Origin: Acidobacteriota bacterium
Lineage (GTDB): Bacteria; Acidobacteriota; Vicinamibacteria; Vicinamibacterales; UBA8438
DNA length: 64,000 bases
Assembly (NCBI GenBank): GCA_009838525.1
Contig: VXRJ01000016.1
Span: 124,001 to 188,000 of the forward strand
Direction: 5' to 3'
Positions 1-64,000 of the stretch are shown here, piece by piece; the first letter of the stretch is position 1; each line of letters begins with the position of its first letter. Under the pieces are notes generated by a model. That model was not told the DNA's origin. It did no database searches and saw nothing but the letters and a program-made list of their open reading frames with translations. A program made the translations under genes and the position numbers.

Positions 1-1681
1 CCCAGTGGGTCTCCTTGCCGATGTCGACGCGGTAGAGCGGCGGCTGGGCGAGGAAGATCTTGCCGTGCGCGATCAGTTGGGGCAGGAAGCGGTAGAAGAA
101 GGTGAGCAGCAGCGTCGCGATGTGATTCCCGTCGGAGTCGGCGTCGGCCAGGATGATGATGCGGTCGTAGCGCAGCCGGTTGATGTCGAACGTCTTGCCG
201 ATGCCGCAGCCGAGGGCGGTGACGACGTCGGACAGCTCCTTGTTCTCGAACACCTTCGAAGCGCTGGCGCTCTCGACGTTCAGCACCTTGCCGCGCAGCG
301 GAAGGATCGCCTGCCGCGTCCGGTCGCGGCCCTGCTTCGCGGAGCCGCCGGCTGAATCCCCCTCCACGATGAAGAGTTCGCTCCCGCCCCGCGCGCTGCC
401 CGTGCAATCGCTCAACTTGCCCGGCAGGTTCAACCGGTTGGTGGTGGCGCTCTTGCGCGAGACCGCCTGCTGCGCGGCGCGGCTCGCCTGGCGCGCCCGC
501 GCGGCCAGGATGATCCGCGCGACGATGGCCTCGGCCGAGCTGATGTTGTGGTTCAGCCAGTGCTCCAGCGCCGGACGGATGGCGCCGTCGACAATCTGGG
601 CCAGCTCGGGGTTATTCAGCCGGTCCTTGGTCTGCCCCTGGAACTGCGGGTCCAGCAGGAAGACGCTGAGCACGCCGGCGAGCCCTTCGCGGATGTCGTC
701 CGCGGTCAGCGTCACGCCCTTCGGCGTGAGGTTGTGCGTCTCGATGAAGTTCCGGACCGCCTTCCCGAGTCCCGCGCGCAGCCCGGTCTCGTGGGTGCCG
801 CCGGAGCCGGTCGGGATGCCGTTGACGTAGCTGCGGAACCGCTCGTCGGTCGCCTCGGTCCAGCGTAGCGCCACCTCGATGCGCGTCCCGCTCTCGGTAT
901 GGTCGCGCTGGAGGACGAACGCGGCGTCGTGCACCGGCGCGGCGTCCATCTCCTTGACGATGCGGGCGAGATAGTCGGGCAGCCCGTTCTCGTGGCGGAA
1001 CGTCTCCTCGGTCCCGCGCGCCTCGTTCTCGAAGATGAACTCGACGCCGCCATGGATGTAGCTCGCAATCTCGATGCGTTCCCGGAGCAGCGCCTCGTCG
1101 AACGCCGTCTTCGGAAAGATGCGCGGGTCGGGCCGGAACCGGACCGTCGTGCCGGATCCGCGCGCCGCCTTTACCCTGGCGAGCGGCCCGGTCGGCTTGC
1201 CGCGCCGGAAGGTCTGCCGCCAGAGCGCGCCATCACGCTTCGACTCCGCCACCAGCTCTTCCGACAGGGCATTGACGACGCTGGCCCCGACGCCGTGCAG
1301 GCCGCCGGCGGCCCGGTACGACCCGTTGCCGAACTTCCCGCCGGCGTGCAGCGTCGTGAAGATCACCTCGAGCGCGCTTTTGCGGCTGCCCTTGTGCTGA
1401 TCGACCGGGATGCCGCGACCATCGTCCGACACCGTGATCGCCGAGCCCTTGGCATGCAGCGTCAGCCGGACCCGGGTGGCGTGGCCGTTCATGGCCTCGT
1501 CCACCGCGTTGTCGAAGATCTCCCAGGCCAGGTGGTGCAGGCCAGCGGCTCCGACGCCGCCGATGTACATGCCGGGCCGCTTGCGAACCGGCGCGAGGCC
1601 TTCGAGAACGGTGATGTCCTTCGCCGTATATGACTGCGCCACGGTCCTGTCCGTCCGAAGGGGGGATCCGAAGCTTACCAT
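1..1681 (-). CDS. parE: DNA topoisomerase IV subunit B (GyrB/ParE family), 3' end cut off by the window edge
   Basis: ATPase subunit of a type IIA topoisomerase that decatenates or relaxes DNA together with the ParC-like subunit encoded just upstream. Visible in order: the GHKL ATPase region (RKRPGMYIGG, NAVDEA, DDGRGIP, GLHGVGASVVNAL) within residues 30-140, then the TOPRIM motifs EGDSAGG near residue 439 and DADSDG near residue 512. The ATG at 1681 lies 8 nt after the parC stop, so the two genes form one operon; an in-frame GTG about 14 codons later is an alternative start. The C-terminus runs off the left edge of the window. GyrB and ParE cannot be separated with certainty by eye. Confidence 0.93.
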   Translation of the reverse strand, partial: MVSFGSPLRTDRTVAQSYTAKDITVLEGLAPVRKRPGMYIGGVGAAGLHHLAWEIFDNAVDEAMNGHATRVRLTLHAKGSAITVSDDGRGIPVDQHKGSRKSALEVIFTTLHAGGKFGNGSYRAAGGLHGVGASVVNALSEELVAESKRDGALWRQTFRRGKPTGPLARVKAARGSGTTVRFRPDPRIFPKTAFDEALLRERIEIASYIHGGVEFIFENEARGTEETFRHENGLPDYLARIVKEMDAAPVHDAAFVLQRDHTESGTRIEVALRWTEATDERFRSYVNGIPTGSGGTHETGLRAGLGKAVRNFIETHNLTPKGVTLTADDIREGLAGVLSVFLLDPQFQGQTKDRLNNPELAQIVDGAIRPALEHWLNHNISSAEAIVARIILAARARQASRAAQQAVSRKSATTNRLNLPGKLSDCTGSARGGSELFIVEGDSAGGSAKQGRDRTRQAILPLRGKVLNVESASASKVFENKELSDVVTALGCGIGKTFDINRLRYDRIIILADADSDGNHIATLLLTFFYRFLPQLIAHGKIFLAQPPLYRVDIGKETHW

Positions 1682-1689
1682 GCGTACCG

Positions 1690-4053
1690 TCAGCTTCCGT
1701 TCAAGGCCGGCACCGTGACCGGCCGCGGCACGATCCGTCTGAAGCCCCGCTGTTTCAGCTCGCGTCCCTTGCCGCCCCGGCTCACAACCTCGTACTTCGC
1801 CGTGCTGATGTTTTGCGTGCCGCCCTGGTTCGTTTCGACCCTCAGGAAGTCACGGGCGCCGGACGACGCGACGAATCCGATCACCTGATCCTCGTTCCCC
1901 AGCTTGATCAACCGCACCCCCTTGCCGGGGCCCGACAGGAAGTTGACCTCGCGCGCCTGGCAGAGGATGGCGCGTCCCTGGCGGGTGGCGGCAATCAGCA
2001 CTTCGTCGCCGTTCATCGAGACGACCCCCAGGATTTCGCTCTTCCCCGCCGGCCGCGCGAACTTCCGTCCCGCCCGCGTGCTCGGCTCGGCCAACGGCGC
2101 GAGGCTGAACCGGAGGCTATAGCCGTCGGTGGTGACAGCCACCGCATGCGTCCGCGGCTCGGGCGTCTCCGGCGTGTCCGGCCCGTCCGGCGCGTCCGCA
2201 ATCCCAGGGGTGAGGCGCGGATCCAGGCTGAGCACCGAGACCACCCGTTCGCCGTCCTTCAGCTTGAAGAGGCGCTGAATCGGCTCGCCGTAACCGGTCG
2301 TCGCCGGCACGTCGATCAGGCGGCAAGAGTAGGCAGTCCCGAAGTTGGTGAAGCAGACCATCACGGCGCGCGTGCTGCCGGCGACGGCAGCCAGCAGCTC
2401 GTCTCCCTCGCGCAGCCGCGTCGTCGAGGGGTCCTTGACCTCGCGCTGCCGCTTCACCCAGCCGTCGCGCGAGATCAGGACCACCGCGTTCTCGTCGACG
2501 ATCAGGTCGTCCGCGCTGTATGTCGCCTCGTCCGCGTCCGGCCGCTCGATCCGGGTCAGGCGCGGATTCCGCTTCGGGCCACCATAGGTCTCCTGGACCT
2601 CGACGAGTTCTTCGCGGACGATCGCCCAGCGGCTGTCCTCGTCGCGGAGCTGCTGGGTGATCGTGTGGGCGCGCTCGCGCTTCTCCTTCAGTTCCTGCCG
2701 GATCACCAGGATCTCGAGGCGGGCCAGCCGGTAGATCTTCAATTCGAGGATCGCGTCGGTCTGCTCGGCATCCAGCGGGAACTGGTCCATGATGCGTTTC
2801 GCCGCGTCCGCCTTCCCCTCCGAACGCCGGATCAGCGCGATGATCTCGTCCAGCGCGTCGAAGACCAGCGTGAAGCCCTCCAGCAGGTGAATCCGCTTCG
2901 TGAGGGCAGCCAGTTCGTGCTCCAGGCGCCGCGTCACCACTTCCAGGCGGAAGCTGAGGAAGTGCATGAGCACGGCCTTCAGGTCGAGCCGCTCCGGGCG
3001 CCCGACGCCCGCATGCTCCGTCGGCACGAGACAGGTGAGGTTGACCGGGAAGGTGGACTGCAGCGGCGTGTGGCGGAAGAGGTACGCCATCACCTTCCGC
3101 TCGTCGGCCTCCCGCTTCAGCTCCAGCTCGATCCGGACGTCGTCGGCCGAGACGTCCTTCACGTCGAGCAGGTGCGGCAGCTTTCGGCCGATCACGACCT
3201 CGGCGATGCGCTCCACCAGTTGCGCCTTGTTGACGCCGTACGGCACCGACGTGATGTGGACGGTCTTCGAGCCGCGGTGCGCCTTGCCCGGCTTCCATGT
3301 CGACCGGATCCGCAGGGTGCCGCCGCCCGTCGCGTAGATCTGCCGCAGCTCGTCCGCCGTGTTCACCAGCGTGCCGCCGGTCGGGAAGTCGGGCCCCTTG
3401 ACCCAGCGGGCCAGCTCGGCGCTGGTCAGATCGAGGTTGTCAACGAGGTTTACCAGCGCCGTCGAGACTTCGCCCAGGTTGTGGGGCGGGATGTTGGTCG
3501 CCATACCGACCGCGATCCCGGTGGCGCCGTTCACCAGCAGGTTCGGCATCCGCGCCGGCAGCACGACGGGTTCCTGCTTCGTGCCGTCGTAGTTCGGCTG
3601 GAACGGGACCGTTTCCTGGTCGATTTCCGCCAGCAGCTCGGCGCTGATCGGGGCGAGCCGGCATTCCGTATAGCGCATCGCCGCGGCGCCGTCGCCGTCC
3701 AGCGAGCCGAAGTTGCCGGATCCGTCGATGAGCGGCGCGCGCAGCGTGAACGGCTGCGCCATCCGGACCAGCGTGTCGTAGATCGCGGTATCGCCGTGGG
3801 GGTGGTACGACCCCATCACGTCGCCCACCACCTTCGCGCACTTGCGGGGCTTCGCATCGGCGCGGAGCCGCTGCTGCCACATCGTGTAGAGGATGCGGCG
3901 CTGGACCGGCTTCAGCCCGTCCCGCACGTCGGGGAGGGCCCGCGAGGTGATGACCGACAGCGCGTAGTTGAGGTAGCGCGACTCCGCCGCGGCGTCGAGG
4001 GTGACAACGTCGTCGCCGCCTCGCTGGCCGGCGAGAAGGTCAATTTGAGTCAT
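1690..4053 (-). CDS. parC: DNA topoisomerase IV subunit A (ParC/GyrA family)
   Basis: DNA-cleaving subunit of the type IIA topoisomerase, 787 residues. The N-terminus has the QRRILYTMW and GSYHPHGD motifs, and the catalytic tyrosine sits in AAAMRYTEC near residue 127. The C-terminal third is a divergent beta-pinwheel with no clear GyrA-box, which favours ParC over GyrA. The start is the ATG of MTQIDLLAG; upstream in-frame codons give poor sequence. The gene is directly followed by parE (8-nt gap). A Pro/Asp/Thr-rich linker ([19 protein letters not shown]) lies between pinwheel blades and is probably a lineage-specific insertion. Confidence 0.92.
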
Positions 4054-4210
4054 CGGATGCAGCCCTCTTCCTTCGGTTTCTCTTATCGGACGATGTGTGC
4101 AGTTTCGTGCCGATCTGCGCGGACCAGGAGACCGTGGCGCGACCCTGCGCCGCACCGAGAGCGGCGAGGCGGCCGGCTGACAAGGCGCAACGCCGGCCGC
4201 CGCCCCGCGC

Positions 4211-4867
4211 TTACCACGGGTCGCGCGGCCCGAGGCCGAGCAGGGCCAGCACCTCGCCCAGCACCATCGCCGTCGCCCCCCAGACGCGCTCGTTGCGCAG
4301 GGCGAAGTACGGCACGTCGAACCAGCGGTCGCCCCGCCAGCGGACGCCGAGCCGGAGATTGGCGGGATCGGCAATCTCGTCGAACGCCACCGGCAGCAGC
4401 CGCGCCACTTCCGCCGCGGCGCGGGACATGGCGGGCGCGCGATCGGCCACGCCCACGACCGGGTGGAGCACGTAGCCGCTCACGTTGATGTAGATGGGGG
4501 TCAGCTCGCCCACGAGCTCGATGCCCGCGCTCGCGATGCCCGTCTCCTCGAACGTCTCGCGCAGCGCCGCGTCGCGCACCGTCTCGTCGGGGTCCACCAG
4601 GCCGCCCGGGAACGACACCTGCCCCGCGTGCCGCGAGAGCCCTCCGTCGCGGACGGTCAACAGAACGTGCGGCGCGTCGTCCTGAAGATACAGAAGCATG
4701 AGCGCGGCGGCGGCCCTGGCGTCGCTCGGGATCTCGCCCGGCCGCCAGCCGTGCCGTATGGGCTTCGGCGCCAGCAGGGCGTGCGCGTCCAGCCCCGTCA
4801 GCGGGGCCCGGCCCGTGTCCTGAAGGCGCGAGGCGATCTGATACAGTGGCGGAGTTTCGACCGGCAC
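4211..4867 (-). CDS. Nudix hydrolase, CoA pyrophosphatase type
   Basis: Predicted to hydrolyse coenzyme A or related nucleotide diphosphates. It has 218 residues with a complete Nudix box ([20 protein letters not shown] then ETGI) at about residues 88-111. Just before the box, the PGG-x-D arrangement is typical of the YeaB/CoA-diphosphatase group. The gene lies upstream of parC on the same strand with a gap of about 150 nt and may share its transcript. It is divergent from the MATE exporter, leaving only 47 nt between start codons for both promoters. Confidence 0.85.
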
Positions 4868-4914
4868 GGTAGGACCTTCATCTTACTGCGGCCCGCAGGA
4901 CCTCCCTCCTGGCG

Positions 4915-6336
4915 ATGAGCGACAGCGACACGGGCCGACCTAAGCGAACCTTCGATCGCGCGATCGTCGAGGGGCCCATTCGGCGGGCCGTCTGGCGCAT
5001 CGCGTGGCCCACCATGCTGCAGAACATCATCGGTGGGATGCAGGGGATCATCGATCAGGCGATGGTCGGGAACGTCGTCGGCCATATCGGCAACGCGGCG
5101 ATAGGCGTCAGCACGCAGATATTCATCCTCGTCATCGTCTTCGTGGCGTCCGTCTTCAGCGGAATGGGCGTGCTGGTCGCCCGCTTCGCCGGCGCCAACG
5201 ATCACGACAAGGTGAACCGCGTCGTCTATCAGGCGTTCCTGACGGCGGTCGCGATGTCGCTGCTGATCCTCGCGCCCATCGGCTACGTCGCGGCCCCGGC
5301 CCTGCTCGCCCTGGTGAACGCCGCGCCCGAGGTGCAGTCCGAAGCGCTGACCTACCTCCGCATCATGTTCGTGTTCAGCATCGGCATGCTCATCTTCTTC
5401 ATGATGAGCGGCGCCCTCCGCTCCGCCGGCGACGCCCGGACGCCGCTCCGCCTCGGCGCGGTGATGACCGCGCTGAACATCGTCCTGAACGTCATTCTGA
5501 TTGGCGGGCTGGGGCCGATTCCGGCGTTCGGCACCACCGGGGCGGCGATGGGCACCGCGATTGCGACCGGCGCGACCGCCCTCGTCTTCCTCTGGCTGCT
5601 CTTCTCCGACCGGCTGGTCATCCACTTCTCCTGGCGGATGTCGTTCGCGCCGGACTGGCAGATCATCCGCGAGCTGTTCCGCTTCGGCCTGCCGACCGGC
5701 TTCCAGGGAATCGTGATGAACATCGCCGGCCTGCTCCTGCTCCGGTTCGTCGGGTCGCTCGCCCAGAGCGCCGAGGCGCAGGCGGCGTACGCGGTCGGCT
5801 ACACGCAGCTCTTTGCCCTGATAACCTGGACGTCGGTCGGCCTGATGGCCGCCACGGCGGCGGTGGCGGGACAGAACCTCGGCGCCGGACGGCCGGAGCG
5901 CAGCACGCGCGCCGCGGTGGTCGCCGCCGCTTACGGCGTGGGGGGCGCAGCCGCGATCGGCGCGGCGTTCCTGGCGTTTCCCGGTCCATTGCTCGCCGTC
6001 TTCGGCATGACCAGCGGGCCGGCGTTCGACCTGGGGCGCCAACTGCTCGCGTACCTCTCCATCTCCGCCATCTTCGTCACCGTCGCGCTCATCTACACCG
6101 GCGGACTGCAGGGGACCGGGGATACGCGCAGCCCGCTCTACATTTCGATCGTCTCGCAGGTGATCATTCCCATTGGCCTCTGCACCTACCTCCAGGCGAC
6201 CACCGGCCTGGACGCATCCGACATCTGGCTGGCGATCGTGCTCGGTCACGTCGCCCGCGCCACGCTGAGCGTAGCCCGCTTCCACCAGGGCAAGTGGCGC
6301 GACATCGCCGTCGACATCGGCCCCGCGCGCGCGTAG
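4915..6336 (+). CDS. MATE-family multidrug/metabolite efflux transporter
   Basis: Inner-membrane antiporter of 473 residues with about 12 hydrophobic segments. It belongs to the NorM/DinF-like MATE family: two homologous halves, each beginning with a polar linker then a WP- or GLP-containing helix (RIAWPTMLQNI near residue 30, RFGLPTGFQGI near residue 260). LRSAGDARTPL near residue 170 and LQGTGDTRSPL near residue 400 are the paired loop motifs of the two halves. Such proteins exchange Na+ or H+ for cationic compounds; the substrate here cannot be read. It starts with ATG and is transcribed divergently from the Nudix gene. Confidence 0.9.
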   Translation: MSDSDTGRPKRTFDRAIVEGPIRRAVWRIAWPTMLQNIIGGMQGIIDQAMVGNVVGHIGNAAIGVSTQIFILVIVFVASVFSGMGVLVARFAGANDHDKVNRVVYQAFLTAVAMSLLILAPIGYVAAPALLALVNAAPEVQSEALTYLRIMFVFSIGMLIFFMMSGALRSAGDARTPLRLGAVMTALNIVLNVILIGGLGPIPAFGTTGAAMGTAIATGATALVFLWLLFSDRLVIHFSWRMSFAPDWQIIRELFRFGLPTGFQGIVMNIAGLLLLRFVGSLAQSAEAQAAYAVGYTQLFALITWTSVGLMAATAAVAGQNLGAGRPERSTRAAVVAAAYGVGGAAAIGAAFLAFPGPLLAVFGMTSGPAFDLGRQLLAYLSISAIFVTVALIYTGGLQGTGDTRSPLYISIVSQVIIPIGLCTYLQATTGLDASDIWLAIVLGHVARATLSVARFHQGKWRDIAVDIGPARA

Positions 6337-6353
6337 TTTCGCCGAGCTGGTTC

Positions 6354-6371
6354 GCCGGCCTCCAGGCCGGC
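6354..6371. repeat. REP-like 18-nt palindrome, copy 1
   Basis: GCCGGCCTCCAGGCCGGC forms a hairpin with 8-bp arms in the short gap between the MATE and trans-sulfuration genes. Its exact reverse complement recurs at 43236-43253. It may act as a REP element or a stem after the MATE gene; no T-run follows, so it is not a standard intrinsic terminator. Confidence 0.5.
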
Positions 6372-6413
6372 ATCGGATCGGCCCCGTTCCCCCCGGTATA
6401 CACTCCCGCTCCT

Positions 6414-7571
6414 ATGTCTGAACTTCCTCCGAATCAGCAATCCTCCACCGTTGCCGCCCAGGCGGGCGGATGGGTCGATCCGCCCACCGGCGGACTGGTG
6501 CCGCCGATCCATACGGCGGTGCAGTATCAGCGGACGCCGGAAGGCAAGGCGACCGCCGGACGCATCTACACGCGCGATCAGAACCCGACCTACGAACCGC
6601 CGGAGCGGCTGCTCGCCACCCTGGAGGGCGGGCGCGCCGCGATGCTGTTCAGCTCCGGCGTGTCGGCCGCCATCAGCGCGTTCGAGACCCTGGAGATCGG
6701 CGCGCACGTCGTCGCGCCGGTCGAGATGTACTGGATGCTGCGCCGCTGGCTCGAGATGCAGCATGAACGGAAGCGGTTCGAGCTGGAGCTGGTGCCGAAC
6801 GGCGACCTGGACGCGCTGCGCGCGGCGCTCCGTCCCGGCGAGACCCGCATCGTCTGGGGCGAGACTCCCGCCAACCCCGGCGGCGTCATCACCGACCTGC
6901 GGGCCGCCGCGGAGATCGCGCACGAAGCCGGCGCCCGGTTCGCCGTGGACAACACGGTGCCGACGCCGGTCCTGACGCGGCCCATCGAGCATGGCGCGGA
7001 CCTCGTGATGCACTCCGCGACCAAACAGCTCAACGGCCACTCCGACGTCCTGACGGGAGCGCTCGTCACCGCCGAGGAAGACGACTTCTGGAGGGCGTGC
7101 CGCCGCGAGCGGGCGTTTCGCGGCGCCGTCATCGGCCCCTTCGAGAGCTGGCTGCTGCTGCGCGGCATGCGGACCGTCGTCCTGCGCGTCACGCAGTCGG
7201 CGCGGAGTGCACAGCAGATCGCCGAGCACTTCGTCGGCCATCCGGCCGTCGCGGACGTGCGCTATCCCGGCCTGCCCGACTTCCCGGGGCATGCGATCGC
7301 GGCGCGCCAGATGGACGGGGGCTTCGGATCGGTGGTCTCGATGCGGATGGCGGGCGGCGCGCCCGCCGCGGCGCGGGTCGTCCGGTTGTTCCGCCTGTTC
7401 CACAACGCGACGTCGCTCGGCGGCGTCGAGAGCCTCGCCGAGCAGCGCCGGATGTCGGAAGGGCCCGGCTCCCCCGTTCCCGACGACCTCGTGCGCTTCT
7501 CGGTCGGCATCGAAGCGGCCGAAGACCTCATCGCCGACATCGAGCAGGCGTTCGACCGCCTCTCCGCCTGA
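6414..7571 (+). CDS. PLP-dependent trans-sulfuration enzyme (cystathionine gamma-synthase/lyase family)
   Basis: Fold-type I PLP enzyme of the Cys/Met metabolism family, 385 residues, acting on cystathionine-type or O-acylhomoserine substrates. Visible features: the TRDQNPT...LATLEGG N-terminal signature, FAVDNTVPTPV (the aspartate that binds the pyridine nitrogen), the PLP lysine in HSATKQLNGH near residue 204, and the SLGGVESLAEQRR motif near the C-terminus. The precise reaction (synthase, beta-lyase or gamma-lyase) cannot be decided. The 3' end of this gene recurs as a degenerate copy at 17415-17590. Confidence 0.88.
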   Translation: MSELPPNQQSSTVAAQAGGWVDPPTGGLVPPIHTAVQYQRTPEGKATAGRIYTRDQNPTYEPPERLLATLEGGRAAMLFSSGVSAAISAFETLEIGAHVVAPVEMYWMLRRWLEMQHERKRFELELVPNGDLDALRAALRPGETRIVWGETPANPGGVITDLRAAAEIAHEAGARFAVDNTVPTPVLTRPIEHGADLVMHSATKQLNGHSDVLTGALVTAEEDDFWRACRRERAFRGAVIGPFESWLLLRGMRTVVLRVTQSARSAQQIAEHFVGHPAVADVRYPGLPDFPGHAIAARQMDGGFGSVVSMRMAGGAPAAARVVRLFRLFHNATSLGGVESLAEQRRMSEGPGSPVPDDLVRFSVGIEAAEDLIADIEQAFDRLSA

Positions 7572-7585
7572 GGGAGCCCGGCCCC

Positions 7586-8086
7586 ATGGCGCAGCCTGAC
7601 CCAACGTTCCGGATCGACCCGGCCACGCCCGCCGACGTCCCCCTCATCCTCGCCCTCATCCGGGAGCTGGCCGAGTACGAGAAGCTCCTGGACGACGTCG
7701 TGGCAACCGAGGAAATGGTCCACGAGGCGCTCTTCGGCGACTCGCCGCACGCCGAGGCGGTAGTCGCCCGCGTCGGCGACGAGCCCGTCGGCTTCGCCCT
7801 CTACTTCCACACCTTCTCGACCTTCCTCGCTCGCCCCGGCCTCTACCTGGAGGACCTCTACGTCCGCCCGGCGCACCGCGGAAACGGCTACGGCCGCCGG
7901 CTACTCGTGCACCTCGCCCGCATCGCCGTCGACCGCAACTGCGGCCGGTTCGAGTGGTCCGTCCTCGACTGGAACGAACTGGCGCAGGCCACCTACCGCC
8001 GCGCCGGCGCCGTCCCGATGGACGAGTGGACTGTCTGGCGGCTTACCGGGGAGTCGTTGCGAAAGCTGGCCAACGAGGCGGATTGA
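7586..8086 (+). CDS. GNAT N-acetyltransferase, spermidine/thialysine acetyltransferase type
   Basis: Cytosolic acetyl-CoA-dependent acetyltransferase of 166 residues. The acetyl-CoA-binding loop is RPAHRGNGYGRRLL, preceded by LYLEDLYV. The following FEWSVLDWNELAQATYRRAGA and MDEW are typical of the diamine/thialysine acetyltransferase subgroup, so a small amine is the likely substrate. It starts at ATG, 14 nt after the trans-sulfuration gene, probably in one operon. The first codons of this gene are also present in the relic at 17415-17590. Confidence 0.85.
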   Translation: MAQPDPTFRIDPATPADVPLILALIRELAEYEKLLDDVVATEEMVHEALFGDSPHAEAVVARVGDEPVGFALYFHTFSTFLARPGLYLEDLYVRPAHRGNGYGRRLLVHLARIAVDRNCGRFEWSVLDWNELAQATYRRAGAVPMDEWTVWRLTGESLRKLANEAD

Positions 8087-8100
8087 ACTCAGAGGTGCCT

Positions 8101-8292
8101 GTGAACAGCTTGGTCGACTGCAACCCGTCAACCTCCGAGAAGTGGACTCTCAAGCCGCAGATCTTCGCGCCGTGGCTGTTGGAGCCAATCCCCCGGGGCC
8201 CGGAGAGCCACAAACTCACGCAAACGCGTTTTCTGAGCACCAGGTCCCTCTTTCCCTACGTCCCTGACGAGCCTTGGGACCCTTGGCAGTGA
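8101..8292 (+). CDS. Candidate small ORF upstream of the hamA-like gene
   Basis: A 63-codon GTG-started reading frame ends 34 nt before the hamA-like gene. The product (begins VNSLVDCNPSTSEKW, ends VPDEPWDPWQ) resembles nothing I recognise. It fills most of the gap between the GNAT gene and the island. It could be a leader peptide, a remnant, or a chance frame. Confidence 0.2.
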   Translation: MNSLVDCNPSTSEKWTLKPQIFAPWLLEPIPRGPESHKLTQTRFLSTRSLFPYVPDEPWDPWQ

Positions 8293-8326
8293 ACATGGAG
8301 CTTGGCAGCGCCGCTGGGGAGCGCCG

Positions 8327-9127
8327 ATGAAGGTCGGTGCGGGCAGGGTCGTCTACGGAATCGGCAGCGCCCCCTGTTCGGGGACCGGCCTGCAATGGTC
8401 AGACGACGAGTTGAACGACGCAATGGACGGGCGGGTTGCGACCGTCCTCTTTGATGATGACGGCAAGGCGAACATCGAGGAAATCCTCGCGGGATTGGCC
8501 GAGACAGCATTTGCCCAGGACGGGCTGCGTCGCGTGTTGCAAGATCCGGACGAAATTGAGGACTGGCGCGTGGGCGAAGCGATCGCGGAAACCTACCTCA
8601 CCGACCATCGGTCATGCAGCTTCCCCTGGCCGCATGGACGCGACGAGAGAAAGAGCGGGTCGAGCCTGCCGGGTGCAGACCTAGTCGGATTCGCGACAGA
8701 CGACGACGGCGACTGTTTCGCGTTCGGCGAGGTGAAGACATCGAGAGAACGCGAGTATCCTCCGGGAACGATGTACGGTCGGACGGGATTGAAGCGGCAA
8801 CTGGAAGATCTGCGTGACCGCAAAGCCATACGCGACGATCTCGTGAAGTACCTCGGTCACCGAGCTCGGTCGGCGCACTGGCGAGGGCGGTTCGAACGTG
8901 CCGGAACCAGGTATCTGCGGAACGCGTCCGAAGTTCAACTCTACGGCTTTCTTGTTCGCGACGTAAGACCCCATCAGGATGACTTGCGGGTGCGCATCGG
9001 CGAGCTTAGCGCCGGATGTCCCGACGGGACACGTATCGAACTGCTGGCACTCTACCTGCCGCCGGAGAAACTGGACGGCATCGGGATGGCAATGATTTCA
9101 CGACGGGCAGGAGGAGTGGAACGGTGA
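8327..9127 (+). CDS. HamA-like nuclease subunit (DUF1837 type) of a Hachiman-like defence pair
   Basis: Predicted effector nuclease of a two-gene antiphage system, 266 residues. A PD-(D/E)XK-like core is visible: GEAIAE around residue 84, a buried-strand aspartate in LPGADLVGF (D118), and FGEVKTS with E135 and K137. This arrangement and the preceding SFPWPHGRDERKS resemble DUF1837/HamA proteins. The helicase start overlaps its stop by 4 nt (GTGA), which supports a HamAB-type complex. The start is an ATG with GGGGAG 5-10 nt upstream. The assignment rests on motif memory and gene order, not on an alignment. Confidence 0.6.
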   Translation: MKVGAGRVVYGIGSAPCSGTGLQWSDDELNDAMDGRVATVLFDDDGKANIEEILAGLAETAFAQDGLRRVLQDPDEIEDWRVGEAIAETYLTDHRSCSFPWPHGRDERKSGSSLPGADLVGFATDDDGDCFAFGEVKTSREREYPPGTMYGRTGLKRQLEDLRDRKAIRDDLVKYLGHRARSAHWRGRFERAGTRYLRNASEVQLYGFLVRDVRPHQDDLRVRIGELSAGCPDGTRIELLALYLPPEKLDGIGMAMISRRAGGVER

Positions 9128-12100
9128 GCCTGTCGCACACGACACTGGAGGCGCTCAATGAACATTGGGCGGTTGCTGCCATTGGGGCCGACGAGCTTGC
9201 GCGCGCCGAGGAACTCGTCCATCAGCGGTTGGCACGGAGAGCGGTCGGCAGGCAGATCAGCTTCTCGTTCGCGGAAAGCGCCGAGGATGAACCGTTCCTG
9301 GAAAGGGTGGCGCTCGCCTTTGAACTTGCGGCCATCGAGGGCCTCGATGAGCTGAGCCGTCCGGCGGGAAAGAACCGGCATCTCCGTAACCAGGCTGTGG
9401 CTGCTTCGTTCCGAGCCTTCGACATTCGTCGCCTTCTGCCCGTGCCTACGGAAAGCCTGGATCGCCTGTTCTTCGTGCTTCAGCTCTCCGCGATCGCCTA
9501 TTGCGGTGATCGCTGGTCGGACCTGCGGCGCTGGTATCGAGAACAGGAGGAGGCGTTGAGGGCACCGAGTGTCGCGGACGCAGAATGGGACCGCAGACTC
9601 CTGTACAGGCTCTTCGATTGCTGGGTCCGGCTCTTCCGCAAGGAGGGTTGGGACGATCTTGATCGGATCCGCGAAATCATCGCCGGCTTGCGCGACGACC
9701 AGCAGACTCACGAAGAAAGTCGTCTGCACAACGGTTCAGAGGTGGCGAACCGAGCGATCGCCCTCCGCCTAGCGGCACTCTACAACTGGGCGAAGGGCAC
9801 TGAGACGCTCGCGAGATACATGCTACAAGGCCAACCGGGCGATCCGTTCGGCACGCTGGACAAGCACTTCGAGGCGGGGATCAAGGCCGCGGCCGCGTCG
9901 AGGGATGCGCAGCACGAGGTCGTCCTGCGATGGCTGCACGCGACGGCACGGATCATGGTGACGAATTCGCTGTGGTGGGCGACCCGAACGGTCAATTCAC
10001 GGACTTCGGACTTCGTGCGGTCTCTCACGCACCGAGAACACCAAGCCATGTTCGAGTTGCTGCCGCCACAACGCGCTGCGTTGCTTGAGCAGGGGCTCCT
10101 CGACCAAGCGAAAACCGCGATCGTGGTCGACATGCCGACCTCGGGCGGAAAGACGCTGCTCGCGCAGTTTCGCATCCTTCAGGCGTTAAACCAGTTCCGG
10201 GGCGACGAAGGATGGGTCGTCTACGTTGCGCCAACGCGGGCACTGTCAGCGCAGATCACCAGGCGTCTGCGCACGGACTTCGAGCCAATCGGCCTACTGG
10301 TCGAGCAGTTGACCGCAGCGGTCGAGGTGGACGCGTTCGAGGAAGAGCTGCTGACCGACAAGGGCCAGCCCTTCGACATCCTAGTCGCGACACCAGAGAA
10401 GCTATCGCTGGTGATCCGGAACAGGAAGGTGGATCGTCCTCTTGCGCTGGTGGTGATGGACGAAGCGCACAACCTGGAATCGGAAGGCCGGGGCCTGCGG
10501 ATCGAACTATTGCTGGCGACGGTCAAGCGCGACTGCCCGCAGGCGAACTTCCTTCTGCTCATGCCGTACGTTGAAGGATCGGAGTCGGTGGCGCGCTGGT
10601 TGGCGCAGGATATCGACGCGGGAAACGCCATCAGTCTTGGTACGGTTCCATGGAAGCCAAACGAGCGGATTATCGGCCTGTACCGGGCCGTGGCCGATGA
10701 CGAAGTACGCGGCGGCTGGCACCTCGACTTTGAGACGCTGACCGCGACGGAAAAGGCCATGCCTCTTCACGGAACCCACCGCGTGGGGAGTGTGAAACCA
10801 ATCGACGTACCGAAGAGCCAAGTGCTTGCCAAGGGGGTGCAAAAGGGGCTGGGGCTCCAGACGGCGGCAATTAGCGCCGTGATGTCGTCACGAGGCACGA
10901 GCGTTGCGGTAGCCAACAGCATTCCCACGGTCTGGAAGATGGCGGCGGAAGCGGCGCGAAGCCTTCCTGAGTTGGATGAAGTGCCATCTGATATCCGGTT
11001 GGTTCAGGACTTTCTGCGCACCGAGATCAGCGCCAACTTCACGCTTGTCGGCCTGCTCGACAAGGGTGTGGGTGTGCATCATGCGGGGCTGTCTGATGAT
11101 GTGCGAGGGCTGATGGAATGGCTCGCGGAAACAGGCAGCCTTCGGATGCTGTGCGCGACGTCGACGATCGCCCAGGGCATCAATTTTCCGGTTTCCTCGG
11201 TCTTCCTGTCCTCGCGCTATGTGCCGCAGGGGAACAGGTCGGTGAAGATCGCCCCGCGGGAGTTCTGGAACCTAGCCGGGCGCGCAGGGCGAATCGGTCA
11301 CGACAGCGTTGGGGTCGTTGGTCTATCCGAGGGGACAGATCGCGATGCGTTGATCGAGTTTGTGAGCCGGAACACCGGCGCACTCGTCTCCCGTCTCGTG
11401 GTGTTGCTGGACGAGCTTGCGGCCCAAGGGAAGTTGGCGCAACTGTCGGACGTGCTGTGGAAGGATCAATGGGAGGACTTTCGCTGCTACATTGCCCATT
11501 TGTGGGCAGAGAAAAAGAACCTGGACGCGGTGCTCGCGGACTCCGAGCAGCTCTTGAGGCAGACCTTCGGATATACCTCAATGCGAAACGACCCGGAGCA
11601 GAGACGGAAGGCCGACGCGCTTCTGGATGCGACGCAGAAGTACGCGCGCGAACTCGCGGCCATGCCAAAGGGTACCGCCGAACTTGCCGACTCGACTGGC
11701 TTTTCACCTGAAGGGGTCCGGGCAGCAATGGGCGAGATGGGCAACCTGGAAAGCGGGTTGACTGCTTCGGACTGGGCGCCGGAGAGCCTGTTTGGCACCG
11801 GTGGCAGGATGGCTGACCTGTTCGGCGTCATGTTGCGGGTGCCGCAACTCAGGCAGGACCTCGTAGAACTCGGTGGTCGGGGATTCGACCGGAGCCGAAT
11901 CTCCGAGATCACAAACGACTGGGTGAACGGAAGGGGACTTGAAGCGATTGCGCAGGACTATTTCCGCCGCGAGAAGGACGACGAAGCGGGCACGGCTGCG
12001 TTGACAGATGCGTGCCGGGCGATCTATCGCACCATCGTCAACAGCGGAACCTGGGGCGTTTCCGCGCTGAGTCGAGTGTCCGGGATCGACTTCGACGCGC

Positions 12101-12429
12101 TTTCCGAAGCCGACAAACGGCGGATCAACGCCCTCCCGGCGATGATCTATCACGGTGTGAGCAGCGAGGAAGCGGTTCTCATGCGGATGAACTCGGCACC
12201 TCGAAGCGCTGCGGAGGCGTTGGGCGGCCTGTACCGGGAAATGACCGGCTCGGACGAGAGCCGGTACTCAGTCGGTGACGCGCGGCGCTTCCTGCAGGGA
12301 CTGGGTACCGAAGGCTGGGACGGGGTACGACCAGAAGGTGCGGCCTTGACCGGCACAGGATACAAACGTGTCTGGGAGATTCTCTCGGGCGAAGCAAGTC
12401 AGTCCGCTTCCCTCAGAGGCGGACCATAG
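9124..12429 (+). CDS. HamB-like superfamily 2 helicase (Ski2/DEAH type)
   Basis: Large ATP-dependent helicase of 1101 residues. After a 300-residue helical N-terminal part come Walker A (MPTSGGKTLLAQ, about residue 337), APTRALSAQ, the DEAH box (VVMDEAHNLESEG, about 446), the HHAGL block, and motif V/VI (AQGINFP and NLAGRAGRIGHD, about 680-725). The HHAGL and GRAGR blocks are characteristic of Ski2/Hel308-like helicases. Translational coupling to the HamA-like nuclease suggests a DNA-sensing helicase that controls the nuclease, as described for Hachiman. A GTG start at 9124 is chosen because of the 4-nt overlap; longer starts would run into the upstream gene. Confidence 0.8.
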   Translation: MSLSHTTLEALNEHWAVAAIGADELARAEELVHQRLARRAVGRQISFSFAESAEDEPFLERVALAFELAAIEGLDELSRPAGKNRHLRNQAVAASFRAFDIRRLLPVPTESLDRLFFVLQLSAIAYCGDRWSDLRRWYREQEEALRAPSVADAEWDRRLLYRLFDCWVRLFRKEGWDDLDRIREIIAGLRDDQQTHEESRLHNGSEVANRAIALRLAALYNWAKGTETLARYMLQGQPGDPFGTLDKHFEAGIKAAAASRDAQHEVVLRWLHATARIMVTNSLWWATRTVNSRTSDFVRSLTHREHQAMFELLPPQRAALLEQGLLDQAKTAIVVDMPTSGGKTLLAQFRILQALNQFRGDEGWVVYVAPTRALSAQITRRLRTDFEPIGLLVEQLTAAVEVDAFEEELLTDKGQPFDILVATPEKLSLVIRNRKVDRPLALVVMDEAHNLESEGRGLRIELLLATVKRDCPQANFLLLMPYVEGSESVARWLAQDIDAGNAISLGTVPWKPNERIIGLYRAVADDEVRGGWHLDFETLTATEKAMPLHGTHRVGSVKPIDVPKSQVLAKGVQKGLGLQTAAISAVMSSRGTSVAVANSIPTVWKMAAEAARSLPELDEVPSDIRLVQDFLRTEISANFTLVGLLDKGVGVHHAGLSDDVRGLMEWLAETGSLRMLCATSTIAQGINFPVSSVFLSSRYVPQGNRSVKIAPREFWNLAGRAGRIGHDSVGVVGLSEGTDRDALIEFVSRNTGALVSRLVVLLDELAAQGKLAQLSDVLWKDQWEDFRCYIAHLWAEKKNLDAVLADSEQLLRQTFGYTSMRNDPEQRRKADALLDATQKYARELAAMPKGTAELADSTGFSPEGVRAAMGEMGNLESGLTASDWAPESLFGTGGRMADLFGVMLRVPQLRQDLVELGGRGFDRSRISEITNDWVNGRGLEAIAQDYFRREKDDEAGTAALTDACRAIYRTIVNSGTWGVSALSRVSGIDFDALSEADKRRINALPAMIYHGVSSEEAVLMRMNSAPRSAAEALGGLYREMTGSDESRYSVGDARRFLQGLGTEGWDGVRPEGAALTGTGYKRVWEILSGEASQSASLRGGP

Positions 12430-12459
12430 AGTTGTTTGGCATGGGACTTCGTTCCAAGA

Positions 12460-12667
12460 CGGGCGCTACGCCCTGCGCCGCTTCTCGGCATCGTCGGCGG
12501 ACGGACTCGCCGCTTAGATCAGGACGTTGATGTCAACGAACCGAATGCCGGTCGTGCAAGGCGTCGCGACTGAGATTGTCGGCCGCCCTGAATCCGCTGC
12601 GGGTCGCGCAGATGTCTTCGAAGATCTCGTCCAACAACCGCCCTCGGCGTTCGCCCTCCGTCTCCGC
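12460..12667 (-). pseudogene. Degenerate VapB 3'-end plus VapC 5'-end relic (copy 1)
   Basis: About 205 nt match 16676-16882 almost end to end (roughly nine bases in ten by eye). That segment holds the 3' end of an antitoxin and the first codons of a PIN toxin. Here the toxin ATG has become ATT and the frame hits a stop right after a degenerate FVDINVLI stretch, so nothing can be made. The rest of the 12430-12796 gap holds no gene that I can see. Confidence 0.65.
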
Positions 12668-12796
12668 TGGACGCGCCCGCGTGCTCCGCATCATGTAACG
12701 TGTCCTCTTAACCTTCTAGCTTGGCTACGTCTGGCAGGCGCCCCAGGAGCCATCAGTCCTGATGGATCACACTTGTCCGTGGTACAGTGGGTCCAA

Positions 12797-12866
12797 TCCA
12801 CACTCGTGGAGGGGGATGGCCCGCGCGGGCCAGCGTGGGGAAAGTCGGCCTTGGCCGGCTTTTTCT
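12797..12866 (+). terminator. Three consecutive hairpins ending in a T-run; likely intrinsic terminator
   Basis: Stem 1 is TCCAC/GTGGA (12797-12810). Stem 2 is the perfect palindrome GGCCCGCGCGGGCC (12818-12831). Stem 3 is AAAGTCGGCC paired with GGCCGGCTTT around TT (12841-12862), followed by T-rich sequence. The third stem with its T-run looks like a rho-independent terminator on the plus strand. It lies 400 nt after the helicase gene, so it may end that transcript or belong to a small RNA. Confidence 0.55.
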
Positions 12867-13423
12867 ATTTCAGGTAAACAAGACGCTCCCATATAACCAC
12901 GGAGATTCTGCCGTCGTAGCGCTGGCGGTTGTACTTCGCTGTCGCAACCGCGATGAGCCGCTCGGGGAATGTGCCGTCAGCGTCTTCTGCGCCTGACTGC
13001 TCGACACGTAGAACGTCCCATTCTTCCAGATGGACCGGAATTCTCCCGTGGGTGGCCTTGTCAATGACGACGCCGAAGACGATGATGGGAGTAGCCTCAA
13101 CCAGTTCGATCAGAGTGTCGTCGAACGCTGTGCGGACATCGTCATCGCGAAGGACGTGCAACGGCCCGCGCCTGTGGAGGAGCCGGTCGGCCTGTCGCCG
13201 GATCTGATGCGATGTGCGGTAGTTGATCCGCAGCGTATGGGATCGTCCGCGTACGTCGACACCGGGACGTCCATCTCCGCATACCGCAGTTTCTGGTAGC
13301 CGGTGACGAACGATTCCACGCGCTTGGAAGGCGTCTCTCCCGCGAATCGAAATGCGGTGCAAGCACGTCGTTGACGAGCGTCTCCTCGGTCTCGCCCTCA
13401 ACGTGCGACAGCAACCGGCTCAC
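12865..13423 (-). pseudogene. Chimeric relic: DUF4276-like 5' end joined to UvrD-like and DUF3800-like fragments
   Basis: The frame starts with GTG at 13423, overlapping the AAA ATPase stop by 4 nt. It begins MSRLLSHVEGETEETLVNDV, the N-terminus of DUF4276 proteins that often follow such ATPases. After about 25 codons the similarity ends. Another frame then carries GRSHTLRINYRTSHQIRRQA, typical of UvrD/Rep helicases, and next FDDTLIELVEATPIIVFGVV, VIDKATHG and TAKYNRQRYDGRI, resembling DUF3800 proteins. Three unrelated families stitched within 560 nt indicate serial deletions or insertions. A continuous 178-codon frame exists but I doubt that it is functional. Confidence 0.5.
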
Positions 13424-14592
13424 GGCACAGGCCCGTTCTCGCGATCTTCACGCATTGGCCGTCCGCCGAACTGGTTCTTTTCCCACAGTTGACCGAGGCT
13501 GTAGTCCTCCAGCCACGTCTTCAGCGCAGCGCCGTCAAGCCGCGTGAACAGTGTCTGCCCTGCCACACGTTCAGCCACCAGGACATCCTCCGGTCGGAAA
13601 TGGTCCAAGAGTAGCGGCGACTGGGTCGCCAGAACGACCTGCGTCTCGACCGACACCTGCTTGATGAGCGCTGCGAGGATCGTAATCGCGGCGGGGTGCA
13701 AGCCGAGTTCGGGCTCGTCCAAGAGGATTACGGACGGCCGCAGGAATACGGGCTGAAGCAGTACCGTCGCCAAAGCGATGAACCGAAGCGAACCGTCGGA
13801 AAGGGACGATGCAGCGAAGTAGGCGTCCGACGCCTGGTGCTTCCATTCGAGACGAATCGTCTCTTCGTTGAGCGCCAACGGTTCCAGACGGAAATCGTCG
13901 AAGAAGGGCGCAACGCGCTGGACGGTTCGCCGGATCAGATCGTAGGAATCGGCGTGCTTGCGGGACAGGTAGTACAGGAAGGCCGCCAAGTTGGCGCCAT
14001 CACGACGCAGAAAGCGATTGTCGTTTACTTCCGCCGTCTTCTTGAGCGGCGACGCTACGCCCGTGTCATGAAAGTGGTAGACGCGCCAGTCGTCTAGATA
14101 CCTTCGAACACGATCGACGAATTCATGGTCTGGACGGTGCCTATAGCGCTGGCTGATCCACGCTTCAGAACCGTATCCCCCCGCCGACCCTACGGTCAGG
14201 GGATGGCCGTCCCGGTACTCGACGCAGTCTTCGTGCACCGGACGCAATCCGTCCGCATCCGTCGCCGTGAGCGTGATCTCGTAGCGGTTGCCTTCGCCTC
14301 CGAACGATACGTGAATCCGCAGCTTCGGTGTGACCTTGGCGCCAAAGTGCAGAATCCTGCCCGCTCCTCCGGACCGGACGACGTATTCCTTGAGTCGCCC
14401 GGCACGGATCTCACCGAGAAAAGAGAGTGCGTCGATGAAGTCCGACTTTCCGGCTCCATTCGGCCCGATCAGGATGTTGATTGGCCTCAGAGGCAAGCGC
14501 TCGATGCACTTTATGCTCCTGAATCCTTCTACCGTGATGCAGTCGAGCACCGGCTTTGATGTTCTGATCGCCTGCGCGGTCTTGCGCGTCAC
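13420..14592 (-). CDS. AAA family ATPase (AAA_21/SMC-like)
   Basis: ABC/SMC-type ATPase of 390 residues with Walker A (LIGPNGAGKSDFI, about residue 44), the ABC signature-like SSLSDGSLRFIAL near 265, and Walker B plus H-loop (LLDEPELGLHP about 295, ATQSPLLLD about 325). Such ATPases are common in defence islands, paired with a DUF4276 partner. Here the partner survives only as a 5' fragment, so the pair is probably broken. The GTG start overlaps the VapC stop by 4 nt, so it is translated with the toxin-antitoxin genes. Confidence 0.85.
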   Translation of the reverse strand: MTRKTAQAIRTSKPVLDCITVEGFRSIKCIERLPLRPINILIGPNGAGKSDFIDALSFLGEIRAGRLKEYVVRSGGAGRILHFGAKVTPKLRIHVSFGGEGNRYEITLTATDADGLRPVHEDCVEYRDGHPLTVGSAGGYGSEAWISQRYRHRPDHEFVDRVRRYLDDWRVYHFHDTGVASPLKKTAEVNDNRFLRRDGANLAAFLYYLSRKHADSYDLIRRTVQRVAPFFDDFRLEPLALNEETIRLEWKHQASDAYFAASSLSDGSLRFIALATVLLQPVFLRPSVILLDEPELGLHPAAITILAALIKQVSVETQVVLATQSPLLLDHFRPEDVLVAERVAGQTLFTRLDGAALKTWLEDYSLGQLWEKNQFGGRPMREDRENGPVP

Positions 14593-14999
14593 GCGTCGAA
14601 GGGATTCAGCACGGGGACGCCGAGACCCTCGACGTCCGGCGCGTTGCGTGTGACCAAGGTCATGTCGTGCACGCGGGCGGTCGCGGCCAGGAGCCCGTCG
14701 ATGACGGGAATCGGGCGAACAGCGCCCAAGCGGCCCCAGACGTCGGCGACACGGCCGTCGATCGGCAGGATGCGGTCGGCGTACGACGTGACGACATCCT
14801 CCAGCCAGCGTTCGAGAATCTTCGCCTGGTGGGAGTCGCGCCGGCGAAGGCGCTCGATACCCTGCCGGACCTCACCGGTCACGACGACGCTGATGAACAG
14901 ATCGGCATCGTTCACGTTTGCGAACCAACTGGCGACATTGGCGTTGCACCGGTCTGCCCTGCGCACCTCCGAGATGACGTTGGTGTCGAGGAGGAACAT
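14589..14999 (-). CDS. vapC: VapC-type PIN-domain ribonuclease toxin
   Basis: PIN-domain toxin of 136 residues expected to cleave tRNA or rRNA. The acidic catalytic set is visible: MFLLDTNVISE (D5), the glutamate in VTGEVRQGIERL, and the aspartate of PVIDGLLAATA, followed by LVTRNAPDVEGLGVPVLNPF. The length is normal for the family. It starts 1 nt inside the stop of its antitoxin (ATGA) and is followed without a gap by the AAA ATPase. Confidence 0.88.
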   Translation of the reverse strand: MFLLDTNVISEVRRADRCNANVASWFANVNDADLFISVVVTGEVRQGIERLRRRDSHQAKILERWLEDVVTSYADRILPIDGRVADVWGRLGAVRPIPVIDGLLAATARVHDMTLVTRNAPDVEGLGVPVLNPFDA

Positions 15000-15280
15000 C
15001 AGAGCTCGATATCACGGCCCGGATCGCGGGACCGATCGAGGTCGAGGTCGACCGGACACGAGGCGAGGAGCTCCTTGAAGCCGCGCGGGCCACGGACTCC
15101 CAGTCGGTCGCGCAGCAGCGCGCGCGTGGTGGCGTGGCGATCCGGGTCGCGCAGCGCCGTGGCTACAGTACGAATGAGCTCAACGTCGTCGTGGCGCACC
15201 TTGACCTCGCACCGCACCCATCCGCCGCGCTTCAACCGGTCCCGATAGCCGCGTACGGCCAGCGTCTGCCTGCTCGCCAC
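14999..15280 (-). CDS. vapB: VapB-like antitoxin
   Basis: Antitoxin of 93 residues encoded upstream of the PIN toxin. The N-terminal YRDRLKRGGWVRCEVKV resembles the strand-helix start of antitoxins that pair with PIN toxins; the C-terminal tail (ASCPVDLDLDRSRD) would fill the toxin active site. The GTG at 15280 is chosen because AGGAGG lies directly upstream. It probably represses its own operon, which then includes vapC and the AAA gene. Confidence 0.7.
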   Translation of the reverse strand: MASRQTLAVRGYRDRLKRGGWVRCEVKVRHDDVELIRTVATALRDPDRHATTRALLRDRLGVRGPRGFKELLASCPVDLDLDRSRDPGRDIEL

Positions 15281-15481
15281 ACTTCCCTCCTTTCCGGTAA
15301 TGATACCGGAAATCGGGCGAGCCCATCCCGCCCGGCTCAACTGCAACCGTCGTGCGCTACGGTAGTACGGGTCGCGACCGGCAGATTCCCGGTGCTCTGT
15401 TGGTTGGCAGGAATCAGCCTCGCTGAGCCGTGTTCGACGCACGGCGGCTCGCGCGACTGGACGCCGAGAGGTGACTGGGAT

Positions 15482-15790
15482 ATGGACGTAACTCTCAACT
15501 TGACTCCGGAACTCGGAGACCGCCTGCAACGCGCAGCTCGAAAGCACGGCGTGTCCACCAACGAGTACACGCGACGGCTCCTTGATCGGCACGTACCGGG
15601 CGACGGTCAGGCTGCGGCTCTTGTGTCCCTGCTTCAATCCTGGATTGACGACGAGGGCGACGCCGGTGAACAACGAGAGACTGGCGAGTACCTCGTGCAC
15701 GCGTTGGACGAAGACCGTCTGTCCGGCCGGCAGTTGTTCCCGACGAAGCACAAGGGTGCCACGATTGTCGAACCGCAAGGGCCTGAGTGA
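15482..15790 (+). CDS. RHH-like antitoxin-type small protein
   Basis: Protein of 102 residues. The N-terminus MDVTLNLTPELGDRLQRAAR followed by HGVSTNEYTRRLL reads as a ribbon-helix-helix DNA-binding fold. The C-terminal half (LLQSWIDDEGDAGEQRETGE, LSGRQLFP) resembles small antitoxins that precede PIN or other toxins. Here the following gene is a GNAT acetyltransferase, overlapping by 4 nt (GTGA). Either the partner toxin was replaced or this is an antitoxin/GNAT pair. Confidence 0.6.
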   Translation: MDVTLNLTPELGDRLQRAARKHGVSTNEYTRRLLDRHVPGDGQAAALVSLLQSWIDDEGDAGEQRETGEYLVHALDEDRLSGRQLFPTKHKGATIVEPQGPE

Positions 15791-16278
15791 CGATCCGCCA
15801 CGCGCGTAACGCTGACCGGGAGGCGCTCGCTGCGATCGTGCTGGCGGCGATCCGCACGGGCTTCCCGACGTTTCTCCCCGCCGACGTCGTGGAACGCTGG
15901 CTTGCGGACGATGCCGTCGGGAAGTACGTGGCATCGCGCTGGGAGTCGTGCCACGTGGCCGAAGAGGCCGGCGATGTGGTTGCCTGCTGCTTCACCGAGG
16001 GCGACCTGCTCGACCTGCTGATGGTGCATCCCGCCCGGCAGGGCCGCGGCATCGGGGGCGCGCTGCTGGCGGACGCCGAGGAGCGCCTCTTCGAGGCGCA
16101 CACGGTCATCCGGCTGGAGAGCTTCGTAGCGAACACCGCCGCTAACCGGTTCTACCAGGCGCGCGGCTGGCGAGTTGCGGCTCGGAAGACGGACCCTGAC
16201 ACCGGCGCCGAGACGGCCCTGTTCACCAAGTCTGTCGCGGCCGCCTCACCGCAGGCCGTGACCCCGCGCTCGGGCTGA
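15787..16278 (+). CDS. GNAT N-acetyltransferase
   Basis: Acetyltransferase of 163 residues with a clear acetyl-CoA loop (HPARQGRGIGGALL, near residue 80) and the C-terminal strand-helix of the fold (LESFVANTAANRFYQARGW). The substrate is unknown. The small acidic FTEGDLLDLLMV stretch and the lack of a TacT-like C-terminus make a free metabolite more likely than aminoacyl-tRNA, but coupling to an RHH-like gene leaves a toxin role open. The GTG start overlaps the upstream stop. Confidence 0.75.
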   Translation: MTIRHARNADREALAAIVLAAIRTGFPTFLPADVVERWLADDAVGKYVASRWESCHVAEEAGDVVACCFTEGDLLDLLMVHPARQGRGIGGALLADAEERLFEAHTVIRLESFVANTAANRFYQARGWRVAARKTDPDTGAETALFTKSVAAASPQAVTPRSG

Positions 16279-16384
16279 CCTCGGGCTTTGGCCCCGCCGC
16301 CACGGCGCGCCGCTCACCGGCGCCGCCGGACAACCACGCCGGATCGAACAAGAATGATCACGAAGCAGCCTCGGCGTTCCCTGG

Positions 16385-16624
16385 TCAAACAGGATTCGCA
16401 TGCTCAACTCTGGAGTCCAGATGCTTGACTACGTGCTCCAGGACCGCCTTGACCTGCCATGCCTCCACCCCGGGAAACCAGTCCAGAAAATCCTCTACGG
16501 TTGCGCCTTCCGCCAAGTTGGCGAACAGGCTTGATACGGGCACCCGGGTGTTCTTGAATACGCAGGCGCCGCTCAGCCTTCCCGGTACGCTCTCCACCGC
16601 AGGACACGTTGCCCAATCCGCCAT
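16385..16624 (-). CDS. DUF433 antitoxin-like protein
   Basis: Small protein of 79 residues from the ATG of MADWATCPAVESVPGRLSGA, with an alternative ATG 7 codons upstream. It shows the DUF433 pattern: G-x-x-V/F-K-x-TRVPV-x-x-LF, a GATVEDFLDWFP block and a C-terminal VLEHVVKHL helix. DUF433 proteins are predicted DNA-binding antitoxins that normally precede a DUF5615 PIN-like toxin. No such toxin is adjacent here, so this copy looks orphaned. Confidence 0.75.
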   Translation of the reverse strand: MADWATCPAVESVPGRLSGACVFKNTRVPVSSLFANLAEGATVEDFLDWFPGVEAWQVKAVLEHVVKHLDSRVEHANPV

Positions 16625-16680
16625 GTCGCTACCTCTCTGCTTCAAGCCTGCAGCGTACCGCCGCCTTCCCGCAGCAGGCT

Positions 16681-16761
16681 CTACACCCTGCGCCGCTGCT
16701 CGGCATCCTCGGCGGACGGACTCGCCACGTAGATCAGGACATTGGTGTCAACGAACCGCAT
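16681..16761 (-). pseudogene. Truncated VapC (first 26 residues of a PIN toxin)
   Basis: The frame MRFVDTNVLIYVASPSAEDA starts inside the last codons of the antitoxin gene, as in intact vapBC pairs, but stops after 26 codons. Only the first catalytic aspartate of the PIN fold remains. The same truncation point is present in the degenerate copy at 12460-12667, so the toxin was probably already cut before the segment was duplicated. Confidence 0.6.
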
Positions 16762-17038
16762 GCCGGTCGTGCAAAGCTTCGCGACTGAGATTGTCGGCCG
16801 CCCTGAATCCGCTACGGGTCGCCCGGATGTCTTCGCAGACCTCGTCCAACAACCGCCCTCGGCGTTCGTCCTCGGTCTCCGCATCCGACCCGCGCGCACC
16901 GCTTCCGTCGGAACCGTCGCGAACGAGACGTTCGAGGAAACTCCGCACGAGTGCTGACACGGAGGTGTCCAGTTCGGCAGCGCGAATGCGGGACTGTCGA
17001 TACGTGTCGTCGTCCACCGACACCGTGATGTTCTTCAT
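16748..17038 (-). CDS. VapB-type RHH antitoxin, partner toxin truncated
   Basis: Antitoxin of 96 residues: the ribbon-helix-helix N-terminus MKNITVSVDDDTYRQSRIRA, then an LDTSVSALVRSFLERL helix. The C-terminal toxin-binding tail (ERRGRLLDEVCEDIR, FRAADNLSREALHDR) recurs in fragments elsewhere in the island. It overlaps the stop of the ParB-like relic upstream (ATGA) and the start of the truncated toxin downstream. It is intact by length and may still bind DNA, but it has no local toxin to neutralise. Confidence 0.7.
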   Translation of the reverse strand: MKNITVSVDDDTYRQSRIRAAELDTSVSALVRSFLERLVRDGSDGSGARGSDAETEDERRGRLLDEVCEDIRATRSGFRAADNLSREALHDRHAVR

Positions 17039-17238
17039 CGCACCAGCGCCGGTCCCCGCAGCAGACGCAGTGCGGCAAGCCGCCGGTCGCCCCGCAGCTC
17101 GTCGAGCTCAGCCGACTGATAGAGCCGCGCGATGATCCATTCGTCGGACGTAACCGTTGCCTCGCCGACCAGCCGCGGGTTTCCCCGGTCCAGCCGCAGC
17201 CGTTCGACCGGAACCCTCGCGGTCGTCTCAAGTTCCAT
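17035..17238 (-). pseudogene. ParB/Srx-like N-terminal domain with an internal deletion
   Basis: The start VPVERLRLDRGNPRL followed by SDEWIIARLYQSAELDEL matches the first half of a ParB-like domain. It then jumps directly to GDRRLAALRLL, which in the full family comes after the SI-x-x-NG block as EGNRRLAALRLL. The middle strands and the catalytic region are missing. The frame still runs into the antitoxin gene with an ATGA overlap. Confidence 0.5.
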
Positions 17239-17414
17239 GGTCACCCCGCTGCGCACCGTCGCGTGACGGTGGCTCCCATCCCGCATCGCCATGTCACAAA
17301 GATAGCCGATGCCGGCCGCCGCTCAGACTCGGAACACCTTCATCACCTCGTCGCCGAGGTGCTTGGTGACCCTGACGGCGACGAACCTTGCGGCGCGCGG
17401 GTAGACCCAGCGGA

Positions 17415-17590
17415 TCGCCGAGCAGCGCCGCACGTCGGAGGGATCCGGCTCCCGTTCCCGACGACCTGGTGCGCTTCTCGGTCGGCATCGATGCGGCGGA
17501 GGACCTGATAGTCGACTTCGAGCAGGCGTTCGACCGCCTGTCCGCGTGAGGAGCTTCGCCCCCATGGCGCAGCCTTGCGCAAGCGTTCGT
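17415..17590 (+). pseudogene. Degenerate second copy of the 3' end of the trans-sulfuration gene and the first codons of the GNAT gene
   Basis: About 175 nt align with 7435-7605: the last 45 codons of the PLP enzyme (EQRRMSEG through the stop), the spacer, and the ATGGCGCAGCCT start of the acetyltransferase. A 2-nt deletion within the CCCCC run and several substitutions disrupt the frame. The order and orientation match the intact genes 10 kb to the left. The sequence between 17293 and 17415 has no gene I can recognise. Confidence 0.7.
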
Positions 17591-17617
17591 TTGCTCGCCT
17601 CACAAGGGAGTAGAACA

Positions 17618-18292
17618 ATGGTCTCCAACGGTCAACTGAGCATGTTCGAATCCGACACCTCCGCGGCGTTGCTGCCGTTGCCGGAGCACCTCAACTACGG
17701 CATTCACGATCGCGGGATGCACAGGATTCCGGGGATACACGGTCTGCACTACTACCCCGGGTTCCTCGACGAGCACGATCAACACATGTTGATCGACCGC
17801 ATCGATGCGAGACCGTGGCGAACAGACCTGGAACGTCGCGTCCAGCACTACGGTTGGCGCTACAACTATCGAACGCGAACCGTAACACCGGATATGGACC
17901 TCGGGCCGTTGCCCGATTGGGTTAAAGAGATTGCGGCACGGCTGTACACCGAAACAAGACTGTTTGACCGCATTCCAGATCAGGCAATCGTCAACGAATA
18001 CCAGCCCGGGCAGGGAATCGCCTTGCACGCGGACCGGCAGTGTTTCGGTGACACCGTTGCCACGCTATCGCTGGGCGATGACTGGGAAATGCGCCTGCGG
18101 CCTGTAGGAGGATCAGCAGCGGAAGACAGACGTATTCTGCTCGCCCAAGGATCTGTGCTTATCTTGACCGCTGACTCTCGGTCACGATGGATGCACGGCA
18201 TAGACAAGCGCAGAACGGAAAAGAGCGCTGTCGGTCAACGTGATCGCCGGCGACGTTTGTCGTTGACATTCAGGACCATGCTGGCTCGCTGA
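17618..18292 (+). CDS. AlkB-like 2-oxoglutarate/Fe(II)-dependent dioxygenase
   Basis: Predicted oxidative demethylase that repairs alkylated bases, 224 residues. The iron ligands are visible as H-x-D in GIALHADRQC near residue 137 and the distal histidine in SRWMHGIDKRR near residue 190. The C-terminal arginines that hold 2-oxoglutarate are in RRRRLSLTFRTM. NEYQPGQGI and the nucleotide-recognition lid before it are typical of AlkB/ALKBH. The ATG at 17618 has AAGGGAG 7-13 nt upstream. It lies alone between relics and may serve repair or protection of the cell's DNA. Confidence 0.85.
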   Translation: MVSNGQLSMFESDTSAALLPLPEHLNYGIHDRGMHRIPGIHGLHYYPGFLDEHDQHMLIDRIDARPWRTDLERRVQHYGWRYNYRTRTVTPDMDLGPLPDWVKEIAARLYTETRLFDRIPDQAIVNEYQPGQGIALHADRQCFGDTVATLSLGDDWEMRLRPVGGSAAEDRRILLAQGSVLILTADSRSRWMHGIDKRRTEKSAVGQRDRRRRLSLTFRTMLAR

Positions 18293-18313
18293 GAGCCCGG
18301 CCCAACGAAAAGA

Positions 18314-18458
18314 CGTTCTCATCGTCCGAGTTCCTCCGGGGGGTTCCTGAAGGCGGCGTCCACTGGGCCGGTGCGCCGCCTGCTGGCCGGCGCCGCGGAG
18401 CAGGGAGCAGGCCGGCCGGTCTGCTTCGTGAGATTGTTCTTCAGTTCGAAGGTGAACG
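18314..18458 (-). pseudogene. Two short hsdR relics
   Basis: 18314-18361 resembles 26333-26381 (codons near the C-terminus of hsdR), and 18419-18458 resembles 28641-28680 (the hsdR nuclease motif region). Both have the same orientation and order as in the intact gene. The sequence between them, 18362-18418, is GC-rich and unmatched. Together with the pieces at 18741-18822 this looks like a collapsed second type I restriction-modification locus. Confidence 0.6.
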
Positions 18459-18662
18459 CCCTGCCATCACAACGAGGCGTCGCCCCGTCTCCGCTTTCGC
18501 CCGATCACGGTCGTACAGTTCGTCCCGCGACAGATTGTCGATAGAACGCAGCCCCACACCCTGCGCTTCGAAATCCGCCACAACCTCCCGCAGCAGCCGC
18601 CGACGCCGCTCCAGCAGCGTCTCCGAACCTACCTCCTCGACCGATACCGTGATGTTCCTCAT
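18441..18662 (-). pseudogene. VapB-like antitoxin with its RHH helices deleted
   Basis: The frame begins MRNITVSVEEV, as in the intact antitoxin at 16748-17038, then jumps to LLERRRRLLREVVADFEAQG and SIDNLSRDELYDRD, the toxin-binding tail. The roughly 40 residues carrying the two DNA-binding helices are absent. Its C-terminal codons run into the hsdR relic. A 73-residue peptide could be made, but it would not be a normal antitoxin. Confidence 0.5.
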
Positions 18663-18740
18663 CGTCACAGTCTTACAGTTTCAGCGTATCGCAACTCCAG
18701 GCTCCGCCTGCGTTCCCGCGCTCCCCGTGCCGCCGCACCG

Positions 18741-18822
18741 TCTCCGCCGATGGATTGGCAGTCATTAGGGAGAACGTGAAGTCGAACTCGCGGGACGGGA
18801 AGGCACCGTTGGCGAGGAAGGA
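18741..18822 (-). pseudogene. Short hicB and hsdM relics
   Basis: 18741-18767 resembles 33954-33980 (first codons of hicB), and 18777-18822 resembles 35069-35113 (hsdM around its NPPYG-preceding region). Orientation and order match the intact hsdM-hicB block further right, with everything between them lost. Confidence 0.55.
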
Positions 18823-18858
18823 CGGTGACCGCGACCACTTGACACATATACTGCAGGC

Positions 18859-19137
18859 ATGACGCGACTGGATCGAATCACTCGTGATCCCGACGTCATG
18901 GGTGGACGCCCATGCATTCGACGGCTTCGCGTTACGGTCGGGACCATCGTGGGACTGCTGGCCACCGACCATCACGCAGACGACGTGTTGGCCGCCTACC
19001 CGTATCTTGAGCGCGACGACATCCGCCAAGCGCTGGCCTACGCTGCATGGCGCAGTGAGGAGCAGGAAGTCGCGGTCGGTTCAGCCGACGAGCCCGCGAG
19101 CCTCGACGGCGGGGTTGCGAGCCGGTCGGGATGGTGA
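18859..19137 (+). CDS. DUF433 antitoxin-like protein
   Basis: Protein of 92 residues. ITRDPDVMGGRPCIRRLRVT is the standard DUF433 opening, followed by VGTIVGLLATDHHADDVLAA and YPYLERDDIRQALAYAAWR. DUF433 proteins are predicted antitoxins for PIN-like DUF5615 toxins. It is followed after 6 nt by a second DUF433 gene and then a DUF5615 gene, so the locus has two antitoxins for one toxin. The ATG has no strong Shine-Dalgarno sequence. Confidence 0.8.
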   Translation: MTRLDRITRDPDVMGGRPCIRRLRVTVGTIVGLLATDHHADDVLAAYPYLERDDIRQALAYAAWRSEEQEVAVGSADEPASLDGGVASRSGW

Positions 19138-19143
19138 ATTAGC

Positions 19144-19380
19144 ATGGAGAGGATGCAGTCTGAATCGTGCTCCGTCGCCCACAGCGACCCCAAGATCTCC
19201 GGGGGCACGCCCGTCTTTCGCGGCACACGGGTGCCGGTTCAGTCGCTCTTCGACTACCTTGAAGGCGGAGAGACTCTCGACCAGTTCCTCTATCAGTTCC
19301 CGTCGGTGACGAAGGAGCAGGCGCTCGCTGCGCTGGATCTGGCGCGCGATTTCATCCTGGCCCGTGCGCGTTCTGCTTGA
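19144..19380 (+). CDS. DUF433 antitoxin
   Basis: Protein of 78 residues with the DUF433 core DPKISGGTPVFRGTRVPVQS, then LFDYLEGGETLDQFLYQFP and a C-terminal ALAALDLARDF helix. Its last 17 nt overlap the start of the DUF5615 toxin, the usual arrangement of this toxin-antitoxin family. It is the direct partner of that toxin, more likely so than the DUF433 copy just upstream. Confidence 0.85.
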   Translation: MERMQSESCSVAHSDPKISGGTPVFRGTRVPVQSLFDYLEGGETLDQFLYQFPSVTKEQALAALDLARDFILARARSA

Positions 19381-19840
19381 CGAGAATCTGCCACGCGCTC
19401 TCGCCTCGGAACTCACGGGGCACGACGTCAGCACCGTGCAAGCCGCGGGTTGGTCGGGAACTCAGAACGGTGAGTTGCTTCGGCAGGCTCGCGAGAGATT
19501 CGATGCCCTGTTGACCATGGATCGGGGCCTCCCGCACCAACATAATCTGAGCCTCCTCGGCCTCCGCGTGCTGATCATCCGCGCGCCATCGAACCGCATG
19601 GTCCACCTGAGATTTACTCACCCTTCGTCGATGACCTTGCGCGTGACCGTACTGCGCCGTGACGAACCTGTGGTCCCGTCGTTCGCTCGTTTGCCGCGGA
19701 ACACCGCCCAAGAGGCGGAGGTCCGGATGTTGAGATGGTACCAGAAGGATGCGTCACCGCTCAGGTGTGTCCTGGCTCGACAACCTATCGAAGACGGAGC
19801 CCATTCTCGGGCTAAACAGACGATCATAGGTCTTGATTAG
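19364..19840 (+). CDS. DUF5615 PIN-like toxin with an unrelated C-terminal tail
   Basis: The first 80 residues are a typical DUF5615 (Mut7-C-like) PIN-related domain: MRVLLDENLPRALASELTGH, VSTVQAAGW, GELLRQARERFDALLTMDRG and LRVLIIRAPSNR. Normal family members end about 30-40 residues later. Here the sequence changes after APSNR and continues for another 75 residues of unrelated sequence. The frame also overlaps the 3' end of the convergent dGTPase gene by 87 nt. I infer that a rearrangement cut the toxin's 3' end and fused it to foreign sequence; activity is uncertain. The start is the GTG inside the antitoxin gene. Confidence 0.65.
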   Translation: MRVLLDENLPRALASELTGHDVSTVQAAGWSGTQNGELLRQARERFDALLTMDRGLPHQHNLSLLGLRVLIIRAPSNRMVHLRFTHPSSMTLRVTVLRRDEPVVPSFARLPRNTAQEAEVRMLRWYQKDASPLRCVLARQPIEDGAHSRAKQTIIGLD

Positions 19841-21121
19841 AAATCTGTCGGTCATGCCAGCGACGTAGTCGCAAATCACGCGGTCCTTCTTCCGCGGTGT
19901 GTTCGCGGCCTCATACTGACTATAGGGGTCCGCTGGCAGAAACGACTTCGGGTCCGACTTGAGGGCTTCAAAGACTGACACCACCATTTTCTGGCCCTTG
20001 AATTCGAGATGTTGAACGTTCGGACTCTCTATGACCTGTCGCGCTACGATGTCCTTCAGACTTCTGAGGAATTTGTGCTGCTCGGTGTCGAGGCGGGCGT
20101 TATAGCGAATCAATGGCTCTTCGAACTGCTCTCGCTCAACTATTGTGGTGTTCGTTACGAAGTAGTTGACCAATTCACCGACTATTCGCTTGCTCCTTGT
20201 GCCGCCTGCGAACAACTCCCTAACAAAGCGGTCGTAGATGTCGTCATGCTCGTCGACAGGGCGACGGTTCTTCATTGCATCTAAGAATAAACCGCACTTC
20301 TTTTTGGTAACGTATTTCCTAAAAACATCAATGGAAATTAGGTCCAACGCAACAGCGTCTTCCAGATCGTGCACACCATACGCTATATCGTCGGCGACAT
20401 CGACTATGCTCGAGTCCAGCGAACGATAGCGCGGCTTGTAGTGCTTCTCGGCACAAGCGCTAATGCTCTGGAAGATGCGTCGGTCATCATCGGTCAAAGG
20501 ACTCAGTATCCAGTCGACAACATCTTGCTCGCTATCCAGAAAACACTTTGGGGGAGTCGACTTCTTTCGGTCAATGATACGAATAGACGTAGCGTGTTCG
20601 TCCATGCATGGCTGCATTGCATCGTTGTTGACCTTGCTGTAAGGCGCCGGGTACTTCAAGACGCCAAGCAGGGTGCGGCGCGTCAAATTGGAACCGTCCT
20701 TCGACGAGTAGTGTTCTAGTCGAGAGAGAATACGTAGCGTGTGCGCATTGCCCTCGAACCCGCCTGCGTTGCGCATACAATAATTCAATGCGACTTCCCC
20801 GCCGTGGCCAAATGGAGGATGGCCCAAATCGTGAGTGAACCCTATAGCCTGAAGAGACGTGATGGAAGGTAGACAGTCCAGACGAGGCGAAGACGTTCGC
20901 GCCAGGTGAAGCCCTATTCCGCCGGCGATTTGGGCGACCTCCAGAGAGTGCGTGAGACGAGTTCTGTAGAAGTCGCTGTCTCCTAGATTAAGAATCTGAG
21001 TTTTTCCTTGGAGCCTGCGAAACGAAGCGGAGTGGATGATTCGCGCATAATCGACATCGAAGGGTCCCCTTGAATCCAGAGGTGAAGGCGTCCATTCACC
21101 ACGGCGCTCGTGCCAGATCAC
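19754..21121 (-). CDS. dGTP triphosphohydrolase-like HD-domain protein
   Basis: HD-superfamily dNTPase of 455 residues that would split dGTP or other dNTPs into nucleoside and triphosphate. The metal site is visible as H58 (RLTHSLEVAQIA), H97-D98 (FTHDLGHPPFGHGGE), and a distal aspartate in VADDIAYGVHDLE near residue 245. The N-terminal DYARIIHSASFRRLQGKTQ is the dGTPase signature. Cellular dGTPases keep pools balanced, and some lower dNTP pools to block phages; the island setting favours the latter. Base composition is visibly lower in GC than the flanking genes, a sign of recent transfer. The start is GTG. Confidence 0.85.
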   Translation of the reverse strand: MIWHERRGEWTPSPLDSRGPFDVDYARIIHSASFRRLQGKTQILNLGDSDFYRTRLTHSLEVAQIAGGIGLHLARTSSPRLDCLPSITSLQAIGFTHDLGHPPFGHGGEVALNYCMRNAGGFEGNAHTLRILSRLEHYSSKDGSNLTRRTLLGVLKYPAPYSKVNNDAMQPCMDEHATSIRIIDRKKSTPPKCFLDSEQDVVDWILSPLTDDDRRIFQSISACAEKHYKPRYRSLDSSIVDVADDIAYGVHDLEDAVALDLISIDVFRKYVTKKKCGLFLDAMKNRRPVDEHDDIYDRFVRELFAGGTRSKRIVGELVNYFVTNTTIVEREQFEEPLIRYNARLDTEQHKFLRSLKDIVARQVIESPNVQHLEFKGQKMVVSVFEALKSDPKSFLPADPYSQYEAANTPRKKDRVICDYVAGMTDRFLIKTYDRLFSPRMGSVFDRLSSQDTPER

Positions 21122-21638
21122 CGCATCAACTCCGGGGCCGGACAGTGAAATACGTCGAGAACTCTGAACCCGAGGGAGCGCGGACTTGCTGTGGCGGGAA
21201 AGAACTGCATCATCGGCGAATCCTCTCTACTCGATGAGCGGCACGTGGCAAATGGTACTACCCCCTAGATCCAGTTTCGTGGGCCGCGGGGTCGCCTTTG
21301 GCATGTACCCCTGTGCGGGAACACTGAGAGTTGTGGACGAGGCCAAACGGAAGAGTAGTGCCAACTTCGCCGAGCCGCCGGCACGGCGCAGCGGTGCCAC
21401 CCAGTTCGCGGAGCGCCCGAAGGCACAGTGCCCCCCCGGAGGCACACGATGTTGGTGGCAACCGTAGAATCTCCCGTTCGTTCGCGTGCACCTCTCCGGG
21501 TGGACAGCGTCAGGCCACGGTCTTGACGGGACGGGCCGTCTTGGGCCTTCCTCCGCACTCCATTCCCCCTCCAGACGAACATCTTGACATGTTGGGTAGC
21601 TGACGTGGGCGCGCGCCTGCGACCGAGCCGCGATGAGT
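21122..21638. other. 517-nt intergenic region, no gene recognised
   Basis: It lies between the start of the dGTPase gene and the 3' end of the GHKL ATPase gene. Short frames exist on both strands, but none has a recognisable motif or a good ribosome site. The promoter of the dGTPase gene should be at its left end; I cannot point to clear boxes. Confidence 0.5.
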
Positions 21639-24600
21639 TCAGCCGCGGCTTCCGAACCGACCGACCGCCTGGCCGAACGGCAGTCCGTCCTCCCAGACCG
21701 CGCGGGCGATCCGGAAGCGCGCCTCGCCTTCTACGATCTCAAGTTCGACTGCGCCGCGTGGCTCGCGAGCCGCGTCCGCGGCTTCCCGCAGGAACTCATA
21801 GTCCGACAGTGCCGACTCGAGGCGCGCCCCAATCCCAAACACGACACGGAGTCTCCTACGGATCGTCTCGCCGGTGGGCGCGTCGTCGCCGAGGGGGACC
21901 ACACACAGCGCGAAGCCGTCGCCGAGTTGGCAGGCGCGAGCCGCCTGGACGGGCGTCATCTTAAGTCGGTCGATCCTTGTGCTCTTCACCTCGATCAGCG
22001 TCCTGCCGCGGCTGCCGGAGAGTTCGAGACCGACCTCCTGCTCGTCCTCGACGAAGTCGCTCTCGACCTCGAAGTCGGACCCGATCCCGGTGCGCCGTAC
22101 GATTAGTCCGCGGCCCTCTAGCTCCTGCCGCAAAAGCTGCTCGACCAAGCTCCCGATCTCTTGGTTCAGCCTGATCTTGTTCCGGCGGATCCTCCGCTCT
22201 TCGATGGAGTCGATGATTTCCGGGTGCTCTCGAATCTCGGTCGCCAGTTCGCGAACGCGGTCAACGTCGCCCGCCGCAGCGGCGAGGTCCTGCATGGACG
22301 CGATCAGCGCCAGCCGCTCGTCCTCATCGCCGGCGACAACTCGGAGAGCGAGGTCCGCACGGCTGATCGCCAAGGCGTCCAGAAGCTTCTCACTCCGGAC
22401 CCCGGACAGGATCTTCGAGGTTTCCGGCGAGTCCGCCAAGAGCCCCGCCAACGACTCCGCCGATGCCGTTGTGGCGCGTCGACCGCTGGCGTCGAGCGGT
22501 ACCCACCGCCGACGGCGGAGCGGCGCGAGCCATGCGGCCCGGTAGGTCCTGTGGCTGACCCCACATTCGCACTCGACCTCACATTCCTCGAAGGCGCGCT
22601 CGTCCGCATCGACCGCGAACTCGACCAAGAACCGGACGAGTTCCGTGGCGCGCTTCCTGCTCTTGCGCGCCGTGTCGATTAGTCCGATGTCGGGCTCGAC
22701 GAGGCAGGCGACGTCGGATATCTCCACCTCCTGAGTCGACTTGTGCGACCCGCCGTCAAGCTCCGGTAGCGGCTCGTCCGGCAGGAACGCCTCCACCACG
22801 CGCTGCGTCTCGATCAGCGGGGACGCGTTCACGTAGCCGCTCGCGGCTAGCCGGCGCCACACCTCGGGATCGCCAGCGGCACAGGTTTCCGCCAGGACCC
22901 TGCGTCTCGGGAACAAGGAAGCGAACCGCTGCGCGTTCTCGGGCCAGGTCGCGAGCGGCGCCAGTGGCCGCGCGGGCGCTTCGCGTCCGCGTTCGAGAAG
23001 CAGTACGGCGACTCCTTCGTCCGACCGTTCGGACGTCGGCACCGGATAGCCCTCCAGGCGCTCGAAGTAGTCCGGATGGTCAGCCATCCAGCGGAACAGC
23101 CTGACCGCCCACAGTGCGAGCGGTGCCCTGATCACTTCCTCCCGGCATTCCTCCTTGACGCGCGCCAAGACCCTGTCGAGCAGTTCCGGCTCCCGCTGCG
23201 ACGCGAGAAGCTCCGCCAGTCCTTCTAGCTCTACGTCCTTGTCGAGCAGTTCGTCGCGGATCTCCAGCCCGAACGCCCCCGCGATGTCCTTGAGTTCTTC
23301 GGAGATTCCCTCGTCGCGGTGAAGGTCAGGGCGGCGGCGCAGCCCGCCGCTCTGGGTCGGTAGCAGGTTGTGCTCGTCGAGCAGCCCGGTTTCGCCAGCG
23401 TCCCGCGCAAGTTCGAGCAGAGACACGAGCCAGGACAGACCGGTGCCACTCGCCAGTCGCTCCTGCAGTTCGTCCACGCTGCCCGCGTCGCCGACGAGCC
23501 GAGCGACTTTCGTGATTGTGAGCGCCTCGCCCATGTCTTCGTGCGATCTGTCCAGGAGTCTCCGCCAGCCGGAGAGGTTCCGCGACCAAGAGGCTAAGTC
23601 GTCGAGGCAGGGCAATCTTGCCTCTGCCCCTTTCCACGACGACATGAGCTTCCACAGCCGCTCGCGGTGCGACGGCTCGTCGGTCGCCGGCAGCCACGCT
23701 GCCTGCGGCTCGATCCATTCCCCGCCTGCGGTCCGCATAAGCGGAGTCTCGCGTGCCTTGCGCACCAATCTGGTCAGCAGCGGGCTGAACCACGGGGCGC
23801 TGTCTGCCCAGTCAGGTAGATACGTAGTGTCGAAGGCCAGCATTCGCTCCGCGCCCGCCCACTTCTTCTGGGCGCACCACTCGAAGAGCTGCTCCTGGTG
23901 CCGCATGGATTCCTCCAGAAGCCGCCTGTTCTCCTGCGCGCCTAGCGAGTCCCCGGCCACGATGCCGTCGCGGTCCTCGCGGGGCTTGAATCGTCGGCTG
24001 TTGACCGTGGCCGGGAGCCCCAGCCGCTCGCTACCGATGAGAGGGAACAGCACGAAGAGCTTCGCCGCCGTCTCCTGCGCTTGGTCGACCTCCAGCCCGG
24101 ATTCGCCGCGGCGCAGCTGCAGCGCCGCGCAGCACTCGGCATCCGCGCCCGCGACTGCGACGAAACGCGACAGTTCCCCGCGTTCCGCCACGTGCCGAAT
24201 CGTCAGGACGCTGCCCTCTTCTTCGCTGCCCCGTGAGAGCTTCCACTCTGAGCCGGAGGCGTCCACCGCGATCTCTTTGATTTCCGGGCAGAACGCTAGG
24301 ACGAGCGGTCCGCTCCGGCGAAGCTCCTCCAGCCCGGTCTCCGCCAGTTCGCGCGCCCCCGGTTCAGCGATAGCGTACGCGAACGAGGTGATAGCATCCG
24401 GTGCGGCTCGGGCATCCTCCACTGACTGCTCGAACGCAGCCCACGACCGTTCCATCGCTTCGCGCAGCTCTTCGGCGGTCCCGCCCGCGCGGTCCAGCGG
24501 GAAGTCGAATCCGCGCGAGTCCTCGAGCCGTCCGGTGACGCGGATGATCTCGGAGAGGAGGTGCGTGGCGAGGAATCCCGAGCCGAACTGGCCGATGTCC

Positions 24601-24887
24601 TCGAAATCCTCGATCTTCGTCGAGCCATGGTAGATCAGATGTGCTATCTCCTCGGACGCAAACGGCCTGCCGTCGTGCTCGAATCGGAACTCGGTGGCTG
24701 AGACGTGGGCTCGGATCCGGACACCCTGTCGGTCTGCCGCGTCGCGGGCATTTTGAAGCAGTTCCCAGATCCAGCGCGCACCCAGTGCGCGACGGTTGTC
24801 CTTGATGCGGTCAAGGTGCTTGAAGACCGCCTGCGCCGTGTTGTCTACGAGTACTTTGTTCCTGGCGTTCTTGAGTCCTTTGGTCAT
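21639..24887 (-). CDS. Sacsin-like GHKL ATPase with C-terminal DUF3883-type nuclease domain
   Basis: Protein of 1082 residues. The N-terminal ATPase has the Bergerat-fold boxes: ELLQNARDA at 42-50 (Asn binding Mg), EHDGRPF around 70-76, and IGQFGSGFLATH at 98-109. The C-terminus carries a predicted PD-(D/E)XK fold of the DUF3883/NOV_C type: SDFEVESDF near 937, then TLIEVKSTR near 966. The middle 700 residues are helical without known motifs. Such fusions occur in defence islands and are expected to sense an invader with the ATPase part and cut nucleic acid with the C-terminus. This is an inference from architecture and context. Confidence 0.75.
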   Translation of the reverse strand: MTKGLKNARNKVLVDNTAQAVFKHLDRIKDNRRALGARWIWELLQNARDAADRQGVRIRAHVSATEFRFEHDGRPFASEEIAHLIYHGSTKIEDFEDIGQFGSGFLATHLLSEIIRVTGRLEDSRGFDFPLDRAGGTAEELREAMERSWAAFEQSVEDARAAPDAITSFAYAIAEPGARELAETGLEELRRSGPLVLAFCPEIKEIAVDASGSEWKLSRGSEEEGSVLTIRHVAERGELSRFVAVAGADAECCAALQLRRGESGLEVDQAQETAAKLFVLFPLIGSERLGLPATVNSRRFKPREDRDGIVAGDSLGAQENRRLLEESMRHQEQLFEWCAQKKWAGAERMLAFDTTYLPDWADSAPWFSPLLTRLVRKARETPLMRTAGGEWIEPQAAWLPATDEPSHRERLWKLMSSWKGAEARLPCLDDLASWSRNLSGWRRLLDRSHEDMGEALTITKVARLVGDAGSVDELQERLASGTGLSWLVSLLELARDAGETGLLDEHNLLPTQSGGLRRRPDLHRDEGISEELKDIAGAFGLEIRDELLDKDVELEGLAELLASQREPELLDRVLARVKEECREEVIRAPLALWAVRLFRWMADHPDYFERLEGYPVPTSERSDEGVAVLLLERGREAPARPLAPLATWPENAQRFASLFPRRRVLAETCAAGDPEVWRRLAASGYVNASPLIETQRVVEAFLPDEPLPELDGGSHKSTQEVEISDVACLVEPDIGLIDTARKSRKRATELVRFLVEFAVDADERAFEECEVECECGVSHRTYRAAWLAPLRRRRWVPLDASGRRATTASAESLAGLLADSPETSKILSGVRSEKLLDALAISRADLALRVVAGDEDERLALIASMQDLAAAAGDVDRVRELATEIREHPEIIDSIEERRIRRNKIRLNQEIGSLVEQLLRQELEGRGLIVRRTGIGSDFEVESDFVEDEQEVGLELSGSRGRTLIEVKSTRIDRLKMTPVQAARACQLGDGFALCVVPLGDDAPTGETIRRRLRVVFGIGARLESALSDYEFLREAADAAREPRGAVELEIVEGEARFRIARAVWEDGLPFGQAVGRFGSRG

Positions 24888-24990
24888 CTGCGGATTTCCA
24901 CGGGGCAGGTCGTCGCCACGGGTTTCTCGCTCGGCTTCGGGCTACGCTCCCGCCGGACGCGACGGCCACCGGGCATTGTAGAGTCGCGGC

Positions 24991-25609
24991 GTGATCGTGT
25001 GCTTGGCTTGGGGATCGCTCATCTGGAATCCGGGAGAACTGCCCGCTGTCGGCAGATGGCGGCCGGACGGCCCCCGGTGTCCGCGTCGAGTTCGTGCGCA
25101 AATCTCGTGGCGACCGCCTCATTCCGGTTCTCGACAAGGCCGCCGACGCCGTGCCCAGCCTCTGAGCACCGCTGGCCGTCACCGATCACGAAGAGGCGGT
25201 GAGGAAGTTGGCAAAGCGAGAAGGCGGCCAGCATCCTCTTCCGACCAACAGAATCGGGCTGTGGCCAGGCAATGTCCCCGAGACCATCATCGACCTGGAC
25301 TCGTGGGCGGCGGCACAAGGCGTCCAATACGTGATTTGGACAGACCTACCGCCGCGCTTCACCGACCCGACGACAGGCCAAGATCGGAACGGTCGGCGCC
25401 CCGACGAAGACCAGGCCGTTGAGCATCTGCGACGCCTAATCGCTGACGACCGGGCTGCGAACGCCGAGAAGTACATCCGTTTGCACCGGAGCAGATCGAT
25501 ACCGCCTACCGTCGCCGTTTCGTTCGCGAATTCGGATGGACGTCCTAGACTCCCTGTGCATAGAGACGCCTCCACGACCTCCCTACAGGCGGCGCAACGC
25601 GTTTCCTGA
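24991..25609 (+). pseudogene. Gamma-glutamylcyclotransferase-like gene, broken by a frameshift and a stop
   Basis: The opening [18 protein letters not shown] and GRWRPDGP is the start of a GGCT-fold family. The sequence then continues in a different frame ([20 protein letters not shown]), with the shift in or near the GGCCCCCGG stretch around 25066. A TGA replaces the expected tryptophan codon in SL(W)AP near 25166. The remainder is intact from the GTG at 25199: REGG...[30 protein letters not shown] and AEKYIRLHRSR. This downstream part is 136 codons long. The gene once encoded one protein of about 200 residues. Confidence 0.65.
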
Positions 25610-25760
25610 CTACCCGGGCCTTTAACACGTCCCTCTACATCCTGCGTCGCGCGCGAGGTGCCGTCTGCGTCCCGGTGTTGAGATCAAGTCGTACACCGGG
25701 CACACCATTGCCAGCGCCGAACAGGGGTACCGCGGTGCCGAGTCTCACTGCTGACGGCGT

Positions 25761-25994
25761 CTAGTTCCTAGCTGGGCGGGTTGGGTAGGTCTTGATCCAG
25801 TAGTGGTCAGGCGGTGAGTAGCCGAGAGCTCTAAGGTGCTCCACGGCTTCTCTGAACAGGTGGTCGCAGATGTCTACGTCGCCGTACTTGCCGGTGTAGT
25901 AAATGAGGCGTCCATCCGGTGCCGTCGCTCTCACCTTGTAGCGCGTCGTTTCACTGTCTGGATCGAGTTCGATGTCAACGCGAACTCTCACCAC
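25761..25994 (-). CDS. Small hypothetical protein
   Basis: Protein of 77 residues from the GTG of VVRVRVDIELDPDSETTRYK, with GGGGTGGA just upstream; a longer ATG version would start at 26057. It contains a beta-rich first half (YKVRATAPDGRLIYYTGKYG) and a helical DHLFREAVEHLRALG. I do not recognise the family. It lies 150 nt downstream of hsdR on the same strand. The gap 25610-25760 holds nothing recognisable. Confidence 0.5.
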   Translation of the reverse strand: MVRVRVDIELDPDSETTRYKVRATAPDGRLIYYTGKYGDVDICDHLFREAVEHLRALGYSPPDHYWIKTYPTRPARN

Positions 25995-26149
25995 TCCACC
26001 CCCACGGTCATCTCGTAGATCCTCGCTCGTCCCCCCAAAACGGATAGCCGATAGCACTGTGTTTCATTCTGGTCGGGGAGGACCTCTCAGCTCTATACCG
26101 CCCGGCGGCTGTTAACCCCCATTGGCGCAGTGCCGGTTGCCTCAGCGGG

Positions 26150-29100
26150 CTACCCACGAGACGCCGCCGACACCTCTGATGCACTCTCCGTTCTCTCGCA
26201 GGCCAGATCGAACACCGCGTCGGTCATCCAGCGCTTGAATCCCTCGTTGTCCATGAACTGCTTGAACAACTGGGTGTCGTCCTTCATGACACTCGTCACC
26301 ACCCGCAGCAACGCCTTGCCATGCTCGATCCGCGCGTTCTCGTCGTCCGAGTTCCTCCGGGCGTTCTTGAAGGCGGCGTCCGCGGCGACGCGTGAAGGGA
26401 TCGTCTCGGTGATGAGCTGCCGCACGCGGTCGGCGTCCTGCCACACGATGTCGCCGAAGTGGTCGTTGAACTGCTTCACGATGTCCGACAGCCGCTTCAG
26501 TTCCGGATCGGCAACGTGGCCGCCGCCGCCGGGGGCCGTCGGGTCGATGTCGGAGTCCTCGTCGGGCAGCATGAGGCTCTGCACGGTTTGCTTCTCGACC
26601 CGGTAGCTGTCCATGTCGATGGCGTCGAGGATGCCCCTCGTCGGGTCTTCCTCCGGTGGCGACGGTAGCTTCGGGATCAGGAAGTTCAGGAAGATCGACC
26701 GCTTCTCCCAGTCCGGATTGTCGTACGGAAGCACGCACGCGAGGAATCCGTAGGCCCTCATGAAGCCCTTGGCCTTGCCCTTGAATGCCACCTGCCCGTC
26801 CTCGTCAAGATCCTGCATGTACGCCGCCACGCACACGTCGAGGATCGGATCCAGCTGGTCGCGCTCCGCACCGCCCAGATAGCGGTCCACGAGTTCGTCG
26901 ACCTGCTCGGGCCTGTAGACCTGGGCCGCGTCCAGATCCGCCTGGAGGTTGTGGAGCCGGTTCGGATCGGTCTCGTCCGCCAGGATCGTCGCGCGATGGT
27001 AGTCGGCGAAGGCGTCGCGGATCGTGTCCGCGTCGTTCAGGAAATCGAGCACGAAGACGTCGTGCTTCTTCGGGTGTGCCCGGTTGAGCCGCGAGAGTGT
27101 CTGCACCGCCTTGATGCCCGACAGCGTCTTGTCCACGTACATCGTGTGCAGCAGCGGTTCGTCGTAGCCGGTCTGGAACTTGTCGGCGCAGACCAAGAAG
27201 CGGTAAGGGTCTTCCTGAATCTTCTCGGCGATCTGGCTGGCCGGGAAGCCGTTCAGCGACGCCTCGCTCACCCTCTCGCCGCCGAACTCCGGCTCTCCGG
27301 AGAATGCGGCGATGGCCCGGTACGGGCTCTTGCGTTCACGCAGGTAGTCGCGGATGGCGTGAAAGTACTGGATCGCGCGCGCGACGCCGTTGGTGACCAC
27401 CATCGCCCGCGCCTGGCCGCCGACCTTGTTGTGCCCGAGCACCTGAGCGTGAAAGTGGTCGACCATGATCTCGGCCTTGAGCCCGATCGCGTGCTCGTGG
27501 CCCTCGACGAATCGCCGCAGCTTCTTGTGGGCCTTCTTGACGTCGAACTCCGGATCGTCCTCCACCGTCTTGGTGAGCTTGTAGTAGCTGTCCACCGGCG
27601 TGTAGTGCGCCAGCACGTCCAGAATGAACTTCTCCTGGATCGCCTGCTTCATCGTGTAGCTGTGGAAGGCATGGTGACGGACGGCGCCATCCGGCTGCGG
27701 GTCCGGTTCGCCGAAGATCTCGAGGGTCTTGTTCTTCGGGGTGGCGGTGAATGCGAAGTAGCTGGCGTTCGGGAGTAGTCGGCGCGACTCGATCAGCCGA
27801 TTGATGCGATCCTCGGTGGTCTCTTCCTCGACCTCCTCGCCGGCCTTCCCCAGCGCTGCGGATATCGACGCCGAAGTGCGCCCGCCCTGGCTGGAGTGCG
27901 CCTCGTCGATGATGATGGCGAACCGCCGATCCCGCTGCTCGTCCCCGATTTCGTCCAGGATGAACGGGAACTTCTGGACGGTGGAGATGATGATCTTCTT
28001 GCCGGCCTCGATGAACCGCCGGAGGTCGCCGGAACGCGCGGCACGCCCCACAGTTGCGCCGACCTGGGCGTACTGCCGGATCGTGTCGCCGATCTGCCGG
28101 TCGAGGATGCGCCGGTCCGTGACTACGATGATCGAATCGAAGACCTGCCGACCGTCCTTCGCGAGTCCGATCAATTGATGGGCCAGCCACGCGATGGAGT
28201 TGCTCTTCCCGCTGCCCGCCGAGTGCTGGATCAGGTAGCGCCGGCCTGTACCCTGCGCCGAGGCGCTGGCCAGGAGGCGGCGCACCACATCGAGCTGATG
28301 GTAGCGCGGCCAGACCTGCGTCCGCCTCTTTCGGCCCGTCTTCTCGTCCTTGCCGACCACCACCTGGGCGTAGTTTTCGAGGATGTTCGACAGGCTCTCG
28401 CGAGTGAGCACCTCGCGCCACAGGTAGTCCGTCTTGATGCCGCTCGGGTTCGGCGGATTCCCGGCCCCATCGTTCCAACCCCGGTTGAACGGCAGGAACC
28501 ACGACGCCTTCCCCTTCAGATGCGTGCAGAAGCGCACCTCGCTCTCGTCCACGGCGAAGTGGGCGACGCACCGACCCAGTTCGAACAGCTTCTCCCGCGG
28601 ATTTCGGTCCCTCCGGTACTGCTCAACCGCATCGTGGACGGTCTGCTTCGTGAGGTTGTTCTTCAGTTCGAAGGTGAACACCGGCAAGCCGTTGATGAAC
28701 AACCCGATGTCGAGCGCCCGCTGCGTATCGTCGCGGCTGTACCGGACCTGCCGGGCGACGGTGAAGCGGTTCTGCCCGAAGCGCTCCCGCGCCTGCTCGT
28801 TCGCAGCCGATGGCGTGCCGTAGAACATGTCGAGATCGTGCGCGCCGTGCTTGATCCCGTGGCGCAGCACGTCGATCGTGCCGCGCTTGCTGATCTCTCC
28901 CTGTAGTCGCGCAAGGAACTTGCGCCGCGTCGGGCCCTCCTCGTCCAGCCCCAGCGCGTCGGCGGCTTCTGGTTGCGTGGCGTTCAGGAAGGCGACCAAC
29001 TGCACCCGATCTATGCAGAACTCGCGGTCGTAGTCGTGGGGGTTGCCGCCGGTCCACCCGACGCCGCCGTAGGCGGGTCGTGCCTCTGAAACCTTGCCTT

Positions 29101-29188
29101 CCTTCGGAGGGTCGCAGGGCTGGCCGGTCAGGGCCGTGCAGATGAGCCGTTCGAGACCCCGCTCCGAGGTGTCGGTGACCTCAGTCAT
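26150..29188 (-). CDS. hsdR: Type I restriction enzyme R subunit
   Basis: Motor and nuclease subunit of a type I restriction-modification complex, 1012 residues. The N-terminal nuclease core reads LDIGLFINGLPVFTFELKNN (D and E-x-K, about residues 160-178). The SF2 translocase follows: Walker A HSAGSGKSNSI near 321, IIIDEAHSSQGG near 424, FTATPKNKT near 475 and the TLSRLNRAHP motif VI near 700. The C-terminus is helical and contacts the modification complex. The start at 29188 overlaps the end of a small upstream ORF. The coding sequence is intact. Pieces of a second copy survive at 18314-18458. Confidence 0.95.
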   Translation of the reverse strand: MTEVTDTSERGLERLICTALTGQPCDPPKEGKVSEARPAYGGVGWTGGNPHDYDREFCIDRVQLVAFLNATQPEAADALGLDEEGPTRRKFLARLQGEISKRGTIDVLRHGIKHGAHDLDMFYGTPSAANEQARERFGQNRFTVARQVRYSRDDTQRALDIGLFINGLPVFTFELKNNLTKQTVHDAVEQYRRDRNPREKLFELGRCVAHFAVDESEVRFCTHLKGKASWFLPFNRGWNDGAGNPPNPSGIKTDYLWREVLTRESLSNILENYAQVVVGKDEKTGRKRRTQVWPRYHQLDVVRRLLASASAQGTGRRYLIQHSAGSGKSNSIAWLAHQLIGLAKDGRQVFDSIIVVTDRRILDRQIGDTIRQYAQVGATVGRAARSGDLRRFIEAGKKIIISTVQKFPFILDEIGDEQRDRRFAIIIDEAHSSQGGRTSASISAALGKAGEEVEEETTEDRINRLIESRRLLPNASYFAFTATPKNKTLEIFGEPDPQPDGAVRHHAFHSYTMKQAIQEKFILDVLAHYTPVDSYYKLTKTVEDDPEFDVKKAHKKLRRFVEGHEHAIGLKAEIMVDHFHAQVLGHNKVGGQARAMVVTNGVARAIQYFHAIRDYLRERKSPYRAIAAFSGEPEFGGERVSEASLNGFPASQIAEKIQEDPYRFLVCADKFQTGYDEPLLHTMYVDKTLSGIKAVQTLSRLNRAHPKKHDVFVLDFLNDADTIRDAFADYHRATILADETDPNRLHNLQADLDAAQVYRPEQVDELVDRYLGGAERDQLDPILDVCVAAYMQDLDEDGQVAFKGKAKGFMRAYGFLACVLPYDNPDWEKRSIFLNFLIPKLPSPPEEDPTRGILDAIDMDSYRVEKQTVQSLMLPDEDSDIDPTAPGGGGHVADPELKRLSDIVKQFNDHFGDIVWQDADRVRQLITETIPSRVAADAAFKNARRNSDDENARIEHGKALLRVVTSVMKDDTQLFKQFMDNEGFKRWMTDAVFDLACERTESASEVSAASRG

Positions 29189-29345
29189 CGTCCTCGTCCC
29201 CGCATTCTGTAGTCCGTATCCGCACGCCCTTGCTCGTCACCACGACTATCGCGCCTCTCCGGAACTCGTGGCCGTGCCGATCGATTAAGCCGCGCATGCG
29301 TCCAAAAGGAACTTCACGACGCCTCTCGAACCCCAAGTCGGTCAT
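29181..29345 (-). CDS. Small ORF overlapping the start of hsdR
   Basis: A 54-codon ATG frame (MTDLGFERRREVPFGRMRGL ... ending in GVRIRTTECGDEDDD) stops 8 nt inside hsdR, in the manner of a coupled upstream gene. The product has a basic centre (RHGHEFRRGAIVVVTSKGV) and a very acidic end. No family is recognised. It could be a translational leader for hsdR or a tiny regulatory protein; chance is not excluded. Confidence 0.45.
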   Translation of the reverse strand: MTDLGFERRREVPFGRMRGLIDRHGHEFRRGAIVVVTSKGVRIRTTECGDEDDD

Positions 29346-29720
29346 ACACCTGCTCGCCCGCCCCGGAACGATGCGCGAATTGCAGCCAAGCCTACATGTC
29401 CTCTGGTTCCACTTCCGGGTACTCTCCCCAGGTTCGTCTCTGCCGTGTCTCCCGCCGCGCGCATTCCCAGCACATCCCGCACCACCATTCGCGCGCCCGA
29501 ATGTTCCGCCTTCCGCTGAAGATATCCGCCCGCAGCGTCACGGGATCGAGCAGTCCAATTCGTTGTTCATGGCCTTTTCCCCAAAGTTGCTACCCGCATC
29601 TCGTCCCTCACAACTGTCATCCAGCGCGAACGCGTGTGCCCTGACCGACCAGCAGCCTCTCACGGACCCTGACCCCTAAGAACCCGCCGTATTCCCTGAT
29701 GGGCCAATAACGCACTGTTC
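29346..29720. other. 375-nt intergenic region, no gene recognised
   Basis: Between the small ORF before hsdR and the 3' end of the OLD-like ATPase gene. Frames on both strands are proline- and serine-rich translations of GC-rich DNA without motifs. A promoter for the hsdR transcript may lie here, but I see no clear boxes. Confidence 0.4.
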
Positions 29721-31490
29721 CTAGTCGACAGCCACGCTCCGAAACACCTCCAGTCGGCGAATCAGCGCCGCCAGATCCTCCGGAACCTCCGCCGCCTTGT
29801 AGCAATCTAGTATTCTCACATCCGTCAATGTAATACCATGACTATCCTGTAGCCGGTCGCGTACCGCCCGCAGCACCTCTTTACCCGCTACAATTTCAAG
29901 TCTTGATTGCATGACATCCCATTTCTCTTCAAATATTCTAAGTGCTTCAGTCGTAAGCGTCGCCGGGTCTCTTCCCGTCGATTTAAAATAAGCACAGTAC
30001 TTACTTATATACTGACCGCTGCATTTCTCCTTGAGCGAATCCGTAATAGACTCCAATATATTAACAATATCGACACCATCCTCAGGCGACCCGCCGCTTC
30101 GTCGAGCCCGGTCCTCTACTGCCTTTGTTGATGCTCGATGCAGAATCTCCGGAGACAGCAGATAATTCTCAAGCTCCTTGCGACCGTGAAAATGGGCAAA
30201 TTCTATTTCTTCCTCTAGTTGGCCCTTGAGCCGAGTCAACTCTTCCTCACAGCGATAATCTCTATCGAAGATCGCGACGATGCTCAACTCTGCCCCTAGG
30301 GTACTCTTGAATCCCCACGCGAAGGCCTTGATTTTAGTCCACGAATCGAAACCCCCTAGTGCAATTGCCGTCAGCCCACTACCGGCCGCCAATTCATCAA
30401 AACCAAGAATCTTTGCAAATCTCCTTATTGTCTTGTAGTCATGCAAACTCTCCACAAACAGAATGCGCCGATTTCTTGCCAACTCCGTGAGTGTCAGATT
30501 CTGAATCGAACCGATATTGTCGAGCGCTTGCTGAACCCCTTCAATATCCCGCAAGCGACGTGCTGATTGTAGAGCCTTGTCTACCAGCAATATCTCGCTG
30601 GGATCCGCCTCGCTCAGGATTTCCACTGAATGAGTCGCAAGCACGATATCGGGACGAACCTCTCTGAGAATTCCCAACAGTTGCCTTTGCACTTCAGGGT
30701 GCAAATAGACTTCTGGCTCGTCAACGACTAGCAGATCCGATCCGGCACATCGCGAAATGTGCGTAAGCAGTTGGCACCAGATTTGAAACCCCAAGCCGGA
30801 CCAATAGAGTTCTCGGTCAATTCGGTTCTCCGAAACGAACATAGTCAACTGATCTCGTAACGGGTCGAGTCGTTCAGGCTGCTGAATGGACATGCCGGGC
30901 CATGTGTTTTCCACAAGGCGCCGAAAGTCGTCGAAGCCATCTGGGTTTTTCCTCCAGTAGTTCCTAAAATGACGGCTGGCGGCCGGTGTACCAGCGGCGC
31001 GTCTCACAGTCTCGTCGGTGACGACGGACTCATGCTGTTCAATGGGACCGAGCACTGGAATAGTCTGGACCACTTCGGGAAATGCCTTCCGAAAGGCAGC
31101 CGGCGTGGTCGGTGGTCGTTGCGCTGTTTCCCATGACATCTTCACGCCTCCTTCCACTGGAAAGAGCAGGTGAATTTTGTTTCCGCGGGAGTAGCGTACT
31201 TCAATACGACTATCCGACTTCGTGTAGCCCGAGTGTACGTTCTCAAGGGAGATCGGCACCATGTTCTCGGGTATGTTGTGACCCCAGGAAACCGTGCCTG
31301 TAGGCGTCTTTACCAGTGAGGCTTTGCGAGAACGTGCTCGTCGTAACGACTGTTCAAGAACCCGAAATGCGCTCAGAACTGTGGACTTTCCGCTGTTGTT
31401 GGGTCCGACGAGCACGTTCATGCGCTGCAGGGATACGGAGTAGTTCCGCAGTGCCTTGAAGTTCTTGAACTTAACGGACGTTATGGACAT
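29721..31490 (-). CDS. OLD-family-like ATPase with C-terminal TOPRIM-like region
   Basis: Protein of 589 residues. The N-terminal ABC/SMC-type ATPase has Walker A (VLVGPNNSGKSTVL, about 33), a WSGLGFQIWCQLL signature region, Walker B (LLVVDEPEVYLHPEVQ, about 250) and the H-loop ATHSVEIL. The C-terminal half begins with RRILFVESLHDYKTIRRFAK and continues to VAIFDRDYRCEEEL, the E...D-x-D layout of a TOPRIM nuclease. No UvrD partner (as in Gabija) is next to it. It sits inside the restriction-modification locus between hsdS and hsdR. GC content is clearly lower than in the neighbours, so it was probably inserted on its own. The ATG of MSITSVKFKNFKAL is chosen. Confidence 0.8.
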   Translation of the reverse strand: MSITSVKFKNFKALRNYSVSLQRMNVLVGPNNSGKSTVLSAFRVLEQSLRRARSRKASLVKTPTGTVSWGHNIPENMVPISLENVHSGYTKSDSRIEVRYSRGNKIHLLFPVEGGVKMSWETAQRPPTTPAAFRKAFPEVVQTIPVLGPIEQHESVVTDETVRRAAGTPAASRHFRNYWRKNPDGFDDFRRLVENTWPGMSIQQPERLDPLRDQLTMFVSENRIDRELYWSGLGFQIWCQLLTHISRCAGSDLLVVDEPEVYLHPEVQRQLLGILREVRPDIVLATHSVEILSEADPSEILLVDKALQSARRLRDIEGVQQALDNIGSIQNLTLTELARNRRILFVESLHDYKTIRRFAKILGFDELAAGSGLTAIALGGFDSWTKIKAFAWGFKSTLGAELSIVAIFDRDYRCEEELTRLKGQLEEEIEFAHFHGRKELENYLLSPEILHRASTKAVEDRARRSGGSPEDGVDIVNILESITDSLKEKCSGQYISKYCAYFKSTGRDPATLTTEALRIFEEKWDVMQSRLEIVAGKEVLRAVRDRLQDSHGITLTDVRILDCYKAAEVPEDLAALIRRLEVFRSVAVD

Positions 31491-31562
31491 GGCACAATGT
31501 GCAGCGCGCTCGCGCTCTCGCAACAATCGCCGACGGCGTTCCAGTGGAATCTCCGCGGGCAC
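31491..31562 (-). pseudogene. Antitoxin-tail remnant in front of the OLD-like gene
   Basis: The 24 codons before the ATPase start read MPAEIPLERRRRLLRERERA, sharing LERRRRLLRE with the VapB-like fragment at 18441-18662. They are in frame with the ATPase, so a longer fused product is possible, but they look like the end of an older antitoxin gene. Confidence 0.4.
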
Positions 31563-31935
31563 TGTGCGGTCCCCTTTGGCCGACGAGCGCCCTCAGAAAA
31601 CCCCGCCTCCTGCGCCTAGACCGCGTTACCCAACTCTTTCGCCCGAATGTCGGGCACGTCGGCATGTCTACAGGACAACCGGCCCTCCTTCACGGACGGC
31701 TCGGTCAACGATTCGACCTCGCCTCCAGCGTGCGAGCGACGTCTACTCAGGAACCAGAAACCCCGCCACGGCGCTGTTACGATCCGTTCCACATGATATT
31801 CGGGCCGTTCCCACCCAGGAACCGGCACGGTTTGATTCCGACCGTCGCTGCGACGGTCTCCCTCCCACACCCGGCGTGTTCTCGTGCCTGTCGCAACAGA
31901 ATGGGCCGCAACATCGTCTGCACGCGACCGTCCAC
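31563..31935. other. 373-nt intergenic region, no gene recognised
   Basis: Between hsdS and the OLD-like ATPase, both on the minus strand. Long frames here on the plus strand run antisense into hsdS and have no motifs. The region should contain the promoter of the OLD-like gene if that gene is transcribed separately. Confidence 0.4.
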
Positions 31936-33489
31936 TCACGCCCGCCCGTCCGGCTCCTCAGGGTCGTCGCGCCTATCACGCGCGGGGGTCCCGCAATCCT
32001 CGCGATCGGACCCTATGATCTCACCCTCGGAATCCGACCCGTCGCCCGTGGCGTTCACACCGTCGAGCTTGTCGTCCATAGCGAGGGGATCGATCTCCGG
32101 CAGCCCGGCTGCAACATCGCGAACGTCGAGTTTGCCAGTAACAACATCAGCGAACAGACGTGTGCGGTAGTCCGTCACCAGTTGGATTCCACGACGCGCA
32201 ACCTCCGCGGCCATAGCCAGAGCCGCCAATCGCTCCTTGATGTACTGCGAGATGTGCCTTTGTTCATCCAGGTGCGGCACCGGCAGCCAAAGCCCCCGAA
32301 CGTCTTCGCCATTAACCTTGAACGTCCCAACCGCTGTGTGTGCTACTGCCTCGATCTGGCTCCGAACGACTCCAGAATTGAGTACAGCCACGACAAACCG
32401 CGGAAGCGCCGTGCGAGTGAGTCGGACCCGCATCAGCAGGTCGGGATAGACCCACTCTTCCATTGCTCGGTCGACCAAACCAGCCCGACCGACCAGCCGA
32501 AGGTTTCCGTTGCCTCTCACGAGCAAGATGTCGTCGGCGACCAGCCCATAGACGCCTCTCCGGATGCCCGGATCAAGCGCTACCATCTTGACGTCTGCCT
32601 CGTGCACATCAACGACACCATCCCGGATGGCAGAGATCGCAAAGGATCGAACAGTGCCGTCCTCGACTGCTCGCGGAGAGATCCCGTTCTTGGGCCCCTC
32701 TCCGATCAGTCGGGAGAACCTGATGGCTTCCCAATGCTCAGGCATCTCCGCTAGCCACTCTACGCCAGCGTTCTTGTACGACGAGTACGGTCGCTCGGTG
32801 CGAACGTCGATCCGACCGGTTACAGCCTCGTGGATACTGGCCTGCTTCTGTTCCTCCAGCAGCGCGATCAGTTTCTCCTTGGCGCGGATGTAGCGCCGGA
32901 TACGACGGTCGATGTGGTCGAGGAAGCGGACGATGGCGGCTTGTTCAGCGGGCGGAGGAACCGAGAACCACGCGGACTTGATTCCGTTGTGCGTAAGGCC
33001 GTACCTAGTCACGCCATTGGCACGTACATGAAACTGATACGCAACCGCCGAGCTCTGTGCCGCTCGAAACAGGAAACCACCGCTGACACAGTCTGAAAGG
33101 GGCCGAAGCAACGCAAGGTGGTAGCCACAAATCGTGTCATCTGTGGCTCCCTCGACAAGGGCTGGCACGCCTATGTCGTTCCACGCCTCCGAGTCCTTCG
33201 TGATGAGGACGTCACCGGCGCGTAGCCGAAACTTCTCGATCTCTTCCGACGCTGCCGTCGCAACCATGAGCCGCATTCCCGTCCGGATCCGGCCAGCCTT
33301 GTAGACATCCACGTAGTTACAGAGCCGTACTGGCCGTTCACCTTCCCTTGAGTGCTTGTCGACGCTGCTGACTCGCATCTCGGCGATCGTGCGAAGCCGC
33401 CGCACCTCCCAATGCGCCGGTACTGCTCCGAGCCACTCCACGCCGGAGTCCTTGTACCTCGAATACGGCTTGAGCTTGGCGGCGGTCAC
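31936..33489 (-). CDS. hsdS: Type I restriction-modification specificity subunit S
   Basis: DNA-recognition subunit of 517 residues with two target-recognition domains. Each half begins with a matching signature: YSRYKDSGVEWLGAVPAHWE at about residue 8 and YSSYKNAGVEWLAEMPEHWE at about residue 230. Each ends in a conserved helical spacer (EQAAIVRFLDHIDRRI and EQRHISQYIKERL). The two halves recognise the two parts of a bipartite site. The GTG at 33489 begins 2 nt after the hicA stop codon. The C-terminal 40 residues are acidic and probably disordered. Confidence 0.93.
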   Translation of the reverse strand: MTAAKLKPYSRYKDSGVEWLGAVPAHWEVRRLRTIAEMRVSSVDKHSREGERPVRLCNYVDVYKAGRIRTGMRLMVATAASEEIEKFRLRAGDVLITKDSEAWNDIGVPALVEGATDDTICGYHLALLRPLSDCVSGGFLFRAAQSSAVAYQFHVRANGVTRYGLTHNGIKSAWFSVPPPAEQAAIVRFLDHIDRRIRRYIRAKEKLIALLEEQKQASIHEAVTGRIDVRTERPYSSYKNAGVEWLAEMPEHWEAIRFSRLIGEGPKNGISPRAVEDGTVRSFAISAIRDGVVDVHEADVKMVALDPGIRRGVYGLVADDILLVRGNGNLRLVGRAGLVDRAMEEWVYPDLLMRVRLTRTALPRFVVAVLNSGVVRSQIEAVAHTAVGTFKVNGEDVRGLWLPVPHLDEQRHISQYIKERLAALAMAAEVARRGIQLVTDYRTRLFADVVTGKLDVRDVAAGLPEIDPLAMDDKLDGVNATGDGSDSEGEIIGSDREDCGTPARDRRDDPEEPDGRA

Positions 33490-33490
33490 A

Positions 33491-33739
33491 TCAACCGAAG
33501 AGGGTGTCGCGTACGGCCTGCTTGGGCAGGCCGAGGAATGCCGCCACATCGGCAGTGATTGCGTCTAGCGTACCGATCCGCACGTCCCGGTGCCGCGGTA
33601 CGGTCACCTGATGCCGATCGCCTCCCGTCGTCAGGGTCATTGTCATGTGGCTGCCCCGAGTCCGGGTTACGCGGTAACCGTAGTGGCGGGCGAGCCGCCG
33701 GGCGACCTCGGTGCCCGAGAGGTCGCGGGGCAGCTTCAT
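33491..33739 (-). CDS. hicA: HicA-type mRNA interferase toxin
   Basis: Toxin of 82 residues. MKLPRDLSGTEVARRLARHY, the catalytic histidine in TRGSHMTM, and HQVTVPRHRDVRIGTLDAI match HicA. It starts within the stop of the hicB-like gene (ATGA) and ends immediately before hsdS. Its position inside the restriction-modification operon suggests a post-segregational or anti-loss role for the locus. Confidence 0.85.
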   Translation of the reverse strand: MKLPRDLSGTEVARRLARHYGYRVTRTRGSHMTMTLTTGGDRHQVTVPRHRDVRIGTLDAITADVAAFLGLPKQAVRDTLFG

Positions 33740-34002
33740 ACCGCGATGGCCTCCTCCCGAACGAGATGCAATCGGATTACGCGCGGCACCTCGTCCTCAT
33801 CGAAGTGACAGCGCACGGCGTCTCGCGCCATCTCCTTCAGATCGTCCCAGTTCTCGCCCTGCGTGTAGATGCTGTAGCCGAGCGCCCTGGCATCGTACCC
33901 GCCTTCGACAGCTTCCGTGACCTCGAAGATGATCTCCGCTGGCCGCGCCCGCGACTCCGCCGATGGATTGTCAGTCATTGGCCACTCCGTTGCGCTCGTC
34001 AT
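33736..34002 (-). CDS. hicB: HicB-like antitoxin
   Basis: Protein of 88 residues. IIFEVTEAVEGGYDARALGY and GENWDDLKEMARDAVRCHFD correspond to the short HicB fold that folds onto HicA. A separate DNA-binding domain is not present, so repression may depend on other factors. It starts within the hsdM stop (ATGA) and overlaps hicA by 4 nt, so M, B, A and S are translationally coupled. Confidence 0.8.
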   Translation of the reverse strand: MTSATEWPMTDNPSAESRARPAEIIFEVTEAVEGGYDARALGYSIYTQGENWDDLKEMARDAVRCHFDEDEVPRVIRLHLVREEAIAV

Positions 34003-35993
34003 CGCTCCGAGACCGGTTCGCGGTAGCCCAGGATCTCTGCCAACAGCCCCTCGTTCTGTTGCTCCAGGGCCATGATATCCGCGCGGATCTCGGTCAGCGT
34101 CCGCATTGGCTTCGGCTTGTAGAAATACCGCGTGAAGCTGATCTCGTAGCCGACCTTCACGTTGTCGGGTCGATACCAGGCGTCGGCGGCGTACGGCAGA
34201 ACCTCACGCCGCAGGAACGCCTCGATGCCGCCTTCCTCCTGTAGCGGGATCTGCTCCGTGTCGCGCAGGTCGGTGTCCGGTTCGTACTCCACGACCGCGG
34301 ACCGACCGTCGATGGTAGCCGGGCATAGGCCGCGGAGCGGGTCGGCCTGTGTGCCGCGCTTGTGGATCTTCCTGATGATCGCCGGGGCGTCCTCGCTCCG
34401 CTTGCGGTGCTCCTTCAGTTCCCTGATCTCGGCCGCCGTGTAGGCCCGGTTCGGATCGGCGCCGTTGATGCGCAGGGGCCTCTCCACCGTCACCTTCCAG
34501 TAGCCGAAGGCAGCGTTGTCGAAGATCTTGCTCTCCTCGGTCTCTTCGAAGGCGAGGTGCGTGTCACAGATGCGGGCGATGTCGTCGTCGCCCAGTTCGC
34601 AGTTCTTCTTGCCGAGGTTCTTGCGGAGCGGCCGGTGCCACTTCGTGGCGTCGATCAACTGCACCTTGCCCCGGCGGTGCGCGGCCTTGCGGTTGGTGAG
34701 CACCCAGACGTAGGTGGCGATACCGGTGTTGTAGAACATGTTGAGCGGGAGAGCGACGATTGCCTCTAGCCAGTCGTTCTCGATGATCCAGCGGCGGATG
34801 TTGCTCTCGCCCTGGCCGGCGTCACCGGTGAACAGCGAGCTGCCGTTGTGGACCTCGGCGATGCGGCTGCCGAGCGGCGTGTCCTGCTTCATCTTCGAGA
34901 GCTTGTTGGCGAGGAAGAGCATCTGGCCGTCGCTGGAGCGGGTGACCAGGGAGTACTCGGGATCGCCCGCGTGCTCGATGACGAAGCGCGGGTCGCGCAT
35001 GTCCTTCTTGCCGCCCATGCGCTCTAGGTCAGTCTTCCAGCTCTTGCCGTAGGGCGGGTTCGAGAGCATGAAGTCGAACTCGCGCGACGGGAAGGCATCG
35101 TTCGCGAGCGTGGAATGCTCCGGTCCGCCGACGATGTTGTCGGCCGCCTCGCCCTCGCCCTTCAGCAGCAGGTCGGCCTTGCAGATGGCATAGGTTTCGG
35201 CGTTGATCTCCTGGCCGTACAGGTGCGTGGCAACGTCCTTGCCGTGCTCGGCCCCGATCTGCCGCAACGTCTCCTCGGCCACGGTAAGCATGCCGCCGGT
35301 GCCACAGGCGCCGTCGTAGAGCAGGTAGGTGGCGGACTTGATCTCCTCAGCGACGGGCAGGAAGACGAGCTTCGCCATCAGCCGCACGGCGTCGCGCGGT
35401 GTCCAGTGCTCGCCGGCTTCCTCGTTGTTCTCCTCGTTGAAGCGGCGGACCAACTCCTCGAAGATCGAGCCCACGGCGTGGTTGTCGAGGCCAGGATGCC
35501 GGACTGAGCCATCGGCGTTCATCACCGGTTTCGGACTGAGGTTGATCTCGGGTGAGGTAAGCCTCTCAATCAACGTGCCCAAGGCGTCGGCCTTCGAGAG
35601 CCGCGGAATCTGGTTACGGAACTCGAAGTTGTCGAGGATGTCCTGCACGTTGGGCGAGAACCCGTCGAGGTAGGCGCGGAAATCGGCCTCGAGCTGCTGG
35701 CGACTGGCACGGGCACGCAGGTCCCGTAGCGTGAACGGCGACGTGTTGTAGAACGCCTGCCCCGCCGCCTCACGCAGGGAAGACTTCTGCTCGATGATGC
35801 CGTGCTCATCGAGCACGGCCTTCATGTCGAGCACGGCCTGTTTGCCGTCTTCCAGAACAGCGTCCAACCGGCGCAGCACCGTCATCGGCAGGATGACGTC
35901 GCGGTACTTGCCGCGAACGTAGAGGTCGCGCAGCACGTCGTCGGCGATGCCCCAGATGAAGTTGGCAATCCAGTGCAGGTCGTGATTGCTCAC
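33999..35993 (-). CDS. hsdM: Type I restriction-modification N6-adenine methyltransferase subunit M
   Basis: Methyltransferase subunit of 664 residues. The N-terminal helical domain (LHWIANFIWGIADDVLRD) is followed by the SAM-binding motif LYDGACGTGGML near residue 240 and the catalytic NPPYG near 316. The C-terminal part includes the helical segment LEQQNEGLLAEILGY, which contacts HsdS. The GTG at 35993 (VSNHDLHWIANF) is preferred because AGAGGA lies 8 nt upstream; the longer 36035 start adds 14 unconserved residues. A relic of this gene lies at 18777-18822. Confidence 0.95.
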   Translation of the reverse strand: MSNHDLHWIANFIWGIADDVLRDLYVRGKYRDVILPMTVLRRLDAVLEDGKQAVLDMKAVLDEHGIIEQKSSLREAAGQAFYNTSPFTLRDLRARASRQQLEADFRAYLDGFSPNVQDILDNFEFRNQIPRLSKADALGTLIERLTSPEINLSPKPVMNADGSVRHPGLDNHAVGSIFEELVRRFNEENNEEAGEHWTPRDAVRLMAKLVFLPVAEEIKSATYLLYDGACGTGGMLTVAEETLRQIGAEHGKDVATHLYGQEINAETYAICKADLLLKGEGEAADNIVGGPEHSTLANDAFPSREFDFMLSNPPYGKSWKTDLERMGGKKDMRDPRFVIEHAGDPEYSLVTRSSDGQMLFLANKLSKMKQDTPLGSRIAEVHNGSSLFTGDAGQGESNIRRWIIENDWLEAIVALPLNMFYNTGIATYVWVLTNRKAAHRRGKVQLIDATKWHRPLRKNLGKKNCELGDDDIARICDTHLAFEETEESKIFDNAAFGYWKVTVERPLRINGADPNRAYTAAEIRELKEHRKRSEDAPAIIRKIHKRGTQADPLRGLCPATIDGRSAVVEYEPDTDLRDTEQIPLQEEGGIEAFLRREVLPYAADAWYRPDNVKVGYEISFTRYFYKPKPMRTLTEIRADIMALEQQNEGLLAEILGYREPVSER

Positions 35994-36900
35994 CGGACGT
36001 TTCCTCTGCTCCGCTCCTCCCAGACGTACCGGCAACTCGGCATCGGCTGGCGGCGGCGCTCTTCACGCGTTCCGTACTTTCCGGCCTTCCGCCAGCCCGG
36101 AAGTGTAACGGAGCGTAGCGCACCAACATTCAGCGACCGGCACCCGGCGATGTACTGGTCAGGCTCTCGGCCACGTGGTCGATGTAGACGCGGCTGCCCC
36201 GCGGCACCGCCTTGGGCAGTCGCAACCCTCCCACTCGGGAGCTGCGGCGGCCAGCGAATTGAGGTTCAAGGCCCTCGGTCTGCTCCCTTCGTTGTAGAGT
36301 GCCGGACCTTGACGAACCGTGGGCTGCTACCGCCACTCGACGTACAGGATGGGTATTCCGTTCTCGATTCGTAAGAACACGAAGCTCAACCGGTTAGACC
36401 GTCGGACCTCCGGAGCCGTTCTGGATTCATTTGACATTCCAGAAGTCCTGGCATCCATGGCGAAATCGAGAATCCCATGGGTCCAAGACGGTCACAAGAC
36501 TCTGCACTTCTGGGTTGCCACTGACAACACATCGCCCGACCGCGTGAGCGCCGCGGCAGGATGGCGTCACCGCCGCCACTTGGCATCCGCTGACCGTCTT
36601 AGCTCAGGCGCCGATTCCCCCAACCTTCCAGCCGCCACCCGGCGACGGCGCGCGTAGCTTCCCGAACGCAGACCTCCGAACACCGCCCCTCTGCAGCCAA
36701 AGGCCCCGTCCCCTCGGTGCCGCCGCTTCAGCCGTCGTTCGCCGCCGTACACGTCGACCGCGCCCGTGGTTATCGGCTATAATGTCAATCAAGGTCAACT
36801 CGCTGTAGGCTGGCCGCCTGCACGAATACTACGATCTCGATCCCTCGCCCGCACGGCCGTACGAGTCTGAGGGTCACAACCGCTCGGGAATCCGGGAGGC
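35994..36900. other. 907-nt intergenic region separating the restriction-modification locus from the ubiquitin-like operon
   Basis: Divergent promoter region: hsdM reads left and the Ubl-E2 gene reads right. A 112-codon frame at 36319-36657 and shorter ones on the other strand lack motifs and look non-coding. The only regulatory candidate I can point to is the promoter at 36754-36783. Confidence 0.45.
36754..36783 (+). promoter_or_regulatory. Possible sigma70-type promoter of the ubiquitin-like operon
   Basis: TCGACC (36754-36759) and a perfect TATAAT (36778-36783) are separated by 18 nt, about 118 nt before the first ATG. A perfect -10 box is unusual in this GC-rich window. Confidence 0.35.
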
Positions 36901-37722
36901 ATGATGAGCTACAAAGTGATCATTGATGGCAAGCGCTACGAATTCCAGGATCCCGTGCCGACCGGCCGACAGCTCCTCGACTGTGCCGACAAGCATCCTG
37001 CCGAAGAGTACCGCGTACTCGTGATGGGGCCGCGCCGCCAACTTGAAGACATCGACTTGGAGGAAACCACCGATCTGCGCGAGCCTGGCCGCGAAGTCTT
37101 CTTCACATTCAAGAGCGACCGATCGTTCAACTTCATGCTCGACGGCCGTCGCCAGCCTTGGGGCAACGATACGATTACGGAGACTATCCTGCTCCAGATT
37201 GCTGGCCTTGGCGGCAATCATCGTGTCTGGCAAGAACATAAGAACGAGCCGGACAAGCTGCTCGATCGCGGCGAAACCGCAACCCTGAGCGGCGAAGGGG
37301 TAGAACGTTTCTTCACCGGCGAGCGTGAATCGACAGCTGGCTCCACCATTATTCCCGCGCCCGACCGTCGCTACCTTGAGGACCACGGCTTGCAACCAGA
37401 CGCGATCATCGAAAACAACCAGAAGGGTCTGGTGTTCCCTTCGTACCCACTGCCCAATGGCAAATTCAATCGACCTCAAACCGATATTCTGATCCTCCTT
37501 CCCGCCGGATACCCCGACGCGCCACCAGACATGTTCTTTTGTAACCCACCAATCCTCTTGGCGGACGGTTCCGCGGCCGCCAGCACCGACGTCCAGTTCC
37601 CATTTCACGGCCGTCTCTGGCAGCGCTGGAGTCGGCACAATTCAGCTTGGCGCCCCGGCATCGACGGAATCCATACGATGCTTCAGCGCGTGAATGCCGC
37701 GCTTCAAAGTGCCACGCGATGA
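36901..37722 (+). CDS. Tandem ubiquitin-like (multiubiquitin) domains fused to a prokaryotic E2-like domain
   Basis: Protein of 273 residues, first gene of a ubiquitin-like conjugation operon. Residues 3-75 form one beta-grasp unit (YKVIIDGKRYEFQDPVPTGR ... GREVFFTFKS). Residues 77-142 form a second (FNFMLDGRRQPWGNDTITET ... GEGVERFFTG). Residues 160-270 resemble the Prok-E2_E family: LVFPSYPLPNGKFNRPQTDI, PAGYPDAPPDMFFCNPP and GRLWQRWSRHNSAWRPGIDG. The cysteine in MFFCNPP is the only plausible catalytic one I see in that domain. GGGAGG precedes the ATG. No Ubl C-terminus ending in GG is exposed, which is odd for a modifier. Confidence 0.8.
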   Translation: MMSYKVIIDGKRYEFQDPVPTGRQLLDCADKHPAEEYRVLVMGPRRQLEDIDLEETTDLREPGREVFFTFKSDRSFNFMLDGRRQPWGNDTITETILLQIAGLGGNHRVWQEHKNEPDKLLDRGETATLSGEGVERFFTGERESTAGSTIIPAPDRRYLEDHGLQPDAIIENNQKGLVFPSYPLPNGKFNRPQTDILILLPAGYPDAPPDMFFCNPPILLADGSAAASTDVQFPFHGRLWQRWSRHNSAWRPGIDGIHTMLQRVNAALQSATR

Positions 37723-39116
37723 GCTTGTGCGCGGTCACTCTACTCGACGACCACGCCGCCCAACTCCGGCAGCTAGTACTACCGAAGCACGGCCGAGAAG
37801 GCGCCGCCTACGTGCTTTTTCGCCGCGTCCGCGCGACAGATGCCTGGGAGAGCGTGCCCCTCATCCGATATCTCTCCCGAGAAGTCGTGCCTCTCGATTC
37901 TCAAGGCATCCTATCATCTTCGCGGAACCACGTTACTACCGACAACGATGGGTACGTGCGGCTTCTTCAACGCGCCGCCCAAACTGATTGCGCTCCAGGC
38001 TTCGTGCACGGTCACCCTAGTGGCTTCGACCGCTTCTCCCAGCGCGACGACGCCAACGAGGCTGCGCTGACGCAACTCGCACAGAATCGCAATGGAGAAG
38101 ATGTCCATCTTGTTAGCCTTGTCTTCGCTGGCGACACCGTGCCCTTCGGGCGGGTGTGGACGACTCCGGACTCTAACACCACTTTCGACGCGATAAGCAC
38201 TGTCGGTCAGCAAATCCGCCTCCACGCTCGCTGCCCCGATATTTCCCGCGCTGCGTTCCACCGCCAAGAGCTCGCATTCGGCCCGGCCCTTACCCGAACG
38301 CTCGCCTCTCTAAGAGTTGGTGTTGTCGGCTGCGGAGCAACTGGTACGGCCACCGTAATGCTACTCGCGCGACTTGGCGTACGGCGGCTCCTGTTGATTG
38401 ATAACGACACCGTAGAAACGACCAACCTCAATCGGCTGTTGGCGGCGTCAGCGTCGGATGTAGGCGAACCGAAGATAGACGTTACACGTGCGATGGTTGA
38501 GAGAATGGACCTGGGTGTCGCGGTGCAAACCTACAAGGGGTGGGTGGGTGACGCGGCCGTCCGCGACCGCTTGAAGTCGTGCGATGTCTTGTTCGGCTGC
38601 ACCGACGACCATGACGGGAGGGCGCTACTAAATCGCTTTGCATACTTCTACCTCGTACCCGTCTTTGACATGGGAATCCGCATCAACGTCGCACCAGACC
38701 GCGCCGCAGTTACACACGCCGATGCTCGGGTCACAGTACTCATTCCTGGTGCACGGTGCCTATTGTGTCATGGAGTGGTCAACCCGGTACAAGCACGCGA
38801 AGACGACCTCCTCCGACGCGATCCAGAAGAATATGCGCGACGCCGAGCCGAAGGCGAAGCCTACATCCGGGGCGGCGGCGTCCCAAACCCTGCCGTCGTC
38901 ACCTTCACGACCGGTGTTGCCTGCATGGCCGTGGATGAGTTTGTTCACCGCCTCACTAACTACCGCCACAGCGGTCCTATTGACCATAGAGTATCCAAGT
39001 ATCATCTTTCCGACGAACGGCGTCCGGGAGCGGACTCAGGCCCTTGCCCCATTTGCCTCGACTCTGAGTATTGGGGCCTCGGCGACACGGAACCCTTCCT
39101 AGATCGAGTGGGCTAG
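37719..39116 (+). CDS. JAB/JAMM-E1 (ThiF-like) fusion protein
   Basis: Protein of 465 residues overlapping the upstream stop by 4 nt. The N-terminal 170 residues form a JAMM metalloprotease: the H-x-H...S..D signature is FVHGHPSGFDRFSQRDD near residue 95. This domain would trim or remove the ubiquitin-like protein. From about residue 195 comes a ThiF/E1 adenylation domain: GVVGCGATGTATVMLL, LLIDNDTVETTNLNRLLAAS and FGCTDDHDGRALLNRFAYF. Two CxxC pairs (CLLC near 345, CPIC near 447) probably bind zinc. It would activate the Ubl C-terminus with ATP and pass it to the E2 domain. Confidence 0.85.
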   Translation: MSLCAVTLLDDHAAQLRQLVLPKHGREGAAYVLFRRVRATDAWESVPLIRYLSREVVPLDSQGILSSSRNHVTTDNDGYVRLLQRAAQTDCAPGFVHGHPSGFDRFSQRDDANEAALTQLAQNRNGEDVHLVSLVFAGDTVPFGRVWTTPDSNTTFDAISTVGQQIRLHARCPDISRAAFHRQELAFGPALTRTLASLRVGVVGCGATGTATVMLLARLGVRRLLLIDNDTVETTNLNRLLAASASDVGEPKIDVTRAMVERMDLGVAVQTYKGWVGDAAVRDRLKSCDVLFGCTDDHDGRALLNRFAYFYLVPVFDMGIRINVAPDRAAVTHADARVTVLIPGARCLLCHGVVNPVQAREDDLLRRDPEEYARRRAEGEAYIRGGGVPNPAVVTFTTGVACMAVDEFVHRLTNYRHSGPIDHRVSKYHLSDERRPGADSGPCPICLDSEYWGLGDTEPFLDRVG

Positions 39117-39117
39117 C

Positions 39118-39468
39118 ATGTTCAGGGGTCTGTTGCTGCGCGCCCTCGTTCGGCTCCGCCTCGTCGAAGAACCGGCGTTCCGCATAACGGTGCAGGATAC
39201 CCATCCAAGGCCAGAACAACTTGCCGCAGATAGCATTGTGCTTGTACGGGGCACCAGCGGCGATAAGTGGACCTGTTTTCAATGTCCTGGCGGTTGCGGC
39301 CAGAAAATCATGCTCCCCGCTGACACCTGGCACACGGGCACCGACTGGCTCGGCCGACCGCGAATCGAGCCGTCGATCCGACAACTCAACGACTGCGGTT
39401 GCCACTTCTGGATACGGCGAGGCAAGGCGTACTGGTGCCGTGATTCTGGTACATTCCCGAGTCCTTAG
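39118..39468 (+). CDS. DUF6527-like metal-binding protein of the ubiquitin-like operon
   Basis: Protein of 116 residues, one base after the E1 stop. It has a cysteine-rich core CFQCPGGCGQKIMLP and, 50 residues later, LNDCGCHFWIRRGKAYWC, suggesting a zinc site and a compact globular domain. Proteins of this type accompany the JAB-E1 and multiubiquitin-E2 genes in bacterial loci. Its biochemical role (peptidase, adaptor or effector) cannot be read from the sequence. The 39469-39635 gap contains no gene I can see. Confidence 0.65.
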   Translation: MFRGLLLRALVRLRLVEEPAFRITVQDTHPRPEQLAADSIVLVRGTSGDKWTCFQCPGGCGQKIMLPADTWHTGTDWLGRPRIEPSIRQLNDCGCHFWIRRGKAYWCRDSGTFPSP

Positions 39469-39635
39469 CCCGGCCGCACTGTATTTCTCTTGGCCCTCAC
39501 CTAACTTGCGTTCTTTAAGAACCCACTGGCTCTCGCCGTGCCGTCGATCTCAACTCCTCTGGCAAACCACTCCCTGTGGTTCCGCCGACGTCGACCAGTA
39601 TCCCCATTCCCGACTGACTGCACTGAGTTCGCCCA

Positions 39636-39893
39636 CTACAAACCTGAATGCAGGGCCGCCAGCAATGACGAAATAGAAGAACGCGTGAGCGCCACTCTCG
39701 CCACCACCTGCGGTCGTTCGACCTCTGCCAAGCGCTCGCCTTCGGTTGGTCGCTCACCCTCTCCCGCCGGAAGGCCTGGTGTGGTCAACCCGATGGTCAA
39801 ATAGTACTGATCGTGCTCACCTTCCTGAAGCAGAAAACGATTGGCCGGTCGCACCGGTACGTCTTCTCCTCCTGACCAATCTCTCCCCAGCAT
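39636..39893 (-). CDS. Small DUF3467-like protein
   Basis: Protein of 85 residues with ATG at 39893 and AAGGAG 7 nt upstream, strong support for a real gene. RPANRFLLQEGEHDQYYLTI and VVARVALTRSSISSLLAALH bracket a charged, repetitive GEGERPTEGERLAEVERP loop. The beginning and end resemble small DUF3467-type proteins of unknown role. It is divergent from the RES gene and convergent with the ubiquitin-like operon. Confidence 0.5.
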   Translation of the reverse strand: MLGRDWSGGEDVPVRPANRFLLQEGEHDQYYLTIGLTTPGLPAGEGERPTEGERLAEVERPQVVARVALTRSSISSLLAALHSGL

Positions 39894-39980
39894 TCTCTTC
39901 TCCTTTCGAAACCTAATTCGCTTCAGACCGTACACACGGGCGTTTGCCGTGTCAAGTGTGCCGTGCTATTCTCCCTCGCC

Positions 39981-40883
39981 GTGACGCAGCAGCAATTGCG
40001 GATTCGCCAGACCCAACTCCTTGAGCAAAGAACCGCCGAGGAGATCCAGCAGGCAATCAGAGACTTCGGGCTCCTTCCGTTTCGCCGTCTGGGCGCTGAC
40101 ATTGTCCGTGCACGCGTCTTCGAACTTCTTCACGTAACCGATTCGAACGGGGATGTTCAGAGCCCGAGCATCGTCCAGCCTGTTCCCATACGGTTTTACA
40201 ATGCCAAATCCCGTTTTTATCGCGTTCGAACCGCCGACCAACTTTGTGCCCTCGACGACTGCTGGTGTCCGCCAAGCCCGTGTATGAAGCGAAATCGCCT
40301 TAATCGAACAGGGAAACAGATCCTCTATACCTCTCCGATGGACTATCGCGTAGCGGTCGAGGAAATCGGCGTCGACAAGAAGGCAATGGATATCTTCTCT
40401 CTGATTGTCTATGGCGTCAAGAGGAGCAAGCAAGTACGCCTCACGTATATTGGTGGGACTGACGACAATTCGACACCGTCGATTGAACTGGGTATGTACC
40501 TGGATTTCATACATAATTGGTTTGCACGAGACGTGGGCCAAGGAACTGAGTACCTGTACAATATCAGCAACGCGATAAAGGATGCGTACCCAAAAGGCGA
40601 CACCGATGGCTGGTGCTATCCGAGTGTTGCTCATCGGAACGGTGCTCTTAACGCCGCGTTCATCCCGTCGAAAGCGGACAACAAGCTAGAGATCCTCGCG
40701 GTGATTGCCGCGCAAACTTGGAGGTGGACAGCCGACGGCACGGACCAGTACGAGGTGAAGTTTATGCGAGTTGGCTTTGTAGGGGCCAAGGGGAAACTGC
40801 TATATGAACCATATGATCACAGCAAACACGCTGAGTTGGTGCCGGGCTACGAGCCTCCAGATCTTGCGAGTATCGTAGGGTGA
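39981..40883 (+). CDS. RES-domain protein, possible NAD+-degrading toxin
   Basis: Protein of 300 residues from the GTG at 39981 (another GTG lies 6 codons upstream). The RES fold is suggested by FYRVRTADQLCALDDCWCPP, KRNRLNRTGKQILYTSP with YRVAVEEIGV (arginine and glutamate of the active site), and later GWCYPSVAHRNGALN, which supplies the serine. RES proteins of toxin-antitoxin pairs destroy NAD+. An adjacent Xre/DUF2384-type antitoxin is absent, and the protein is longer than typical toxins. It could instead be an effector of the ubiquitin-like operon upstream. Base composition is AT-richer than the flanking DNA. Confidence 0.6.
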   Translation: MTQQQLRIRQTQLLEQRTAEEIQQAIRDFGLLPFRRLGADIVRARVFELLHVTDSNGDVQSPSIVQPVPIRFYNAKSRFYRVRTADQLCALDDCWCPPSPCMKRNRLNRTGKQILYTSPMDYRVAVEEIGVDKKAMDIFSLIVYGVKRSKQVRLTYIGGTDDNSTPSIELGMYLDFIHNWFARDVGQGTEYLYNISNAIKDAYPKGDTDGWCYPSVAHRNGALNAAFIPSKADNKLEILAVIAAQTWRWTADGTDQYEVKFMRVGFVGAKGKLLYEPYDHSKHAELVPGYEPPDLASIVG

Positions 40884-41381
40884 GCGCCATCGCGTCACGG
40901 TAGCAGCATGTCCGACAGTTAGGAGCCGTCCATTTCGAATAGCGAACCGAGACATTGATGGTCAGGAACTAGACGTGCCTGCCCCGCATGGGCAACGCCT
41001 CGACAGAAGACAAACGACAGCAGGTCCTTGACGAGGCGTCCCGGACCAGGGTCGAGAGCATCGTGACGGGCGCTGAGGGACGGTACGAAATCGCGCGACA
41101 TGCACGCAGACGATGCCTCGGTGTGCACAACGCCTACGACTTTCTGTCGGTGGCCCCTTTTGGCACCGCGTGCGGATCTCGGCGAGCATCCGGCCCCAGC
41201 CGGCACCATTCGCGGCACTTGGATCGCCGTCCCTGTCGCTGCAAGCCGAGCGTCCGACCACGCTTCGGAGAACCAGTCGATGAACGGTAGTTGACATCGG
41301 GGGCCCGCTGTCCCCCTTGTCGACACCTGCGCACTGACCGGTGAAGATCGGGCACGCCGTCGCGGTGTTCCGCGCCGCGAC
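40884..41381. other. 498-nt intergenic region at the right edge of the accessory island
   Basis: Overlapping frames exist on both strands. One minus-strand frame (40919-41326) contains GPGRLVKDLLSFVFCRGVAH and HAGQARLVPDH, which reads like protein but matches nothing I know. No promoter, tRNA or att-like repeat is evident. Codon style changes on both sides, so this is probably the island boundary. Confidence 0.35.
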
Positions 41382-42053
41382 TTAAGTGCCGTGCGCCCGC
41401 GACAGCCGTTGAAAGCGGGCCATGAGGTCCGCGCGATGGAGGGGGACGTTCGTGATGAACTCGCGGTGCTGGCGCGAGCCTCTCCAGGCCGGGTGCTGCG
41501 GCGGTTCGGGCAGAACCGCGTCGATCAGGTCGAGGTCGAAGCCATAGAGGATGGTGCCGTGGTGAAGCAGGGTGTTACGGAGACGTCGCTGGGCGTGGCC
41601 GGCGAACTTCAAGTTGCCGAGCGCGAGGTCGGTCGACTGGATGGTGACGGCAGGAATGGCGAGCGCATTGACCACGGCACCGAGTAGCGTTTCGTAGCTA
41701 CCGGCGACGTCGGCGAGCGCGGGGCGTGCGTCGAGGGAGAGAATTAGCGCGAAGTTGAGGCAGCCGGGGCCGAGCACGACCGCTCCCCCACCGGATTCGC
41801 GGCGGAGGATCGGCACGCCGCGGGCCGCGCAGGCGTCGACGTACGCCCAAGCGTCCGCGGAACCGTTGCGGGGCAGGACGACGGTCGGATGAGCAGCCTC
41901 CCAGATGAGCAGGTGCTCCCCTCCCCCAGCACCGCTTGGCGTGTCGCCGGCATGCACGCCCGCGCACTGGACGCGCTCGACGCTCGCCAAGATCTCCCGT
42001 TCCTCGCGCAGCCCCGTGGCGGCTGGCACGACCCCGAGGTCGGTCAGCTCCAT
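41382..42053 (-). CDS. Lipoate-protein ligase A family protein
   Basis: BPL/LplA/LipB-fold enzyme of 223 residues, predicted to attach lipoate (or octanoate) to the lysine of a carrier protein. The substrate loop PILRRESGGGAVVLGPGCLN lies near residue 85, and the catalytic-lysine loop is LGNLKFAGHAQRRLRNTLLH near residue 155. The C-terminal accessory domain of E. coli LplA is missing, as in many bacterial versions. It is divergent from the cluster that encodes the GcvH-like carrier, its likely target. ATG at 42053 is preferred over TTG at 42083, which would overlap the divergent gene's leader. Confidence 0.8.
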   Translation of the reverse strand: MELTDLGVVPAATGLREEREILASVERVQCAGVHAGDTPSGAGGGEHLLIWEAAHPTVVLPRNGSADAWAYVDACAARGVPILRRESGGGAVVLGPGCLNFALILSLDARPALADVAGSYETLLGAVVNALAIPAVTIQSTDLALGNLKFAGHAQRRLRNTLLHHGTILYGFDLDLIDAVLPEPPQHPAWRGSRQHREFITNVPLHRADLMARFQRLSRAHGT

Positions 42054-42085
42054 GGGGGCTGGCGGTACAATCCGGGCAATCAAGG

Positions 42086-43324
42086 GTGACTGATTCTGCC
42101 GCGACGGAACGGACGGGGGCAGTCTATCTGGACTGCGCCGCCACCTGCCCGCTGGATCCGCGGGTAGCCGCGGAGCTGCGGCGATTCTCCGAGGCGGAGT
42201 TCGGAAACGCGGGCAGCCGGACGCACGACTTCGGGCGGCTCGCCAGGCAGGCGGTCGAACGGGCGCGGGCGCATGTCGCGCGGGTCGTGGACGCGGGCCG
42301 GAACGAGGTGGTGTTCACGAGCGGCGCGACGGAGGCGAACAACCTCGCGATCCTGGGCCTTGAAGCGTTCGGACGGACGCACGGTCGGAAGCACTTGGTC
42401 AGCACGCGGATCGAGCACCACGCGGTGCTGGAGCCGTTGCGGGCCCTCGCCGAGCGCGGATTCGAACTGACGCTGGTCCAGCCGGAGCCGGGAGGCTGGG
42501 TCGATGTCGGCCGCGTCGCGGATGCGGTTCGTCCGGACACGCTGCTCGTGTCGGTGATGCAGGTGAACAACGAGACCGGCGTCGTGCAACCGGTTGACGC
42601 AATCGCGGATCGGCTGGAGGACGCCGGGTCGGAGGCGTTCCTGCACGTTGACGCGGCGCAGGGGTTCGGCAAAGCGATCGAGCCGCTACGGTCGAAACGG
42701 ATCGATCTCATCAGCATCAGCGCGCACAAGATCTGCGGGCCGAAGGGCATTGGCGCGCTGATCGCCCGGCGGCGGGGAACCGACAAGCCGCCGCTCACGC
42801 CGCTGCTGCACGGGGGCGGGCAGGAGATGGGGCTGCGGCCCGGCACGTTGCCGGTCGCGCTCATCGCCGCGTTCGGCCGCGCCGCCGAGATCGCGCTCGA
42901 AGAGCAGGCGGCGCGTCGTGACGCTGCGGCGGCGTTCGAACGGCGCCTGCTCGACGGACTCGCGCCGCTTGCGCCGCGCGTGAACGGCGATCCGGAACGC
43001 CGGATCCCGTACATCCTGAACCTGTGGATCCCGGACTGGGACAAGGAAGGCCTGATCGAGGCGTGGGCGCCGTTCGCGGCGATTTCGGACGGCGCCGCCT
43101 GCACGTCGCAGTCGTACACGTGCAGCCATGTGCTGGCCGCGATGGGGGTCGAGGGGCAAGCGGAGACGGGCGCGGTCCGGCTGTCGTGGTGTCATCTGAC
43201 GGAGGAGCCGGACGTGGCGGCGATGGTGAGGGCTTGCCGGCCTGGAGGCCGGCGCACCGGCCGGCGCACCAGTGGGACCACGGGCGGGCTCTCCGAGCGC
43301 GTTGCGGCGGGCAGGCCATCATGA
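42086..43324 (+). CDS. Cysteine desulfurase, NifS/IscS type
   Basis: PLP enzyme of 412 residues that moves sulfur from cysteine to an active-site persulfide. Visible: TSGATEANNLAILGL, NNETGVVQPV, the PLP lysine in SISAHKICGPKGIGAL near residue 215, and the persulfide cysteine in SDGAACTSQSYTCSHVLAAM near residue 340. It starts a run of nine coupled or closely spaced genes. Its partner could be the Fe-S proteins, the radical SAM enzyme or sulfur for a product. The last 27 residues (RPGGRRTGRRTSGTTGGLSE) exceed the family length and contain a REP-like palindrome. Confidence 0.85.
   Translation: MTDSAATERTGAVYLDCAATCPLDPRVAAELRRFSEAEFGNAGSRTHDFGRLARQAVERARAHVARVVDAGRNEVVFTSGATEANNLAILGLEAFGRTHGRKHLVSTRIEHHAVLEPLRALAERGFELTLVQPEPGGWVDVGRVADAVRPDTLLVSVMQVNNETGVVQPVDAIADRLEDAGSEAFLHVDAAQGFGKAIEPLRSKRIDLISISAHKICGPKGIGALIARRRGTDKPPLTPLLHGGGQEMGLRPGTLPVALIAAFGRAAEIALEEQAARRDAAAAFERRLLDGLAPLAPRVNGDPERRIPYILNLWIPDWDKEGLIEAWAPFAAISDGAACTSQSYTCSHVLAAMGVEGQAETGAVRLSWCHLTEEPDVAAMVRACRPGGRRTGRRTSGTTGGLSERVAAGRPS
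43236..43253. repeat. REP-like 18-nt palindrome, copy 2
   Basis: GCCGGCCTGGAGGCCGGC is the exact reverse complement of 6354-6371. Here it lies inside the 3' end of the cysteine desulfurase coding sequence and encodes part of its unusual tail. Confidence 0.5.
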
Positions 43325-43806
43325 CGCCGCGCCGTCCCGCCGGCGAGGTGCTCCGCTACAAGCGCTCCCGCTTCGCGACCCGCCTCCCGAAGCACTACCG
43401 CTACACGCGAGCCCATTATTGGCTGCACCGCGAGTCGGACGACGGCCCGTGGCGGATCGGCCTGACTACGTTCGCCACGCGGATGCTGGGCGACCTAGTA
43501 GAATGCAACTTTGCGCTGGCGGCGGGCGACCCGGTCAGGGTCGGCCAGCCCATCGGCACCATCGAGGGATTCAAGGCAATCTCGGACCTGTACGCCGTGG
43601 CGGAGGGACGCTTCGCCGGGGCGAACGGGGCGCTCGACATGGACATCACGCTGGTCGAATCGGCGCCTTACGCGGACGGCTGGCTGTATGCCGTCGACGG
43701 CGCCGCCGACCCCGACAGTCTGGACGTGGAAGGCTATGTCTCCGTCCTCGACGCCACGATCGACCGGATGCTGGCGGCCCGGGGCGAGGGGGATCCCGAT
43801 GCCTGA
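43321..43806 (+). CDS. GcvH-like lipoyl carrier protein
   Basis: Protein of 161 residues with a lipoyl-domain hammerhead. The modified lysine is in IGTIEGFKAISDLYAVAEGR near residue 85, comparable to ESVKAASDIY of glycine cleavage H proteins, but with Gly-Phe before Lys. The N-terminus has 30 extra basic residues. No glycine cleavage P or T protein is encoded nearby, so it is a dedicated carrier, probably for sulfur, electrons or an acyl group. It overlaps the upstream stop (ATGA) and the downstream CobW gene by 8 nt. Confidence 0.8.
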   Translation: MTPRRPAGEVLRYKRSRFATRLPKHYRYTRAHYWLHRESDDGPWRIGLTTFATRMLGDLVECNFALAAGDPVRVGQPIGTIEGFKAISDLYAVAEGRFAGANGALDMDITLVESAPYADGWLYAVDGAADPDSLDVEGYVSVLDATIDRMLAARGEGDPDA

Positions 43807-44932
43807 GGCCCGCGCCGGCGACGGCGCGGCCCGCTACATCATGGTGGGGGGCTTTCTCGGCGCCGGCAAGACGACCGCCATCCTGCGCCTCGCCCACCAC
43901 CTGACCGACGCTGGCCAGCGCGTGGGACTGATCACGAACGATCAGAGCGTCGGGCTGGTCGACACGACCCTGGCCCGGGCCGAGGGCTTCCCGGTCGAGG
44001 AGATCACCGGCGGCTGCTTCTGCTGCCGCTTCAACACGCTGATGGACGCGGCGGACAAGCTGACCGCGGACGCTCGCCCGGATGTCTTCATCGCCGAGCC
44101 GGTCGGCAGTTGCACCGACCTGCGCGCCGCCGTGAGCTACCCGTTGCGCCGGATGTACGGCGACGCCTTCGAGATCGCTCCGCTCAGCGTCCTGGTCGAT
44201 CCCATTCGCGCCCTCCGCATCCTGGAGCTGGAGCCGGGCCGCTCGTTCTCAGAAAAGGTGCGCTACGTCTACGACCGGCAGTTGGCCGAGGCGGACGTAA
44301 TCGTCGTCAACAAGACGGACATCGTGGACGGCGGACGTCTGGCCAGTCTCCGGCAGGGGCTCGCGGAGCGGTATCCGCAGGCGGAAGTAATCGCCATGTC
44401 CGCCCGCGAAGGCGACGGCGTGGCCGGCTGGTTCGACCGGGTGACGGGCGGCGCGCTCGGTTTGGACGCCTCGCCCGACGTCGACTACGAGACCTACGCG
44501 GAGGGCGAAGCGCTGCTCGGCTGGCTGAACGCGACGGTGCGCGTGACCGCGGGTGCGCCGTTCGATGGCAACGCGCTGCTGCGGGAGCTGGCCGGCCGGA
44601 TCGCGGTCACGGTCGGCGCTGGCGAGATCGCCCACCTGAAGATGACGCTGACGGCGGAGGAGCTGCCCTCCGACATCGCCGTCCTGAACCTGGTGGCGGG
44701 CGACCGCGGGGCGGAGATGGCGCATACGCTGAAGGCGCCGATCGACGCGGGCGAACTGATCCTGAACCTCCGGGCCGAGGCGGATCCGGAACTGCTCCAC
44801 GACGCCGCGCTTGCCGCCCTCCGCGGGTGGGAAGCCGAGGCCGCGGGCCGTCGCGCGGCAGTCGATCACATCGAGCACTTCCGTCCCGCGAAGCCGGAGC
44901 CGACGTACCGGATGGCGACCGCCACCGCCTGA
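43799..44932 (+). CDS. CobW/COG0523-type GTPase, metallochaperone-like
   Basis: P-loop GTPase of 377 residues. Walker A is VGGFLGAGKTTAIL near residue 17, the metal-binding CxCC motif is GGCFCCRF near 73, and NKTD lies near 170. COG0523 proteins load or mobilise zinc, cobalt or other metals using GTP. A 200-residue C-terminal part differs from YciC/YjiA. In this cluster it probably supports metallation of a partner enzyme or cofactor handling; the metal is not evident. Confidence 0.85.
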   Translation: MPEARAGDGAARYIMVGGFLGAGKTTAILRLAHHLTDAGQRVGLITNDQSVGLVDTTLARAEGFPVEEITGGCFCCRFNTLMDAADKLTADARPDVFIAEPVGSCTDLRAAVSYPLRRMYGDAFEIAPLSVLVDPIRALRILELEPGRSFSEKVRYVYDRQLAEADVIVVNKTDIVDGGRLASLRQGLAERYPQAEVIAMSAREGDGVAGWFDRVTGGALGLDASPDVDYETYAEGEALLGWLNATVRVTAGAPFDGNALLRELAGRIAVTVGAGEIAHLKMTLTAEELPSDIAVLNLVAGDRGAEMAHTLKAPIDAGELILNLRAEADPELLHDAALAALRGWEAEAAGRRAAVDHIEHFRPAKPEPTYRMATATA

Positions 44933-44955
44933 TCGCCCGAGGGCATGAGACTGCA

Positions 44956-45363
44956 ATGAGCGACCGCGAGCGGACCGAGCCGAAAGCCCCGGAGGGCGGC
45001 GGCGCCAGCGCCGGACCGGCCCTGGTTTACTGCCGCTGCGCCTACGCGCGCGTCGTGCCGCTGAAGGTGAAGGACGGCGTCCTGGAAGCGCTGGCCGCCT
45101 CCGGCGTCGACTTCGACGCCGCGCCCGACCTGTGCGAGATGTCGGCGCGGCGCGATCCGCGCCTCAAGGAGATCGCGGGCGCCGGGCCCGTGAAGATCGC
45201 CGCGTGCTATCCTCGCGCGGTCCGCTGGCTGTTCAACGACGCCGGCTCTCCCCTCGACGAGGAACAGGTCACGATCCTGAACATGCGCGAGCAGACGGTG
45301 GAAGAGGTAGCGGCCGCCATGCTGAACGGCGACTCCCAACCTGCGACGGAGGAGAACGAATGA
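44956..45363 (+). CDS. Small cysteine-containing protein resembling the N-terminus of HdrA
   Basis: Protein of 135 residues. LVYCRCAYARVVPLK, then DLCEMSARRDPRLKEIAG and VKIAACYPRAVRWLF, echo the C-x-C...C...AC-x-PR pattern at the beginning of heterodisulfide reductase A-type proteins, where the cysteines hold an Fe-S cluster. The flavin domain of HdrA is absent. It overlaps the ferredoxin gene by 4 nt and probably works with it. Confidence 0.55.
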   Translation: MSDRERTEPKAPEGGGASAGPALVYCRCAYARVVPLKVKDGVLEALAASGVDFDAAPDLCEMSARRDPRLKEIAGAGPVKIAACYPRAVRWLFNDAGSPLDEEQVTILNMREQTVEEVAAAMLNGDSQPATEENE

Positions 45364-46268
45364 GCGGCGCCGGCGCGCTCTCGCTGCCCGTCCTGCAGGT
45401 GGCGCTCTACGAGGGGCGCGGGGCCGAGCCGATTGACGCCGGGCGACGCTTCGCGCTCATGGGCGCCCTGCTCGATCGCGGCTACCGCGTGACTCGCGTC
45501 ACGGAAGGGGCCGCCGCGCGCGCCGACGACGGCAACGCGCTCGCCGTCCTCGGCCGGTTCAGCGACGAGAAGCCGGCCGACGCGCTCGGCACGGACGGCG
45601 GCGGCCGCGTCTGGTTCCGGGACATCGGGGACCACACGCCGGACGCCGTGATCGCGCAGGTCGAGGCGATCCGCGCCGAGTGCGACGCCCGCGAGCCGGG
45701 GGGCTGGAAGCCGTGGTTCCCGGTCATCGACTTCGACCGCTGCACCAACTGCATGCAGTGCCTCAGCTTCTGCCTCTTCGACGTGTACGGCGTTTCGAAG
45801 CAGGGGCAGATCCAGGTCCAGAACCACGACAACTGCAAGACCGACTGCCCCGCCTGCTCGCGCGTCTGCCCGGAGGTGGCGATCCTCTTCCCGAAGTATC
45901 GCCACGGCCCGATCCACGGCGGCGAGGTGAACACCGACGACGTGCGGCGCGAGGCGATGAAGGTGGACATCTCCGCCCTCCTCGGCGGCGACATCTACGC
46001 CGCGCTGCGCGACCGGAGCGCGAAGGCGAAGTCGCGCTTCTCGAAGGAACGGGACGAGGAGCGCGCGCTGAAGGAGCGGCAGAAGTGCCTCGTCAAGCTG
46101 CAGGCGAACCTCGACATCCCGACCGAGGTACTGGCGAGCCTGCCGACCCTCGACGAGATCCAGGCCAAGGCGGAAGCCGCGAAGCGCCGCGCGGAAGAGG
46201 CGGTGGAGGCCAATCTGGCCGCCGGCCGGGCCGGGGGCGAAACGGCCGGGGCCCGCCAGGAGTCCTGA
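45360..46268 (+). CDS. Ferredoxin-domain protein with a long coiled C-terminus
   Basis: Protein of 302 residues. Around residues 125-180 it has CTNCMQCLSFCLFDVYGV and CKTDCPACSRVCPEVAI, enough for two 4Fe-4S clusters with an unusual second motif. The last 100 residues are rich in Lys, Glu and Ala (SAKAKSRFSKERDEERALKE) and probably form a coiled coil. The N-terminal 110 residues carry no known motif. It likely delivers electrons to the radical SAM enzyme or to the lipoyl carrier. Confidence 0.75.
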   Translation: MSGAGALSLPVLQVALYEGRGAEPIDAGRRFALMGALLDRGYRVTRVTEGAAARADDGNALAVLGRFSDEKPADALGTDGGGRVWFRDIGDHTPDAVIAQVEAIRAECDAREPGGWKPWFPVIDFDRCTNCMQCLSFCLFDVYGVSKQGQIQVQNHDNCKTDCPACSRVCPEVAILFPKYRHGPIHGGEVNTDDVRREAMKVDISALLGGDIYAALRDRSAKAKSRFSKERDEERALKERQKCLVKLQANLDIPTEVLASLPTLDEIQAKAEAAKRRAEEAVEANLAAGRAGGETAGARQES

Positions 46269-46273
46269 TCCCC

Positions 46274-47467
46274 ATGGTGGTCGCCCTCGCCCGCCGGATG
46301 CTGACCGAGCCCGATCCGCGGGCGTTGCGCAAGCTCGTCTGGAACATGGGCGTCAAGGGCGTCCGCTCCGTCCAGCGCTACAAGCAGCGGCTGAAGCGCG
46401 GCGAGCACTTCCCGCCGTTCCTTTTCATCTCCGTCATCTCCGGCTGCCAGTTGCGGTGCCAGGGCTGCTGGGTCGACGTCGAGGCGCCGAGCCGCAAGAT
46501 CGAGCTGGACGAGCTGAACCGGATCGTCGGTGACGCGAAGGCGCACGGCAACAGCTACTTCGGCATCCTCGGGGGCGAGCCGCTGATGCACCCCGAGCTG
46601 TTCGATCTCTTCGCCGCGCATCCGGACTGCTACTTCCAGCTCTTCACCAACGGCCACCTGATCGACGACGCGCGGGCGGCGGAGCTGCGCCGCCTCGGCA
46701 ACGTGACGCCGCTCGTCAGCATCGAGGGAACGTCCGTCGTGAGCGACGAGCGGCGCGGACGCGCCGGCGTCCTCGACAAGTCGATCGCCGGCCTCGAGGC
46801 GTGCACGCGGAACCGCCTGGTCACCGGCGTGGCGACCAGCGTCTGCAAGACGAACATCGACGACCTCGTGCAGGAGAAATGGCTGCGCCGCCTGATCGGG
46901 ATGGGCGTCCATTACGCCTGGTTCCACACCTACCGGGTGACGGGACCCAAGCCGTCGGTGGAACTGGCCCTCGATCCGGAGGAGGTGCTGCGCGTCCGGC
47001 GGTTCATCGTGGAGATGCGGGCCCGGCTCCCGATCGCCATCGTCGACGCCTACTGGGACGACGAGGGGCAGGCGCTCTGCCCGATGGCGACCGGCGTCAG
47101 CCACCACATCAGCCCCTACGGCGACATCGAGCCGTGCCCGATCATCCAGTTCGCGACCGAATCGGTCTATGATCGCCCGAGCCTTTTCGAGACGATGACG
47201 CAATCCGCCTTCCTGAAGGACTTTCGCGAGACGGCGGCCGCTACGACGCGCGGCTGCATCGTGCTGGAGCGGCCCGACCTGGTGCGCGAGCTGGTCGACC
47301 GCCACGGGGCGCGCGACACGACGCAGCGGCAGACGGCGGCGGCCGAATTGTCCGCCCTGACCGGCCGCGGCAGCCAGCATGTCCCCGGGCAGGAGATTCC
47401 GGAGGAGCACTGGGCTTACAGCTTCGCGAAGAAGCACTGGTTCTTCGGATTCGGAGCCTATAGCTGA
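46274..47467 (+). CDS. Radical SAM enzyme with SPASM-like C-terminus
   Basis: Protein of 397 residues. The canonical CxxxCxxC cluster motif is ISGCQLRCQGCWVDVEAP near residue 60, followed by the SAM-binding LGGEPLMHPELF near 100 and VSIEGTSVVSDERRG near 155. Additional cysteines (ALCPM, IEPCPIIQF, RGCIVLE) suggest an auxiliary Fe-S cluster. It lies 5 nt after the ferredoxin gene and 20 nt before the DUF116-prenyl synthase fusion, so its substrate may be a prenyl product or a carrier-bound intermediate. It is not a lipoyl synthase by motif. Confidence 0.85.
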   Translation: MVVALARRMLTEPDPRALRKLVWNMGVKGVRSVQRYKQRLKRGEHFPPFLFISVISGCQLRCQGCWVDVEAPSRKIELDELNRIVGDAKAHGNSYFGILGGEPLMHPELFDLFAAHPDCYFQLFTNGHLIDDARAAELRRLGNVTPLVSIEGTSVVSDERRGRAGVLDKSIAGLEACTRNRLVTGVATSVCKTNIDDLVQEKWLRRLIGMGVHYAWFHTYRVTGPKPSVELALDPEEVLRVRRFIVEMRARLPIAIVDAYWDDEGQALCPMATGVSHHISPYGDIEPCPIIQFATESVYDRPSLFETMTQSAFLKDFRETAAATTRGCIVLERPDLVRELVDRHGARDTTQRQTAAAELSALTGRGSQHVPGQEIPEEHWAYSFAKKHWFFGFGAYS

Positions 47468-47487
47468 GCGCGCCTCCCGCAGACCCG

Positions 47488-49251
47488 ATGGAAACCGCCA
47501 CACCGACCGTTCCGCTGCCGCTCGTCTCGCTGCCGCGCGCGGTGCCGGAGATGCCCAACCGTCCGCCGCAGGAGAACATCCCGCAGACGCGCGGCGAGCG
47601 CGAGCTGATCCTCCGGCAGGTGAAGGCCTACGTCGCGGAAGCCGAGAACGAGTTGACGCCGCCGCTCGTGCTCGACGAGTTGCGCCAGCGGGCCGAAGCG
47701 CTCGTCGCGCGGCACGGGATCGACTCGAAGTACGTCGATTACGTCGGCATCGTCCTCAGCAACGAGGTGTGGCGCGAGCAGCTTTCGGCGGTTCCCTACG
47801 ACCGGCGGCTGCTGCTGATGCCCAAGTGCCTGCGGGTCGAGGACCGGTGCCCGGCCCCGTTCGACGAGTTCGGCCTGCTCTGCAAGCAGTGCGGCCTCTG
47901 CTCCATCCAGGATCTCCAGGAAGAAGCCGAGCGCCTCGGCTATGCCGTGCTGGTAGCGGAGGGATCGGCCCTCGTCATGGCGTTGATCCAGACCGGCAAG
48001 ATCGAGGCGATCGTCGGCGTAAGCTGCATCTCGGTCCTGGAGCGGGCGTTCCCCTACATGGAGTCGGCGGCGATTCCGGGCGTCGCGATCCCGTTGCTGC
48101 AGGACGACTGCAAGGACACGGCGGTCGACGTCGAGTGGGTCTGGGACTTCATCCATACGACCAGCGACGACCGGACGCGGCGCCTCGATCTCGACGCGCT
48201 GCGCAAGGACGTGGAGAGCTGGTTCGAGCCGGCGACGCTCGATACGCTGTTCGGCGGTCCGGCCGCCAGCGAGACCGAGACCCTCGCCCGCGCCGAACTG
48301 ACCCGCGCCGGCAAGCGGTGGCGGCCGTTCCTGACGGTTTGCGTCCACCAGGCGCTACAGGACGATCCGCACGCGCCGGTGCCGGACGCGCTCCGCCAGG
48401 TCGCGGTGGCGGTCGAGTGCTTCCACAAGGCGTCGCTGATCCACGACGACATCGAGGACGGCGACACGCTCCGTTACGGCGAACCGACGCTGCATGCGAC
48501 GCACGGCGTGCCGGCCGCCATCAACGTGGGCGACCTCCTCATCGGCGAGGGCTACCGACTGCTCGCGGAATGCGGCTTCCCGCCGGACGTGCGCGCCGCC
48601 ATGACGGCGATCGCGGCCCGCGGCCACCGCACCCTCTGCCTCGGCCAGGGCGAGGAGCTGTTGTGGGCGCGCAGCCCGAAGCCGCTCGGCTCGCGGAAGG
48701 TGCTGGAGATCTTCCGGCAGAAGACCGCCCCGGCCTTCGGGGTTGCGCTCGAGCTGGGGGCGGCGGCGGCGCGGGCCGAGCCGGAGGTGTTCGAGACCCT
48801 GCGCAAGTACAGCGACGCGCTCGGCATCGCCTACCAGATCCGCGACGATCTGGACGACTTCGCGCCTTCCGCCGACGCGCCGGACGACATCGCGGCGCTC
48901 CGTCCGTCGCTGCCGCTCGCGGTGGGTTACGAGCAGGCGAAGACGGAGCCGGAGCTGCGGCCGATCCTCGCGCGGGCCTGGCGCCGCGAGCGGGTGAACG
49001 GCAGCGCCTCGCCGGAACGCCTGCGCGCCCTGCTCGACCAGTTCGATTCGGTCGAGCGGAGCCGGCGGATGATGGAAGGCTACAAGGAAGAGGCGATCCG
49101 CTCGCTGCCCGGCCTCACCAACCCGAGCCTCAAGGGGTTGCTGCGCCGGGTGATCGGCAAGATCTTCAGCGTCGAGATTCAAGGCTGGTGCAGTGAGTTT
49201 GAGGCTCGAAATGCTGCAGGTGGCCAGAGTGTCGCCGAAGCTTCTCGGTGA
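47488..49251 (+). CDS. DUF116 domain fused to a trans-polyprenyl diphosphate synthase
   Basis: Protein of 587 residues. Residues 50-240 are a DUF116 domain with the metal-type cysteines LLMPKCLRVEDRCPAPFDEF, LLCKQCGLCSIQD, GVSCISVLERAF and LQDDCKD. From about 260 follows an isoprenyl diphosphate synthase: GKRWRP, the first aspartate-rich motif LIHDDIEDGDTLRYG, and the second YQIRDDLDDF. The synthase would make a C15-C30 diphosphate from IPP and allylic primers. The fusion binds prenyl chain synthesis directly to an unknown Fe-S or redox function. The stop overlaps the next gene by 59 nt. Confidence 0.85.
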   Translation: METATPTVPLPLVSLPRAVPEMPNRPPQENIPQTRGERELILRQVKAYVAEAENELTPPLVLDELRQRAEALVARHGIDSKYVDYVGIVLSNEVWREQLSAVPYDRRLLLMPKCLRVEDRCPAPFDEFGLLCKQCGLCSIQDLQEEAERLGYAVLVAEGSALVMALIQTGKIEAIVGVSCISVLERAFPYMESAAIPGVAIPLLQDDCKDTAVDVEWVWDFIHTTSDDRTRRLDLDALRKDVESWFEPATLDTLFGGPAASETETLARAELTRAGKRWRPFLTVCVHQALQDDPHAPVPDALRQVAVAVECFHKASLIHDDIEDGDTLRYGEPTLHATHGVPAAINVGDLLIGEGYRLLAECGFPPDVRAAMTAIAARGHRTLCLGQGEELLWARSPKPLGSRKVLEIFRQKTAPAFGVALELGAAAARAEPEVFETLRKYSDALGIAYQIRDDLDDFAPSADAPDDIAALRPSLPLAVGYEQAKTEPELRPILARAWRRERVNGSASPERLRALLDQFDSVERSRRMMEGYKEEAIRSLPGLTNPSLKGLLRRVIGKIFSVEIQGWCSEFEARNAAGGQSVAEASR

Positions 49252-50071
49252 TGCGGCCGACCTGACCGCGAACTTCTTCTCCTCCCGGCTGAATCCCGAC
49301 GGCGGCTTTCAGGATCGCGACGGCGCGAGCGACCTCTACTACACCGTCTTCGGCCTCGAGGGACTGATCGCCCTGCAGCGCGAGCCGCCGTCGGACCAAG
49401 TGCGGCCGTTCCTGGCGAGACACGACGACCCCGCGGCGCTGGACTTCGTGCATGCCGCCTGCCTCGCCCGTTGCTGGGCCGACATCGGCGCGGCGGACGA
49501 GGCGCCGGCCGACGCGCTGCGCGCGCGGATCGAGGCGCACCGGACGCCGGACGGCGGCTATAGCCAGACGCCGGACGCGGAACACGGCTCGGCCTACGGC
49601 TGCTTCCTCGCCGTCGGCGCCTACGAGGACCTGGGCGATGCGGTTCCGGATCCCGGGGGCGTTGTCGCCTGCCTGGAGGGTCTGCGCGTGGAGGACGGCG
49701 GCTACGCGAACGACCCTTCCATCCCGGTGGGCCTGACGCCCCCGACCGCCGCGGCGCTCACCCTGTTGCGGCGCCTGTCGCACCCGGCGGCGCCCGAAGC
49801 GGCGGAGTGGCTGCTCGCGCAGCATGCCGCCGAGGGCGGCTTCCGCGTAGGACCGGTGGTCCCGGCCCCCGACCTGCTGTCGACCGCGACCGCCATCCAC
49901 GCCCTGGCCGGCGCCCACGTGAACCTGGAGCCCATCCGGGAACCGTGCCTCGACTTCATCGACAGCCTCTGGAGCAACTCCGGCGGCTTCTACGGCACCT
50001 GGGACGACGACGTGCAGGACTGCGAATACACGTACTACGCGCTCCTCGCCCTCGGGCACCTGAGTTTCTGA
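49193..50071 (+). CDS. Prenyltransferase/terpene-cyclase-repeat protein (short alpha-barrel)
   Basis: Protein of 292 residues made of repeated QW/GG-type units: LNPDGGFQDRDGASDLYYT, TPDGGYSQTPDAEHGSAYG, VEDGGYANDP, AEGGFRVGP and SGGFYGTWDDDVQDCEYTYY. This is the alpha-alpha barrel shared by squalene cyclases and protein prenyltransferase beta subunits. There is no DxDD motif. A D...DC-x-Y-T-Y-Y segment near the C-terminus recalls the zinc Asp/Cys of prenyltransferase beta, but the ligand histidine is not clear. GTG at 49193 or ATG at 49211 are both possible starts. Confidence 0.7.
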   Translation: MSLRLEMLQVARVSPKLLGDAADLTANFFSSRLNPDGGFQDRDGASDLYYTVFGLEGLIALQREPPSDQVRPFLARHDDPAALDFVHAACLARCWADIGAADEAPADALRARIEAHRTPDGGYSQTPDAEHGSAYGCFLAVGAYEDLGDAVPDPGGVVACLEGLRVEDGGYANDPSIPVGLTPPTAAALTLLRRLSHPAAPEAAEWLLAQHAAEGGFRVGPVVPAPDLLSTATAIHALAGAHVNLEPIREPCLDFIDSLWSNSGGFYGTWDDDVQDCEYTYYALLALGHLSF

Positions 50072-52135
50072 ATGGCGTTCGACGACCAGCTCGCCGGCGC
50101 GCTCGAAGAGACGCTCGACCGGATGACCGACACCCTGCTGGCCAGCCGCAACGGCGCCGGGCACTGGGAAGGCGAGCTGTCATCATCCGCCCTCTCCACC
50201 GCGACGGCCGTCATCGCACTCACGCTCCATGCCCGCGCCGACCGGCTGGCGGCGCCAGATTCCCAAGCTGCCGGGCTCACGGCGCCAGGTCCCCGCACCG
50301 GAGAGGGGGCGGCACCCGGTTCCAACGCTGGCAGGCACTCGGCTTCAGATCCCGGCACCGGCGGGCAGGCACCGCCGGGTCCCCTCGCCACCGCCGGCGT
50401 CGACTGGCTGATCCGGACGCAGCTTGACGACGGAGGCTGGGGCGATACGACCGACAGTCCCGCCAATGTCAGCACTACCGCGCTCTGCTGGGCGGCGGTG
50501 ACGATCGCCGGCGCCGGACGTCCGGGCGTCGACGCGGCGCTGGAGCGGGTCCGGGCCTGGATGACGCGGGCCGCCGGCAGCCTGGAACCGCCCGCGCTGG
50601 CCCGAACCATCCGCCTCCGCTACGGCAAGGACCGCACCTTCTCGGTCCCGATTCTCACGGTGCTGGCCCTGGCGGGCCTTCTGGACGACGACGCAGGTCG
50701 AGACGGCTGGCAGCACGTGCCGCAACTGCCGTTCGAGCTCGCCGCCGTTCCGCCCGCGTGGTATCGCTGGCTGCGCCTGCCGGTCGTCAGCTACGCGCTG
50801 CCGGCCCTCATCGCGATCGGCCTGGCGCGGCACAGGCAACGGCCGACGCGCAACCCAGTCACCCGCCTCCTGCGCGGCGCCGTCACCCCCCGGACCCTGC
50901 GCCAACTCACGACGCTGCAGCCGAGCACCGGCGGCTTTCTCGAAGCGACACCGCTCACCAGCTTCGTCGTCATGAGCCTGGTGGCGGCGGGAGAAACCTC
51001 GCATCCGGTCGTCGCCCACGGCATCGACTTCCTCGAACGCTCCGCCCGAGCCGACGGGAGCTGGCCCATCGACACGAACCTCGCCACCTGGGTCACCACG
51101 CTCGGCATCAACGCGATGTCGCGCCGCCCCGGCTGGCAGGAGCGGCTTCCCGACGAAGAGCGCCAGCTCCTTATCCGTTGGCTACTCGATCAACAGCACC
51201 GCGAGGTCCACGTCTACACCGACGCCGCCCCCGGAGGCTGGGCATGGACCGATCTCCCCGGCGGGGTTCCGGACGCCGACGACACGCCGGGCGCCCTGCT
51301 CGCCCTGCACACACTGTCGGGCGCAAACCCTGTCCCGTCGCTTGAAGCCCCAACCCTCGATGCCGCCTGCGCAGGGATCGGGTGGCTGCTCGACCTGCAG
51401 AACCGCGACGGCGGCATCCCCACCTTCTGCCGGGGCTGGGGCGCGCTGCCGTTCGACCGGAGCAGCCCCGACCTCACCGCCCACACCATCCGCGCCTGGA
51501 ACACCTGGCGGCCGGCGCTTCCCGGCGCACTCGCCGAACGCGTGGAACGTGCCACCCTCCGTGCCGTTCACTACCTGGAGCAGTCCCAGCAACCGGACGG
51601 CTCGTGGATCCCCCTCTGGTTCGGCAACCAGCAGGCGCCAGACGACGCCAATCCCGTCTACGGCACCGCCCGTGTTCTGGAAGGGCTCGCCTCCCTGGAT
51701 GACGACACAGCTCCTCATGCCACCGAGTTACGCGCCGCCTCGTGGCTGGCCGCGGCCCGGAGTCCCGACGGCGGGTGGGGCGGAGCCCCGGGCGTTTCAC
51801 CCTCCATCGAGGAAACCGCCGTCGCCCTCGGCGCGCTCGCCACGTGGCGCCAACGCGCCCGCTCCAGTTCATCCGGCCGCACCGGCTCCCTCGACAGCAC
51901 CAGCCTCTCCGCCGTCGACACATCGATCGAGATGGGCGTCCGCTGGCTGATCGACGCCACCGACCACGGGCAGCGGGTCCCCGCGACCCCCATCGGCCTC
52001 TACTTTGCCCGCCTCTGGTACAGCGAGGCGCTCTACCCTCGCGTGTTCACGCTCGCCGCGCTCGCCTCCGCCGCCCACCATGTGCGGACGGAATCCGGAG
52101 GCTGCAGTGAGGTCTCGCCAAGCCCCGAGGCCTGA
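50072..52135 (+). CDS. Squalene/hopene-cyclase-like class II terpene cyclase
   Basis: Protein of 687 residues starting immediately after the upstream stop. The protonating motif of class II cyclases is present as GVPDADDTPGALL near residue 410. QW-type repeats include QLDDGGWGDTTDS, LQPSTGGFLEAT, QNRDGGIPTFCRGWG, QQPDGSWIPLWFG and SPDGGWGG. The expected substrate is squalene or another long prenyl chain delivered by the DUF116-synthase. An insertion of about 45 proline/glycine-rich residues lies between residues 60 and 105. Hopanoid genes hpnC, D, E are not in the window, so the product need not be a hopanoid. Confidence 0.8.
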   Translation: MAFDDQLAGALEETLDRMTDTLLASRNGAGHWEGELSSSALSTATAVIALTLHARADRLAAPDSQAAGLTAPGPRTGEGAAPGSNAGRHSASDPGTGGQAPPGPLATAGVDWLIRTQLDDGGWGDTTDSPANVSTTALCWAAVTIAGAGRPGVDAALERVRAWMTRAAGSLEPPALARTIRLRYGKDRTFSVPILTVLALAGLLDDDAGRDGWQHVPQLPFELAAVPPAWYRWLRLPVVSYALPALIAIGLARHRQRPTRNPVTRLLRGAVTPRTLRQLTTLQPSTGGFLEATPLTSFVVMSLVAAGETSHPVVAHGIDFLERSARADGSWPIDTNLATWVTTLGINAMSRRPGWQERLPDEERQLLIRWLLDQQHREVHVYTDAAPGGWAWTDLPGGVPDADDTPGALLALHTLSGANPVPSLEAPTLDAACAGIGWLLDLQNRDGGIPTFCRGWGALPFDRSSPDLTAHTIRAWNTWRPALPGALAERVERATLRAVHYLEQSQQPDGSWIPLWFGNQQAPDDANPVYGTARVLEGLASLDDDTAPHATELRAASWLAAARSPDGGWGGAPGVSPSIEETAVALGALATWRQRARSSSSGRTGSLDSTSLSAVDTSIEMGVRWLIDATDHGQRVPATPIGLYFARLWYSEALYPRVFTLAALASAAHHVRTESGGCSEVSPSPEA
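50249..50394 (+). repeat. Degenerate tandem repeat of about 30 nt inside the cyclase gene
   Basis: Four to five imperfect units (each with a GCGCCAG-type or TCAGATCCC core and a CACCGG-type end) encode degenerate 10-11-residue blocks such as LAAPDSQAAGL, TAPGPRTGEGA, APGSNAGRHS and ASDPGTGGQA. They form a flexible loop inserted between two barrel helices. Confidence 0.6.
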
Positions 52136-52180
52136 CCGCCCCCAGCAACAATCACGGTCGCGTACCCGGCCTTCGAGTCG

Positions 52181-53620
52181 TCACGGCGGTGTGGTTGCCG
52201 ACTCGCCTTCACCATCCCCTCCCGGCCGCCAGGCGACCCCAATGACGTACGGCAGATCAAGCCGCTCGCCGTCCCAGTTGGGGATCGACGTATTGGAGTC
52301 GATCTCGATGCCGTTCTCCGCGAGCTTCGCGTCCGTCGGCGCCAGCGGAACGCCAGTCCAAGGAGGAGCGGTGGGCACCGCGGGCAGAGGCGCGCCTCCC
52401 GGCTGCGTGAACTGCGGCTGACCCTCCGCATCGAGCGTGAGGCCGAAGCCCTCCTCGTGCACGGCGCGATGATGCCGCCTACAGAGCAGCACGAGGTTGT
52501 CCAGCTTCGTCGCGCCCCCGTCCGCCCAGTGCTCTACGTGATGAGCATCGCACCGTCGCGCCTCGCAGCCGGGGAATCGGCAGCGCTGGTCGCGTGACGC
52601 CAAGGCACGGCGCAGTGCGGGGGGAATCGTCCGGGTCTTGCGGCCGACGTCCAGGACGTTGCCCTCGGCGTCGTGCCGCATGACCACCTTGCCGGCATCG
52701 CAGGCAATCCGCCGCGACGTTTCCGCGGAAACGCGGATGCCGCCCGCTTCCTCCAGGGCAGCCTGTCCGGCGCCGGGCGAAGCACCCGAGCAGGCGCTTC
52801 CGTCACGTCCACCCACCTCCGTCTGCGTTTCCGCGGAAACGTCGTCCTTCAGGGTTTCCGGGTCGACGTGCACGACCACCTGGTAGCGGTCGCCCGCCGT
52901 CCCCGCGTCGAGCTTTGCGGCCAGCGCGCTCTCGGCAACCAACCCCAGAGCGTCTGCCCGCCGGCAGGCCGGCGATTCCGCCTCGACGTTCTTCGGCTCC
53001 GCGTCCTTCGCTTCCTGGTAGAGCTGTTCCGATGCCGCCTCAATGGCCCGGCGCACCACCGCGCCGACCTCCGGCGTCAGCAGACCCCGGACGACGAACA
53101 TGCCGTCGACATCGGGATAGATGCTGAGACCCTGGTTCCGCCGCCGCTTCGCGTCCTCCCGCCCCTCGTGCTGGCGGTCGCACAGCCGCCACGCCCGGAC
53201 GATACGCTCGAGGTCGGCCGCCGTCGCCTGGCGGGCGAGATGCAGCAGGCGGTCCTCGGTCGCCGCCGTCGCGACCCGGGTGATGGCGCGCACCTTCGAG
53301 TAAGAGATCTGGCCCCGCCGCAGCGCGTCGGAGGTCTTCGGCAGGTCGGCCAGGGCATGCGCCACCCGCACGTACTCCCGCGCGGTGCCGGGGGCCAGGT
53401 TGGCCCGCCAGCTCAGCCACTGGGGGTAGGACGTGGCGCCCGACCAGCCGCCCAGCTCGTCGAAGCGGCGGATGCGGACCAGCAGTTCGTAGACAGCGGC
53501 GTCGATGCGGGCGGAGAGCTCTGCGATCTCGTTTTCGAGGCGGTCGCGCTCCTCGCGGTTCCGACGAAGTTCGTCGGGGGACGGAAACTGATGGATCTCG
53601 GAAGTCGTGGAAGTGTTCAT
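52181..53620 (-). CDS. DUF222/13E12-type HNH endonuclease-like protein
   Basis: Protein of 479 residues. The helical DUF222 domain fills the first 300 residues (LSARIDAAVYELLVRIRRFD, ANLAPGTAREYVRVAHAL, LEIIVRAWR region). The C-terminal HNH motif is RCRFPGCEARRCDAHHVEHW, then DNLVLLCRRHHRAVHE near residue 400. These genes are multicopy, possibly mobile elements or intron-like nucleases, abundant in actinobacteria and acidobacteria. It is convergent with the cyclase gene and ends 45 nt from it. Confidence 0.85.
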   Translation of the reverse strand: MNTSTTSEIHQFPSPDELRRNREERDRLENEIAELSARIDAAVYELLVRIRRFDELGGWSGATSYPQWLSWRANLAPGTAREYVRVAHALADLPKTSDALRRGQISYSKVRAITRVATAATEDRLLHLARQATAADLERIVRAWRLCDRQHEGREDAKRRRNQGLSIYPDVDGMFVVRGLLTPEVGAVVRRAIEAASEQLYQEAKDAEPKNVEAESPACRRADALGLVAESALAAKLDAGTAGDRYQVVVHVDPETLKDDVSAETQTEVGGRDGSACSGASPGAGQAALEEAGGIRVSAETSRRIACDAGKVVMRHDAEGNVLDVGRKTRTIPPALRRALASRDQRCRFPGCEARRCDAHHVEHWADGGATKLDNLVLLCRRHHRAVHEEGFGLTLDAEGQPQFTQPGGAPLPAVPTAPPWTGVPLAPTDAKLAENGIEIDSNTSIPNWDGERLDLPYVIGVAWRPGGDGEGESATTPP

Positions 53621-53880
53621 ACTTCCAGTCTAAGCCACTGTATTTAGACCGTTTAGGTTGGACTGTGGCGGCCACGCCGAGGTTTACATGAACCTGTCGT
53701 CGCGATTCGCGGCGGTGTCGCTCTACGGCGCTGTCAGGCTGCTGGAACGACGGGTTTTCCGGCGGGTTGGGAAGTTCCGGAGGGGGACTGGAAGAAAGTT
53801 GTCAAGCAGTTTCTTTGTCCTGTCGACAAATGGCAGCGCACCAGTCAGTAGAGCGGATCGTGCCGAAATTGAATGCTGTC

Positions 53881-53897
53881 CGTACACGATCCGTACG
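53881..53897. promoter_or_regulatory. Inverted repeat, possible autoregulatory operator of the DUF1778/GNAT operon
   Basis: CGTAC-N7-GTACG lies 27 nt before the GTG start of the antitoxin, with AGGAG 7 nt before that start. Ribbon-helix-helix antitoxins normally bind such palindromes in their own promoter. The remaining 53621-53880 sequence shows no gene. Confidence 0.4.
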
Positions 53898-53923
53898 CTA
53901 CACTAGTCGTCGAGGAGCCGTTC

Positions 53924-54205
53924 GTGCCGACATCTCCGACGACCCGAGACGACCGCATCGAGCTTCGCGCAACCCGCGAAGAGAAGCGAATTCTCGCGGC
54001 GGCCGCCACCTACGAGCGCCTCGACCTGACCACATTCGTCATGCGGACGGCGCTGCCGGTCGCTGAGGACGTCGTCGCGCGCCATGAGCGTCTGCGTCTG
54101 AGCGCCCGTGACAGCGCCCGCGTTCTGGAGCTGCTGGAGCATCCGGCGGAGCCCACGGCGGCGTTGCGCGCCGCGGCCAGGCGGGTGCGGCGGAATCGGG
54201 AGTGA
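53924..54205 (+). CDS. DUF1778 (TacA-like) antitoxin
   Basis: Antitoxin of 93 residues with the RHH pattern RDDRIELRATREEKRILAAA, followed by LDLTTFVMRTAL. The C-terminal LELLEHPAEPTAALRAAARR is the segment that blocks the GNAT toxin. The GTG at 53924 has a good AGGAG site. It overlaps the toxin gene by 4 nt (GTGA), the classic order of this system. Confidence 0.9.
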   Translation: MPTSPTTRDDRIELRATREEKRILAAAATYERLDLTTFVMRTALPVAEDVVARHERLRLSARDSARVLELLEHPAEPTAALRAAARRVRRNRE

Positions 54206-54729
54206 CACCGCGCGGCGTGGGTTGGCGCGAGGAAGCGCTGTCCCGCCGCCACGATCGGGCCCAGTTCGACTGTGGCGTCCCCGAGTTGAACGAGTACCTC
54301 CGGCGGTATGCCCGGCAAAATCACGAGCGCGGCGGCGCCAAGACGTTCGTAGCCGTCCCGCCCGAGTCGCCCCATACGGTCATCGGCTACTACACAATTG
54401 CCCCGGGAGCCATCGACTTCGGCAAGGTGCCAGACCACGCCAAGAAGGGGCTTGGCCGCTATGAGGTGCCGGTGTTCCGGCTCGGCAGGCTGGCCGTGTC
54501 GCTGGACAGGCACGGGCAGGGACTTGGCGGCGAGCTGCTCGTTGCCGCCGGCGAACGCGCGATCGCGGTGGCCGAGGCCGTCGGGGGCGTCGCGCTGGCG
54601 ATTGACGCGAAGGATGACCGGGCGGCGCAGTGGTACGAGCGGTTTGGCGCGTTGCGTCTGCTGGACCACCCGCTGAAGCTCATCCTGCCACTGGCGACGA
54701 TCGCGGCGGCGCTCAAGGCAACGCGATAG
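54202..54729 (+). CDS. TacT-like GNAT toxin
   Basis: Toxin of 175 residues predicted to acetylate aminoacyl-tRNA and stop translation. FDCGVPELNEYLRRYARQNH, the CoA-binding region RLAVSLDRHGQGLGGELL near residue 100, and FGALRLLDHPLKLILPLATI at the C-terminus are typical of DUF1778-partner GNAT toxins. The tyrosine of QWYERFGA is present in the usual place for catalysis. Confidence 0.9.
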   Translation: MTPRGVGWREEALSRRHDRAQFDCGVPELNEYLRRYARQNHERGGAKTFVAVPPESPHTVIGYYTIAPGAIDFGKVPDHAKKGLGRYEVPVFRLGRLAVSLDRHGQGLGGELLVAAGERAIAVAEAVGGVALAIDAKDDRAAQWYERFGALRLLDHPLKLILPLATIAAALKATR

Positions 54730-54866
54730 GAGCACAAGCTGGTGCAGTCGGCCAGTTGTGGGTGTTCGGCATTGACGAGTTGCTCAGGACTTGGCGCCAG
54801 CGAGGCCGAGACGCCGCCTCACGCTATGATCACGTGTTGGCCGCTTGACGGCGGCCGGCGTTGACG

Positions 54867-56000
54867 ATGACACCCTTCGAGTTCCGGTTGCCGACCCGCC
54901 TGTTCTTCGGCGCGGGGTCGATCGCCCGCCTGGGCGAAGTGGCGCGCGAGCTGGGGTTTGCGCGGCCGCTGCTGGTGTCGGACCACGGACTGGAGGAAGC
55001 GGGCCACGTCGACCGGGCGATGGCGCTGCTGCGCGCGGCGGACATCGACGTGACGGTGTTTGATGACTTCGATGTAAATCCCGACACCGACATGGTGGCG
55101 CGCGGCGTGCGCTTCGCCCGGGAGCTGGGCCCGGACTCGGTCATCGGCCTCGGCGGCGGCAGCTCGCTCGACTGCGCGAAGGGGATCAACCTGCTGCTGA
55201 CGAACGGCGGCGCGATGGTCGACTACAAGGGCTACGGCAAGGCGAGCCGCCCCCTGCTGCCGATGATTGCCGTGCCGACCACCGCGGGCACCGGGTCGGA
55301 GGCGCAGAGCTACGCGGTAATCGCCGACGCGGACACCCACATGAAGATGGCGTGCGGCGATCCGAAGCTGTTCTTCACGGCGGCGATCCTGGATCCGGAG
55401 CTGACCCTGTCGCAGCCGGCCCCGGTGACGGCGGCGGCGGGATTCGACGCGATCGCGCACGCCACCGAGACCGCCGTGACCACGCGCCGGACCGCGGTCT
55501 CCGAGCTCTTCTCGCGCGAGGCGTTCCGGCTGCTGGAGGGGAACTACGAGCGGGTGCTGACCTCTCCCGACGATCTCGGGGCGCGGAGCGCGATGCAGCT
55601 CGGCGCGTTCTACGCCGGCGTGGCCATCGAGCAGTCGATGCTCGGGGCGGCGCATGCCTGCGCGAACCCCCTGACGGCGCGCTACGGCCTCACGCATGGC
55701 GTCGCGCTCGCCATCCTGCTGCCTCACGTCGTGCGGTGGAACGCGCAGGCGAACGGCGACCTGTACGGCGGGCTCTGCGACGCGTCCGCCGGCGGCAACG
55801 GGGCCGGCAACTACCTGGCCACCCGACTCGTCGAAATAGGAAGGACGGGAGGTTTCCCGCCCGACCTGCGGACGGCCGGCGTGACGGAAGCGGACCTGGC
55901 GGCTCTGGCGGAGGCGGCGGGCCAGCAGTGGACGGGAACGTTCAACCCGAGGCCGTTCGGCGCGCGCGAAGCGCTGGAGGTGTACCGATGCGCGTACTGA
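54867..56000 (+). CDS. Iron-containing (group III) alcohol dehydrogenase
   Basis: NAD(P)-dependent dehydrogenase of 377 residues. The nucleotide-binding GLGGGSSLDCAKG lies near residue 95. Metal ligands are in GFDAIAHATET (Asp, His), GAAHACANPL and GLTHGVALAILLPHV. It oxidises alcohols or reduces aldehydes; the substrate is not predictable. It overlaps the following PQQ-like gene by 13 nt, so the two are co-translated. Confidence 0.88.
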   Translation: MTPFEFRLPTRLFFGAGSIARLGEVARELGFARPLLVSDHGLEEAGHVDRAMALLRAADIDVTVFDDFDVNPDTDMVARGVRFARELGPDSVIGLGGGSSLDCAKGINLLLTNGGAMVDYKGYGKASRPLLPMIAVPTTAGTGSEAQSYAVIADADTHMKMACGDPKLFFTAAILDPELTLSQPAPVTAAAGFDAIAHATETAVTTRRTAVSELFSREAFRLLEGNYERVLTSPDDLGARSAMQLGAFYAGVAIEQSMLGAAHACANPLTARYGLTHGVALAILLPHVVRWNAQANGDLYGGLCDASAGGNGAGNYLATRLVEIGRTGGFPPDLRTAGVTEADLAALAEAAGQQWTGTFNPRPFGAREALEVYRCAY

Positions 56001-57133
56001 CTCGCTCGCTGATCGTCGTGCTTTGCGCCACCATCGCCATCGCCGTCGGCGTCGGCGGCGGGCCGATGGTCGCGCAGACGGTGTCCCCCGCCGATACCTG
56101 GGGGCAGTTCCGCGGCGGCCCGAGCCTCACCGGCGTGTCGGCCGCGACGGTGCCCGACGACCTGGAGCTGCTCTGGACCTTCGAAGCAGGGGAATCGATC
56201 GATTCGTCCGCCGCCATCGCCGACGGCACGGTCTACGTCGGCGCATACACCGGCGAGCTGATCGCGCTGGACCTGGACACCGGCGACGTTCGCTGGCGCT
56301 ACAAGGCGAGCGAGCGGATGGGGATCGGCGAGTCCTCGCCCGCGGTGGGAAACGGGCGCGTCTTCATCGGCGACCTGGCCGGCTTGCTGCACGCAGTCGA
56401 CGCGGCCACCGGCGAGGCGCTGTGGACCTACGCGACGCAGGGCGAGATCAAGTCGTCGCCGGTCCTCGTCGGCGACCGCGTGCTGATCGGTTCGTACGAC
56501 GGCTACCTCTACGGCCTCGACGCGGCAACCGGCGAACTCGCCTGGCAGGTGGAAACGCAGAACTACGTCCATGCGACGCCCGCCGTGATCGACGGCGTCG
56601 CCTACTTCGGCGGCTGCGACGAGGTGTTCCATGGGGTCCGGGTGTCGGACGGCGAGAAGGTGGTCAGCCTTCCCGCCGGCGCCTACACCGCCGCATCGTC
56701 CGCGGTCCGGGACGGGCGCGCCTACTTCGGAACGTTCGACAACGAGGTGATCAGCCTCGATCTGTCGACGCACGAGATCCTCTGGCGCTACGAACATCCG
56801 GAACGCCATTTTCCGTTCTACTCGTCGGCCCTCAACGTCGACGGAACCGTCGTTATCGGCGGCCGCGACCGCATGGTGCATGCGATCGACGACGCGACGG
56901 GCGAAGCGCGCTGGACGTTCATGACCCGCGCGCGGGTCGACTCGTCTCCCGCCGCCGCCGGCGACCGCGTCTATATCGGCTCGGGCGACGGCCGTTTCTA
57001 CGTCCTCGATCTCGCCACCGGCGAGAAACTCTGGGAGTTCGACACCGGCGCCCCGCTCTCCGCCTCACCCGCCATCGCCGAGGGCAAGGTGGTGATCGGA
57101 TCCCAGGACGGCGTCCTCTACTGCTTCGGGTGA
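55988..57133 (+). CDS. Secreted PQQ-like beta-propeller repeat protein
   Basis: Protein of 381 residues with an N-terminal signal peptide (TRSLIVVLCATIAIAVGVGG then MVAQT). Seven WD/PQQ-like repeats follow, each with a variable-strand core such as VYVGAYTGELIALDLDTGDV, LYGLDAATGELAWQ and RFYVLDLATGEKLWEFDTG. No PQQ-binding tryptophan docking site or dehydrogenase calcium site is visible, so it is likely a BamB-like or YncE-like scaffold in the periplasm, not an enzyme. It is coupled to the alcohol dehydrogenase. Confidence 0.8.
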   Translation: MRVLTRSLIVVLCATIAIAVGVGGGPMVAQTVSPADTWGQFRGGPSLTGVSAATVPDDLELLWTFEAGESIDSSAAIADGTVYVGAYTGELIALDLDTGDVRWRYKASERMGIGESSPAVGNGRVFIGDLAGLLHAVDAATGEALWTYATQGEIKSSPVLVGDRVLIGSYDGYLYGLDAATGELAWQVETQNYVHATPAVIDGVAYFGGCDEVFHGVRVSDGEKVVSLPAGAYTAASSAVRDGRAYFGTFDNEVISLDLSTHEILWRYEHPERHFPFYSSALNVDGTVVIGGRDRMVHAIDDATGEARWTFMTRARVDSSPAAAGDRVYIGSGDGRFYVLDLATGEKLWEFDTGAPLSASPAIAEGKVVIGSQDGVLYCFG

Positions 57134-57161
57134 TGCGGTTACTGCTTCGGATGATGCGGCC
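57120..57161 (+). repeat. 21-nt tandem duplication at the gene end
   Basis: Two head-to-tail copies of ACTGCTTCGG-G/A-TGATGCGG-YY (57120-57140 and 57141-57161) cover the stop codon of the propeller gene. Each copy contains a TGA, so the duplication does not extend the protein. Confidence 0.6.
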
Positions 57162-57187
57162 GACCGCTGACATATAGTGAAGAGTTG

Positions 57188-58501
57188 ATGAGCACGGCAA
57201 CCGAGACGGAGGTTGGCAGCTACTTCGTCGCCAACTACCCGCCATTCTCCGTCTGGACGGACGGCGCGGTGGCGGACGCGGCGCTGCCGGCGCTTGCCTC
57301 ACCGTCCGCGGACGTGCCGCTGGGGCTGTACCTCCACATCCCGTTCTGCCGGAAACGCTGCCACTTCTGCTACTTCCGGGTCTATACGAACAAGAACGCC
57401 GGCGAAGTGCAGGCGTACCTCGACGTCCTGGGACGCGAGTGGGAACTCTATGCGGAGCAGCCCGCGATCGCCGGGCGCCCGCTCGACTTCGTCTACTTCG
57501 GGGGCGGGACCCCGTCGTTTCTTTCCGTCCGGCAGTTGACCGGCCTCGTCGAGCGCCTGTCCGCCGTCACCCCCTGGTCGGACGCGAACGAGATCACGTT
57601 CGAGTGCGAACCGGGAACCCTGACCGAACCGAAGCTCTCCGCGATCCGCGATCTCGGCGTGACCCGCCTCAGCCTGGGAGTCGAGCACTTCGACGACGCG
57701 ATCCTCGAGCTGAATGGCCGCGCGCACCGTTCACCGGAGATCTTCCGCGCCTACGACTTCGCCCGGTCTATCGGGTTCCCGCAGATCAACATCGACCTGA
57801 TCGCCGGCATGCTCGGCGATACCGACGCCAAGTGGCGGGACGCGGTGGAGCGGACGGTGGCGCTCGATCCCGACAGCGTCACCATCTACCAGATGGAGCT
57901 GCCCTTCAACACCACGATCAGCAGCGACCGGCTGCACGGCGGCGGCCAGTTCTCGGAGACCGTGGCCGACTGGGCGACGAAGCGGCGCTGGGTCGACGAG
58001 GCGTTCGCCGCGCTGGAACGGGCCGGCTACACGGTGGGCAGCGCCTATACCGCGGTCAAGGACCCGGGCCGCACTACGTTCGTCTACCGCGACCGGCTGT
58101 GGCAGGGCGCCGACCTGGCGGGCCTGGGCGTCGCGTCGTTCGGGCACGTGAACGGCGTTCACATGCAGAATCTCGACAGTTGGGGGCCGTACGTCGCCGC
58201 CATCAACGAGGGACGGCTCCCCCTCAACCGGGCCTACCGGCCGACCGACGAGGAGCGGCTGATCCGCGAGCTGGTGCTGCAACTGAAGCTGGGGTCGATC
58301 CGCCCCGGCTACTTCCACGAGAAGTACGGGGTGGACATCCACGACCGTTTCACCGCGCCGCTCGCGTCGCTCGAGTCGGACGGCTATCTCACGGAATCGT
58401 CGGCCGAACGGGTCCGGCTGTCGCGCGACGGCCTGCTGCGCGTCGACAGCCTGCTCCCCCGCTTCTTCCTGCCGGCGCACACCGACATCCGGTACACCTG
58501 A
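57188..58501 (+). CDS. HemN-like radical SAM enzyme
   Basis: Protein of 437 residues of the coproporphyrinogen III dehydrogenase superfamily. The cluster motif is PFCRKRCHFCYFRVY near residue 55, followed by the glycine-rich FVYFGGGTPSFLSVRQL and RLSLGVEHFDD. The C-terminal HemN-C helical region (EERLIRELVLQLKLGSI) is present. In secondary pathways such proteins are often methylases or cyclopropanases; others are heme-utilisation or coproporphyrin enzymes. Its place at the head of a coupled aromatic cluster favours a biosynthetic role. Confidence 0.8.
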   Translation: MSTATETEVGSYFVANYPPFSVWTDGAVADAALPALASPSADVPLGLYLHIPFCRKRCHFCYFRVYTNKNAGEVQAYLDVLGREWELYAEQPAIAGRPLDFVYFGGGTPSFLSVRQLTGLVERLSAVTPWSDANEITFECEPGTLTEPKLSAIRDLGVTRLSLGVEHFDDAILELNGRAHRSPEIFRAYDFARSIGFPQINIDLIAGMLGDTDAKWRDAVERTVALDPDSVTIYQMELPFNTTISSDRLHGGGQFSETVADWATKRRWVDEAFAALERAGYTVGSAYTAVKDPGRTTFVYRDRLWQGADLAGLGVASFGHVNGVHMQNLDSWGPYVAAINEGRLPLNRAYRPTDEERLIRELVLQLKLGSIRPGYFHEKYGVDIHDRFTAPLASLESDGYLTESSAERVRLSRDGLLRVDSLLPRFFLPAHTDIRYT

Positions 58502-58518
58502 TCGTCCCGACCCCTCCG

Positions 58519-59058
58519 ATGGCGCCGCTCCGACTCCTCTATCCGCTTGATGCCGTCTACAAGCGCGCCGGCATCGATCCGCCGGGCGCGTGCGCGGCTG
58601 CGCCGGACGAGATCCCGCTGCCGTACCGGTCGCTGCTGGTCCACGAAAACGACATGACGGAGACCCTGGAGCGCCACTTCGGCGGGCGGATCGTCCTGCG
58701 TCCGCTCGGCGTCTTCACGCGGGGCGGTTCGTATTTCCGCCGCGTCCTGCTGGTTCACGAGGAGGCGGGGCGACCGGTGGAGATGGGAGCCATCCGGATA
58801 GACCTCGACGCCTTCAGCGCGCCCATGCGCGAGAAGATCCTCCAGAACGAGATTCCTCTCGGCCGGATCCTCCGGGACGGGCACGTCGACTACCGGAGCG
58901 TGCCGAAGGCGTTCCTGGCGATTACGCCGAACCCCGAGATGATGGGCGTCTTCTGGATGCGGCAGCCGAGCCGGTTGTACGGCCGGCGGACCGAGATCGT
59001 CCGCGAGGGCCGCAAGGTAGGCGACATCGTCGAAGTCCTGCCACAGGTGATCCGCTGA
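58519..59058 (+). CDS. Chorismate-lyase-like protein (UbiC fold)
   Basis: Protein of 179 residues. LLVHENDMTETLERHFG, VLRPLGVFTRGGSYFRRVLL and the EIPLGRILRDG segment near residue 120 resemble chorismate pyruvate-lyases, where the LG-x-x-L loop covers the 4-hydroxybenzoate pocket. If active it would supply 4-hydroxybenzoate; the conserved arginine/glutamate set is only partly visible, so it may instead only bind an aromatic acid. It lies 17 nt after the radical SAM gene and overlaps the flavin enzyme by 1 nt. Confidence 0.55.
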   Translation: MAPLRLLYPLDAVYKRAGIDPPGACAAAPDEIPLPYRSLLVHENDMTETLERHFGGRIVLRPLGVFTRGGSYFRRVLLVHEEAGRPVEMGAIRIDLDAFSAPMREKILQNEIPLGRILRDGHVDYRSVPKAFLAITPNPEMMGVFWMRQPSRLYGRRTEIVREGRKVGDIVEVLPQVIR

Positions 59059-60305
59059 TGGCCGGCACGCACGATACCGACGTCGTCGTCATCGGCGGCG
59101 GCCCGGCCGGCGCGACTGCCGCCACCGTGCTCGCGCAGCACGGCCGGCGCGTGACGCTCGTCGAGCGCGAGACCTTCCCGCGCTACCACATCGGCGAGTC
59201 CCTCATGCCGTACACGTGGTTCACCTTCGAACGGCTCGGCGTTCTCGACTGGTTCGAGCAGGCCGCGTGCCCGAAGAAGTACAGCGTGCAGTTCGTCTCG
59301 ACGAGCGGTCAGGTATCCCAGCCGTTCTACTTCTTCGAGACCATCAAGCACCCCTGCGCGACGACGTGGCAGGTGCTCCGGAGCGATTTCGACCGCATGC
59401 TGCTCGACAACGCACGCGCGACGGGAGTCGACGTCCGCCAGGGCGCGACGGTGCGCGAGCTGTTGATGGACGGCTCGCGCGCCAGCGGCGTCCGGACGGT
59501 GTCCGCGGACGGCGCGCACGAGAAGATCCACGCCGGCGCCGTGATCGACGCCTCGGGGCGCGACACGTTCGTCGCCTCCAAGCTCGGCTGGAAGCGGCGC
59601 GATCCGGATCTCGCGAAGATCGCGATCTTCAGCTACTACCGCGGCGCCAGGCGCGACCCGGGCCTCGACGAAGGCGCCACCACGGTTGCCTACATCCCGG
59701 AGAAGGGGTGGTTCTGGTACATCCCGCTGCCGGACGACGTCGTCAGCGTCGGCGTCGTCGCGGAAGCCGACTACCTGTACCGCGAGACGCGCGACCCGGA
59801 GACGATCTTCGAGCGCGAGGCGGCGGCCTGCCGCTGGATCGACGACCACCTGCAGCCGGGCACGCGGGTGGAGCCGGTCCGGGTCACCGGCGAATTCAGC
59901 TATCGCGCCGACCGCATCGGCGGCGACGGCTTCTGCCTGGCGGGCGATGCGTTCTCCTTTCTCGACCCGGTCTTCTCCACCGGCGTCTTCCTCGCCCTGA
60001 AGAGCGGCGAGATGGCGGCCGATGCGATCCACGCTGGCCTCGACTCGCCGGCCGGCGTGACCGCCGAGACGTTCGCCGGCTACGAGCGCGACATGCGGTG
60101 GGCGCTGGATCAATTCCGGCAACTGGTGCTGTCCTTCTACAACCAGGCGTTCAGCTTCCGGGACTTCATCCGCGTCCATCCGGAACTGCATCCCCGCCTC
60201 GTCGACGCCCTCGTCGGCAACGTCTTCGCCGACCTCGAGCCGCTGTTCAACGCGCTGCAGGAGTTTTCCGCCCGAACGTCGCGGGGGCTACAATCGGCAC
60301 CTTGA
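59058..60305 (+). CDS. FAD-dependent oxidoreductase, flavin halogenase-like
   Basis: Protein of 415 residues. The Rossmann motif GGGPAGATAATVLAQHGRRV starts near residue 12. The segment PRYHIGESLMPYTW and the motif WFWYIPL (the WxWxIP signature of flavin-dependent halogenases) lie near residue 225, and GDAFSFLDPVFSTGVFLAL closes the FAD site. Halogenases also carry a conserved Lys near GxGxxG that I cannot place with certainty; the enzyme could be a geranylgeranyl-reductase-like or hydroxylating relative. Substrates would be aromatic acyl intermediates of the cluster. Confidence 0.75.
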   Translation: MAGTHDTDVVVIGGGPAGATAATVLAQHGRRVTLVERETFPRYHIGESLMPYTWFTFERLGVLDWFEQAACPKKYSVQFVSTSGQVSQPFYFFETIKHPCATTWQVLRSDFDRMLLDNARATGVDVRQGATVRELLMDGSRASGVRTVSADGAHEKIHAGAVIDASGRDTFVASKLGWKRRDPDLAKIAIFSYYRGARRDPGLDEGATTVAYIPEKGWFWYIPLPDDVVSVGVVAEADYLYRETRDPETIFEREAAACRWIDDHLQPGTRVEPVRVTGEFSYRADRIGGDGFCLAGDAFSFLDPVFSTGVFLALKSGEMAADAIHAGLDSPAGVTAETFAGYERDMRWALDQFRQLVLSFYNQAFSFRDFIRVHPELHPRLVDALVGNVFADLEPLFNALQEFSARTSRGLQSAP

Positions 60306-60748
60306 CAGGGCCGAGAACCAACACGACGAGCGAGCATCGTCTCCGGCGGCGCGTGCAATGGCACGAGACCGACGCCGCCGGCATCGTCCATTTCTCCTGC
60401 TTCTTCCACTACATGGAAGAGGCGGAGCACGCCCTCTGGCGCGCCGCGGGCCTGAGCATCGCGGCGCCGGACGCCGCGGTGGGCTTCCCGCGGGTAGCCG
60501 CCACGTTCGATTTCCGGCGTCCGCTCCGCTTCGAGGACGAGTTCGACGTTCACATCCGGATCGTGGAGCTGGGCGCGCGCTCCATACGCTACGCCGCCGA
60601 GATCACGAAGGGCGGAGAGAGCCTGGCGACCGGGTCGCTCACGATCGCGTGCGTCGCCAGGGAACCGGGCCGGCCGCTCCGATCGACCCCCATTCCGGCC
60701 GAAATCGCCGAGCGGTTCGCGGTGGCGGACTCCGGGGTGGAAGGGTGA
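60302..60748 (+). CDS. Hotdog-fold acyl-CoA thioesterase (4-hydroxybenzoyl-CoA thioesterase type)
   Basis: Protein of 148 residues from a TTG start that overlaps the upstream stop by 4 nt. The catalytic signature is QWHETDAAGIVHFSCFFHYM, with the aspartate near residue 22, followed by VGFPRVAATFDFRRPLRFED. Such enzymes release aryl or acyl groups from CoA. In this operon it probably releases the product of the ligase or flavin enzyme. Confidence 0.85.
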   Translation: MTGPRTNTTSEHRLRRRVQWHETDAAGIVHFSCFFHYMEEAEHALWRAAGLSIAAPDAAVGFPRVAATFDFRRPLRFEDEFDVHIRIVELGARSIRYAAEITKGGESLATGSLTIACVAREPGRPLRSTPIPAEIAERFAVADSGVEG

Positions 60749-62100
60749 CGGAAGCAAGGAACGCCGCACCTTCCGACGTCGAGCCTGGCGCCAGCGCAAC
60801 ACGGGACGAGTGCCGTTCGCGCGAGGCCATCGCCGCCGCGCAGGAAGCACGGCTGCAGGCCCTGCTTCGGGCGATTCGTGGACGAAACGCGTTCTACGAC
60901 AGGAAGTTCACCGGAGCCGGCATCAACGTCGATACGGTGCTGGGCGACGGCGGCCTCACCGCGCTCCCGTTCACCACGAAGGAAGAACTGGTCGCCGATC
61001 AGGCGTCGAACCCGCCGTGGGGCACGGCGTTGACCGAGCCCCTGGAGCGCTACGCGCGCTACAACCAGACGTCGTCGACCACGGGCGAGCCGTTGCGCTG
61101 GCTCGACACCCCGGAAAGCTGGCAGTGGATGCTCGACTGCTGGAAGGCGGTCTACCGCGCGGCGGGCGTGACCAGCCGGGATCGCATTCTCTTCCCCTTT
61201 TCGTTCGGCCCGTTCCTCGGCTTCTGGACCGGCTTCGACGCCGCCGTCCAGATCGGCGCCCACGCGATTCCGGCCGGCGGCATGACGAGCAAACAGCGGA
61301 TCGGCTTGATCCGGGCGCTGGCGCCGACCGTCGTCTGCTGCACGCCGACCTACGCGTTGCGGTTGCTCGACGTCAGCCTGGAGACGGACGACGGGCCGTC
61401 GCTCGCGGAGAACCCGATCCGCCTGATCATCGTCGCCGGCGAGCCGGGCGGCAGCATCCCGGCGACGCGGCAACGGATTGAACGCGGCTGGGAAGCGCGC
61501 GTGATCGATCACCACGGCATGACGGAGGTGGGGCCGGTCAGCTTCGAGTGCCGCGAGTCGCCGGGCTCGCTGCACATCAACGAACGGGAGTTCATCGCCG
61601 AAGTGATCCACCCGGAGAGCGGCCGCCCGGTCCCGGACGGGAAACAGGGCGAACTGGTGCTGACTAACCTCGGGCGCACGGCGAGCCCGGTCATCCGGTA
61701 CCGGACGCGCGACCTGGCGATCCGTACCTCGACGCCCTGCGTTTGCGGCCGGACCTTCGCGCGGCTCGAGGGCGGCATCGCCGCGCGGACCGACGACATG
61801 GTGAGTGTCCGCGGCGTCAATGTCTATCCCTCCGCCATCGAGACGGTGGTGCGGGCGATTGACGACGTTGTGGAGTACCGCTGCACGGTCCGGCCGTGGC
61901 GGGCACGCCACAAGATCGCGCTGGAGGTGGAGGTGGCGCCCGGCGCCGACAAGGGCAGCGCGATCGCGGCGGCCGCCTCGCGACTGCGCGAAGCGACGGG
62001 TCTGGCGATTCCGGTTACCGCCGTGCACGCCGGATCGCTTCCGCGTTTCGACATGAAGGCGCGGCGTTTTGTTGTCGAACGGAGTGAGGTCAAGCAATGA
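60745..62100 (+). CDS. Phenylacetate-CoA-ligase-like AMP-forming ligase
   Basis: Protein of 451 residues of the PaaK/CoA-ligase branch. The ATP loop is NQTSSTTGEPLRWLD near residue 110, later VAGEPGGSIPATR, HHGMTEVGPVSFECR, RYRTRDLAIR and the hinge RGVNVYPSAIE. The C-terminal lysine lies in FDMKARRFVV. It activates a carboxylic acid, probably an aromatic one, as a CoA thioester. The GTG start overlaps the thioesterase stop by 4 nt and its own stop overlaps the VOC gene by 4 nt. Confidence 0.85.
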   Translation: MTEARNAAPSDVEPGASATRDECRSREAIAAAQEARLQALLRAIRGRNAFYDRKFTGAGINVDTVLGDGGLTALPFTTKEELVADQASNPPWGTALTEPLERYARYNQTSSTTGEPLRWLDTPESWQWMLDCWKAVYRAAGVTSRDRILFPFSFGPFLGFWTGFDAAVQIGAHAIPAGGMTSKQRIGLIRALAPTVVCCTPTYALRLLDVSLETDDGPSLAENPIRLIIVAGEPGGSIPATRQRIERGWEARVIDHHGMTEVGPVSFECRESPGSLHINEREFIAEVIHPESGRPVPDGKQGELVLTNLGRTASPVIRYRTRDLAIRTSTPCVCGRTFARLEGGIAARTDDMVSVRGVNVYPSAIETVVRAIDDVVEYRCTVRPWRARHKIALEVEVAPGADKGSAIAAAASRLREATGLAIPVTAVHAGSLPRFDMKARRFVVERSEVKQ

Positions 62101-62450
62101 GCATCAACGGACTCGCCCACGTCATGCTGGGCGTCACCGACCTGGAAGCGTCCCGCGCGTTCTATTGCGGCGCGCTGGGCCTGGCCGTGCAGCGCGAGGC
62201 GCCCGGCTTCCTCTTTCTCGACACCGGCGCGGTAACGCTGTGCCTGAGCGAGCCGCACGCGACGCTCTCCGAACATCCAGGTCCCACCGAGGTCGTTCTC
62301 GCCGTCGATCACGTCCGGCAGGCCTACGACGCGCTCCGGGCGAACGGGGTGGAGTTCATGCGGGAGCCCGTCAACGTGACCGGCACGGAGTGGGCGGCGA
62401 ATTTCCGCGATCCGGATGGCCATCTGCTCTCGGTCTTCGGCCCGGAGTAG
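62097..62450 (+). CDS. Glyoxalase/VOC-fold protein
   Basis: Protein of 117 residues with two beta-alpha-beta-beta-beta units: GLAHVMLGVTDLEASRAFYC and VVLAVDHVRQAYDAL, closing with FRDPDGHLLSVFGPE. The metal ligands His (GLAHVML) and Glu (LSVFGPE end) are in the expected positions. VOC proteins include dioxygenases, lyases and resistance proteins. As the last gene of the coupled cluster it may open or rearrange an aromatic intermediate, or bind the product. Confidence 0.75.
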   Translation: MSINGLAHVMLGVTDLEASRAFYCGALGLAVQREAPGFLFLDTGAVTLCLSEPHATLSEHPGPTEVVLAVDHVRQAYDALRANGVEFMREPVNVTGTEWAANFRDPDGHLLSVFGPE

Positions 62451-62467
62451 GGGGCAGACGTAGTAGC

Positions 62468-63532
62468 ATGAGCCGATCCACGATAGTTTTCAGGAGGCTG
62501 GTGTCCGTGCGCCGATCATTCCCTTTTGCCCGAATTCACCTTTCCGCCCGGATCCTGGGCGCGTTGCTTGCCCTGCTGGTTCCGCTCGCCGCGTGCGGCG
62601 GCGGCGGTGGCGACGGTGACGCCGGCGATTCGTCCGCGCCGTCCCGCCAGTTCCTCAGCCTGGGGTCCGCCCCGGCTGGCGGCGCCTTCTTCGTGGTCGG
62701 CAGCGCCCTGGCGGAGGTGGTGAACGAGACGGGCGCGTCGCTCGGCTACAACGTGACCGCCGAGGCGACCAGCGGATCGCAGGAGAACATCCGGCGGCTG
62801 GCCAGCGGCGAGCTCGACTTCGCGTTGTCGAACGCGGCGATCACCTACTTCGCCGTGCGCGGCAGCGAGGGCTGGGACCGCGCGTATTCGGCCCGGTCGG
62901 TAATGACCCTCGCACCGAACGTCGCGCTGTTCGTGACGCAGGCGGATTCCGGCATTTCCACCATCGACGATCTGCGCGACCGGCGCGTCACCGTGGGCCC
63001 GGCCGGGGCCGGGTTCGAGTACTTCGTGGGACCGCTGCTCGAGGCCCACGGCGTCACCTACGACGACTTCTCGCCGCTCAACGCGACGCAGCAGGCCGCC
63101 GTCGACATGCTGACCGACGGCTCCGCCGACGCGACCTTCCTGGGGGGAGCGGTGCCGACCGCGTCGATCACGCAGGCCGCCGCGTCGATGGAGATCACCT
63201 TCATCCCGTTCGGGGACGACGAGAAGCAGCGCCTGGTCGACGACTACCTCTTCTTCCGCCCGGCCACCATCCCGCCGGAGACCTACCGCGGCCAGACCGA
63301 GGCGTTCGACGGTCTCGACGTCGGCTCCATGCACCTCATCACGTCGGCCGAGGCTTCGGACGACCTCGTGTACAACGTCACGAGGCTGCTCTACGAGAAC
63401 CGGGAGCTGGTCGTCGAGAAGCACGCGGCGGGCCGCGCCATCAACCCCGCCAACGTGGTGCGTGACACCGGGACGGAGTTCCATCCCGGCGCCATTCGCT
63501 TCTACCAGGAAGCCGGAATCTGGCCGCAGTAG
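62468..63532 (+). CDS. TAXI-family TRAP transporter solute-binding lipoprotein
   Basis: Periplasmic substrate-binding protein of 354 residues. A signal sequence ends in the lipobox LLVPLAACGG, so the mature protein is anchored by the cysteine near residue 43. The TAXI signature is LGSAPAGGAFFVVGSALAEV, followed by SGSQENIRRLASGELDFALS. The neighbouring permease starts 8 nt downstream. TAXI systems import glutamate, aromatic acids or other carboxylates; the ligand is unknown. Confidence 0.92.
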   Translation: MSRSTIVFRRLVSVRRSFPFARIHLSARILGALLALLVPLAACGGGGGDGDAGDSSAPSRQFLSLGSAPAGGAFFVVGSALAEVVNETGASLGYNVTAEATSGSQENIRRLASGELDFALSNAAITYFAVRGSEGWDRAYSARSVMTLAPNVALFVTQADSGISTIDDLRDRRVTVGPAGAGFEYFVGPLLEAHGVTYDDFSPLNATQQAAVDMLTDGSADATFLGGAVPTASITQAAASMEITFIPFGDDEKQRLVDDYLFFRPATIPPETYRGQTEAFDGLDVGSMHLITSAEASDDLVYNVTRLLYENRELVVEKHAAGRAINPANVVRDTGTEFHPGAIRFYQEAGIWPQ

Positions 63533-63540
63533 GCCGCGCC

Positions 63541-64000
63541 GTGGCTCAGCCGCACACTCCCCGCGACTATCGCCTGCTGGCGAGCGGCGCACTGGGAGTG
63601 TTCCTGTGCGTCTTCACGCTGGTCGAGGTCAACTACCCGCTGCTGGCCCCGCAGAGCCGGCTGGCGCTCTTCGCGCTGGCGGGACTGGCCCTCTGCTTTC
63701 TGCAGGTCCCGATTCACTCGACCCTGAAGCAGCATCCGGCGGCCCGGGCCAGTGACATCGTCCTTGCGGCGCTCGCCGTCGGCTGCTGCGGCTACATCGT
63801 CGTCCAGACCGATCTTCTGTTCGAGGCCTGGTGGATCGACGGACAGGCGCTGGGCAACCGGGCCGGCTTCGAGACCACCCTGGACACCGCGATAGGCCTG
63901 GTCGGCCTGCTGCTGGTGATCGAAGCGGCCCGCCGGGCTCTCGGCCTGGCCCTGCCGCTTCTGGCCGGGGCGTTCATTCTCTACGCCCTGTTCGGCTCGG
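63541..64000 (+). CDS. TRAP transporter fused permease (TAXI-associated), 3' end beyond the window
   Basis: The frame opens with GTG (VAQPHTPRDYRLLASGALGV) and encodes four to five hydrophobic segments in the visible 153 codons (LGVFLCVFTLVEVNYPLL, ALAGLALCFLQV, IVLAALAVGCCGYIVV, LLLVIEAARRALGL, LLAGAFILYALFG). This matches the N-terminal small-subunit part of DctQM-fused TRAP permeases. The rest runs off the right edge. Confidence 0.85.
   Translation, partial: MAQPHTPRDYRLLASGALGVFLCVFTLVEVNYPLLAPQSRLALFALAGLALCFLQVPIHSTLKQHPAARASDIVLAALAVGCCGYIVVQTDLLFEAWWIDGQALGNRAGFETTLDTAIGLVGLLLVIEAARRALGLALPLLAGAFILYALFGS

Follow-up and report, generated by a model that had tools for sequence, protein, structure and literature searches.

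How did short pieces of a type I restriction-modification (hsd) operon come to lie in close succession in the gap that separates a gene for an AlkB-like 2OG-Fe(II) oxygenase from a DUF433 gene? The AlkB-like gene occupies 17546-18292; the interval between it and the DUF433 gene (18293-18858) belongs to a 64,000-nt stretch of DNA from an Acidobacteriota bacterium, hereafter the window. A self-BLAST of the window found five matches to the hsd locus within 18314-18816, each of ~30-48 nt with 80-94% identity, with E-values of ~1e-12 to 5e-4 for a search space equal to the window. The matched locus contains the following genes:

26150-29188, minus strand: intact hsdR, 1012 aa (Pfam HSDR_N, SWI2_SNF2, ResIII)
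29721-31562, minus strand: AAA ATPase gene between hsdR and hsdS (Pfam AAA_21/AAA_15)
31936-33549, minus strand: hsdS (Pfam Methylase_S)
33491-34002, minus strand: hicA (33491-33739; Pfam HicA_toxin) and hicB (33736-34002; assigned by position and conservation in L049/L050)
33999-36035, minus strand: intact hsdM, 678 aa (Pfam N6_Mtase, HsdM_N)

The five pieces are, in order:

18314-18361, plus strand: remnant of the hsdR 3′ region, 48 nt, 92% identical to 26335-26381 (E 5e-11), oriented as in the intact locus
18370-18416, minus strand: inverted hsdR remnant, 47 nt, 87% identical to 28240-28286 on the opposite strand
18414-18460, plus strand: remnant of the hsdR nuclease region, 44-47 nt, 94% identical to 28636-28682 (E 1e-12)
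18721-18766, plus strand: remnant of the hicB start, 80% identical to 33934-33979 (E 5e-4, a weak match)
18770-18816, plus strand: hsdM remnant, 47 nt, 89% identical to 35062-35108 (E 6e-10)

Chance similarity was ruled out by the E-values together with the uniqueness of the matches genome wide. When the whole 4.29-Mb genome was searched, the four best pieces gave E values of 4e-9 or lower and the hicB piece 2e-4; no comparable match was found outside the window, the hsd locus being the sole strong target. With hsdR and hsdM as queries, the only further hits in the genome were this interval and a second, distantly related system located on a different contig. The assembly consists of 38 contigs and the interval is located well within one of them. 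Aligned by software, the five matches were significant and consistent in order, as the preliminary description had expected.

The ends of the pieces were sharp, identity falling to the random level beyond them, and the same boundaries were obtained when the pieces were aligned to dozens of other hsd loci. Such alignments to relatives also reproduced the inversion of the 18370-18416 piece. The minus strand of 18414-18460 encodes TFELKNNLTKQ, and the same site was matched in more than 40 hsd loci. The hsdM piece adjoins the catalytic motif, with boundaries that were constant against dozens of hsdM genes. In the hicB piece, the left part is doubtful and the right-hand ~29 nt are secure. Short stretches of bases with no assigned source separate the pieces, whose lengths are oddly alike (44-48 nt, the uncertain hicB piece aside); an exactly uniform length was suggestive, though insecure, since the ends are uncertain by a few bases and the pieces of relatives differ. 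No intact reading frame of a parent gene is present in the hsd pieces, which retain at most 48 nt from genes of 0.3-3 kb. hsdR is represented by three pieces and hsdM by one, and no hsdS piece was found in the interval.

The middle of the interval is occupied by two further parts, both related to ribbon-helix-helix (RHH) antitoxin genes of other loci:

18490-18623, minus strand: 3′ part of an RHH (FitA/VapB-like) antitoxin gene, 73-79% identical to L059, L054 and L065, with tblastn matches to the antitoxins of L083 and L120
18632-18707, minus strand: 5′ part of the RHH antitoxin gene, 89% identical to L060 6447-6519

A gap visible in the alignment indicates that ~100 nt are missing between the two parts. 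Judged from these matches, 18499-18707 is a shrunken RHH antitoxin gene, separate from the hsd pieces, and no counterpart of it was found in the intact hsd locus of the same genome. The preliminary description had listed five ordered pieces within 510 nt; its two hsdR pieces, hicB start and hsdM piece were recovered, whereas its "antitoxin-tail" piece, a match of 18585-18625 to the AAA gene at 31515-31555, was not significant (E 0.04), the antitoxin accounting for the similarity.

The order of the hsd pieces is that of the genome's own locus, hsdR-hicB-hsdM, and four of the five orientations agree with it; the probability that a monotonic order and at least four agreeing orientations arise by chance is 0.003. 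Once the antitoxin is included, the order corresponds to that of the intact loci L083 (Thermoanaerobaculia) and L120 (Acidobacteria), in which the DNA matches fall in the same succession and an RHH antitoxin, accompanied in L120 by a PIN toxin, is encoded between hsdS and hsdR and in their direction. Protein matches placed the RHH antitoxin likewise between hsdS and hsdR in L071 (Pseudomonadales). Loci of this kind come from other phyla and, as far as bin names tell, include some of sponge MAGs. Since intact loci of other lineages hold the RHH antitoxin at this position, the order hsdR-antitoxin-hicB-hsdM appears to be that of a complete ancestral operon, gene order and strand being as in the intact relatives with one piece inverted. 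Thus, the order claimed in the preliminary description from the 26-35 kb region stands for hsdR, hicB and hsdM, while the antitoxin is ordered only with respect to L083 and L120, and the inverted hsdR piece had gone unmentioned. Operons of type I restriction-modification systems with embedded toxin-antitoxin genes are among the closest likenesses, the genome's own locus carrying HicAB; the interval differs from them in having no open hsd gene and an internally deleted antitoxin.

These results bear on the idea that short hsd fragments were captured at random, as templated insertions, where the DNA broke between the two flanking genes. Insertions of this kind would fit the similar lengths of the pieces, the inverted one and the short unassigned bases between them, but not the collinear order, nor the antitoxin lying between the hsdR and the hicB/hsdM pieces as in the intact operons of other lineages, nor an architecture shared with the relatives G020 and G010 (see below). 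We regard it as very improbable, and on order and shared architecture the preliminary description was right to set random insertion aside.

Sequence divergence informed us about the age of the copy. Of the 142 positions in the hsdR pieces, the interval and the genome's own gene shared 129, while no relative with all three pieces exceeded 114. Intact alleles of hicB and hsdM were more alike to each other than to the remnants, as expected if the latter have drifted. The differences between the remnants and the genome's own genes were distributed over the codon positions as 8/11/7, compared with 39/33/104 among intact alleles (P = 0.005); the remnants seem to have changed without codon-position constraint, as expected of a dead copy that has lost its coding constraint. 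Also, at 28240-28286 they retain states common to relatives that the own hsdR has lost. Because the differences are even across codon positions and states shared with relatives are kept in this hsdR piece, the remnants belong to an old copy and were not recently copied from the gene as it is today.

The same substitutions speak to a functional alternative, in which the interval would be an antisense or guide-like array of segments aimed at hsd genes. Read from the plus strand, four of the five pieces would indeed be antisense to hsd mRNAs. However, the pieces abut with no repeats between them, so that the array does not resemble a CRISPR in this respect, no Rfam match was obtained, one piece is wrongly oriented, conserved segments were not preferred among the retained pieces (P = 0.52), the substitutions carry no codon-position constraint and the array is not conserved in relatives. 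On the absence of repeats and of conserved-segment enrichment, the unconstrained substitutions and the lack of conservation, this alternative was rejected as scarcely conceivable.

A fuller or intact second hsd copy was not found at this site in any relative, and in those relatives where the AlkB and DUF433 flanking genes were found, the two are located separately. The full copy anticipated by the preliminary description, which would support a relic but does not define one, was thus missing at the same site, and less-decayed counterparts were found instead in related genera. G020 (L060) retains ~60 nt of the hsdR 3′ region and a short piece of the 5′ region; these two stubs are followed by an intact PIN/RHH pair, directly after which come hsdM stubs of 148 and 85 nt. 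Similarly, two hsdR stubs precede a PIN/RHH pair in G010 (L049 14069-17122), where an hsd locus whose hsdM is intact lies a few kb away. In G005 (L063), hsdM is reduced to stretches of 76, 117 and 71 nt adjoining hicAB and two other toxin-antitoxin pairs; it has undergone at least three internal deletions, yet carries just 2 private substitutions across 247 sites. In G023 (L056), G011 (L054) and L083, one or two internal deletions have affected hsdM or hsdR, the last one, from a Thermoanaerobaculia MAG, carrying a second, internally deleted hsdM (711-1422) ~9 kb from an intact hsdM. Piece sizes in relatives range from ~27 to 157 nt, and their junctions show 0-5 nt of exact homology. We considered that internal deletions in relatives might preserve the frame; five of the first six junctions fitted, but later cases in L083 and in the L054 AAA gene shift it, and the idea was dropped. 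Toxin-antitoxin genes remain intact in relatives while the surrounding hsd genes are stubs.

Taken together, we consider it likely that 18314-18816 is the functionless remnant of a second type I hsd operon, a close relative of the intact one at 26-36 kb, that was eroded by deletions. The inverted piece, the alike lengths, the weak hicB piece and the absence of an hsdS piece count against this reading. The ancestral order on the minus strand would have been hsdM - hicB(A) - [hsdS] - RHH antitoxin(/PIN toxin) - hsdR, and the copy presumably stood where its remnants stand today. Over 95% of its length would have been lost, apparently in several steps, through deletions of ~0.35-5 kb and one small inversion, after which the leftover stubs would have drifted without selection, leaving a locus that is presumably dead in transcription and function. 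Selection was likely lifted because the copy was redundant with the intact locus, or because its acquisition in a defence island had failed; the embedded toxin-antitoxin pair likely persisted longest.

To what extent independent deletions can produce such a pattern was evaluated by simulation, reducing 9.9 kb to ~250 nt by random deletions with a mean size of 30 to 3000 nt. No more than 0.1% of the runs ended with five or more pieces lying 300 nt or more apart in the source, and ~1% or fewer with four or more. Since simple random deletions seldom leave so many widely spaced pieces, deletion was possibly clustered, through template switching in one or a few events, or shaped by a factor outside the simulation such as a protected toxin-antitoxin pair. 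The older duplicate cut by deletions that had been proposed from the sequence is therefore upheld by the order, the parallels and the relaxed codons, and requires one inversion in addition, whereas its "sequential" character was rarely reproduced by the simulated deletions and is at most a possibility.

A rival reading would be one complex event with no stepwise loss, in which a polymerase repairing or replicating the hsd operon skipped forward several times by template switching and copied ~50 nt at each landing, once from the opposite strand. Short pieces, large skips, abutting ends and an inversion, a combination that is rare under simple sequential deletion, are what such an event would leave, and the G005 hsdM, with three or more deletions set against two private substitutions, suggests cuts close in time. 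The junctions of relatives are divided, some of them showing 5-nt microhomology (CCTCG, TCAAG) and others only 0-2 nt. Against a single event are also the variable piece sizes in relatives and the antitoxin, which is absent from the genome's own intact locus, so that the former presence of a full second operon is required in any case. We judge the single event improbable and retain the relic of a deleted operon as our reading. More tentatively, and with considerable doubt, we suggest that redundant defence operons are not cleanly deleted in these lineages and that a recurrent process leaves collinear strings of 30-150-nt stubs, as seen in at least four genomes; candidates would be template-switch deletions that occur in clusters, or deletion held in check by embedded toxin-antitoxin pairs.

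General accounts of bacterial gene remnants were found in the literature, and no description of this locus. In Rickettsia and other bacteria, accessory genes, often recently acquired, have decayed to short fragments that are recognised through relatives, and type I restriction-modification genes are among the remnants listed (PMC2374718). Compared with these, the interval differs in that an operon of ~10 kb has shrunk to ~0.5 kb, leaving ~50-nt pieces, one of them inverted, with large skips between them. As a well-resolved fossil, it would document how operons turn over within a defence island, and together with the parallel, less-decayed cases of related genera it makes it possible to study which parts of a restriction-modification operon, embedded toxin-antitoxin pairs included, disappear first and which later. 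As relatives keep intact toxin-antitoxin genes amid hsd stubs, it becomes testable whether addiction delays the disappearance of the DNA around such genes.

The surroundings of the interval are also composite. Two diverged direct duplications (12462-12692 and 16677-16905, 88% identical; 7435-7609 and 17415-17588, 86%) bring parts of other loci just upstream, and 16.3-18.9 kb is therefore a mosaic. Within it, 16353-16670 matches a DUF433 antitoxin found beside hsdR in G010. On the other side, 18859-19840 contains two consecutive DUF433 genes and then a DUF5615/PIN-like gene, a toxin-antitoxin-like set. In the intact locus, ~265 nt between hsdR and the AAA gene (29289-29554) are ~78% conserved beside hsdR in several relatives; they may correspond to a decayed DUF433 gene, since the homologous stretch overlaps a DUF433 match in L050 and L054. 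Finally, 37647-39116, adjoining the hsd locus, encodes a protein with ThiF/E1-like and JAB domains, possibly a component of another defence system.
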